A stretch of 29,650 nucleotides of DNA from a virus, in the IMG/VR virus record IMGVR_UViG_3300015202_000037, positions 1 through 29,650 of that record; one strand, written 5' to 3'. The translations under genes were made by a program, and so were the position numbers. The notes under the pieces were generated by a model. It was not told where the DNA came from, searched no databases, and saw nothing but the letters and a program-made list of their open reading frames with translations. Shown here one piece after another: positions 1 through 29,650 of the stretch; position 1 is the stretch's first letter; every line of letters begins with the position of its first letter.

Positions 1-1448
1 CCCGCGCTCCAATCGTATACCCCCGAAGCGTCGTATGTGGCCCCGCCATCAGTGGACATACGAATGCTGACGTTTCCGCTCGGTCCGGCAATTGAATAGA
101 CCTCGATTTCATAGGCCAGGTACAGGGCATTATTGAGTGTGGTCAAAGGTACAGATGAGGCCCCCGACGCAATCGTAACGTCTTGTAGCAATACTCGGCC
201 CCCACCACCCCCACCCGATATAGTTTCGGGTTTCCACTTACTATCAGCAGCACTCCATGCAAGCGCCTGGCCATTTGTGGGTGAATGGCCCCCCGTCACT
301 TCTACGTCAGTAAGTCCGGCAAGTGTACCACTACCGCCCCCGCCTGTGATCGTGACTGTCGCTTCACCCGTACCCGTAGTCGATACCACAGCCCCCGTGA
401 CGGTCAGCGTAGTTACTGCCGTCTCCGTATGAGTACCGTCCGTGACAGTAAGAGCTGATCCTCCTCCGCCCGTCCCTGTGGTGGTGTTAAATTGCTGAAA
501 CCACATAACTACGGGGTAATCAACGGGCGTGGCGTTCAGTAGGTCTGTTATTACGATATCACAATAGTTAACGCCTTTTGTGCCATTGCGATCGAACCCG
601 ACCAGGGGTGAATTGCTATCTGAGTAAGCAGGAAATTGACCATGGCCTGCAAGGAAATAATTAACGTCTGAAAAAGGTATAGTGAAGGTTACTCGATAGT
701 GGCCCGTGCTAGATTTGGTAACACTTGAGATGTTATAACCCTTATCTACGTATCCAGAAGTTGCTGGGTTAAGCGCTACTAAAGCTTGTTTTTCTGGTGT
801 ACTCCCGCCCCCGCCGCCGCTCATAGCAATGAACTCAAGGCCGTGTTCGCTAGTTTTGAGTGACAAGACTTTTCCGCCATTACCCACCGGCGTTTGCTCA
901 AGGGGTAAGTAGATAGTTACGGGGGTTGTTGCAGCCAACGTAAAAAGGTTATTGGTATTATTCGTCCAGGTACCAACTTGGGTATCTGCGATGGTCGTCC
1001 AGGTCGTACCATCATCGGAGTGCTGGATGGTTCGAAGTCCCGGAGCCATCCCGCCCATAAATCCAATATCTATCTCGTAGATACCGAACCCGTCAAAGGC
1101 TACGGGGGCACCAAAATCAAAAGTCTCATATAGCTGACCGCCAAAAGTACCTGGTTGAGACTGCGTGGTATTGTCATCATCAAACCACTGAGCGGGCCAA
1201 GCACCTGTGGAAGTAAAAGATCGAGTCATAGGTACCGTACCGAGATAAAACCGAAACTCCGCGACGGAGGTGTAGTTATTGACTGATGAAGCCAAGCCTA
1301 CTTTCCAATAGCGATGCGACTCACCCGTCGTGGTATATGCCAAAACTCCACTCCCCGCGGGGATTGCAAAAACATCATCCCCACGAAGAAAGGTGGTATT
1401 ATCGCGAGTACCGGTCGCATTAATATCGGTGGCTTTAATTTTACTCAT
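1..1448 (-). CDS. Tail fibre / tail tip protein (partial, C-terminus beyond window)
   Basis: An uninterrupted reading frame of 482 codons runs from ATG at 1448 off the left edge, so the C-terminus is missing. The ATG overlaps the stop of the tail-hub gene (ATGA), which implies translational coupling. The N-terminus carries TTFLRGDDVFA (residues 18-28), a signature seen near the start of many phage fibre proteins. Residues about 45-185 look like a beta-sandwich (discoidin-like, tentative). Glycine runs at 211-215, 327-330, 369-372 and 412-417 separate the modules. Residues 332-370 resemble a fibre module (LTVTDGTHTETAVTTL), and residues 377-410 match the common fibre motif LTDVxVxxxxPTNGQxLxW. 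Likely role: a virion protein at the tail tip that contacts the host surface. The overall class is fairly certain; the receptor is unknown. Confidence 0.8.
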   Translation of the reverse strand, partial: MSKIKATDINATGTRDNTTFLRGDDVFAIPAGSGVLAYTTTGESHRYWKVGLASSVNNYTSVAEFRFYLGTVPMTRSFTSTGAWPAQWFDDDNTTQSQPGTFGGQLYETFDFGAPVAFDGFGIYEIDIGFMGGMAPGLRTIQHSDDGTTWTTIADTQVGTWTNNTNNLFTLAATTPVTIYLPLEQTPVGNGGKVLSLKTSEHGLEFIAMSGGGGGSTPEKQALVALNPATSGYVDKGYNISSVTKSSTGHYRVTFTIPFSDVNYFLAGHGQFPAYSDSNSPLVGFDRNGTKGVNYCDIVITDLLNATPVDYPVVMWFQQFNTTTGTGGGGSALTVTDGTHTETAVTTLTVTGAVVSTTGTGEATVTITGGGGSGTLAGLTDVEVTGGHSPTNGQALAWSAADSKWKPETISGGGGGGRVLLQDVTIASGASSVPLTTLNNALYLAYEIEVYSIAGPSGNVSIRMSTDGGATYDASGVYDWSA

Positions 1449-3985
1449 GTTGTGATCCCCACAATCTCGATGCTGTCGCCAGAGGCGTTAGTGGTTAGCG
1501 TAAGTGTTGATCCCAATATAGCCAGCTGTGCAATAGTAAACCTCAGGCCATTGATAAAGACACTAAACTCAGTAAGCGTCAAGTCGGAATAAGGGAGTGT
1601 AATACTTTGTGATGAGCCTGTACCTGTAGCAGTGACATTCCAAGTAGTAACGCCTGAGCCCGAAGTTGAAGTAGTAATGCTCGACCCTGTAGGGGGTGTA
1701 CCTGAACCCACAGCATTGGCTGCTACTACAAAGTAAGTGTAGGCTGTATTAGGCGAAGCCGATGAGTCAGTATAGGTACTTGTCGTAGAACTTCCTACTT
1801 TAATCGAGGAAGAGAAAGACGCGCCGAGACCGGGGGCGCGGTATATTGAATAAGAAGCTACGTTATCGTTAGTCGAGTTAGGTGTCCAGGTTATCAACGC
1901 GTGGCTAGAGCCCGCAGTTATCGATACACCCGTAACCGTGGAAGGTACGCCGCCCGTTCCCGTGCCAAAGGCCGCACCCGACGGGGTGACCGTGTAAACA
2001 GCACAAGTCGATATATCTTGAAGCCCTTGGCCATAAGTATTGAAACTTTGAAACTTCAAATAAAGTGTTTTACCTATATAAGCGGGAGGCAAAGCATACT
2101 TGAAGATATTCTCATCAAGCCGGGCAAACAATACTCCTGACGCGTGAGCTACGGGTGCTACATTACCTTGACCTCGATATAAGTTTGTAAGGCCATAAGT
2201 GTATGATCCTGTCAAGGTTGCAATCTCATAACTCAGGTATTCGCCATCACAATAAAGCTGTGTGACACCCGCAGCAGCATCAGTACCTGAAGCCGCGCTG
2301 GTCAATGTTGCACCGGACTCTAGCACCGTTACCGCCAAGGTATTGGTAGTATCGGGATTAGCACCAGTGTAAGAAGCAAGAGCAGCAGTCAATTTGCCCA
2401 TTCGGGCAACCTTAAATTGCTCACCCAAATCCTGATAAGTAGTACCATCTGTGGATAGGAATACGTGGTATCCGCCCCAAGACTCATCGAACGTCGTACC
2501 ATCACCCCCGGATACTGCACACCACACAGCGGGTATGTTGCTCGTGATTGAAGAAGGAGGTTCCCAAATAATTGGCAGATTAACGGGCCCCGCAAGTATC
2601 TCTGTATTTTGATTATTGCCTATTACCGCCGGCGCAGTCATCGTCCCCACAGCGCTCGTGGTGGGCTTAAACTCATCCGCGGTGATTTGGAAGCTATCAT
2701 CATCTTGTTCTTCAATATCGTTGACTCGACAAAAGAAAGTACCGAACTCGCGGTCCGTAACTTCCAAAATGTCCATTGCCTCGATACGCGAAAAACATAC
2801 GGGAACCTTAAATACATAAGTATTTCGGGTATATGCGATACGTTGACCATACAGCGTTATCATAATTGCTGCCACAGCCGGGTTAGCTATTTCGGTGCCT
2901 TGAATACCCGAGCCCGTTTTCAGCCCGAATTGATTAACCAGCGCTTGATCTCGCCACTCAACGGGGAGTGAGTTGTAGCTATTCTCTCGGTTGTTGATCG
3001 TGATGACTTGAGAGTTATAAGCATCGGCAGGATCGATACGATCTAGCTTTACTGGCGGGCTATCCATCAAGTAATCGTTGAGAACTAGCGAATACACCAC
3101 GGGGGCGTCAGGAAGGTAAGTTACGCCATTGCCCGTAATCGTATCAGTCGAGTAAGGGATAACCTTGAAAGAATACCCCGTCCATACAATCGCGCAATTG
3201 GTCATGTCCATCCAGCGTTTAATCGCATCCGACCCCGACTCTTGGGCGGTAATAACGGGGGACATACCAAATCCCACAGCTTGGCACCAGGTCTGAAACG
3301 CACTGTCACCAGTGGTTAAAGCCGCGGACGTACTAAAGAAATTATCCAGCGTCACCGCATTCTGTGGTCCACCAACAACCCCAAACAAGGGGCTATTTAT
3401 ATACAGATCTACGGCTAAAGCTATATCAGCATCACCTCCTGCAGTCCACTTGTATATCGGGATCGTTGAACCATTACCATCATTAGTACGTTGCCCACCG
3501 CTGGGTTGAGCCCAAGGGGCTGTATTATATAGCAACCCTTGAACCTCGAATGAAAACTGGCTTAAGGTATTGCTACCCCCTAAGTTGTAGTTAGCCACGT
3601 CCACGTGGGCGATATTAGCATAGCCCAACGCTTGGCTAGCATGCTTTGAAGTTAACCAACCCCAAGGAAGCTGCGGCTTAGTGCCCTTGAATAGGGTAAA
3701 AGGATAATAGTCACCCCGCCAAGTACCATCTTTCCATAAAGCGTCGACTCCGTGGATTTCTCCCCAGCATAGTCCGAGCTGAAAGGATCCGGAGTAAGAA
3801 TACTGCGTACCTCCCAATCCTTTACCCGAGCCACCCGCATGCTTTTGAAAGTCTCCTTGCCAAATGATATTTGGCGCAACCCGGTTTTTTCCCATACAGA
3901 TCGTTATGGGTACTTGGCTCGAGCTCGTTTGAGTTGCTAGCCCCACATATTGAGGCTGAGCTTTATGGCCGAATAAAAAGCTCAC
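1445..3985 (-). CDS. Tail hub / host-specificity protein (GTA/lambda J-like) with fibronectin III domain
   Basis: Large virion protein of 846 residues, probably the central tail-tip (baseplate hub) protein. The N-terminal 100 residues (QVPITI, RVAPNIIWQGDF, then LGLCWGEIHGV) match the opening of many phage tail-tip proteins. The middle part has LTNLYRGQGN followed by HASGVLFARLDENIF, as in GTA-type and J-like hub proteins. Residues about 683-773 form a fibronectin type III domain (ITWTPNS, YSIYRAPG, YTYFVVAANAVG), followed by a serine/threonine/glycine linker and a small beta-rich C-terminal domain. Start: GTG at 3985, seven bases after GGAGGA and overlapping the preceding stop as GTGA; a TTG five codons upstream has no comparable ribosome site. 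It sits last in the DUF2460, DUF2163, NlpC series, the usual hub position. Confidence 0.82.
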   Translation of the reverse strand: MSFLFGHKAQPQYVGLATQTSSSQVPITICMGKNRVAPNIIWQGDFQKHAGGSGKGLGGTQYSYSGSFQLGLCWGEIHGVDALWKDGTWRGDYYPFTLFKGTKPQLPWGWLTSKHASQALGYANIAHVDVANYNLGGSNTLSQFSFEVQGLLYNTAPWAQPSGGQRTNDGNGSTIPIYKWTAGGDADIALAVDLYINSPLFGVVGGPQNAVTLDNFFSTSAALTTGDSAFQTWCQAVGFGMSPVITAQESGSDAIKRWMDMTNCAIVWTGYSFKVIPYSTDTITGNGVTYLPDAPVVYSLVLNDYLMDSPPVKLDRIDPADAYNSQVITINNRENSYNSLPVEWRDQALVNQFGLKTGSGIQGTEIANPAVAAIMITLYGQRIAYTRNTYVFKVPVCFSRIEAMDILEVTDREFGTFFCRVNDIEEQDDDSFQITADEFKPTTSAVGTMTAPAVIGNNQNTEILAGPVNLPIIWEPPSSITSNIPAVWCAVSGGDGTTFDESWGGYHVFLSTDGTTYQDLGEQFKVARMGKLTAALASYTGANPDTTNTLAVTVLESGATLTSAASGTDAAAGVTQLYCDGEYLSYEIATLTGSYTYGLTNLYRGQGNVAPVAHASGVLFARLDENIFKYALPPAYIGKTLYLKFQSFNTYGQGLQDISTCAVYTVTPSGAAFGTGTGGVPSTVTGVSITAGSSHALITWTPNSTNDNVASYSIYRAPGLGASFSSSIKVGSSTTSTYTDSSASPNTAYTYFVVAANAVGSGTPPTGSSITTSTSGSGVTTWNVTATGTGSSQSITLPYSDLTLTEFSVFINGLRFTIAQLAILGSTLTLTTNASGDSIEIVGITT

Positions 3986-4452
3986 TTCGGTTTCCTCCAA
4001 AACGAGTAACGGCGGATCGGTAAATCCGTAATCATAGAGTTACCGACTAATTGAGTTTCTTCAACCATACGAGCCGGAAGACTTGCATGAATTATAAAAG
4101 GCCACCTAGTCACGATTGCGCCGTGGCTAAATGTATGACCGACTCGAAAAACGATAACATCCCCTGGATCGGCAATAAAATCTTGCGGTAATCCTTTCGG
4201 ATGATCGCTGATCATCCCCATGTAAGCTTCGATTACTTCAAGGTATTTTTCTTCCTTGCGGTGAAGATGCCAGTCATTATTGTAGATACCGAGGTCAAAC
4301 CAGTCCGCCACCTTCGCACCCGCGAATGACTCAAGAATAAGATAAGCGCAATCAACGCCCGCTCCTTTAATCCGAGCTCGGTGATGATACCTTGTACCCA
4401 TCCAAGTGCGAGCTTCCGCAACGACAGCGGCGCGTTCTTCATCCTCGGTCAT
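3982..4452 (-). CDS. NlpC/P60-family peptidase, tail-tip peptidoglycan hydrolase
   Basis: A 156-residue cysteine peptidase-like protein of the NlpC/P60 fold. The likely catalytic triad is visible: Cys35 in GVDCAYLIL, His110 in GHTFSHGAIV and a polar third residue, His122, in IIHASLP. The block PGDVIVF before the histidine is typical of the family. In gene transfer agents and related phages this protein sits in the tail tip and cuts peptidoglycan peptide cross-links during DNA entry. The position here, between the DUF2163 protein and the hub, fits that role. The ATG overlaps the upstream stop by one base (TAATG), and its own stop overlaps the hub start, so all three are probably translated together. 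The motif has DCAYL where many relatives have DCSGL. Confidence 0.88.
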   Translation of the reverse strand: MTEDEERAAVVAEARTWMGTRYHHRARIKGAGVDCAYLILESFAGAKVADWFDLGIYNNDWHLHRKEEKYLEVIEAYMGMISDHPKGLPQDFIADPGDVIVFRVGHTFSHGAIVTRWPFIIHASLPARMVEETQLVGNSMITDLPIRRYSFWRKPK

Positions 4453-5354
4453 TAGTAAGCCACCTCAGAAACGGGAATATAAGGAAAGCCCATAAAGTGA
4501 TTGGCCTTATCGACACCCCACAAGCAGTTGGCGAATATGCGTTGGCAATTAGGATAAAACTTGATCGGGGTCCCCGCCGCGGGAGTAAAGTCAAGGGGGT
4601 ATATCAATTTAGCGGATACGCCGGGGGTTACTCGAAGGATTGTTCGGGTTCGATCCACACTATCACTTCCTTCGAGAATAACTACACCCATGGCGAAGCT
4701 ACCCGTAATACCGGCCCAGTTTATTATCGATGCTGTTGATCCTGCCTCCACAAGAACATTTTGCATAAAATCTTCCGGGTTAATACCGCAGCCCGTATCA
4801 CCGAAACTGTGAACACACTGCGCAATCCACAATGCCCGCGGCGATTGAACAGCGAATAAAACCATGTCTGATTTCACGCTAAGAGTGGCCGTCAGTACGC
4901 CTACTTCGGTAAGCGATGATGCTCGGCCGCCAAACATTGACATACCGAACACCCAGGGAGCTCCCCAGGCCGGCGCGAAGAACCGGTCGCGTCGTACTTT
5001 AGCGCCATCGAGCCTACCGAGCTGCGCCGCCTGAGGCAGCGTGAGTATCCCTTGCCACAACTTATTATCGCGCGTGTAGCCCAGCTTTACTTGTTGCTCA
5101 TCAACATCCGTGCCAACGCTGGTCTTATACTTCATTCCTTCAATGGTTATGGCATGTGCGTAAAAAGGTACTGGGCCACTAGTGGTGCCGTCTAGAGGGA
5201 CCGCGTTCACGTTTATCGGGGCAGCAGTCCACCTCATAACATCGCCAATCATGGGGATGATGGTATAACAGTCCGCGTAAACGAATTGACGAGAAGCCAA
5301 CAAGGCCTCCGCATCACCTGTGGTATATCCGGGCTGGGCATGGACAGGCTTCAC
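4452..5354 (-). CDS. DUF2163 / phage BR0599-family tail assembly protein
   Basis: A 300-residue protein of the family found between DUF2460 and NlpC/P60 proteins in gene transfer agents and many siphoviruses; it is thought to be a tail-tip hub component. The N-terminal part (Y.DCYTIIPM, VNAVPLDGTTSGPVPFY, ITIEGMKYK) corresponds to the DUF2163 half. The C-terminal part carries the family's cysteine pattern: Cys residues in QCVHSFGDTGCG and NCQRIFANC, then the ending HFMGFPYIP. These cysteines resemble a metal- or disulfide-bound cluster, but that is inference. The start overlaps the end of the DUF2460 gene by four bases (ATGA-type), consistent with coupled translation. Confidence 0.88.
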   Translation of the reverse strand: MKPVHAQPGYTTGDAEALLASRQFVYADCYTIIPMIGDVMRWTAAPINVNAVPLDGTTSGPVPFYAHAITIEGMKYKTSVGTDVDEQQVKLGYTRDNKLWQGILTLPQAAQLGRLDGAKVRRDRFFAPAWGAPWVFGMSMFGGRASSLTEVGVLTATLSVKSDMVLFAVQSPRALWIAQCVHSFGDTGCGINPEDFMQNVLVEAGSTASIINWAGITGSFAMGVVILEGSDSVDRTRTILRVTPGVSAKLIYPLDFTPAAGTPIKFYPNCQRIFANCLWGVDKANHFMGFPYIPVSEVAY

Positions 5355-6439
5355 TGTAGGATGCTCCTAAACTTGCACTCATTCAACGACCACAGCTTAT
5401 CATAGAACTTTTCGTAGTCTTGCTGATCATCGCTAAACCGGCAGACGTAATAATATTGGCCGCTGAAATAAGTAGGCATAGAGCCGGGAGCGGTCGCAAG
5501 AACAATCCTGTTTGGCAAGGTGAGTGTAAAATCCGTTCCTTGATTTAATACCCATAGGTAAGAAATCTTTACTGACTCATCATGGTTTGCCGGGCTGAAT
5601 GTATATACCCCGGCGGTAACGGAGTACTCATTGACGTTGGGAGGCCCCGTAACCTTATTGAACTTAATTAGCCCTTGATATACGCTAACGTCTTGATACC
5701 ACACAGGCGTTGTCGTGGTAATTGTAAAAGGGCCTGTAGTCGGGATAGTTTGCGTAAGGTCGTGTTGCTGATAAACATTAAAAGAGTTGGCCATATCGAC
5801 TTGGCCGACGGGCTCAACAAACCCTCCCAGTGTTCGCGTCGCCAAGAATGTAGAAGTACTATTATTATAGCTTACACAAAGACTTTCCTCGGCTAAGTAA
5901 TCATCGGGGTCTTTGAATAGGAAAGAGTTTCCTGATCCTTGACATTTAAGAAAAAAACCTACCATAGTATGCAGCGCGTCATTCTCGGCTTTATCGGTCA
6001 AAAACTCATAGGTCAATTCATAGTCCCACGTGGGGTAGGCCATCATCGCGTATCGAACTTCAAAGCCGCCTGATGCAGTTGCGATATTGGTCTTAAACAT
6101 CGGCTTTTTGTGAACGGAATAACCCACGCCTCGAACGAGTGTGCTCGCAGGATCTTTACCCGCCGGGATTGAAACATCCGAAGCGGAGTTACCAAACCCG
6201 GGAAAAATCAGTGTAGTCATAACTTCCTCCGGCGGTGCAAGCATCAGCACCTCTTTATAGATAAAAGTAATACGGGTTAGTGGAGTACCCGCCTTAGTAA
6301 TCTCGTGAAAAGCAAAAGTTACGTGAGTAAGGGGAATACCCGCTTTGAATAGTTCAAAATAGGCAAAGTTAATCTGGGCTTTAGGTAAACCACCAAAGAC
6401 GTATTCACCAAAGCTGAAGGTTACGCGAGCATTAGCCAC
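5351..6439 (-). CDS. DUF2460 tail protein with N-terminal 17-residue repeats and inserted beta module
   Basis: A 362-residue tail protein. The DUF2460 core begins around residue 77 (LIFPGFGNSA) and shows family blocks: RGVGYSVHKKPMFKT, YPTWDYELTYEFL, ENDALHTMVGFFLKCQG and SFLFKDPDD. Two oddities stand out. First, residues 6-70 are a tandem array of about four 17-residue units (VTFSFGEYVFGG, INFAYFELFKAG, VTFAFHEITKAG, ITFIYKEVL). Second, residues 231-297 hold a beta-rich module shared with the tail-tube and connector proteins of this phage. DUF2460 proteins occupy the distal tail, next to the tape measure tip. The start is GTG at 6439 inside the end of the upstream gene, with a weak ribosome site, so it probably depends on coupling to that gene. 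Confidence 0.85.
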   Translation of the reverse strand: MANARVTFSFGEYVFGGLPKAQINFAYFELFKAGIPLTHVTFAFHEITKAGTPLTRITFIYKEVLMLAPPEEVMTTLIFPGFGNSASDVSIPAGKDPASTLVRGVGYSVHKKPMFKTNIATASGGFEVRYAMMAYPTWDYELTYEFLTDKAENDALHTMVGFFLKCQGSGNSFLFKDPDDYLAEESLCVSYNNSTSTFLATRTLGGFVEPVGQVDMANSFNVYQQHDLTQTIPTTGPFTITTTTPVWYQDVSVYQGLIKFNKVTGPPNVNEYSVTAGVYTFSPANHDESVKISYLWVLNQGTDFTLTLPNRIVLATAPGSMPTYFSGQYYYVCRFSDDQQDYEKFYDKLWSLNECKFRSILQ

Positions 6440-7541
6440 TGGGCGTCACAATCTCATAGCCTAGCTGAGCGGTATTTGCCGCATCGGCAAGCCATGCTAA
6501 TGAAGTGGAGGGGTCAATTTGACTAGTTACTTGAGCACCCGAATACATTTGGCTCAGATTTTCCGTGGGGCCGTTTACTTGCGTACTGCCTGATTTCAAA
6601 ATAGCCTGTATCGCCATTTGAGTAGCATCATCTTGACGAGCAACGATGCTGGTCTGTACGCCGAAGATCGTTGCGCTATCCACACCTGGGTTAAATCTAT
6701 AAAGATCATACTTACCTACACCCGCTGCATTGGCATTGTAGACGTAATTAACTTCATCTGCAAGAACGTCGTGAACGGATTGCCAACGACTAGCAGCGGG
6801 TGAAGTCCCGCCGATAGTAGAGTCTTGGTGATCGCCATCTGATGACGTAAGTGATCCCACAGATCGAGCGTTACCCAAAAAGGTATTCCAGGGAGAAACC
6901 CCCAGAGTATCACTATAATATATATCGTCAAGCCACATAACGGGAGCGCTATAGGTGGCGGCGGATATCATTATAAAAGCATCCATATTGGTAAAGCCTG
7001 AGCCTGCTCCACTACCCCAGGGGTTCCAGTTAGACATATTCCAAATTGTCTTTTGGTTTAACCTTAACTGAAACTCATTATGGATACCATTTAGCTTAAG
7101 CCGAACCTCCACAAAGTTCCAAGCATTAAACTCGAAGATACCTATGGGTGAAGTTAAAACCCTACCCGCACCCGACACGTTTACTACCGCGGTATTTAAC
7201 CCCCCAAATACCACACTAAGGATATTGCCATCTCCCGATCCCTGACCCTTGAAAGCTATACCAGGGCCTTCTCCTACGATGGGCCATTCAGCCATCTTAA
7301 ATGCGTAGCCCACAATAATTTCTGAGGGATTTGTGGGAACGGGCTTATACCAAGCTTGATAACCGTTATTACCACTATTACCATTACCCGAAACCATACT
7401 ATAGCCAAAACCGAAACGACCAACATCACGGCGTAATGGGAAAGGTCGAGCCCCTGGAACCCACTTACGATTGATGAATGCGGCGGACGCATCATCGCCG
7501 CCGGGGTGCCAATCAAAACTTTCCATGCCGAGCAAGGTCAT
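6432..7541 (-). CDS. Tail/virion protein with LamG-like (concanavalin-type) beta-sandwich
   Basis: A 369-residue protein placed between the tape measure and DUF2460 genes, so almost certainly virion-associated. The N-terminal 215 residues read like a jelly-roll sandwich. They include a glycine-rich start, GYAFKMAEWPIVGEGPGIAF, the block FNAWNFVEVRLKLNG, then MWLDDIYYSDTLG; the last two resemble the closing strands of LamG-type sugar-binding folds. The C-terminal half (from NTFLGNARSVG) resembles a tail-protein segment with DGDHQDSTIGG and a helix-rich end. It may be a surface decoration or accessory fibre of the distal tail; the function is inferred only from position and fold. ATG at 7541 follows AAGGA by eight bases. 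It overlaps the next gene by eight bases. Confidence 0.65.
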   Translation of the reverse strand: MTLLGMESFDWHPGGDDASAAFINRKWVPGARPFPLRRDVGRFGFGYSMVSGNGNSGNNGYQAWYKPVPTNPSEIIVGYAFKMAEWPIVGEGPGIAFKGQGSGDGNILSVVFGGLNTAVVNVSGAGRVLTSPIGIFEFNAWNFVEVRLKLNGIHNEFQLRLNQKTIWNMSNWNPWGSGAGSGFTNMDAFIMISAATYSAPVMWLDDIYYSDTLGVSPWNTFLGNARSVGSLTSSDGDHQDSTIGGTSPAASRWQSVHDVLADEVNYVYNANAAGVGKYDLYRFNPGVDSATIFGVQTSIVARQDDATQMAIQAILKSGSTQVNGPTENLSQMYSGAQVTSQIDPSTSLAWLADAANTAQLGYEIVTPSG

Positions 7542-7544
7542 CGA

Positions 7545-10500
7545 TCAGTTCCTTCTATTCAAGATAGTGCCATTACGATGCTCGTTATTTATCCACTTAC
7601 GGAAAGACTTACTCTGCGTTCGTAGCAACTGCTCGAGGTCGGCATTTTGGTGACTATGTTGTGGTTGAAAGTTAAAGGTATTAGAAATCGAATGTTCTCG
7701 GGCCGCCGAGCCGGCTGCCGATGCGGTATTGAAAACTTGATTACTTCCGGATGCTCGAAGGTTTGCGCGCAAGGGATTAGCCGCCCAAGCGGGCAAAACC
7801 ATCTCATCCTTGTGAAGCTCGGTCATTTGTCCATCGTAAGGAACTTGAACTTGACCTCCTTTCGCGGAAGCAAATGCCCCGAATGCCAGCACCGCAGCGA
7901 ACGTACCGGCAGCTGCAGCAGCTCCTAGCACAGGACCGATGATTGGTATTCCGGCTAGCGCCGCATACGCACCTGAAGCTGCCTTAGCGGCGTTTGCACC
8001 AATAGCCTTGATTGCTGTGATGAAGTTGATACCGCGTTCCTCAGCGGCACCGGCAACAACCGCGCCGACTCGAGCCTGTGTACCAACCACAGTGGACACA
8101 GTTTTGGCCGCCTCAGCTCCTGCGTGTGAGGCTACGTCAAGACCGGTAGAAGCGCGGGTAACGGTATCTTTGAAGATCAAGGTCTTAATCCAGTTGGTTA
8201 ACATCTTTGAGGCCATGTCAGTCCAAGTGGTTAATACGGTGAGCGCCATCCCTCGCATTGCAGCGGTGAAGTTGAACCCGTGCTGAATACCTGCGTTAAG
8301 CGATTGCTGAAGGTGAGAAGCCATGGCATCGTAAACTTTAGTCCACGTGGCATTCGTTGCACTACTTGCTTGCTGATTGGCTTTTTGATACGCGATCAAT
8401 CCCTTGCTGCGGATTTGATCCATTTTATCTTGGTGTATTTGCTCTTGCTGCTCAATCTGCTCGTTGATATTCTTGATGGAGTCTTTGCTAAGATTTTCTG
8501 TACGAAGTTGATCTTGAAAAGAAGCCACCCGCTTTTGGTTGATTGCTTCCTCGAGTTGTTGTTCATCCTGTATTTGCTCGACTACTAAGGCTCTTTTGGC
8601 TTCGGCATACTTGCGATCACTAATGATACCTTGCTCATGGCCATAGTCAAGCGCACCCCCTTTAAGGTCTTGACCCGTTTTCTTTTCTTCGCTCGCCCGA
8701 TCCACAGGCTTTTCAGAGTCTTTTTCTTTTTTCTCCATCATCTTGGTACGCTCGTCGGCTATTTTTCGCTGAGCATCGCGATAGGCTTTAGCAGCCTCTT
8801 GAAACTCTTTCGACTCCTCGTGCATCACAAACCGAACTTTAGCAAGGTATTTATCCCAAGCAGCTTCCTCAGCGGCCAAGTCACCCTTTGCTTCATCAAT
8901 CTTATTTTTTAACGCGGCAATATCATCGGAGTAATCAGACTTAGCGATCTTCTTACGTAGTCCAGCAATCTTAGCATCAATTGCCACGTAAGTAAGCGAT
9001 CCCGCTTTAGCAGTTGAAAGCTTTTTGGTCCAATAGTCAAGCTCAAACTGATCGGCGTCGGCAAAGTAATTTTTCTGCAAATTAAGCTGACGGTTCAAGT
9101 CTTCTTGCATCAACGATACTTCACTGGGACCTTTAGGCTTATGGCCTTTCTTAGGTATATCGCCCGCATCAAACTTTTTATCGATCCGAGCATCTTCAAT
9201 TTCAGGATGAGCTAAACGATACTTCATCTCTTTCCGGTGGTTCTCATCCGTCAAGGGGTTATCGAGAAGTTCCTGCGCTTCTAGCTTCCACTTATCTTTT
9301 TCTCTTTTTGCTTTTTCATGGGCAGTACGAGTAACTTTCTCTAGCTCGTCAAAATTCTTTTCAAGGTCATCGACCTGTTTGATTTGCGCACTCTTTCTAC
9401 CCTGATCGGCATCCGCGGCCATTTTACGCTGAATATCCAACTCTTCCTTTTGAAGTTTAGCTTTATAGGCAGTGTCTTGTCCAGGGTGGTACGTATTCTC
9501 TTGAGCAAGCAGCTGTCGAATATCCGCTAACCTTTTTGTGGGAGTTGCTGCTTTACCTATATCCTTCATGGCTTGCCACAGGTCGCCCATCGCAACAGCG
9601 GCATTGTGAGCAAACTGGCCAAGACCATTAAGCTCAACCTTTTCGGATTGAATAGCCGCGTTAAACTTATCGGACAACTCAGCTACGGCGGTTGTTCTAT
9701 CCCCCATTTCTTCTAACTTACGGATATGGTCTTCTTCTTCGGGAACCAGAAAGTGGAATTGATCTTGAAGTCGTTTCATCGCGGGGAGCGGGTCATCCGC
9801 CATCTTGATAAGCTCTTTAGTTATCTCCGCAGCTTTTTCACTGGATTGGTCAGATACAGTAGCAATAATCTCGCCCATGGTAATCATGGTTTGACCGGTA
9901 ACTCGCCCCGAGGCGGCTAGCTCGGTCAATGAGGCGGTTGCTGCACTTGCGCTGGTATGAGTTTTTTCTCCGATGCGCTTACCCGCTTCCTCCACTTGAT
10001 CGGCAGTCATCCCCGCATAGTGGCCCGTCATAGAAAGTGCTCGTTGAAGCTTAACCTGTTCAATACTTCCTTCATAAGCTGCGTAAGCAAGCGCGCCGAG
10101 CGAAACTACGACACCCGCAATAACTGCACCCATACCACTAAATACCACAGACATAGCTGCGCCTGTGGCGTCAGCGCCGGCTAATGCTTGACCAAGGATC
10201 ATCGCTGAGGAAGACATTCTCGTCCAGCGGTGCGCCAGTGCTTCGTGAACTAGGATCAAAGACTCGTAGGCTGCGCGATTGTTTATTGTATGCCCCGTAT
10301 TCGTCTTCAACGCCTGGCTAAGACCTTGCTCTGCGGCACTTACAGCATTTAACCGGGTCGTTTCATCAATATGGCCCGATGCCGCCAAGCCATTGGCCAT
10401 TTCCACAGCTTGGTTATATTTAACTTGGGCGGCGTAAGTTTTATCGAGTGAAGACTTTAGTCGTTCGGCTGAGGCTGCTCGCTGTTGCTCAGCGCGAGCG

Positions 10501-11555
10501 GCATCTTCTTGCGCTTTTTCAAGTTTACGCGCTTGTACTGAAGCTTTAGCATCTGCCTCTGCAGCTTTAGCGGTTGCAAGCGCAACTTTCTCTTCGGCAA
10601 TTGCAGCTTCCGCCGCAGTTCGTGCTTTTACTGCAGTTGCTTGGGCCAGTACTTCATCCGCTTGGGCTTGCTGTGCCGCAGCAGCAAGAGAAGCCTCCGC
10701 GGCGGAGACTTGCGCGGCTGAAAGAAGGGTCGCTGCTTCTGATGCCTGTATGTCGGCGGCGGTAACTTCAGCTGCGGCGGCCTTCGCGACTTCAGCTGCG
10801 GTTCTTTCTGCCGAAGCCGCACGGTTAGCCGCTTCTTGTCTAGTTGTAGATACGCGCTGAGTATTGCGAACACGCTGACTTGCAACGGTATCTTCAACTT
10901 GGGCAATTTTGAGCTGTATCGCTGCTTCCTCTACGGCTGCTGCTCGATCAGCCTCTAAAGTTGCGCGAGGAATGAACTGGCCTTGAGCATTGCGAGGTCG
11001 AGCGGGTAAAGTAAGTTTACTAGCTTCAGCAGCCGCAAGGCTATCTTTTGCTTCTTGTAATGCAAGTGAGCTACGCGCTTTAACTTGTCTAGCTTCATTA
11101 ACCGTAATACGGGCCTGTTCCGCTTCACGCTCTAGGGTCAAACGGCGGATATTCGCGCTAGTTGATTTTGCCGCGGTATCTTCGGCTCGATTACGCGCTT
11201 GTGAGGCGCGAGTCATGGCGGTTGCGGCTTCATTAGCTACCGCAGTTCCTTTAAGTTGCTCAGACGTTTGACGAGCAAGAGCTTCTCGAGCCTTCTCAAT
11301 GGATAAGGCATATTCTTTTTGTCCCAATACGCCTTTGCTCATCAGCATATCCAACTGGACAAGGGTATTGTTGTACTGGGTTTGAGCCGCATACATGGGA
11401 TCTAGTGATGACCGCAACTTCTTAAATGCTCGGTCAAGGTCACCCGCTTCTTGAGTAACCTTCTTGATAGCTGCAGCTGCTGCTTTTGAGCCTACCTCAA
11501 TATCGGTAGGATCAGCACCAATGCGGATATTAAGATTGTCATCATTGTTAGCCAT
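7545..11555 (-). CDS. Tail tape measure protein
   Basis: The largest gene (1336 residues) sets tail length and is ejected with the DNA. Residues about 100-440 are alanine-rich coiled coil. Residues 467-495 form a hydrophobic segment (MGAVIAGVVVSLGALAYAAY). Near the end is a second hydrophobic alanine/glycine stretch (GIPIIGPVLGAAAAAGTFAA) followed by KGGQVQVPYDG and ELHKDEMVLPA, a common tape-measure C-terminus. The phage tail-length motif LxSSLDxxYAAQxxYN occurs twice, at about residues 49-64 and 368-383, which suggests an internal duplication. A charged middle part (lysine/glutamate rich, 700-1050) is also helical. The ATG overlaps the chaperone T-frame stop by one base; a GTG one codon earlier is an alternative start. 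Confidence 0.93.
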   Translation of the reverse strand: MANNDDNLNIRIGADPTDIEVGSKAAAAAIKKVTQEAGDLDRAFKKLRSSLDPMYAAQTQYNNTLVQLDMLMSKGVLGQKEYALSIEKAREALARQTSEQLKGTAVANEAATAMTRASQARNRAEDTAAKSTSANIRRLTLEREAEQARITVNEARQVKARSSLALQEAKDSLAAAEASKLTLPARPRNAQGQFIPRATLEADRAAAVEEAAIQLKIAQVEDTVASQRVRNTQRVSTTRQEAANRAASAERTAAEVAKAAAAEVTAADIQASEAATLLSAAQVSAAEASLAAAAQQAQADEVLAQATAVKARTAAEAAIAEEKVALATAKAAEADAKASVQARKLEKAQEDAARAEQQRAASAERLKSSLDKTYAAQVKYNQAVEMANGLAASGHIDETTRLNAVSAAEQGLSQALKTNTGHTINNRAAYESLILVHEALAHRWTRMSSSAMILGQALAGADATGAAMSVVFSGMGAVIAGVVVSLGALAYAAYEGSIEQVKLQRALSMTGHYAGMTADQVEEAGKRIGEKTHTSASAATASLTELAASGRVTGQTMITMGEIIATVSDQSSEKAAEITKELIKMADDPLPAMKRLQDQFHFLVPEEEDHIRKLEEMGDRTTAVAELSDKFNAAIQSEKVELNGLGQFAHNAAVAMGDLWQAMKDIGKAATPTKRLADIRQLLAQENTYHPGQDTAYKAKLQKEELDIQRKMAADADQGRKSAQIKQVDDLEKNFDELEKVTRTAHEKAKREKDKWKLEAQELLDNPLTDENHRKEMKYRLAHPEIEDARIDKKFDAGDIPKKGHKPKGPSEVSLMQEDLNRQLNLQKNYFADADQFELDYWTKKLSTAKAGSLTYVAIDAKIAGLRKKIAKSDYSDDIAALKNKIDEAKGDLAAEEAAWDKYLAKVRFVMHEESKEFQEAAKAYRDAQRKIADERTKMMEKKEKDSEKPVDRASEEKKTGQDLKGGALDYGHEQGIISDRKYAEAKRALVVEQIQDEQQLEEAINQKRVASFQDQLRTENLSKDSIKNINEQIEQQEQIHQDKMDQIRSKGLIAYQKANQQASSATNATWTKVYDAMASHLQQSLNAGIQHGFNFTAAMRGMALTVLTTWTDMASKMLTNWIKTLIFKDTVTRASTGLDVASHAGAEAAKTVSTVVGTQARVGAVVAGAAEERGINFITAIKAIGANAAKAASGAYAALAGIPIIGPVLGAAAAAGTFAAVLAFGAFASAKGGQVQVPYDGQMTELHKDEMVLPAWAANPLRANLRASGSNQVFNTASAAGSAAREHSISNTFNFQPQHSHQNADLEQLLRTQSKSFRKWINNEHRNGTILNRRN

Positions 11556-11902
11556 CACATGATCATCCCGCCTGCGCCAGCCATTTTAAGTAGCTCGCTG
11601 AGGTCACTGCTTTGTTGGTTCTTACCTTTATTTTTCTTCTTGATAAGACCCAGGTAGCCAGCAACAGAAACATAGACCGGCGGACCATTATCAGACCACC
11701 ATTCAACCATCGCATAATACCGAGGAAGAGTCCAGCCCCGTTTCACCTTTATCCAACTACCGCCCTCACAGCCGGCAGCTACGAGCTCTGCGATGAACCG
11801 AGTACAGTCTCCGTCGAAAGACTCACCGCCTCCTTCGACGGAGGCGTGTCTTCCCCCTCGGGAGCCACCAGGCCGGCCTCCACAAGGATCTCGTCGATGC
11901 AA
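11555..11902 (-). CDS. Tail assembly chaperone T-frame, expressed as a G-T fusion by -1 frameshift
   Basis: This open frame overlaps the 3' part of the G-type gene in the -1 frame and ends at the tape measure start, the standard place of the lambda T frame. It has no convincing start codon of its own: the first possible start, TTG at 11902, lacks a ribosome site. It is therefore most likely reached by frameshifting at 11851-11857, giving a G-T fusion of about 214 residues (116 from G and 98 from T). The T-domain contains RGWTLPRYYAMVEWW and GPPVYVSVAGYLGL, typical of T-domains, then a lysine-rich tail (KKKNKGKN). The fusion is expected to bind the tape measure and recruit tail-tube subunits; it does not remain in the virion in lambda. 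Confidence 0.75.
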   Translation of the reverse strand: MHRRDPCGGRPGGSRGGRHASVEGGGESFDGDCTRFIAELVAAGCEGGSWIKVKRGWTLPRYYAMVEWWSDNGPPVYVSVAGYLGLIKKKNKGKNQQSSDLSELLKMAGAGGMIM

Positions 11903-12198
11903 TCTTTAAGTAGCGGAATTTCTCGAGCCTTAAGCCGGCGACGAAAAAAGTTGACCACTTCATCATGTACGGCATCTTCTTCTTCGAGAGAAGACTTGAC
12001 GTTATACCGGGCGGGATCAAAGTTTTCGCCATCCACAATGCCTGCGGCGATAATACGTAGTGCAGCGTTCGGGCCCCTCATGGGGTCGCCCGATACCGAA
12101 ATCATGGAAGCTTCTACGTAAGGCCAAGCCCGTTCAAGCGCCATAAAGGTTAATTCGGGAACCGTATACTCGACATTGCCGATTTTAATTTTTGCCAT
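11779..12198 (-). CDS. Tail assembly chaperone, G-type (short product)
   Basis: A 139-residue protein between the tail-tube and tape measure genes, where lambda G lies. It starts with MAKIKIGNVEYTVPELTFMALERAWP, an opening common to phage tail chaperones, and is mostly helical and acidic. ATG at 12198 follows AAGGGA by seven bases. Most ribosomes should stop at 11779, after a serine-rich end (VLGSSQSS). A minority should shift to -1 at codons 115-116 (GGG GAA) and continue into the T frame. It lies directly downstream of a strong stem-loop after the tail-tube gene, so its mRNA level is probably lower than that of the tube gene, as suits a catalytic assembly factor. Confidence 0.82.
   Translation of the reverse strand: MAKIKIGNVEYTVPELTFMALERAWPYVEASMISVSGDPMRGPNAALRIIAAGIVDGENFDPARYNVKSSLEEEDAVHDEVVNFFRRRLKAREIPLLKDCIDEILVEAGLVAPEGEDTPPSKEAVSLSTETVLGSSQSS
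11809..11857 (-). promoter_or_regulatory. Programmed -1 ribosomal frameshift signal
   Basis: Read on the minus strand: slippery heptamer GGGGGAA (11851-11857) in the G frame as GAG GGG GAA, then a 7-nt spacer (11844-11850), then a hairpin. The hairpin arms are 11831-11843 and 11809-11821: 13 consecutive pairs, one of them G-U, around a 9-nt loop. The glycine tRNA can re-pair perfectly on GGG after a -1 slip. The glutamate tRNA would re-pair on GGA with one G-U. The heptamer is not a strict X-XXY-YYZ type, so efficiency is uncertain, but spacing and structure fit. Confidence 0.68.
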
Positions 12199-12222
12199 TG
12201 GACTGTCCCTTCCTTAGGCTGT

Positions 12223-12263
12223 TAAATAACTGTGGGCGAGTACCTATTGATACCCGCCCACAG
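12223..12263 (-). terminator. Stem-loop terminator/attenuator after the tail-tube gene
   Basis: On the minus strand the arms 12251-12263 and 12230-12242 pair over 13 bp (CTGTGGGCGGGTA with TACTCGCCCACAG, one G-U) around an 8-nt loop, followed by TTATTTA. It lies seven bases past the tail-tube stop and before the chaperone gene. The T-rich run is interrupted, so partial read-through is likely, which the downstream tail genes would need. Confidence 0.7.
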
Positions 12264-12269
12264 GCTAGA

Positions 12270-13022
12270 TCAAAGGCCGCCGCCGTTAATCGAGGTAGTA
12301 GTGATACGGGCAACACGATTGTTGGCATCAGCAAAAGCTGAGCCCGACATTTCTGCCATCAAGTAGTCTTCCATCTTTAGCGGCAGGTTAAGCTTGTCCG
12401 TCACATTGCTGTAAAGGATCAAGGTGAAGGTTTTGCCCCCGTAGGTTTGCGACAGGATCAACTTGAACCGAGGAGTTGAGCCCATCAGCTGGTTGCCAAT
12501 TTCGAGGCTGCCTCCCGTCGAAGCAGACTCATACATGTAGTTGATCAAAACTCCCTTACCCGTATCAGCAGCGGCGAAAGTGTAGACGCCCGCCGCGACC
12601 GAATACTGGCCGGTGGTGGGTCCGCTGGCGACCTGTTTGAGCTGTGAGCCATCCGATGAGAAGGATACCCCCAGGTCTTGATAGAAGTTTGCCGCATGAG
12701 CAACAGAGATGGTATAAGGCCCCGTAGCCGGGATGCTGGCCGGCTCGTTAAGAACCTGAACAAGCTCATCGCCGGTGGTCTCGGTTTGACCGAAGAAAAG
12801 CGTATTGAAAGCCGTAACATCGATGTTGGCTGACTGGGCTTTCCATTCAACCTTCGTTTTGCCCCGGGCACTGTCCAGCGGGAACTGGTACTGACCGTAT
12901 AGCATCTTGATATCGCCGGCAAAGTCGACCGACACATCTTGAAGTGCACCGAAGCGCAGCGCGGCACCACCGCCAATGGGCGTCGCAAAGAGCTGCCCGG
13001 TGCCGAAAACATACTGACTCAT
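12270..13022 (-). CDS. Major tail tube protein
   Basis: A 250-residue protein upstream of the G/T chaperones and tape measure, the usual position of the tail tube subunit. The N-terminal part (GTGQLFATPIGG, FGALQDVSVDF, KMLYGQYQFPLD, KTKVEWKAQSA) matches tube proteins of other siphoviruses. Residues about 95-165 form an inserted beta module (IPATGPYTISVAHAANFYQD, then QYSVAAGVYTFAAADTGKG) that recurs in two other virion proteins here and probably projects from the tube surface. The C-terminal part (RFKLILSQTYGGKTFTLILY) closes the tube fold. ATG at 13022 is seven bases after AAGGAG; a TTG two codons upstream is less likely. A strong stem-loop follows the stop. Confidence 0.86.
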   Translation of the reverse strand: MSQYVFGTGQLFATPIGGGAALRFGALQDVSVDFAGDIKMLYGQYQFPLDSARGKTKVEWKAQSANIDVTAFNTLFFGQTETTGDELVQVLNEPASIPATGPYTISVAHAANFYQDLGVSFSSDGSQLKQVASGPTTGQYSVAAGVYTFAAADTGKGVLINYMYESASTGGSLEIGNQLMGSTPRFKLILSQTYGGKTFTLILYSNVTDKLNLPLKMEDYLMAEMSGSAFADANNRVARITTTSINGGGL

Positions 13023-13100
13023 TTTCAAGCTCCTTGTTTACCCAACGGGATCATCCCGCTTCCACAAACTGATTGCGCAGCCCCGGGTATGTGAAACCTA

Positions 13101-13568
13101 TTATGGCACTAATATCTTAATGGGAACAACTAGCATGGCTTGGCCGTCTATGTCCCCGGGATCTTTGAATACTTTGCCGCCTATATACAGGTGGTAAACC
13201 TTGCCACCAAGCGTATTTCGATTATCACGAAAGCCGGGGTCTGACGGCAAAGGTGCCAGTGTTCGCTCAACGGCATCAAGAATGAGGTTATTCTCAATAG
13301 CACCGGAAATAGAGGTATCTCGGGAAGTATCTTGAAAAATAATCCAGCTAACGGGGTACATCGCTTTATAAGGCAAGTTTGTTTTTTGCTGAAAGTCCTC
13401 ATCGTGCTCGGCTTGAAAACAAGAAGGCTGTTGAGCGGATACTACATCGGCAAATAACTTAACTCTACGGCTCATGGTTACAAATGAGTGGGTGGTGGTA
13501 TCAGCTCGTACCCAAGTAACTGTGGCCATTAAGGCGTAGACTGAGGTATAGATGTCTTCGCGGGTCAT
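13101..13568 (-). CDS. Probable tail terminator / tail completion protein
   Basis: A 155-residue protein in the slot between the HK97 gp10-like protein and the tail tube, where siphoviruses encode the tail terminator that caps the tube at the neck. The sequence starts with a helix (TREDIYTSVYALMATVTWV), then alternates strands (HSFVTMSRRVKLF, AMYPVSWIIFQDT) and ends with KVYHLYIGGKVFKDPGDIDG and a hydrophobic strand. This helix-then-sheet order fits the terminator fold, but I recognise no diagnostic motif, so the call rests mainly on gene order. ATG at 13568 overlaps the preceding stop (ATGA). Confidence 0.6.
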   Translation of the reverse strand: MTREDIYTSVYALMATVTWVRADTTTHSFVTMSRRVKLFADVVSAQQPSCFQAEHDEDFQQKTNLPYKAMYPVSWIIFQDTSRDTSISGAIENNLILDAVERTLAPLPSDPGFRDNRNTLGGKVYHLYIGGKVFKDPGDIDGQAMLVVPIKILVP

Positions 13569-14113
13569 CCCACATTCCTCATGTTTTGACGAATACCTTC
13601 TACCACCGCTTTCTGTATCGCCTTACCAATCTTCGGGCTAAACATGCGGTAAGCATCGCGCAAGTAATGCTGGCCGGGGATAGTCACGCTGGGCATGAAC
13701 ACATAAGCAAGAATAACTTTTTTACCCGCGGTGGCCCACTCAAATGCAAGCGCTTTACCTTCACGAGGCCTGATGATATGCGGCGGAATAATACCGCCAT
13801 CTTCTTGAATGCGGGCGTACGGGATAGAACCATCCACATAAATCACCGCTTCAAGACCATCGCTATCATACTCAATCTCGATGGCATCCCTAAGGTGACC
13901 GGCTGCACCACTATATTGTTTTTCTTTTGAACCGTACGTCTTACTGAGGCGTTCATCAATGTTATCGATGACTTGGTTCTTGAGTTCTTCCGCAAAGTAT
14001 TCGACCTTGCTTCGCACTAGATCTTTTACCATTTCGGGCATCTGATCAAGGTTCTCGAGGATCGATCGCTCACCAAGAACTTCAATGTCAAAGGTGTTTT
14101 TCCCGTAGGCCAT
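13565..14113 (-). CDS. HK97 gp10-like neck / head-tail joining protein
   Basis: A 182-residue protein between the connector and terminator genes. It resembles the HK97 gp10 family: an N-terminal strand (FDIEVLGERSILENLDQMPE), a long helix (VKDLVRSKVEYFAEELKNQV), the block GAAGHLRDAIEIEY, and a strand pair with YVDGSIPYARIQEDGG. It ends with HYLRDAYRMFSPKIGKAIQKAVVEGIRQ, the helix found at the end of this family. These proteins sit in the neck and help join head to tail. The ATG overlaps the upstream stop by one base (TGATG), and its own stop overlaps the next start, so the neck genes are tightly coupled. Confidence 0.75.
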   Translation of the reverse strand: MAYGKNTFDIEVLGERSILENLDQMPEMVKDLVRSKVEYFAEELKNQVIDNIDERLSKTYGSKEKQYSGAAGHLRDAIEIEYDSDGLEAVIYVDGSIPYARIQEDGGIIPPHIIRPREGKALAFEWATAGKKVILAYVFMPSVTIPGQHYLRDAYRMFSPKIGKAIQKAVVEGIRQNMRNVG

Positions 14114-14922
14114 CAGACAGGAACCACATTGCGGTAAGGCTGAATAAGAGCTTTGACCGTATCGCTAATATCATTGGTGGAAAAGCTGACCGTTTCTTGG
14201 CCACCTAGTGATTTGCTGTTTAGGCCGATACGCTCTTTCTTCTTGTACCATTCACCCACAATCTGAGTAACACCAAAGGCTACGTCCCAAGGAGCATAGT
14301 TATAAGCTATAACCAAGCTTGCATTTTCTTCCGCGGCGTTAAAGGTATAAGCACCCCAATCATCGACGTAGTATTCCCCCGCCGCGGGGGTTGAGTTGCT
14401 GGTTAGAACCATCGCAACCCCATTTTTCTTAACACCCATATCCGCGGTCCATTGACCTTTATCCTGGGGCGAGATTGTGGTCTGTTCATTCATTGCGAAG
14501 ATAAAATTGATGCTGGTCTGAAACCCGGCGACATAGATTATGCGACAAAATGCCCCAAGCCAAAAGCTGGAGCTATACAAATCGAGAGACTGGGGAGCAG
14601 AACGACTGTCGCCGCCGATAACATACCCGTTACTGGGTAGCCCTCCTTGCCCGATTATCGCGGGAGATATTAAGTTACCGCCAATCCCTAATTCTGTAAC
14701 CGACACCACGGGCCAGTTGCGTAAAAGCTGACAAGTTTTGCCATTTCCGCGAAAGCTTTGAGAATAGGTATTCACTTGCAAGCTATCACGGTTCATGTAG
14801 TTTAAGGCGAACTGAGAGGCTGCATCAATAATCCGAATAAGCTGGTCATCAGCCACGTTCGGGGTGTTGGCTAATAGCAGCCAGTCTTTGACTGCATGAA
14901 GTGTGGTCAGCCTCTCAGTCAT
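14113..14922 (-). CDS. Head-tail connector (gp6-like adaptor) with inserted beta module
   Basis: A 269-residue head-completion protein. The N-terminus (LTTLHAVKDWLLL, then DDQLIRIIDAASQFALNYMNR) is the helical start of gp6-like connectors that bind beneath the portal. The strand blocks SQSFRGNGKTCQLLRNWPV and LGAFCRIIYVAGF also fit that family. Residues about 147-208 (SPQDKGQWTADMGVKKNGV, then AAGEYYVDDWGAYTFNAAEE) are extra compared with a minimal connector and resemble the beta module of the tail-tube and DUF2460 proteins. The protein then returns to a connector-type helix (DVAFGVTQIVGEWYKKKERI). ATG at 14922 follows GAGGA by eight bases. Confidence 0.75.
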   Translation of the reverse strand: MTERLTTLHAVKDWLLLANTPNVADDQLIRIIDAASQFALNYMNRDSLQVNTYSQSFRGNGKTCQLLRNWPVVSVTELGIGGNLISPAIIGQGGLPSNGYVIGGDSRSAPQSLDLYSSSFWLGAFCRIIYVAGFQTSINFIFAMNEQTTISPQDKGQWTADMGVKKNGVAMVLTSNSTPAAGEYYVDDWGAYTFNAAEENASLVIAYNYAPWDVAFGVTQIVGEWYKKKERIGLNSKSLGGQETVSFSTNDISDTVKALIQPYRNVVPV

Positions 14923-14926
14923 CGGG

Positions 14927-15232
14927 TCAATCCTCGATCTGCGCGGCTTCGCGAGCCAAACGCTTCAGCTTCTTGATTGAAAAAGTGTTGACCGCTTCAC
15001 CGCCGCGTTCCTCAATAAACTCGACCAACAAATCTCGGTCAGTCATGTCTTCGATTTGCTGCGCTACATCCACAGGCTCTTCGTAATGCGGCTCGAAGCC
15101 GTGACGAAGCAAGTCAGCGGAGTGCGTGTCCGAGACAATTGTGATGACGCCCGTTTTGGGTACGTCATAGGTGTGACCTTGAATAACTGCAGTGTGAACT
15201 CCTCGAGGAGCCCTATATGAAGAGGTAGCCAT
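14927..15232 (-). CDS. Small protein between capsid and connector genes, function unknown
   Basis: A 101-residue protein. It opens with a short basic stretch (MATSSYRAPRGVHTAVIQG), continues with strand-like segments (HTYDVPKTGVITIVSD), then an acidic centre (EEPVDVAQQIEDMTDRDLL). It ends with a helix of mixed charge (FSIKKLKRLAREAAQIED) reminiscent of short helix-extension-helix motifs in phage head proteins. Proteins in this slot are often head decoration or completion factors, but I see nothing diagnostic. ATG at 15232 is nine bases after AAGGGA; the frame stays open upstream but without a ribosome site. It lies after the capsid terminator stem-loop and four bases before the connector gene. 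Confidence 0.6.
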   Translation of the reverse strand: MATSSYRAPRGVHTAVIQGHTYDVPKTGVITIVSDTHSADLLRHGFEPHYEEPVDVAQQIEDMTDRDLLVEFIEERGGEAVNTFSIKKLKRLAREAAQIED

Positions 15233-15256
15233 TTTTATTGTCCCTTGCGCAAGAAG

Positions 15257-15297
15257 ATTAAAGGACGAGGACCCGGTGCGCACCGAAATCCTCGCCC
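15257..15297 (-). terminator. Stem-loop terminator after the major capsid gene
   Basis: On the minus strand GGGCGAGGA (15289-15297) pairs with TCCTCGTCC (15263-15271), nine pairs with one G-T. The enclosed segment holds a second short stem (CGGT/ACCG around GCGC), and TTTAATC follows. It begins just past the capsid stop. The T-run is short, so read-through into the neck genes is expected. Confidence 0.62.
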
Positions 15298-15315
15298 CCT
15301 ATATCAGCTCAAGGT

Positions 15316-16839
15316 TTAGTTCGAGCCAACATTCGTGATCAGCCCAAGTGAGGGCGGAAAGTAGTTCTGAAGCACTTCATCCGCATAGACGCCGTACTCA
15401 TACTTGCGGGTGCGCAACGGCCACTCGATCTGGTAGTATTCTTGACGAGTGCGGATCTGCACCACGTTGCCCACTCCTGAGACGGGGTAAGGCAATTTGT
15501 GGGTGGTGAACAAGATCATGCCGCCCGGCATATTCGGGTGGATGCGAACCTTCAGTACATTGGCGCCGTTCATGGAAAAGCGGTTCAGGTAGGTGGCGAT
15601 CATCACGCCCCCAACCATCATGCCTTGTTCCATGTTGACAACGATGCGGAAAGCACCGTTGGCATTGCCGGCCAAAACCTTGCGCGAGATTGAGAGCGCA
15701 AGATCGGACGACAGCCAAATCGTATCGGGAGACAGCTTATAGTTGTCCCAAAACGATTTTAGTGCGGCGTCAATCTCGACAATACCGCCCGCACCGTCGG
15801 CGGTGAGGCTAGCTGCATCGAGCGACTGGTAGTAAGCGTTGCTTCCCGCCTTGGCTGCCTGGGTAATCAAGCCGTCAAAGACGAGGTTATTTGCTGAGTT
15901 ATCAGCAGTACCCACAGAGGTGGCAGTTTGCGATCCAGAGCCGATCGGGTCAACAATGACCAGCCGGTTTACTGGGGTGATTGCACCCAAAGTTGCACCG
16001 CCCGCAGTTGCGCCCCAGAACCAGGCATAAGCAGACGCGCCGCGAACGGAAGCAACAGTTGCGATGATGCTTTCGACTGCACCGCCGCCGGCGAGAATAA
16101 CCGAAGCATCAACGCTGATCTGCCCCGATCCGCCGCCAAAGGTATCCGTCGAGCCATCCGCGTTGGTGCGGGTGACAAGGGTGGGAATACCGCCTGCGAC
16201 TGATGCGTTCAGAAAACCTTCAAGCGTCATTGCCACGCAACGAACGTGGAAAGTGCCGTTCGAAAGGTTACCCCCCGTGGTGGACCCGGTCAAGGAAGGG
16301 GTTGGGCAAATGCCGATAGGCACAGTACCATTGCCGCCCAAGATCAAAATCTCTTCGCCGAGCATCAAAGCCTCAAGGCCGACCTTAGCTGCAAGGGCAC
16401 GAATGTCCTCGAAGCCTTGTCCGGCGTACTGAGCTTCAAAGTCCACGTTGTCTTCGATGCCGATACCCTTGTAGGACGCCGCATAGTCCTGCGTGGTGAT
16501 CGCCATGACTGCGCCGCGATTACCGCCAGAGACACCAATACGGATGCCCGAAGTGTTGATCGCGGTGACAGCGCGCCAGTTGGCCTGAATACCGCCCTTA
16601 CCGGAAACGCGCGGCGTTTCGTTGCGCAAAGGCGTCAGAACTGGGTAAAGAAACTTGGCGCCGACTTCGAGGTCGTAGAAGGTAAGGCCAGAGGTTGCCG
16701 ATCCCGACTGCGAGAAAGTGCTCTTGGCGAGCGCGTCTGACATGGACGGGTTGGCAATCTGAGGCGACTGAGAAAGGGCTTTCATCAAGGCATCAATCGA
16801 TGCACCAGCAACGAGGCCCTGCGTGCGGTTCGGTTCCAT
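15316..16839 (-). CDS. Major capsid protein, HK97-type fold, with Ig-like insertion
   Basis: A 507-residue capsid subunit placed directly after the protease/scaffold gene. The N-terminal segment (TFYDLEVGAKFLYPVLTPLRNE, split here by a linker) leads into typical capsid blocks: GGIQANWRAVTAIN, and the spine-helix-like stretch FEDIRALAAKVGLEALMLGEE followed by ILGGNGT. Residues about 180-300 are rich in Gly/Ser/Thr and strands (SNGTFHVRCVAMTLEG, SVRGASAYAWFWGAT, NRLVIVDP), consistent with an immunoglobulin- or fibronectin-like domain inserted in the shell protein. The axial region resumes with IVEIDAALKSFWDNY and ends with a C-terminal arm (RTRQEYYQIEWPLRTRKYE). ATG at 16839 is five bases after AGGA; a GTG four codons upstream is rejected. 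Stem-loops lie on both sides of the gene. Confidence 0.88.
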   Translation of the reverse strand: MEPNRTQGLVAGASIDALMKALSQSPQIANPSMSDALAKSTFSQSGSATSGLTFYDLEVGAKFLYPVLTPLRNETPRVSGKGGIQANWRAVTAINTSGIRIGVSGGNRGAVMAITTQDYAASYKGIGIEDNVDFEAQYAGQGFEDIRALAAKVGLEALMLGEEILILGGNGTVPIGICPTPSLTGSTTGGNLSNGTFHVRCVAMTLEGFLNASVAGGIPTLVTRTNADGSTDTFGGGSGQISVDASVILAGGGAVESIIATVASVRGASAYAWFWGATAGGATLGAITPVNRLVIVDPIGSGSQTATSVGTADNSANNLVFDGLITQAAKAGSNAYYQSLDAASLTADGAGGIVEIDAALKSFWDNYKLSPDTIWLSSDLALSISRKVLAGNANGAFRIVVNMEQGMMVGGVMIATYLNRFSMNGANVLKVRIHPNMPGGMILFTTHKLPYPVSGVGNVVQIRTRQEYYQIEWPLRTRKYEYGVYADEVLQNYFPPSLGLITNVGSN

Positions 16840-16871
16840 TTTATTCCTCACTTTCGATGAGCAGGTGGTTT

Positions 16872-16895
16872 AACAAACCCATCGTCTCCGATGGG
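16872..16895 (-). terminator. Intrinsic terminator between protease and capsid genes
   Basis: On the minus strand CCCATCG (16889-16895), a GAGA tetraloop (16885-16888) and CGATGGG (16878-16884) form a perfect 7-bp hairpin, followed by TTTGTT (16872-16877). The GNRA loop and T-run are typical of intrinsic terminators. It lies about 40 bases downstream of the protease stop and about 30 bases before the capsid start. Confidence 0.72.
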
Positions 16896-16935
16896 GCATT
16901 CAGAAGGTTCCCGTCTCCGGTTACCTCGTTGCTTC

Positions 16936-18792
16936 TTAACGCGGGTTAGCAGTCAATAGCCTGCCGCCACCCGCATGGGATGCTTTGATCATCGCGAGGG
17001 CAACGGCGTCGGGCCCTTGTGTCGCAATCATATCATGCAAGTGTTCGCGAAGAGAAGTCTCCGAACCGAACGACTTACCAAATGCCTGAAGTGAAACATC
17101 GCCGTCGCGGAGTGCCACATTCTGTGGGTTCGGCGCACGAGGCATGGGGGTATCTTCCACAGCTTGTATGCGCTTCGCCAGTCCTTCGACTTGTTCGATT
17201 GCATCGGTCGCAATCTTCTTGAGGTCAGTATTCTCCGACTCCAATCGATCGAAGCGCTTCTGAAGGTCGTTATCAACGACCGGCGCAACAACCGGATCGG
17301 TCATGCCGCCGAACGCTTTGATGAGCACCTGACGCTTCTCGCGGCTGGCGTCACGAACTTGCTCGATGACAGCGCAGGCATCTTTCGACAAAACATCATC
17401 ACTATTAGCTTGCGCCGCGCAGTAATAATAGTCATAGATAGAAGCCAGCTCATCGTCATTGATACCCGCCATTAGTTCGGTAATCTGGCAGTCGAGATAT
17501 TCTTTGAGAACTTCCCCCAGGCCGGTCATGCTTTCACAAATAGCCATCCACGACTTCATGTCTTCTGGATCACCAGCTTCACCCGAACTTTCGTCTGAAC
17601 CTTCACGCTTGATGGCAAGTGCGATGTTACCCATATCCCACAGGGCGCGAGCGAATGACGAGACAGTATAAAGACCTTTTTCAAGTACGGGTTTGCCGTC
17701 AACAAAAGGCTTAGTCAGTGCATCGAAAACGTCGCCCATTCGGGTAAACGATTTTTCGAGGGGCACTTCAATAATGGTGGGGTTTTCAGTCGCTTTAGCG
17801 AGACGCTCACGCAAACGATCCAGGTCAGTCATCGTTGCCGCTTTGACAAGTTCTTCCTCATGAAAAGCTGCATCAGCCTTTTTCGAAAATGCTCGTCCGT
17901 CAGAAGTTAACCACTTTTGCTTCAGGCGGCCGGCAACATCCGCCCCGGCGGCCTTTTTAGCATCGGCTAACTTTTTCTTTTCTTCTTCAGACTGGTCATC
18001 CGAGTTTTCTTCATCGGTGTCCAGGTTTGCACCGGCGTTCTCGGTATCCTCTTCACCCTCTTCGGCCGCGGCTTCACCCTCATCCGTAATTTCGGTGATT
18101 GCAACATCATTGCTCGAGGCTTCCTTAATCAAAAGCTCACGGGCGTCGTGAATATGATCCATCCAGGTCGATCCGTCAGCTTTTTGAAAAGCTAACTTCG
18201 TGGCCTTTGCGACCACCTCATCATTCTTGGGCTCAGTGGTGGTCTTGAACATATTAGTCTCCGTGTCGGCTGTTACTTTTCCAAGGGAACGATCCTCGAT
18301 AGACCCATCCGCTTTGATCAGCTGAAAGGTAGCCGACTTAACGCATGGGTTGTCTACCAGACTAACCTCGTTGGGGTCAGCGGTATACTTCTTTATGGTT
18401 TGTCCATTGATCGTCTCCGCCCACTTTTTTTCGTAGCGGCCGCCAACGCTGAAACCCGTGTAACATCCTTCAAGAACATTGTTCCACTCGGCATCATCCG
18501 TAACCTTGGCGCAAACTTCGATAGATTGGTCTTCATCGTTATATGAGATGTCGGTCAGCTTACCGCCTACCTTAAGGCCGTGCATCACTCGCAAGTTGCC
18601 TTTAGACAAGCCCCCGGATGCTTCCTCGATCATAGACGACCACTTTTGAAAGTTGGGTACCGACGTGGCATAGTCCATCGTCTCACCCGACTGGTCTTGT
18701 TCTTGCGCGGTGATACGCCCGTAAACAAGACGTTGATCTTCATCCACTTTGACTAGTGGAACGAAGACACCGAGCTTCTTCGATTTACTCAT
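16936..18792 (-). CDS. XkdF-like prohead serine protease fused to scaffold
   Basis: A 618-residue protein combining a maturation protease with a scaffold. Residues 1-160 are protease-like: LVYGRITAQEQD, candidate catalytic His71 in LRVMHG, candidate Ser115 in YTGFSVGGRYEKKW, and the closing block EVSLVDNPC seen in prohead proteases. Residues 238-275 are a strongly acidic, low-complexity linker. The remainder is mainly helical, with coiled-coil-like stretches at about 520-555 (FDRLESENTDLKKIATDAIE), as expected for a scaffold that guides capsid assembly and is then degraded. No separate scaffold gene lies between this gene and the capsid gene, which supports the fusion. ATG overlaps the portal stop (ATGA). 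The catalytic assignment is by motif only. Confidence 0.82.
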   Translation of the reverse strand: MSKSKKLGVFVPLVKVDEDQRLVYGRITAQEQDQSGETMDYATSVPNFQKWSSMIEEASGGLSKGNLRVMHGLKVGGKLTDISYNDEDQSIEVCAKVTDDAEWNNVLEGCYTGFSVGGRYEKKWAETINGQTIKKYTADPNEVSLVDNPCVKSATFQLIKADGSIEDRSLGKVTADTETNMFKTTTEPKNDEVVAKATKLAFQKADGSTWMDHIHDARELLIKEASSNDVAITEITDEGEAAAEEGEEDTENAGANLDTDEENSDDQSEEEKKKLADAKKAAGADVAGRLKQKWLTSDGRAFSKKADAAFHEEELVKAATMTDLDRLRERLAKATENPTIIEVPLEKSFTRMGDVFDALTKPFVDGKPVLEKGLYTVSSFARALWDMGNIALAIKREGSDESSGEAGDPEDMKSWMAICESMTGLGEVLKEYLDCQITELMAGINDDELASIYDYYYCAAQANSDDVLSKDACAVIEQVRDASREKRQVLIKAFGGMTDPVVAPVVDNDLQKRFDRLESENTDLKKIATDAIEQVEGLAKRIQAVEDTPMPRAPNPQNVALRDGDVSLQAFGKSFGSETSLREHLHDMIATQGPDAVALAMIKASHAGGGRLLTANPR

Positions 18793-20420
18793 GACTTCGC
18801 TCCTTCGACAAATTCTTTGAGATACGCGGCAAGAGCTGTCGGGTTACCTGCCTCGACCAATTTTTTCAATTTATCACCTACATTAAGTTTAGGATTACTA
18901 ACAGCATCACCGCTAGAATTACCATCAGCATTACTAACGCCTCCTGACGATCCTTCCTGGGGGTATAACTGCGAGTCCTCTTGAACCACAGGCTTTTCGA
19001 GCTCTTTTCCATTCTCATCGAACTTCGGGGCTCCCTGTGCTTGAGGAGTCAACAACATGGGCGCAAGCCCATTCGAAGTCAAGAACATAGGCTCATCAAA
19101 CATAATATCATCATAAGGCTCACGGCCAGACTCGGCGCGACCTTCATTGATTGTCACCAGCCCATCGTGCAAATAGCCCGAAATAATCTCTTGGCGTTTC
19201 TTAGGATCGAGCTCATCATCGCCGCGCCACACAAACTCAAGGTCTTCGCCATCAAAGTCCTCGAGTAATATCTCATCAATAAAATCCTTGATGAAAGCTT
19301 GGATCGGTACTAATCCCGTCGCGGATGCTTCTTGGGCGGCAGTTTGCGAAGTCGATCGGTTCATCATTTGAAGGAATGGCTGAGGCGAAATGCCGAAGGC
19401 AAAACAACATACTCGCGCCAGCCATTCCTCCGCCTTGCCGAAAAGCTCGGTTTCCTGCGTCGGTATGTATGTTTTACCCACAGCTGAGGGCACAAACCGC
19501 GCTTTGCGCTTTTCGGCAAGGTTTCCTGCAAGGATATTGTCGAACCACTCCTGGAAAGTCCTGATTTGGTCAGGTGTCCAAGTTTCCGGTACGCCAATCA
19601 GTGCCGGAGGCATGTTGCCTTCCGTAAAGAAATTAAGCTGAAAAATCTGACGGCGCAAGCCGATGTTTATCGTCATCAAAATCTGCTCGACATTTGAATA
19701 GCCGTACAGCTTATGAACGCGCATGTTACGTGGCTTATAATAAATGTCTTTAGTCGTGTAGTTAACCGCCGGCATTCCTTTGAAGATTTGCTGATAGGCT
19801 GTGGCAGTATCATCGTCAGGAGTATGGCCCCAGTCATCAATTACGCGGCGCATGGTAGCACCGTCGATTTGGCATAGTCCGATAAGCTTACCACCCCGAG
19901 TACGACGGCGATGAACGGTCATCGCATCCACCACGAGTACGTCCTCAAGCAACATACGAAGCCAAGCGTTCCATGTGTTTTGGCCGTCGGGTTTACGAAA
20001 GAATTTAGTGATTGCCGAGATACGGTTGCGCACCTGTGGCGATACTTTTACTTTCGAGTCACGAGGCTGGATATTCCAGCGCAGTCGTGCCATCGCATCT
20101 TTGCGAGTCTCGATAATCAACCGCAATAAGTCATAACCATCAGAGAATGAGCGCAAAGTTTCATAGGTGATGGGTGAATAAGGCCGGGTAGCCGTAAGAA
20201 TGTTGACTCCCTGAGGGAAATCAAATGCACGGCCTGCCACTTCCGGTGGCGCCTGTGGTGCCATTGGCTCACCCGGACCAAACCAGTCAGCACCTTGACC
20301 CGTGGTACCGTAGGTAACTCCCACGGTATATCCTGCGGGAGATTGAAAGCTGTTGGAATTTAGGGGGGCCGCTAATGACCGTTCGGTACCACCCCCACGT
20401 GCTGCTCGTTGACTGGTCAT
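18789..20420 (-). CDS. Portal protein
   Basis: A 543-residue portal protein, the dodecameric ring through which DNA enters and leaves the head. Supporting blocks are ITYETLRSFSDGYDLLRLII followed by RKDAMARLRWNI (the usual portal opening), the block LVVDAMTVHRRR, the stretch FFTEGNMPPALIGVPETWTP, and FAFGISPQPFLQMMNRSTSQT followed by AAQEAS. The last block matches the central helical part of HK97-type portals. The C-terminal 90 residues are glutamine-, glycine- and serine-rich with poor order, then a final helix (LKKLVEAGNPTALAAYLKEF). ATG at 20420 overlaps the terminase stop by one base (TAATG). Order terminase, portal, protease, capsid confirms the call. Confidence 0.92.
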   Translation of the reverse strand: MTSQRAARGGGTERSLAAPLNSNSFQSPAGYTVGVTYGTTGQGADWFGPGEPMAPQAPPEVAGRAFDFPQGVNILTATRPYSPITYETLRSFSDGYDLLRLIIETRKDAMARLRWNIQPRDSKVKVSPQVRNRISAITKFFRKPDGQNTWNAWLRMLLEDVLVVDAMTVHRRRTRGGKLIGLCQIDGATMRRVIDDWGHTPDDDTATAYQQIFKGMPAVNYTTKDIYYKPRNMRVHKLYGYSNVEQILMTINIGLRRQIFQLNFFTEGNMPPALIGVPETWTPDQIRTFQEWFDNILAGNLAEKRKARFVPSAVGKTYIPTQETELFGKAEEWLARVCCFAFGISPQPFLQMMNRSTSQTAAQEASATGLVPIQAFIKDFIDEILLEDFDGEDLEFVWRGDDELDPKKRQEIISGYLHDGLVTINEGRAESGREPYDDIMFDEPMFLTSNGLAPMLLTPQAQGAPKFDENGKELEKPVVQEDSQLYPQEGSSGGVSNADGNSSGDAVSNPKLNVGDKLKKLVEAGNPTALAAYLKEFVEGAKS

Positions 20421-22108
20421 TATGAAGTGGCCCCTTCAGCGAAAACCCTACAAAAACCAGCACTTAGTAGACCGGGTAGATCTTCTTCCTTAATAGAAAA
20501 ATGACCGTTTACTTCCCTGTCATATCTGGTGCCGTCTCGTCCGTATAAGGTATTTATACCTGAAGGACCCTTAATGGAAATTATCGGCCCATTATTGATA
20601 GTCGATACTTTACCGGAAAGACGACCCTGAAGCGCTTTTGACTCTTCTCGATAAAAGTCGATCAACCCCTGGTGGCTCATGCTCGTTACCATCAACTCTG
20701 TGAAACCCCACACAAGTGAGTCCATGCGGTCAGGCGAATAACCCATGCTACCTTCAGCAGTGTATTCGCAAAGTTGATCCTCGAGCTCAGGGAACGCGCC
20801 GACATGGTGGATCTTACCCTGCTCATACAGCTGTGATACGGGCTCAGCTCGAACCATCTTACCTTTAGTGGCATGTACCGGCTTCAGTGGTACGAAGTCG
20901 TGAGAGCGGGCTCCTTCTTCTCGCAATAGCTTTGCCGCGCTACGCAATACTGATGCAACCATTTCGCCGCCCTGATTAGCTTCGTAAACAATCATGTCCG
21001 CAAACCACTTATCGTAAGCAAGTACGGCAGCTCGACCCCATTCCTCGGGTGAGGGGCCCGGCATCGAAAAATCTTGTAGCAAATAACCATGCCCTCGAAT
21101 ATCCAACCCGGTAACGGTGAGTCCACACTCAGCGCCAGCCTTGCCCATCTCTTTGGGGGGATCAACGGCGATGATGATACGCTCCATTTGAGGCAATACA
21201 ATCTTTTCAAGCGCACTACCCGGCAATATCCGCGTACTGTCAATTAACGCGCGGTTCCACAAAGCGCCGGGTACATCATCGAGAATTTCTGCGTTTAATT
21301 CTTGACGGCCGATACGGGTGTTCTCATATTTCTCGATAACGGATTTAACAAAGGTCTGCGCGAGGTTGGGAAGGTTTTCTCTCGTGTTTCCTTTAGTGAT
21401 AGCAGTATCGGACCGAAGGATGATATCCTTGAGTAGTCGCATCGGTCGAGGAGTAGTGGTGACAATAACTCGAGGGTGATCACCCAGCCGAAGCCCAAAC
21501 ATGAAGTTGTCCCATGCTTCTTGGGCATACCTAAACTTGCAAAGCTCATCGATCCAGCCACCATCAAACTGCGGACCGCGAAGGGAGTCATAATCTTCAG
21601 CCGAAAATAATGAGGCCACCGCACCGTTAGGCCAAGTTAATCGTCGTTTTGAAGGTTCATACTTAGGAACAAACCCTCGCCGTGAGCAAGCGATGATACC
21701 CGACTCCCCTTCCACCATAACGTCTCGAGCATCGGAAGCATCCTCCGCAATAAGCGCGAGTCGTTTGCAAGAGCCATCCGTAACCCACTTGATAATCGTC
21801 TCAGATCCCGTGCGAGTTTTTCCAAACCCGCGACCGGCAAGAATGAGCCAAATAGTCCAGTACTCACCATTGTCGAGTATACGAGTAGGCTCTAATTGGT
21901 TTTTTCGTGCCCACAACTCCCACGTATGTAAAAGGTCATCCGCCTCCTCATTCGTAAGATCTTCAAGATCTGAGGGATCGAGTAGTTCAAGGTGATCATT
22001 GCTAAGCCGGTTATGTGAGTGGATCAGCTCATTAAGCTGCGACACACTCGGCTCATTCCCCAGCTGAACCTCGATGCTCAACGGCCGGGAGAAGTCCGAG
22101 AGGCTCAT
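20420..22108 (-). CDS. terL: Terminase large subunit
   Basis: DNA-packaging motor ATPase and nuclease, 562 residues from the chosen start. Walker A is visible as LAGRGFGKTRTG (about residues 91-102) and Walker B as GGWIDE (about 183-188). The coupling motif is in VIVTTTPRP. The nuclease half starts with RIIIAVDPPKE, giving the first metal-binding aspartate of the RNase H-like fold, and continues with IVYEANQGGEM. Start: ATG at 22108 lies eight bases after AAGGA and overlaps the small subunit gene by 56 bases. The frame is open to 22222, but an earlier start would give a much longer overlap. A GTG inside LGNEPSV, close to the small-subunit stop, is another option. Confidence 0.93.
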   Translation of the reverse strand: MSLSDFSRPLSIEVQLGNEPSVSQLNELIHSHNRLSNDHLELLDPSDLEDLTNEEADDLLHTWELWARKNQLEPTRILDNGEYWTIWLILAGRGFGKTRTGSETIIKWVTDGSCKRLALIAEDASDARDVMVEGESGIIACSRRGFVPKYEPSKRRLTWPNGAVASLFSAEDYDSLRGPQFDGGWIDELCKFRYAQEAWDNFMFGLRLGDHPRVIVTTTPRPMRLLKDIILRSDTAITKGNTRENLPNLAQTFVKSVIEKYENTRIGRQELNAEILDDVPGALWNRALIDSTRILPGSALEKIVLPQMERIIIAVDPPKEMGKAGAECGLTVTGLDIRGHGYLLQDFSMPGPSPEEWGRAAVLAYDKWFADMIVYEANQGGEMVASVLRSAAKLLREEGARSHDFVPLKPVHATKGKMVRAEPVSQLYEQGKIHHVGAFPELEDQLCEYTAEGSMGYSPDRMDSLVWGFTELMVTSMSHQGLIDFYREESKALQGRLSGKVSTINNGPIISIKGPSGINTLYGRDGTRYDREVNGHFSIKEEDLPGLLSAGFCRVFAEGATS

Positions 22109-22535
22109 CAAGCTCGTCCTTAAGTACTGGTAAGCCTTCGATCGAACCCCCATCGGCCAGGATCCTCTGAGCCTTGATCCGCGCAACTTTATTGAGGAGC
22201 TTTTGTTTAGCGCCTTCGACATTGACTGTTACCCCTATATCCATCTTGCCGGCACGGTCATATTTATCGGGCCTACGAGCCTTAAGGATCAAGGTCATCA
22301 GTGAGTCGGATTTTTTAATCGCGCGCTCCGTGGCAACGTCTTCAATAAAGTCGGTACCACACTCCTCTGCCTCTTCCCAGTCTTTCCTAAAGTTTTCATC
22401 TTCCTTTCTCCACGCCCGAACTTCTCGAACGGTGGCTCCTGCCTTAGACGCGGAGAGACTTTCGCTATCACCACAGGCTAAACTGTCAAGAAACAGCTTT
22501 CTTACCTTGTATGATCGAACGAAGCGCACGGGCAC
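22053..22535 (-). CDS. terS: Terminase small subunit
   Basis: A 160-residue DNA-recognition subunit of the packaging motor. The N-terminal 45 residues look like a helix-turn-helix (FLDSLACGDSESLSASKAG, then VREVRAWRKEDENFRKDWEE). A central helical part follows (ERAIKKSDSLMTLILKARRP, ending DKYDR), typical of phage small terminases. The C-terminal tail (KDELDEPLGLLPAVEHRGSAGE) would contact the large subunit. The start is GTG at 22535, about nine bases after AAAGGA; stops close the frame just upstream, so no ATG is available. It is the first gene of the structural operon, downstream of the strong terminator at 22614-22649. Confidence 0.82.
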   Translation of the reverse strand: MPVRFVRSYKVRKLFLDSLACGDSESLSASKAGATVREVRAWRKEDENFRKDWEEAEECGTDFIEDVATERAIKKSDSLMTLILKARRPDKYDRAGKMDIGVTVNVEGAKQKLLNKVARIKAQRILADGGSIEGLPVLKDELDEPLGLLPAVEHRGSAGE

Positions 22536-22613
22536 AGTGAAAGATCCTTTATCTAAAGCCTACGCTTAAAATCTCATGTAGGGCTTTAATGGGTTATTAC
22601 ACGCGCGAAAGCC

Positions 22614-22649
22614 AAAAAAAAAGGCCACCGGTGGCAGACCGACGACCTT
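22614..22649 (-). terminator. Strong intrinsic terminator upstream of the terminase operon
   Basis: On the minus strand AAGGTCGTCGGT (22638-22649) and ACCGGTGGCCTT (22621-22632) pair over 12 positions, three of them G-U in RNA, around CTGCC. The second arm runs into nine T residues in a row (22614-22622). It should end transcripts of the gene at 22681-22959. The rest of the stretch 22536-22680 shows no gene and no promoter I can support. Confidence 0.82.
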
Positions 22650-22680
22650 CTTCCTGTCCGGAAAGGGGGAACGGACTCGA

Positions 22681-22959
22681 TTATTGACCCACTACCGGCG
22701 GAGTATAGGATCTGGAAGCATCGGTTTGCAAGCCCGTTACAGCGGCGGCATGAGTACCGTGCTTGATGCCCAAGAAATCCTCCCCCTTTTCGATAAGCTC
22801 TTCAACAAATTCTTTCGCGGCTTCCACATCTTCCTTGAGGTCATCGACCAGCGACTCAGTGCCGATATCAACTGCGGCCGCGTCAGCTGTGTTCGAATCA
22901 AGAGTTTCGGGATCCTCCGAGGCGGCAGCAGCGGCGGTGGGGGCTGAGGTGTCGTCCAT
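22681..22959 (-). CDS. Small acidic protein, function unknown
   Basis: A 92-residue, very acidic, alanine-rich protein. The first 40 residues are low-complexity (DDTSAPTAAAAASEDPETLD), followed by a charged helix (SLVDDLKEDVEAAKEFVEEL) and a C-terminal segment with DFLGIKHGTHAAAV. I do not recognise a family. ATG at 22959 lies six bases after GGAG. The frame stays open further upstream (to 23184), but that part would run over the promoters and the start of the plus-strand gene and has no ribosome site of its own. It has its own promoter at 23003-23031 and its own terminator, so it is a one-gene transcript. Confidence 0.6.
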   Translation of the reverse strand: MDDTSAPTAAAAASEDPETLDSNTADAAAVDIGTESLVDDLKEDVEAAKEFVEELIEKGEDFLGIKHGTHAAAVTGLQTDASRSYTPPVVGQ

Positions 22960-22971
22960 GGTATTCTCCAG

Positions 22972-23001
22972 TTGACGTAAGGGTGCTTTATCGAGGATAA
23001 T
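22972..23001 (+). promoter_or_regulatory. Plus-strand sigma70-like promoter for the MazG-like pair
   Basis: TTGACG (22972-22977), 18-nt spacer, GATAAT (22996-23001). The predicted start is near 23008, about 25 bases before the ATG at 23033. The -10 box is one base from that of the opposing minus-strand promoter. Confidence 0.65.
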
Positions 23002-23002
23002 C

Positions 23003-23031
23003 ATATTACGACGTTTACCACCAGGAGTCAA
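23003..23031 (-). promoter_or_regulatory. Minus-strand sigma70-like promoter for the small acidic protein
   Basis: On the minus strand TTGACT (23026-23031), 17-nt spacer, TAATAT (23003-23008). Predicted start near 22996, giving a leader of about 37 bases before the ATG at 22959. It overlaps the plus-strand promoter, so the polymerase can hardly occupy both at once. Confidence 0.66.
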
Positions 23032-23032
23032 T

Positions 23033-23227
23033 ATGTCAGATAATCGATGGTTAGGTCCCCCGGTATCTTCGGGTATAGAGCCCGAAGCGGTCGCGATGCC
23101 CCAGAAAAAAGGTAAGTGGAAATGGGAAAAAATTAACCACACAGCTAAACAAGAGGCTAAGCGCAAGCAATTTTTCAAGGCCATGAAAGAAGCGGATCAA
23201 AATGAAGAAACCAACTTTGACTACTAA
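23033..23227 (+). CDS. Small basic protein upstream of the MazG-like gene, function unknown
   Basis: A 64-residue protein, one of only two plus-strand genes. It has a polar N-terminus with two Pro/Gly segments, then a strongly basic stretch (PQKKGKWKWEKINHTAKQEA) and a helix rich in lysine and glutamate. No family is recognised; the basic centre would suit nucleic-acid binding, but that is a guess. AGGAG lies five bases before the ATG and a good promoter lies just upstream, so translation is likely. It overlaps the next gene by 26 bases. Confidence 0.62.
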   Translation: MSDNRWLGPPVSSGIEPEAVAMPQKKGKWKWEKINHTAKQEAKRKQFFKAMKEADQNEETNFDY

Positions 23228-23537
23228 AGCCACACCGTACGGCATCGGAAGTGATACATTTCCGGGCCTATCGAAGTATATTGAGAAGTCGGGTAACGCC
23301 AATCAGGTGATTGGCAAGATCCAGGGCTGCGATCACCAGGATGGTAAAGTATTCCTCAAGGAAAGGCTTGAAGACGAGCTTGCGGACGTTGTTGCAGCTA
23401 TCGCTTATATCAGTGAAAAAAATAACCTTAACCTGGATCATATGGAAGTAAGATCCCGAGAAAAACTTATTCAGTTTATTCGCCAGCATGATAATGTCCA
23501 AGCGGGTCGTGATCCGAATGATAATGGCGAAAACTGA
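23202..23537 (+). CDS. MazG-like nucleotide pyrophosphohydrolase family protein, degenerate active site
   Basis: A 111-residue all-alpha protein of the MazG-like family. Family hallmarks are the opening FPGLSKYIEKSGNANQVIGK (residues 20-39), the helix LKERLEDELADVVAAIAYI, and the ending LDHMEVRSREKLIQF. MazG enzymes use EExxE and ExxD motifs to bind Mg2+ and hydrolyse NTPs or (p)ppGpp-like nucleotides. Here ExxD is intact (Glu59, Asp62), but the first motif reads EKSGN (Glu28 to Asn32), with two of the three acidic residues replaced. Activity may be weak or lost. The stop abuts the stop of the convergent gene with no base between. It is cotranscribed with the small basic protein. Confidence 0.75.
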   Translation: MKKPTLTTKATPYGIGSDTFPGLSKYIEKSGNANQVIGKIQGCDHQDGKVFLKERLEDELADVVAAIAYISEKNNLNLDHMEVRSREKLIQFIRQHDNVQAGRDPNDNGEN

Positions 23538-24083
23538 TTACTTGACGTTAGTAACTACCTTGGTTACAGCTTCCGCATGTTGCGACAAGTAATAGGCTAC
23601 GCCCATTAGAGACGCAAAAATCCAAGCGATTGTCGGGCTGGCAAATACCTTTTCCATAGTTCCGCGCGAGCCAGCCCGTTGATCTCTGTCGGCTTCGAGA
23701 GCATTGATGCGCGTATGGTGTGTATCCTCGAGGTTATCGACACGGAGCTCCACTTTTTCAAAATGAACTGTGGACGCTATTTCTACCTTTTCGATGTAGT
23801 TATTTAACAAGGCTTCTGTTTTTTCAAGTCTTGCACTGACGGAGTTACTCTCCACCACCGCCAGCCGCTTATCAATAGCGTGAACAGTCTCGACTGCTTC
23901 CCCGAGTTTTTCGTCGTGCCGGTCTTGTCGATCCGCTACTCGCTCAAGACCCACAATAACCCCCTGTATTGCTTGCATCAAAGCTAAATGAGCCATCCGA
24001 GCATCACCGGGTGGCCCCGTAAATTGTCCCTCGACTTCAAGGGCATGAAGATTAGCGATGGCATCACGAGGTGTTGAAGACAT
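23538..24083 (-). CDS. Coiled-coil protein with C-terminal membrane segment
   Basis: A 181-residue protein. Residues 30-75 are helical (MAHLALMQAIQGVIVGLERV), residues 65-135 look like a coiled coil with heptad leucine and valine positions, and residues 149-167 (SPTIAWIFASLMGVAYYLS) form a single membrane segment near the C-terminus. This layout resembles XhlA-type haemolysin/holin-accessory proteins and some phage membrane-anchored coiled coils. A lysis role is possible but unproven, since no endolysin is visible in the window. The start ATG at 24083 has GGGA upstream; the frame extends to 24146 without a better site. It converges on the plus-strand MazG-like gene. Confidence 0.55.
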   Translation of the reverse strand: MSSTPRDAIANLHALEVEGQFTGPPGDARMAHLALMQAIQGVIVGLERVADRQDRHDEKLGEAVETVHAIDKRLAVVESNSVSARLEKTEALLNNYIEKVEIASTVHFEKVELRVDNLEDTHHTRINALEADRDQRAGSRGTMEKVFASPTIAWIFASLMGVAYYLSQHAEAVTKVVTNVK

Positions 24084-24268
24084 GATAATTCCCGGCTGGT
24101 GATTTAATTGGGGGTTATCATGAGGCGAGTTAATGGGTTTTATCACGAAACGCGGACGCCTTAGGCGTCATTACCATCATTCGTGCGTGTCATCACGCAA
24201 CGAACGCTGCTTTTTACGCCTAAGCGACCTCTAGACGTGCGATTTAGGCATCTTGTGCGTTGTTCATG
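24084..24268. other. Intergenic stretch with nested inverted repeats
   Basis: I see no gene in these 185 bases. They hold a perfect hairpin GACGCC-TTA-GGCGTC (24155-24169) and a 10-bp stem with one bulged A (arms 24180-24189 and 24194-24204, loop TCAT). There is also a 9-bp outer inverted repeat, CTTAGGCGT (24160-24168) with ACGCCTAAG (24216-24224), enclosing the second hairpin. A third TTAGGC copy lies near 24243. No clear T-run follows on either strand, so a simple terminator is not evident; a processing site, a regulatory RNA or a DNA-binding site are all possible. Confidence 0.5.
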
Positions 24269-24589
24269 TCACGCGATGTTGATCGGTGAATAATTTTTCA
24301 ACGCCATCATCAAAGGGAGGACATGCAACTCCCAGTCGCGGATTGTGGGCATGATGAATAACTTGCCCAATTGAAACTCTGCCACTATACGCTGTCGAGC
24401 AGTCTTGCCAGGACGCCACAGGCCAAAATAACAAATATTGGTTTCAGGAAAATAGTAAGGGGCTGCTTCGAATGAAATCTCGAATGAGATAGACTCATCC
24501 GAAAGCAACTTACCCTTGATCCATCGATTGCGCTCTTCAGTCAAATATGCTATCCCGATTAGCCTTCGTTGAGTCGGGAGGTAAGCCAT
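24269..24589 (-). CDS. Hypothetical protein
   Basis: A 106-residue protein of unknown family. It alternates short strands and charged segments: RRLIGIAYLTEERNRW, ISFEISFEAAPYYFPE, ICYFGLWRPGKTARQR, then WELHVLPLMMALKNY. The core CYFGLWRPG is loosely echoed by CYYGFLFRD of the upstream neighbour, so the two may be distant paralogues, but the similarity is weak. ATG at 24589 is separated from the upstream stop by one base (TGATATG), as with several other genes in this operon, and it is the last gene before the palindromic intergenic stretch. Confidence 0.55.
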   Translation of the reverse strand: MAYLPTQRRLIGIAYLTEERNRWIKGKLLSDESISFEISFEAAPYYFPETNICYFGLWRPGKTARQRIVAEFQLGKLFIMPTIRDWELHVLPLMMALKNYSPINIA

Positions 24590-24590
24590 A

Positions 24591-25004
24591 TCAATTAACC
24601 ATATGAGGAGCTATACGCTTAACGTCTTCGGTCAAGTGTCGTTGTGCGCTGTTTAAGTGAAAGAAAAAAGTTTCACGGTGGTCGCGAAAAAGAAAACCAT
24701 AATAACAGCGATCCTTCGTCCGAAACATCGAGCAAGGATAAAAACCCGATACCTGAGGGTTACCATCGCCCTTTTCAAAAGGGATCGATAGCCAATAAGG
24801 CCGAGATGGATTGCGATCCATTATCTTTTTGGCCATCGCTATGCTAAGGTCAGTTAATAGCCATGAGGTATCATTGACTTGAGCATCCGCTATACGAGCA
24901 TCCTTGGCAAGCTTCTTAGTTTCACGGCGTTCGCGGCTTCTAGCTTGGCGAATGCGCGCTTTAGTTGCCGGATCAATTTCTTGATCTTTTCGCTTACGGG
25001 CCAT
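24591..25004 (-). CDS. Hypothetical protein with basic N-terminus
   Basis: A 137-residue protein. The first 40 residues are very basic and helical (MARKRKDQEIDPATKARIRQ, then ARSRERRETKKLAKD), reminiscent of nucleic-acid-binding tails. The remainder is mixed: ISIAMAKKI-like helix, RPYWLSIPFEKG, then CYYGFLFRDHRETFFFHLNS and a C-terminal helix. No family is recognised. The ATG overlaps the upstream stop by one base (TAATG). The basic tail suggests DNA or RNA contact, but nothing in the sequence shows a specific activity. Confidence 0.57.
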   Translation of the reverse strand: MARKRKDQEIDPATKARIRQARSRERRETKKLAKDARIADAQVNDTSWLLTDLSIAMAKKIMDRNPSRPYWLSIPFEKGDGNPQVSGFYPCSMFRTKDRCYYGFLFRDHRETFFFHLNSAQRHLTEDVKRIAPHMVN

Positions 25005-25450
25005 TACGCCACAGCGTTCTTAAGATCGATCAGCGCAAGGTTATCAAGCCATTTCTTAAACTTGTTATTCAAGCTTCGAGTTTGTCCTTGATAACCGCTG
25101 ATCATATCAGCGCCAGTGTCCTTTTGCTCGAAGATGGTTATATAAACTTCTTTTTTCATGAGCTGAAGCGGCGATAGCGCAGCTCGAATATCTTTCATGC
25201 GCGTCGAGCATAGGGTAAACTCCGAACCTATTTCATCGCGAGGATAAGATTGATCATATCGAACAAATACTCGATATCGAGCCACAGGCAGCGCGGTGTT
25301 TAGCATCGCGGTGCAAACGGCCGTAGCTACTTTCAGCTCTTCAAGAGACTCGTCATTTATAGTACCCTTCCAAGAAATGATGCTCCCCTCGCCGCTGATC
25401 ATCTCGTCTGCCAAGCCGATCAAACGAGTCATAGCTTCAACTGCTTGCAT
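25004..25450 (-). CDS. Hypothetical protein
   Basis: A 148-residue protein of unknown function. The N-terminal half is helical (AVEAMTRLIGLADEMISGEG, then SLEELKVATAVCTAMLNTAL), with a strand-like middle (ARYRVFVRYDQSYP) and a helical end (SLNNKFKKWLDNLALIDLKN). AAGGAAAAATAAA precedes the ATG at 25450, a good ribosome site. It follows the small gene at 25462-25686 by eleven bases and shares its promoter at 25721-25749. I see no catalytic motif, signal peptide or membrane segment. Confidence 0.57.
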   Translation of the reverse strand: MQAVEAMTRLIGLADEMISGEGSIISWKGTINDESLEELKVATAVCTAMLNTALPVARYRVFVRYDQSYPRDEIGSEFTLCSTRMKDIRAALSPLQLMKKEVYITIFEQKDTGADMISGYQGQTRSLNNKFKKWLDNLALIDLKNAVA

Positions 25451-25461
25451 TTTATTTTTCC

Positions 25462-25686
25462 TTATTTGAATAGGTGTGCGAGTCGTTTCAAGTTGTCGCT
25501 GTCGTTTTCGTAAGCTGCTATAAGTGAAGTCAGATAATCGATCACAGATGACTCAGGATCATCGCGTTTCAATCGGACGATAGAAAACATCATCTCATTG
25601 ATGCGCGCGTCCTGCATTTCGCTGTGTGTCGAAAGGATTGCGCCAATTTGTGCTGCGTCGACTGCATCGAAAGAAATCGTTGTCAT
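25462..25686 (-). CDS. Small hypothetical protein, first gene after promoter P3
   Basis: A 74-residue protein, mainly helical (FDAVDAAQIGAILSTHSEMQ, then ARINEMMFSIVRLKRD and YLTSLIAAYENDSDNLKRL). No family is recognised. Two ATGs are close together: the inner one at 25686 has GAGG seven bases upstream and is preferred over that at 25698, which lies on the GAGG side without its own site. It is the first gene downstream of a promoter with a palindromic -10 region, so it may be produced early; that is inference from position. Confidence 0.55.
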   Translation of the reverse strand: MTTISFDAVDAAQIGAILSTHSEMQDARINEMMFSIVRLKRDDPESSVIDYLTSLIAAYENDSDNLKRLAHLFK

Positions 25687-25720
25687 AATCAACCTCATAT
25701 TGTATCGTTATCGTTCGATG

Positions 25721-25749
25721 ATTGTACAATGATGGGTCAATGGTAACAA
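25721..25749 (-). promoter_or_regulatory. Sigma70-like promoter (P3) with palindromic -10 region
   Basis: On the minus strand TTGTTA (25744-25749), 17-nt spacer, TACAAT (25721-25726). The perfect 10-bp palindrome ATTGTACAAT (25721-25730) covers the -10 box and could be an operator. Nearby, TATCGTT-like repeats follow towards the gene. Predicted start near 25714. Confidence 0.6.
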
Positions 25750-25763
25750 CTCCCGTATACTCA

Positions 25764-26678
25764 TTAAGATATATCCCAGTTCGGCCTAAAATCGAGGAAG
25801 GATATATAATTCGGGTGCCTCGGCTTATTCTTTTCACCCGTGGCTTGTTTTTTGTATTTAACAATCCTGCCAAGCAGCTCTTGCCTATTCTGCCAGAAAG
25901 CGATACGCTCGAGTAAAGTGAAGCCCCCTCCCACAGACACCTCGATGCCTGACTGCAAATCTTTAAGGATAAAGCCTCCCAATCGTCCCTTGCCGACCTT
26001 GCCAGCCTTAGCGCTTGATCGCTTGAGCTTGCCAGTAGCATCACGAGTTGCCTCATTCTTGTTTTCCTCCTCCTCGAAGAACCCAATGACTTTACCCTCG
26101 GCGTCAACGAAAGGCTTAACCTTAAGCAGCAGCTGCTCGCGAAGTGTACCTTTGCCTTCTTTGTATCGGCCATTCGGGTCTCGAACCATAATACCCTCAT
26201 AACCGGCCTCGAGCTTATCGGCAAGGAATTGCTCAAGGTCTTGGGGGTTATAAACTTGCGTATGCTTCAACAGCTTTATGCGAGGATGACCCACAGACTT
26301 GATGAGGTCACCGGCCGCCATGTACCGATCATGCCAACCGCCCACAAATCCCGGCCTATCAAATACCCAAAGCGTAAAATCCGGTTGACCATCCCGGCTC
26401 GTTAGCCCGCTCGAGGTTTTTTGAAGAACACCCTCACCACGACGATCACCAACAACTGCCTCCGCGTCGAGGAAGCAACCATCAGGTAGCACACCCTTGA
26501 GCTCATCCTTGAAATACTCGTTGGGGAATGGCGATAGTCGGCTTGTGTAAGGCTGTTGACCAAGAACGCATCGAAACCCATCGATCTTCGGGCTTGCAAT
26601 AAGGGGAAACCGAAGCTGGCTAAAGTCATCGACTTGTTCGCCCTTCATAGGTTTTTTTATGGGTAGTGTTTCATTCAT
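25764..26678 (-). CDS. ATP-dependent DNA ligase (T7-type)
   Basis: A 304-residue ligase that seals nicks in DNA using ATP. The nucleotidyltransferase motifs are in order: motif I KIDGFR with the adenylated Lys31, motif III LDAEAV (Glu73), motif IIIa FTLWVFD (about 101-107), motif IV YEGIMV (Glu161), and motif V LLLKVK (Lys186 and Lys188). A C-terminal OB-fold starts near GRLGGFILKD (231), and the ending RHPNYISFLDFR resembles that of T7 ligase. The small two-domain size (T7 ligase about 360 residues) is typical of phage enzymes. ATG overlaps the upstream stop by eight bases (ATGAATGA). It probably acts in phage DNA replication or repair. Confidence 0.93.
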   Translation of the reverse strand: MNETLPIKKPMKGEQVDDFSQLRFPLIASPKIDGFRCVLGQQPYTSRLSPFPNEYFKDELKGVLPDGCFLDAEAVVGDRRGEGVLQKTSSGLTSRDGQPDFTLWVFDRPGFVGGWHDRYMAAGDLIKSVGHPRIKLLKHTQVYNPQDLEQFLADKLEAGYEGIMVRDPNGRYKEGKGTLREQLLLKVKPFVDAEGKVIGFFEEEENKNEATRDATGKLKRSSAKAGKVGKGRLGGFILKDLQSGIEVSVGGGFTLLERIAFWQNRQELLGRIVKYKKQATGEKNKPRHPNYISFLDFRPNWDIS

Positions 26679-27015
26679 ATAGCCATGGCCTTTGATTATC
26701 CACGCGAAACATTATCGGCGTCGGAATAGTGGCGGGGAATGCTTCACGCGCCACAGTCAAGGCGTCAGCCAGCTTCAGCAGGCCGGGTATCAAGACTACT
26801 CGATCAGCTTTCCAACCATCTTGTCGCCAAGCAAGTATAGTATGCTTGCGATCTACCCACTGCCAGAATGAAGCAACGCAATCAAGCGGCTCGTCGGGTA
26901 CAACGTCCTTGAGCTTTGCCCAAGAATAATTGGCGCCCTCGAGCCCGAGCGTCGGCCCAGTGATTACCGCCTTTGATGATCGACGAGTCAGCGGACCGTA
27001 ATATAGCAAGGGCAT
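26671..27015 (-). CDS. Hypothetical protein upstream of ligase
   Basis: A 114-residue protein of unknown function. It has a hydrophobic-aromatic character with several tryptophans (ANYSWAKLKD, ASFWQWVDRKHTIL, AWRQDGWKADRVVLIPG) and a C-terminal helix (LLKLADALTVAREAFPA) before a final strand. No motif of a known enzyme is visible. ATG at 27015 follows the upstream stop by one base, and its own stop overlaps the ligase start, so it is probably made together with the ligase. It could be a ligase accessory protein, but only proximity suggests this. Confidence 0.57.
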   Translation of the reverse strand: MPLLYYGPLTRRSSKAVITGPTLGLEGANYSWAKLKDVVPDEPLDCVASFWQWVDRKHTILAWRQDGWKADRVVLIPGLLKLADALTVAREAFPATIPTPIMFRVDNQRPWLYE

Positions 27016-27016
27016 A

Positions 27017-27400
27017 TCACTTTACCTTTGCTTTAAGCCGAGCCTTGGTGACAGCACGATCATCGAACTTGTGCTTGCCTCCCTCGATCGGCTTGCGAGT
27101 AGCGTCCGTTTTCGGTGTAGGATTGACCGTAACTCGGCGAGGTGATTTGGGATTGGAGATGATATCTTCATCAAGGGGCAGATAAATAACCTGTGGGCGA
27201 TATCCCAATACTTCAGGAATCCTAAGGCCGGCGGTTTGGATATCATTCAGAAACGCCGATACAGACTGAGGCGTTAGCTTATTACTAATTGCCCAGTCAG
27301 CTTGAGTCGATCCTTTAACCGCGTTGGTGATCAATTTCTTGAGTCCCTTTTCGGTGATTGCAAATCGAGAAACTCGATATTTTTTCGGGTCGATAGACAT
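27017..27400 (-). CDS. KorA/TrfB-like DNA-binding protein
   Basis: A 127-residue protein with a helix-turn-helix at about residues 29-55 (KGSTQADWAISNKLTPQSVS, then AFLNDIQTA). From memory of the RK2 plasmid repressor KorA, the block V.G.xQAxxAxSxxLTxxxVS lines up with about ten identities in 25 positions. The following GYRPQVIYLP also parallels KorA's GYARVTAVLP. KorA/TrfB proteins repress transcription by binding GTTT...AAAC palindromes. A palindrome of that kind lies at the promoter of this same transcript (27698-27714), so autoregulation is plausible. The C-terminal 45 residues are basic and probably disordered. AGGAAA lies upstream of the ATG. Confidence 0.68.
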   Translation of the reverse strand: MSIDPKKYRVSRFAITEKGLKKLITNAVKGSTQADWAISNKLTPQSVSAFLNDIQTAGLRIPEVLGYRPQVIYLPLDEDIISNPKSPRRVTVNPTPKTDATRKPIEGGKHKFDDRAVTKARLKAKVK

Positions 27401-27415
27401 ATTGATTTCCTGGGG

Positions 27416-27447
27416 GAGAAAGGCGCACCACAGTTAAGCGATGCGCC
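27416..27447 (-). terminator. Possible attenuator stem-loop between two small genes
   Basis: On the minus strand GGCGCATCGC (27438-27447) and GTGGTGCGCC (27422-27431) pair over 10 positions (two G-U) around TTAACT, followed by only TTTCTC. It lies between the stop at 27456 and the KorA-like gene. With such a short T-run, partial termination is more likely than a full stop. Confidence 0.45.
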
Positions 27448-27455
27448 CGTGAAGG

Positions 27456-27686
27456 TCAGTCGTCGTGTTCATCGGCAGCAGGGGCGAGCGCTGCCTTGCT
27501 CAAGTCGACGTTGATCGGCTCGACTTCATAGACCGATATGAGAGATAGATGATCAACTTGGCGGATGGTAATAGTATCGGGATCAAGCACCGTATGAGTC
27601 ACTTCAGACTGCTCTTCGTGCCTGTGTTTAGTCATGGTAAGCATTGCAGGCCAACGCCGTGTTTTTATGGTTACGGTAATGGTCAT
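27456..27686 (-). CDS. Small protein, first gene after promoter P2
   Basis: A 76-residue protein of unknown family. It begins with strands (MTITVTIKTRRWPAMLTMTK), continues with HTVLDPDTITIRQVDHLSLI and ends in an acidic tail (PAADEHDD). The first 25 residues are basic, the rest acidic. The start ATG at 27686 is seven bases after AAGGAG; a TTG eight codons upstream is not used. It is the first gene after a strong promoter with a palindrome at the start of transcription, so it may be an early or tightly regulated product. A hairpin follows the stop. Confidence 0.6.
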   Translation of the reverse strand: MTITVTIKTRRWPAMLTMTKHRHEEQSEVTHTVLDPDTITIRQVDHLSLISVYEVEPINVDLSKAALAPAADEHDD

Positions 27687-27697
27687 GTCATCACTCC

Positions 27698-27714
27698 TTG
27701 TTTGTGACAAACAA
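27698..27714. promoter_or_regulatory. 17-nt palindromic operator candidate
   Basis: TTGTTTGT-G-ACAAACAA is a perfect palindrome with 8-base arms and one central base. It overlaps the predicted start of transcription of P2 (about 27709). The inner part, GTTT...AAAC, resembles the RK2 KorA operator (GTTTAGCTAAAC, from memory), and a KorA-like protein is encoded two genes downstream of P2. Confidence 0.65.
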
Positions 27715-27715
27715 A

Positions 27716-27744
27716 CGTATAACGCGATGACATGACCAAGTCAA
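27716..27744 (-). promoter_or_regulatory. Strong sigma70-like promoter (P2)
   Basis: On the minus strand TTGACT (27739-27744), 17-nt spacer, TATACG (27716-27721). The -35 box matches consensus in five of six positions. The predicted start lies in the 17-nt palindrome. Its transcript begins with the gene at 27456-27686, then the KorA-like, hypothetical and ligase genes. Confidence 0.72.
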
Positions 27745-27747
27745 CCG

Positions 27748-27969
27748 CTATGTTCTGCTATTCATCATAATGCCGTGGAGGGCCTCGGGTATACTATTCC
27801 ACCCAGACTGTTCAGTGGGTTGGAAAGTTTGAAGGACTTGCGCAATGCGCTCATGGGCGTCGGCTATCCGGCGCAAGGAGATCGCTAGGGATGCTGCCGC
27901 CGCGGGGACATCAACTGCGGCAATATCTTTTTCCATTCGATCAAGGGTTTCAAAGTATGCCTTGCTCAT
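27748..27969 (-). CDS. Small helical protein, function unknown
   Basis: A 73-residue protein, almost entirely helical with heptad-like spacing (FETLDRMEKDIAAVDVPAAA, then LAISLRRIADAHERIAQVLQ), ending in a polar tail. No family is recognised; it could form a small coiled-coil dimer. ATG at 27969 is one base after the preceding stop, with AAGGA inside the upstream gene's last codons; a TTG start seven codons earlier is less likely. The P2 -35 box begins a few bases past its stop. Confidence 0.58.
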   Translation of the reverse strand: MSKAYFETLDRMEKDIAAVDVPAAAASLAISLRRIADAHERIAQVLQTFQPTEQSGWNSIPEALHGIMMNSRT

Positions 27970-27970
27970 G

Positions 27971-28126
27971 TCATAGTTCCTTGATGTCAATGGTCAGCGT
28001 CCTAGGCGCTTCGCCTTTGAACGCTACCTTGGAGATATACAGCGTGCTGATCGGCGCATCATCAGCCGGGTTCTTGTAAACGTGAGTGCCTTTGGTTTCA
28101 CGGTCATGGGTAACGGTCGTCTTCAT
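27971..28126 (-). CDS. Small protein, first gene after promoter P1
   Basis: A 51-residue protein (MKTTVTHDRETKGTHVYKNP, then strands STLYISKVAF and RTLTIDIKEL). The three short strands suggest a small beta protein. No family is recognised. ATG at 28126 lies six bases after AGGAGGT, an almost ideal ribosome site; the open frame extends 14 codons further upstream, but that part contains the promoter. Strong promoter plus strong ribosome site suggest high, probably early expression, as in small phage proteins that modify the host. Confidence 0.62.
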   Translation of the reverse strand: MKTTVTHDRETKGTHVYKNPADDAPISTLYISKVAFKGEAPRTLTIDIKEL

Positions 28127-28152
28127 CTTGACCTCCTTTGATTGACTACTTA

Positions 28153-28181
28153 ACAATATCGCAATCACGATAACGGGTCAA
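28153..28181 (-). promoter_or_regulatory. Sigma70-like promoter (P1)
   Basis: On the minus strand TTGACC (28176-28181), 17-nt spacer, TATTGT (28153-28158). The -35 box overlaps the stop of the upstream gene. The spacer holds an inverted repeat, TATCG-N6-CGATA (28157-28172), which could be a regulator site. Confidence 0.68.
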
Positions 28182-28492
28182 TCGCCCATATACTCCGGGT
28201 GAAGTTCAAGAAACTCGACTGCATGTCGCTTTGCAGACTTGACGCCGTGACAAACTCTTCTCAATACTCGCCATATGGGTCTTTCACCCCGCCAATCCAT
28301 AATCCGCACTTGAAGTTCAGTCTCTTCTGCTAAGCTAGGCCAGTATTGAGTAACCTTATCCACAGGCACTATGTGGAAAATAATCTTGCCATCCTTGTTA
28401 TCGAGGAATGCACTAGGCCATTGCCTACCTTGAAAAGACCTGTATTGACCCTTGGGTTTTTCCGAAACTACCCAAACAATTCTCGAACCCAT
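28178..28492 (-). CDS. Hypothetical protein
   Basis: A 104-residue protein of unknown family. It begins with a hydrophobic strand (SRIVWVVSEKP), has a middle (KIIFHIVPVDKVTQYWPSLA) that looks like a mixed alpha/beta fold, and a basic arginine-rich stretch (WRGERPIWRVLRRVCHGVKS) before a C-terminal helix. No enzyme motif is visible. ATG follows the upstream stop by one base (TGATATG), with AAGGGG upstream. Its stop codon forms part of the -35 box of P1. Confidence 0.58.
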   Translation of the reverse strand: MGSRIVWVVSEKPKGQYRSFQGRQWPSAFLDNKDGKIIFHIVPVDKVTQYWPSLAEETELQVRIMDWRGERPIWRVLRRVCHGVKSAKRHAVEFLELHPEYMGD

Positions 28493-28493
28493 A

Positions 28494-28718
28494 TCAAAGG
28501 CCCCTTAACAAATCCAAAACTTCCTGCAAAGTCTCGAAAACACCATGGTTAGTTCCGTTAGACAAGTTGACTAGAGTTCCTACCTGACGCGATGCCGGTT
28601 TTACGCCTGCAATCTGCGAGGGAGTCATTGTATAAGCCTTACCGAGCGATGCCACGTAATCTGAATTAATATAGACCGGATCATTGCCGTCGATCATTGT
28701 AAGCTTGATAAAGTTCAT
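28494..28718 (-). CDS. FlbD-like small protein
   Basis: A 74-residue protein. Its opening (MNFIKLTMIDGNDPVYINSD, then YVASL) and ending (TLVNLSNGTNHGVFETLQEV, then LDLL) match the pattern of FlbD-family proteins. In these, a strand with KLT..DG is followed by V.IN...V and later L.NG....V.E...EV. In bacteria FlbD is linked to flagellar gene clusters, but short FlbD-like proteins are also common in phages, where their role is unknown. An insertion of about 20 residues (PSQIAGVKPASRQVG) separates the halves. AGGAGA precedes the ATG. The fold is likely; a flagellar function is not implied. Confidence 0.55.
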   Translation of the reverse strand: MNFIKLTMIDGNDPVYINSDYVASLGKAYTMTPSQIAGVKPASRQVGTLVNLSNGTNHGVFETLQEVLDLLRGL

Positions 28719-28719
28719 T

Positions 28720-29022
28720 TTAATCTTCTCCTGTTGATTTATCGGGTAGCCTCATCCAAGCTTTAATATGCTTCATTTCAATGCGGCGTTCAGGTAGCGC
28801 AACGCCCATGAGCTTATCGCCTACCCACTTACATTCTACCCACACAGACTCCATTTGTACTGTGTCTTGCGTGAGGATCGGTACGCCGCGATACCGACGA
28901 TGCTGGCTCATTATTCTTGACTTAGTTACCCATTGCTCAGCGAGCACCATGAAGTTTTCGGTGAACTGAGGACTTGGGAACATCGTCTTTTGGTTATATG
29001 GCGGAAACCTAGGCGTCGGCAT
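28720..29022 (-). CDS. Hypothetical protein
   Basis: A 100-residue protein of unknown family. The N-terminus is proline-rich (MPTPRFPPYNQKTMFPSPQF), followed by a helix (TENFMVLAEQWVTKSRIMSQ), a strand region (GVPILTQDTVQMESVWVECK) and a basic end with MKHIKAWMRLP. No signal peptide, membrane segment or catalytic motif is apparent. ATG at 29022 lies seven bases after GAGGA and overlaps the preceding small gene by 14 bases. Its stop is one base from the start of the FlbD-like gene. Confidence 0.57.
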   Translation of the reverse strand: MPTPRFPPYNQKTMFPSPQFTENFMVLAEQWVTKSRIMSQHRRYRGVPILTQDTVQMESVWVECKWVGDKLMGVALPERRIEMKHIKAWMRLPDKSTGED

Positions 29023-29176
29023 CTCTATATCCTCGTTGATTAAGTCTCAGCTTAAGTACTTCAACCTCAACTTCTAGCTCAAGCACCCTCCTGCGGCATG
29101 CCCATTGCCCCAGCTGAAGCTTCATGGCCCACAAAGTGAGGGTTAGCATGATTAGCTTGTCGATGATCATAATCAT
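29009..29176 (-). CDS. Small membrane-anchored coiled-coil protein candidate
   Basis: A 55-residue protein in the gap between two clear genes. The first 18 residues are hydrophobic (MIMIIDKLIMLTLTLWAM), then a basic RRR, then a leucine/valine/glutamate helix (VLELEVEVEVLKLRLNQRG) with coiled-coil spacing. The ATG overlaps the DUF1643 stop (ATGA), and its stop lies inside the next gene, both typical of real genes in this operon. The layout, an N-terminal membrane anchor followed by a coil, is like that of small spanin-type or membrane regulatory proteins, but I see no lysis genes nearby. Function unknown. Confidence 0.55.
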   Translation of the reverse strand: MIMIIDKLIMLTLTLWAMKLQLGQWACRRRVLELEVEVEVLKLRLNQRGYRDADA

Positions 29177-29643
29177 GGCTTCAATAACTCTAAAGGTTGA
29201 TCGCCGGGTAAGTACAGCGGGTGGCGAGGTTTACCGTGCATCGTTTTGCCCAGGCAGTATACAGGAGCGGTGATCGTAGATAAGACATACTTGTCCATAC
29301 CGTGTAGACCACCTCTTGCACCCCAGCCGGCGATTATCACTTCGGCTGTACCTATAGCTTGGTGAATATGCTGAAGGTTAAGCGGCCCACAGAGGTGCTC
29401 GCGTGAGTGAAGCTTTAGCTCGCTCGGATCTGTCGCTCGGTACGCGAACAAGTTTACCACGTCGAGAGTATCACAGCTTAACCTTTTTGTAAAGCCCATA
29501 CACCTTCGAATTGTCGGATCATCCACGTCGGCTGTAGCCGTGCTTGGGTTCAGCATGATGAACAGGCACCTACGTTTGCCCGGGGTCAACTGACGCCACA
29601 GGCGGTAGCGATACTGGCCGCTCGGACTTATTATAGCGCCCAT
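29173..29643 (-). CDS. DUF1643 domain protein
   Basis: A 156-residue protein of the DUF1643 family. The hallmark block is LFIMLNPSTATADVDDPTIR (about residues 27-46), followed by CMGFTKRL and VVNLFAYRATDPSELKLH, then VIIAGWGARGG and CLGKTMHGKPRHP near the end. The family is found in bacteria and phages, and its biochemical role is not established as far as I know; the conserved blocks suggest an enzyme or nucleotide-related fold. It starts with ATG at 29643, seven bases from the window edge, so its ribosome site is mostly outside. It leads the run of tightly packed small genes. Confidence 0.88.
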   Translation of the reverse strand: MGAIISPSGQYRYRLWRQLTPGKRRCLFIMLNPSTATADVDDPTIRRCMGFTKRLSCDTLDVVNLFAYRATDPSELKLHSREHLCGPLNLQHIHQAIGTAEVIIAGWGARGGLHGMDKYVLSTITAPVYCLGKTMHGKPRHPLYLPGDQPLELLKP

Positions 29644-29650
29644 TTCAATA

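Follow-up and report, generated by a model that had tools for sequence, protein, structure and literature searches.

To our knowledge, decoration domains are common on the tails of siphophages, and their purpose is mostly unknown. For the 936 group of lactococcal phages, the published account describes carbohydrate-binding modules in the neck, the tube and the distal tail protein (Dit), and fusions of these modules were reported to bind host cells (PMC6669499). In the description of phage JBD30, an Ig-like decoration domain (residues 88-175) lies between a helix (residues 77-83) and a beta-sandwich (residues 184-256) and projects from the disc (PMC11445458). In roseophage R4C, the adaptor was described as having an Ig-like domain, and the Dit an insertion that points outward (PMC10276861). 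As for RcGTA, the structural report assigned a common tail-tube fold to the stopper, terminator, tube and distal tail proteins, and placed the stopper and the terminator between the adaptor and the tube (PMC7296036).

Here, a viral sequence of 29,650 nucleotides (IMG/VR record IMGVR_UViG_3300015202_000037, positions 1 to 29,650; hereafter the window) was found to contain a module of about 70 residues three times. The carriers, all encoded on the minus strand, are a tail tube protein (12270..13022; 250 aa, starting with the ATG at 13022), a DUF2460 protein that represents the Dit (5351..6439; 362 aa, with N-terminal repeats and the inserted module; Pfam PF09343), and a gp6-like head-tail connector or adaptor (14113..14922; 269 aa; Pfam PF05135, 28.2 bits with a cut-off of 21.2). 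The module copies, on the same strand, occupy 12528..12737 in the tube gene (residues 96-165 counted from the ATG), 5549..5749 in the Dit gene (residues ~231-297, by an iterated module HMM) and 14293..14490 in the connector gene (residues ~145-210), and these boundaries agree within a few residues with those of the preliminary description. The Smith-Waterman score of the tube and DUF2460 copies was 120, with 63 as the highest value among 500 shuffles. The connector copy was weak in pairwise alignment (scores of 53 and 63, each reached by 2 of 500 shuffles). Since the pairwise scores were insufficient for this copy, profiles were used, and these made all three copies clear. The phrog_8234 profile, which is the family of the tube itself (255 positions), matched the tube at 5e-55, residues 144-210 of the connector at 6.6e-8 and residues 228-296 of the DUF2460 protein at 0.0049, and all three matches fell on profile positions ~102-175. 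Moreover, independently built module profiles (matches below 35 bits and identical copies left out) matched each other over 70-73 columns with probabilities of 99.8% for tube and connector, 99.9% for tube and DUF2460, and 99.7% for connector and DUF2460. The control profiles (N and C parts of the tube core, C part of the connector, JBD30 decoration domain and Chi tube) reached 0.1-1.4% against the module, and the connector attachment domain reached 0.5-8.5%. With controls mostly at about 1% or less, these results bear out the earlier proposal of one homologous module in three virion proteins. A homology of the module to the native DUF2460 insertion was not supported (profile probability 8-20%).

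The module was then compared with annotation libraries and other genomes. The copy alignment (A7) comprised 71 copies out of 76 selected; the five omitted were three short tip or hub pieces and two copies from L003. None of these 71 copies matched a Pfam or NCBIfam family at E <= 0.01, including Big_2, I-set, FN3 and other named Ig families, and phrog_8234, the unnamed family of the tube, was the sole match for 70 of them. PDB sequence searches with the module and with the tube profile gave chance-level matches only. Among annotated phages, 7 of 50,697 records matched the tube, and neither the connector copy nor the DUF2460 copy had a match there. Brevundimonas phage Strzyga, a cultured relative, has the module in all three proteins (connector, tube and Dit). 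An occurrence in host (non-phage) proteins was considered and rejected for the genomes covered, as the matches in five genomes amounted to one or two copies, in frames of tube or connector size. Within the single order to which this search was limited, the other 296 of 297 genomes gave no match. Relatives of the locus were taken as the best 80 of 478 and, for tubes fetched by their N-terminal part, the best 80 of 315. The alignments A4, A5 and A6 comprised the window protein together with 74 of 97, 71 of 85 and 49 of 78 listed relatives, respectively, A6 being the Dit family, and module matches below 38 bits were left out of one further match set.

The tube model (m6f87a3f38070) had its best structural match in the tail tube of SPR (8xkn; VIA Z 14.6, rmsd 4.1, 222 residues aligned), and many tubes without an insert matched at Z 9-12, which places the protein in the tail tube fold. 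The whole-chain match, including the module, extended to YSD1 (Z 13.1, rmsd 9.2). The module was the best-predicted part of the model (pLDDT 94-97 over residues 91-160), and at residues 91-165 it sits between helix 69-77 and core strand 186-194. This is the arrangement of JBD30, and also that of YSD1, where domain 2 separates helix 1 from core strand 4. As far as the JBD30 major tail protein (8rk3) is described, the likeness comprises an insertion between a peripheral helix and the second half of the tube beta-sandwich, a beta-sandwich fold and a location on the outer face. However, the sequence relation to JBD30 was undetectable (hhalign 0.2-0.7% with four module profiles), and a relation was found neither to the Chi tube nor to any PDB chain, which sets the protein apart from YSD1, Chi and SPR. 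Furthermore, JBD30 differs in that the described domain is in the tube, while its adaptor is given as a helical bundle and its Dit as carrying oligosaccharide-binding-type domains. The surface position that had been proposed is thus very likely for the tube copy, which occupies the JBD30 decoration-domain site, and the other two copies would presumably also face outward. The module was present in 120 of 121 tube ORFs with both flanks, and the apparent exception, from L046, was an artefact of a reversed assembly piece. When tubes were fetched by their N-terminal part alone (best 80 of 315), 78 of the 80 had the module and the other two ended at a contig end. All 78 tubes of sufficient length therefore contain the module, which is fixed in this protein.

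The connector model (m8e789788b7fd) resembled the T5/DT57C head completion protein (Z 11.5) and the RcGTA adaptor (Z 10.0). Its module (pLDDT 95) is flanked by the beta attachment domain on one side and by the first tube-domain helix on the other, and has the same strand order as the tube copy. Residues 134-210 of this model matched Ig-like and pilin-type domains and baseplate proteins at Z 5-7, a range where a common arrangement alone is possible, and a BFVD search with the model gave no match naming the module. Among connector ORFs with both flanks, 64 of 100 contained the module, while 27 of 28 rows of module-free relatives had 4-6 residues at the insertion site. Among DUF2460 ORFs with both flanks the count was 14 of 100. 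The PF09343 match of the window protein (77.9 bits, cut-off 30.4) is broken in two stretches around the module, and in module-free relatives such as L006 residues 225 and 298 are brought together. The distal tail proteins of L006 and L056, both without the module, are nested among carriers. In the connector and the Dit, the module is an optional, cleanly delimited insertion with empty-site relatives, so the separability from the core that had been suggested holds for at least these two proteins. In the tube the module is always present. The three carriers had also been regarded as different folds, which is wrong for the tube and the Dit. The family profile A6 matched the Dit of RcGTA (6tba, 2.3e-18) and of R4C (8gtc, 1.7e-17), so the DUF2460 protein belongs to the RcGTA Dit family, and the RcGTA tail-tube fold is common to both proteins.

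The locus shares a homologous Dit, a megatron-like protein and the adaptor fold with RcGTA and R4C, but by fold alignment the RcGTA adaptor (chain of 195 residues) and the R4C tube (130 residues) lack the module. In the window, two further tail-tip proteins on the minus strand are without it, namely the hub protein (4452..5354; phiJL001 Gp84-like, Pfam PF09931, 72.3 bits) and the RcGTA megatron-like protein with an FN3 domain (1445..4000; PF23666 Rcc01698_C and PF00041). Rarer copies, beyond the three first described, were seen in tail-tip or hub-type proteins of relatives, and at some loci megatron-like relatives, as judged from their N-terminal sequence, carry the module. The module carriers found included no stopper- or terminator-type ORF.

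The BppA-like modules of the 936 phages, described in the neck passage structure, the tail protein extension and the evolved Dit, likewise combine neck, tube and distal tail within one group; according to the same account, the Dit module is an internal insertion and the modules are optional in many members (PMC6669499). The lactococcal sugar-binding modules are probably unrelated to the module studied here. The 936 tube extension is reported as a C-terminal frameshift product, whereas the tube module here is internal, fixed and without a Pfam match, and binding was shown for 936 modules, whereas ours is known from sequence and predicted models. On balance, we lean toward the module being an outward Ig-like decoration and adhesion domain, as in the 936 phages, and we infer its binding, its ligand and its outward position in the connector and the Dit.

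The divergence of the module was compared with that of its carriers, using the same exclusions as for the module profiles. In close tube pairs, dN was higher in the module than in the flank in 204 of 248 cases (mean 0.143 vs. 0.058), and in close connector pairs in 25 of 29 (0.160 vs. 0.059), the pairs not being independent. dS was also raised in the connector module (25 of 29 pairs, 0.628 vs. 0.351) but not generally in the tube module (92 of 192 pairs), again with non-independent pairs. Across the module and the preceding linker, the connectors of L064 and L065 were 0.38-0.82 identical (four windows of 60 bases), compared with 0.92-1.00 on both sides. These results indicate that in otherwise nearly identical phages, divergence or replacement is confined to the module. 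L057 and L058 form a further pair of near-identical contigs. In the 13 genomes with all three copies (module matches below 30 bits left out), the module was less alike than the core (0.572 vs. 0.759 and 0.653; pairs not independent). On the other hand, in 75 distant tubes it was more alike than the core (0.535 vs. 0.459 and 0.403), and its identity stayed at ~50% at any core identity, though the pairs are not independent. This conservation could mean structural constraint, the module being the fast part only among close relatives.

An assembly role would also be compatible with the obligatory presence in the tube. In this reading, the module would clamp neighbouring ring subunits, much like domain 2 in the tail tube of YSD1, and the tube would depend on it for stability, while the copies in the connector and the Dit would stiffen their rings. 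We regard this as possible but less likely. The module occurs in every tube long enough to tell, YSD1 (6xgr) ranks high among the fold matches, and the level of module identity in distant tubes is kept regardless of the core; yet the module is optional in two of three carriers, outpaces the core and is replaced on its own among close relatives, and tubes of related fold, the one of R4C (8gtb) for example, manage without it.

When each module was assigned its nearest neighbour, this came from the equivalent protein of a different phage in 162 of 163 cases for the tube, 66 of 70 for the connector and 9 of 11 for the Dit. With module matches below 35 bits and identical copies again left out, same-genome and different-genome likeness was 0.412 vs. 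0.404 for tube and connector (n = 56), 0.439 vs. 0.420 for tube and Dit (n = 12), and 0.359 vs. 0.360 for connector and Dit (n = 12), with non-independent pairs throughout, so that concerted evolution of the copies of one genome is at best marginal. Since the copies keep to their own protein and show almost no convergence within a genome, shuffling across proteins must be old. Exchange does occur, but inside each protein, and the module shuffling of the preliminary description is not supported as a recent traffic between proteins. A single shared ligand is likewise unsupported, because copies within a genome do not approach a common sequence. It is also improbable that the modules bind each other, or one decoration protein of the virion, along neck, shaft and tip: RcGTA, as described, has a stopper and a terminator separating adaptor and tube (PMC7296036), proteins of a type absent from the carriers. 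All 13 genome groups positive for the Dit copy were also connector- and tube-positive, as such stapling would predict, but this copy is absent from most genomes, and the within-genome excess of likeness was none for connector and Dit, negligible for tube and connector, and slight for tube and Dit. Least likely of all is that host defence that recognises virion proteins, in the way that the tail tube of SPR is sensed by DSR2, drives the variation through escape from recognition: this trigger is the closest solved fold of the tube, with an alignment covering the module, and amino-acid change is in excess in the module, but the connector has the same excess and is not known as a trigger.

For the adhesion reading, the module would be a small Ig-like-type beta-sandwich of an unnamed sequence family on the outside of the tail rings. 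The tube copy would be fixed at the usual siphophage decoration-domain site, and a hexameric tube, as in its relatives, would carry six of them in each ring. At the neck the connector ring, and at the tip the Dit ring, would have gained copies long ago and a few times, and tip or hub proteins rarely. Each copy would since have evolved with its own protein, its sequence turning over much faster than the carrier, in part because close relatives have had just the module replaced. It may act as a low-affinity, high-copy contact element, most likely for host envelope polymers, and neck, shaft and tip together would help to hold the phage on the cell surface. As a more tentative extension, the whole tail (neck ring, tube rings and distal ring) may be made a multivalent adhesin by this domain family, with the tube copy ancestral and obligatory and the others accessory, and with the module renewed as an allelic cassette in stable ring proteins, so that binding could change without disturbing assembly.

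The domain is not listed as such in the searched annotation libraries and is hidden inside one tube family without an assigned function (phrog_8234). One sequence family occurs in three ring proteins of one virion, in a little-studied phage group, and the natural pairs with and without the module (the Dit of L006 and L056), together with the allele differences between L064 and L065, make a role in adhesion or in assembly directly testable.

The window (29,650 bases, IMG/VR virus record) encodes, all on the minus strand, a terminase (20420-22222), a portal (18789-20420), a gp6-like connector (14113-14922), a tail tube (12270-13022), a tape measure, an RcGTA-like tail tip and a DUF2460 protein (5351-6439), which is the distal tail protein (Dit). 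An ATP-dependent DNA ligase (PF01068, PF14743; 25764-26678, minus strand) lies upstream of the packaging genes. At 1445-2150 (minus strand), towards the end of the tail-tip protein, lie an FN3 domain (residues 688-771) and a further beta-rich tail that resembles common tail-fibre modules.

The preliminary description claimed that one beta-rich module recurs in the tube, the DUF2460 protein and the connector, and this was borne out by pairwise and profile alignment. The tube and DUF2460 copies aligned locally with a score of 120 (shuffle maximum 63). The connector copy was weak against the other two (53 and 63, reached by 2 of 500 shuffles), but all three were clear by profile: the tube's own unnamed PHROG family, phrog_8234, matched them on one common stretch (tube 5e-55, connector 6.6e-8, DUF2460 0.0049), and separate per-carrier profiles aligned at 99.5-99.9% over about 70 columns. 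Control alignments with the tube core, connector helices, JBD30 decoration domain and Chi tube gave 0.1-1.4%, while the module profiles reached 8-20% against the native DUF2460 insertion and 0.5-8.5% against the connector attachment domain. These last two aligned mutually over 33 columns (67% probability) and may represent a second shared domain. When 71 module copies were scanned singly, 70 matched phrog_8234 and nothing else in PHROGs, and no Pfam or NCBIfam family was matched by more than one copy. An iterated HMM run over all reading frames of the window and the first 16 related phage loci gave 35 matches, every one of them in a homologue of the tube, the connector or the DUF2460 protein. 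With 126 loci and the window (two copies of the window set aside), there were 212 matches in 210 frames: 122 tube, 67 connector, 14 DUF2460 and 7 others. Judging by the N-terminal sequences of these 7, we take most of them for megatron-like tip proteins and one for a hub-like protein. A literature search at the level of abstracts and selected passages found no paper describing the module; a 2006 review reportedly treats Ig-like domains of phages.

In the distal tail protein and the connector, the module is an insertion. DUF2460 relatives that lack it have the residues flanking its site brought together; one such protein, from locus L006, aligned to residues 3-225 and then 298-361 of the window's DUF2460 protein with two residues between. 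The inter-flank length was 76-85 residues with the module (12 rows) and mostly 2-37 without it (75 rows), with outliers at -11, -1, 117 and 227. The connector site held 71-83 residues in 44 rows, and 4-6 in 27 of the other 28 rows (23 in the last). After removal of duplicate contigs, connectors with the module formed 57 groups and those without it 34, and all 13 groups with a module-bearing DUF2460 protein also had connector and tube copies. The connector tree (72 rows, module columns excluded) required at least five presence/absence changes. In the DUF2460 tree, all 12 carriers fell inside a 14-row group (low support, 43), and the non-carriers L006 and L056 were nested among them on inner branches with support of 85-95; this nesting fits one gain followed by clean losses, though several gains are also possible. 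The N-terminal ~75 residues of the window DUF2460 protein (6215-6439, minus strand) form a tandem repeat with a best period of 17 (self-score 103; maximum of 1000 shuffles 23), and similar repeats precede the DUF2460 part in L016, L006 and L003. Some relatives have two consecutive DUF2460 genes (L008, 15443-17791 and 17764-18387; L011, 15536-17923 and 17866-18519); in each pair the first gene carries a long N-terminal fusion.

As the initial search pattern lay within the module, the tube search was repeated with the N-terminal third only. Among the best 80 of the 315 loci, 78 tubes had the module and the other two were cut off by contig ends, so the module is fixed in the tube; only 13 of 71 connectors in these loci had it. 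The tail-tube fold does not need the module: the 130-residue R4C tube aligned with the parts before and after it (Z 10.5 over 125 residues). In L046 (5628-6491) the middle part of the tube gene lies on the opposite strand, probably through an assembly inversion.

AlphaFold2 models were built from a 75-row tube alignment and a 72-row connector alignment. The tube model had a mean pLDDT of 79.7 and was most confident in the module (94-97 over residues 91-160), and the connector model reached 95.0. Both modules were predicted with the same element order (short strand, long strand, two strands, one-turn helix, long last strand). In the connector model, the module comes after the beta attachment domain and runs directly into the tube domain's first long helix. 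On its own, the connector module matched Ig-like and pilin-type domains as well as parts of baseplates at Z 5-7, a likeness that is suggestive, not firm. The tube module is modelled between helix 69-77 and strand 186-194. The equivalent site holds an Ig-like decoration domain protruding tangentially from the disc in the JBD30 tube (PMC11445458) and domain 2 in the YSD1 tube (PMC8718954). Among solved structures, the tube model came closest to the tail tube of SPR (Z 14.6, rmsd 4.1, 222 aligned), a protein that triggers the DSR2 defence system. The insertion site of the distal tail protein corresponds to a hairpin around residue 140 in the R4C Dit (8gtc), in the half where we tentatively place its outward insertion domain; this domain is described as protruding (PMC10276861).

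Few cultured phages belong to the lineage (7 of 50,697 records; Acinetobacter, Brevundimonas, Pseudomonas). In metagenomes it is common, with 478 relatives reaching the search threshold. Tube relatives occurred on 37 bacterial genome contigs, titled mostly as alphaproteobacterial MAGs and isolates. In five whole host genomes the module was confined to one or two frames, of the size of a prophage tube or connector, and among 297 genomes of one order only the starting genome had it.

Module copies cluster by carrier. Matches below 35 bits and identical copies were left out here and in the dN/dS comparison. In a poorly resolved tree of 184 copies (71 columns), label changes numbered 4 for tube, 8 for connector and 5 for DUF2460, against 58.5, 49.5 and 10.8 in shuffles, and the nearest neighbour had the same carrier for 162/163, 66/70 and 9/11 copies, respectively. 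Copies within one genome were hardly more alike than copies across genomes. Taken together, clustering and this near-absent likeness show that the spread between proteins is old; the proposed shuffling thus stands as one module spread among three proteins, but not as a recent process.

Within a carrier, turnover of the module is fast. In close pairs, which are not independent, module dN was 2.5-2.7 times flank dN and exceeded it in 204/248 tube and 25/29 connector pairs; module dS was higher in connectors (25/29) and not generally in tubes (92/192). Identity windows suggest exchange: contigs L064 and L065 were 92-100% identical in all windows either side of the connector module and 38-82% in four 60-base windows over it and the preceding linker, and the tubes of L057 and L058 showed a milder dip (0.75-0.95) over and just before it. 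In distant tubes, module identity exceeded core identity and was nearly independent of it (bin means 0.49-0.61 at core 0.2-0.8), again over non-independent pairs. We read the module as a framework under strong constraint whose faces change quickly, with exchange probably contributing.

A structural role is conceivable, as the inserted domain of YSD1 stabilises the ring; fixation in the tube is compatible with such a role and equally with adhesion. We regard it as the less likely of the two. The module's optional presence in the connector and distal tail protein, its outward site in the tube, and its rapid turnover in connector and tube favour contact with something outside. The closest precedent is the 936 lactococcal phages, in which the neck, the tube extension and the Dit all bear carbohydrate-binding modules, and fusion proteins with these modules bind host cells (PMC6669499). 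For several outward domains of R4C, sugar binding has been proposed (PMC10276861). We therefore lean slightly towards an adhesion-type decoration as the role of the module in these phages.

Follow-up and report, generated by a model that had tools for sequence, protein, structure and literature searches.

The slippery heptamer of the phage lambda G/GT pair is GGGAAAG. In that system, a short gene G is overlapped by a T frame at -1, the two are joined in a fusion product, and the pair stands before the tape-measure gene (review, PMC5009743). In SEA-PHAGES, all of the approximately one thousand tail-chaperone frameshift sites of the "fivetwo" type carry the word GGGGGAA, and a G:U argument for the re-pairing of GAA on GGA has been given for them (PRFect, PMC10885494). 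The RefSeq record of Bxb1 is annotated with "ribosomal slippage," and in its gp20 we find an in-phase GTG GGG GAA close to the end. The same heptamer has been proposed for ORF14/ORF15 of corynephage phi16, together with an upstream Shine-Dalgarno-like GAGG and a downstream pseudoknot (PMC5506516); the end of ORF14, which we checked, reads GGG GAA GAC TAA in phase. GGGGGAA itself is not a canonical X_XXY_YYZ heptamer, being composed of five plus two bases and not of two runs of three.

Here, we describe such an arrangement in a 29.65-kb virus record, analyzed over its whole length and referred to as the window, in which the structural genes lie on the minus strand, as do all features given below. 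The tail-assembly-chaperone-like short open reading frame G (12198-11779, 139 amino acids) begins with an ATG preceded by aaggaag and lies after a structural gene and ahead of the tape-measure gene. The structural gene directly upstream (12270-13028) matches phrog_8234, a family of unknown function (E value, 5e-55), and probably encodes the major tail protein, as judged from gene order only. The T frame, at -1 relative to G, stays open from 11905 until a stop at 11555 and overlaps G by 127 nt; in an alignment with relatives, its conserved core starts at about 11836 (FDGDCTRFIAELVAAGCEGGSW...) and runs to that stop. G and T together stand directly upstream of the tail tape-measure gene (7545-11558, 1337 amino acids; Pfam TMP_2; E value, 1.4e-26).

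Within the overlap, the heptamer GGGGGAA occupies 11857-11851 in the phase G|GGG|GAA; the G frame reads GAG GGG GAA GAC around it, the heptamer starting at the last base of GAG, and the codon read after a -1 slip is AGA. It is followed by a 7-nt spacer, GACACGC (11844-11850), and by a predicted hairpin (11843-11809; -21.8 kcal/mol) with 13 pairs including one G-U. The 5' arm, CTCCGTCGAAGGA (11831-11843), lies in a linker that varies among relatives, folding gives a loop of 9 nt (11822-11830), and the 3' arm, TCTTTCGACGGAG (11809-11821), also codes in the T frame for the start of the conserved core (FDG). A sequence-only reading had put these elements forward as a complete cassette for -1 frameshifting in a tail chaperone pair, with a T frame that lacks a usable start and overlaps G; all of them are present on the minus strand base for base, and the junction GGG GAA AGA that it gave is correct, with AGA as the postshift codon. 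Searches of the window for tRNAs and Rfam families returned no match.

G belongs to an 18-member family (A2), and neither Pfam nor PHROGs placed G or T in a curated chaperone family, returning weak matches to unknown families only. Family searches revealed no sequence similarity of G or T to lambda G/T, and G had no match in the PDB by sequence or by fold. The predicted fold of G has a pLDDT of 83.5 (two rows from a phage collection were left out of the underlying alignment), and its best match in a library of viral structures is the "Tail assembly protein GT" of N15 (probability, 0.99; TM score, 0.53), with an E value of 0.048 that is not significant; lower-ranked viral fold matches are also named tail assembly chaperone.

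Relatives were collected through neighboring genes, since G by itself recovered no viral-contig relatives in a protein search and only two phages. A nearby major-capsid-like gene used as bait yielded 80 loci, and the T alignment then yielded 42 viral-contig loci, many from the same contigs, plus one contig of Caulobacter sp. CCUG 60055 (L125). The latter is the only bacterial-genome match to T, carries GGGGGAG in phase, and is probably a prophage, which hints at hosts in the Caulobacteraceae. The T core is 48 to 67% identical in relatives, and it is more conserved than G.

Both G and T are recognizable in 24 loci, counting the window; in 24/24 of these, we observe T at -1 relative to G, together with an in-phase G_GGG_GAA or G_GGG_GAG. 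In a nonredundant set of 46 loci found through T, from which near-duplicates with >80% identity around the site were removed, 39 have GGGGGAR no more than 81 nt from the conserved T core and in the phase that the shift requires, compared to none in either of the other two phases. The seven exceptions carry CCCTTTG (L113, L114, L121, and L124), CCCAAAA (L051), GGGGGGG (one locus), and AAACCTT (one locus), and five of them are in-phase canonical heptamers that take the place of GGGGGAR just upstream of the T core. L113, L114, L121, L124, and L051 thus appear as natural slippery-site exchanges inside a single T family. In three relatives (L009, L012, and L013), the T frame opens, after a TGA, exactly at the heptamer; with the T core located downstream, this confines the shift to the stretch that begins with the heptamer and ends ahead of the core. 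The base preceding GGGGGAR in the 39 relatives is C in 69% of cases and A in 31%, with G and T both absent, so that the G run stays at exactly five. In one relative (L046, 8533-8563), the overlap that holds GGGGGAA also holds another in-phase heptamer, GGGAAAG.

The mere presence of the word proves nothing, as the window contains four copies of GGGGGAA where 4.2 are expected; the case rests on comparison, and it is the phase-specific conservation among relatives that lifts the heptamer beyond chance. Elsewhere in the core loci, 64,292 codons from long genes contain the in-phase word 3 times, or once per 21,000. Nor can the site be put down to conservation of a Gly-Glu dipeptide: of the 311 Gly-Glu pairs that these long genes encode, only 3 are spelled G_GGG_GAR, which points toward selection at the nucleotide level. 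Two additional in-phase copies in the window, inside structural genes (14374-14380 and 17512-17518), act as negative controls and were rejected as frameshift sites: a stop ends the -1 frame 6 and 20 codons on, respectively, and, apart from one copy at the 14380 position in L013, the word is not conserved in relatives. Their occurrence is probably due to chance.

The 49-nt cassette is more stable than 197 of 200 shuffled sequences (z = -2.71), so that the hairpin by itself exceeds shuffles only to a moderate degree, and the 80 nt downstream of the heptamer show no excess stability over shuffles in the window (z = -0.26), so that the evidence for the hairpin has to be taken from tests of the linker. 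The 3' arm consists of conserved T coding sequence and the 5' arm of diverged linker, and across 26 core relatives each linker folds better with its own 3' arm than do linkers swapped between loci (z = -4.5; P = 5e-5). Compared with their own codon-shuffled versions, the linkers of 24 loci give a combined Stouffer z of -6.6, and that of the window a z of -2.6 (P = 0.013); the loci compared are not fully independent, and their kinship inflates these values somewhat. The hairpin is missing or weak in several loci with short linkers (L002, L101, L093, L094, and L096), as well as in L087 and L088. Unlike the window, the Brevundimonas phages vB_BpoS-Strzyga and -Polewnik have 10-nt linkers with no evident hairpin. 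Taken together, these comparisons suggest a downstream hairpin as a trait of the group, one that is variable and absent from some members.

Overall, the cassette is very probably a programmed -1 ribosomal frameshift signal. The claim made for the tail chaperone pair is strongly supported by the phase-specific conservation of the heptamer in relatives. The sequence-only reading had named this comparison beforehand as one that could refute it: the relatives that keep T also keep GGGGGAR in phase, and the hairpin held up only in part, being lacking in some of them. Frames, phase, conservation, and the place before the tape-measure gene are observed directly and indicate a real and selected site, from which we infer slippage, its rate, the tandem re-pairing, and the chaperone role. 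The majority of ribosomes would read G to its stop at 11779, and a minority, slowed by the downstream structure, would back up by one base on G|GGG|GAA. The tRNA-Gly on GGG would re-pair with GGG, and the tRNA-Glu on GAA would re-pair with GGA through a G-U at the middle position. Reading would then resume at AGA in the T frame to give a G-T fusion that ends at 11555. By analogy with lambda, G and G-T may serve as tail assembly chaperones, loading the tape-measure protein and recruiting the tube protein of the tail.

Three other readings of the locus bear on this scheme. T might be translated alone from an internal start, leaving the heptamer as a by-product of coding, and a TTG at 11902 in the T frame, the sole start-type codon upstream of the conserved core, could serve that purpose. 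However, this TTG has no Shine-Dalgarno sequence, the T frame of most relatives, including the three in which T opens at the heptamer, contains no start codon ahead of the core, and the heptamer is conserved in a phase-specific manner; an internal start is therefore highly improbable, and we regard it as largely refuted. Slippage might also involve the P-site tRNA only, moving from GGG to GGG on G_GGG with an empty A site, so that the next codon would be GGA (Gly), the junction would be Gly-Gly-Arg instead of Gly-Glu-Arg, and GAA would matter little. Re-pairing at the P site is indeed perfect, and the middle G-U in the A site is hypothetical: the systematic heptamer survey in Escherichia coli covered X_XXZ_ZZN words only (PMC4066793), the dnaX free-energy study kept second positions unchanged (PMC6787027), and so neither gives the cost of such a pair. 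A free A-site codon should nevertheless vary more than is observed: the overlaps contain 54 in-phase G_GGG tetramers, and GAA or GAG comes next in 44 of them. For GAG, the third pair would improve upon the move to GGA, in the manner of AAG-to-AAA sites. The preference for GAR favors tandem slippage, in which tRNA-Glu shifts from GAA to GGA, and makes P-site slippage by itself rather unlikely in our view.

The remaining alternative concerns the stimulator, which might be not the 13-pair stem but a 7-pair hairpin, CGCCUCC/GGAGGCG (11822-11847), that starts 4 nt past the heptamer. A downstream UUCGAC is complementary to the loop of this hairpin, GUCGAA, and pairing of the two could give an H-type pseudoknot. 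Suboptimal folds with this hairpin reach -22.2 kcal/mol, within 1 kcal/mol of the best fold at -23.0 kcal/mol, and the structure proposed for phi16 after the same heptamer is likewise a pseudoknot (PMC5506516). With just zero to one nucleotide available to cross the second stem, we consider it unlikely that the short hairpin takes the place of the longer one. Beyond the window, tandem slippage on GGGGGAR with a middle A-site G-U may represent a general, selected rule across several G/T families of non-Actinobacteria phages. Such a rule would accept both GAA and GAG, would draw its stimulation from a hairpin that is quickly rebuilt and shares its 3' arm with the coding sequence of T, and would interchange over evolutionary time with the canonical sites CCCTTTG and CCCAAAA. 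We put forward this generalization as a serious possibility that falls somewhat short of an even chance.

The heptamer of the window had been regarded as unusual and as widening the range of slippery sites used by tail chaperones. GGGGGAA is, however, an established tail-chaperone slippery site, already present in PRFect, phi16, and the Bxb1 RefSeq record, and the G-U re-pairing of the second tRNA, given as the reason for calling it unusual, was argued in PRFect (PMC10885494) before; the case of the window is ordinary in kind. What it adds to the users of GGGGGAA is a phage group whose named relatives are associated with Brevundimonas and Caulobacter. In addition, phase-specific conservation, combined with replacement by canonical heptamers, indicates that this noncanonical word does act as a slippery site.

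Compared with the actinobacteriophage "fivetwo" sites, e.g., Bxb1 gp20/gp21, the window is alike in its heptamer, phase, -1 direction, and place before the tape-measure gene, whereas the protein families differ, its nearest named relatives being Brevundimonas phages and the Caulobacter contig. Unlike those sites, the family of the window also uses GGGGGAG. We found no mention of GGGGGAG together with frameshifting in the literature searched, and the GAG variant may be the less documented of the two. With phi16, the window shares GGGGGAA but neither the host group nor the protein sequences, and with lambda it shares the G/T layout but not the heptamer. Strzyga and Polewnik display the same G/T layout as the window, with GGGGGAG in phase instead of GGGGGAA. 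In their records (L001, 5276-5970, and L002, 6001-6695), G and T are annotated as two separate hypothetical genes with neither a frameshift nor a fusion, and the comparison with the window thus reveals a putative, previously unannotated frameshift in both phages.
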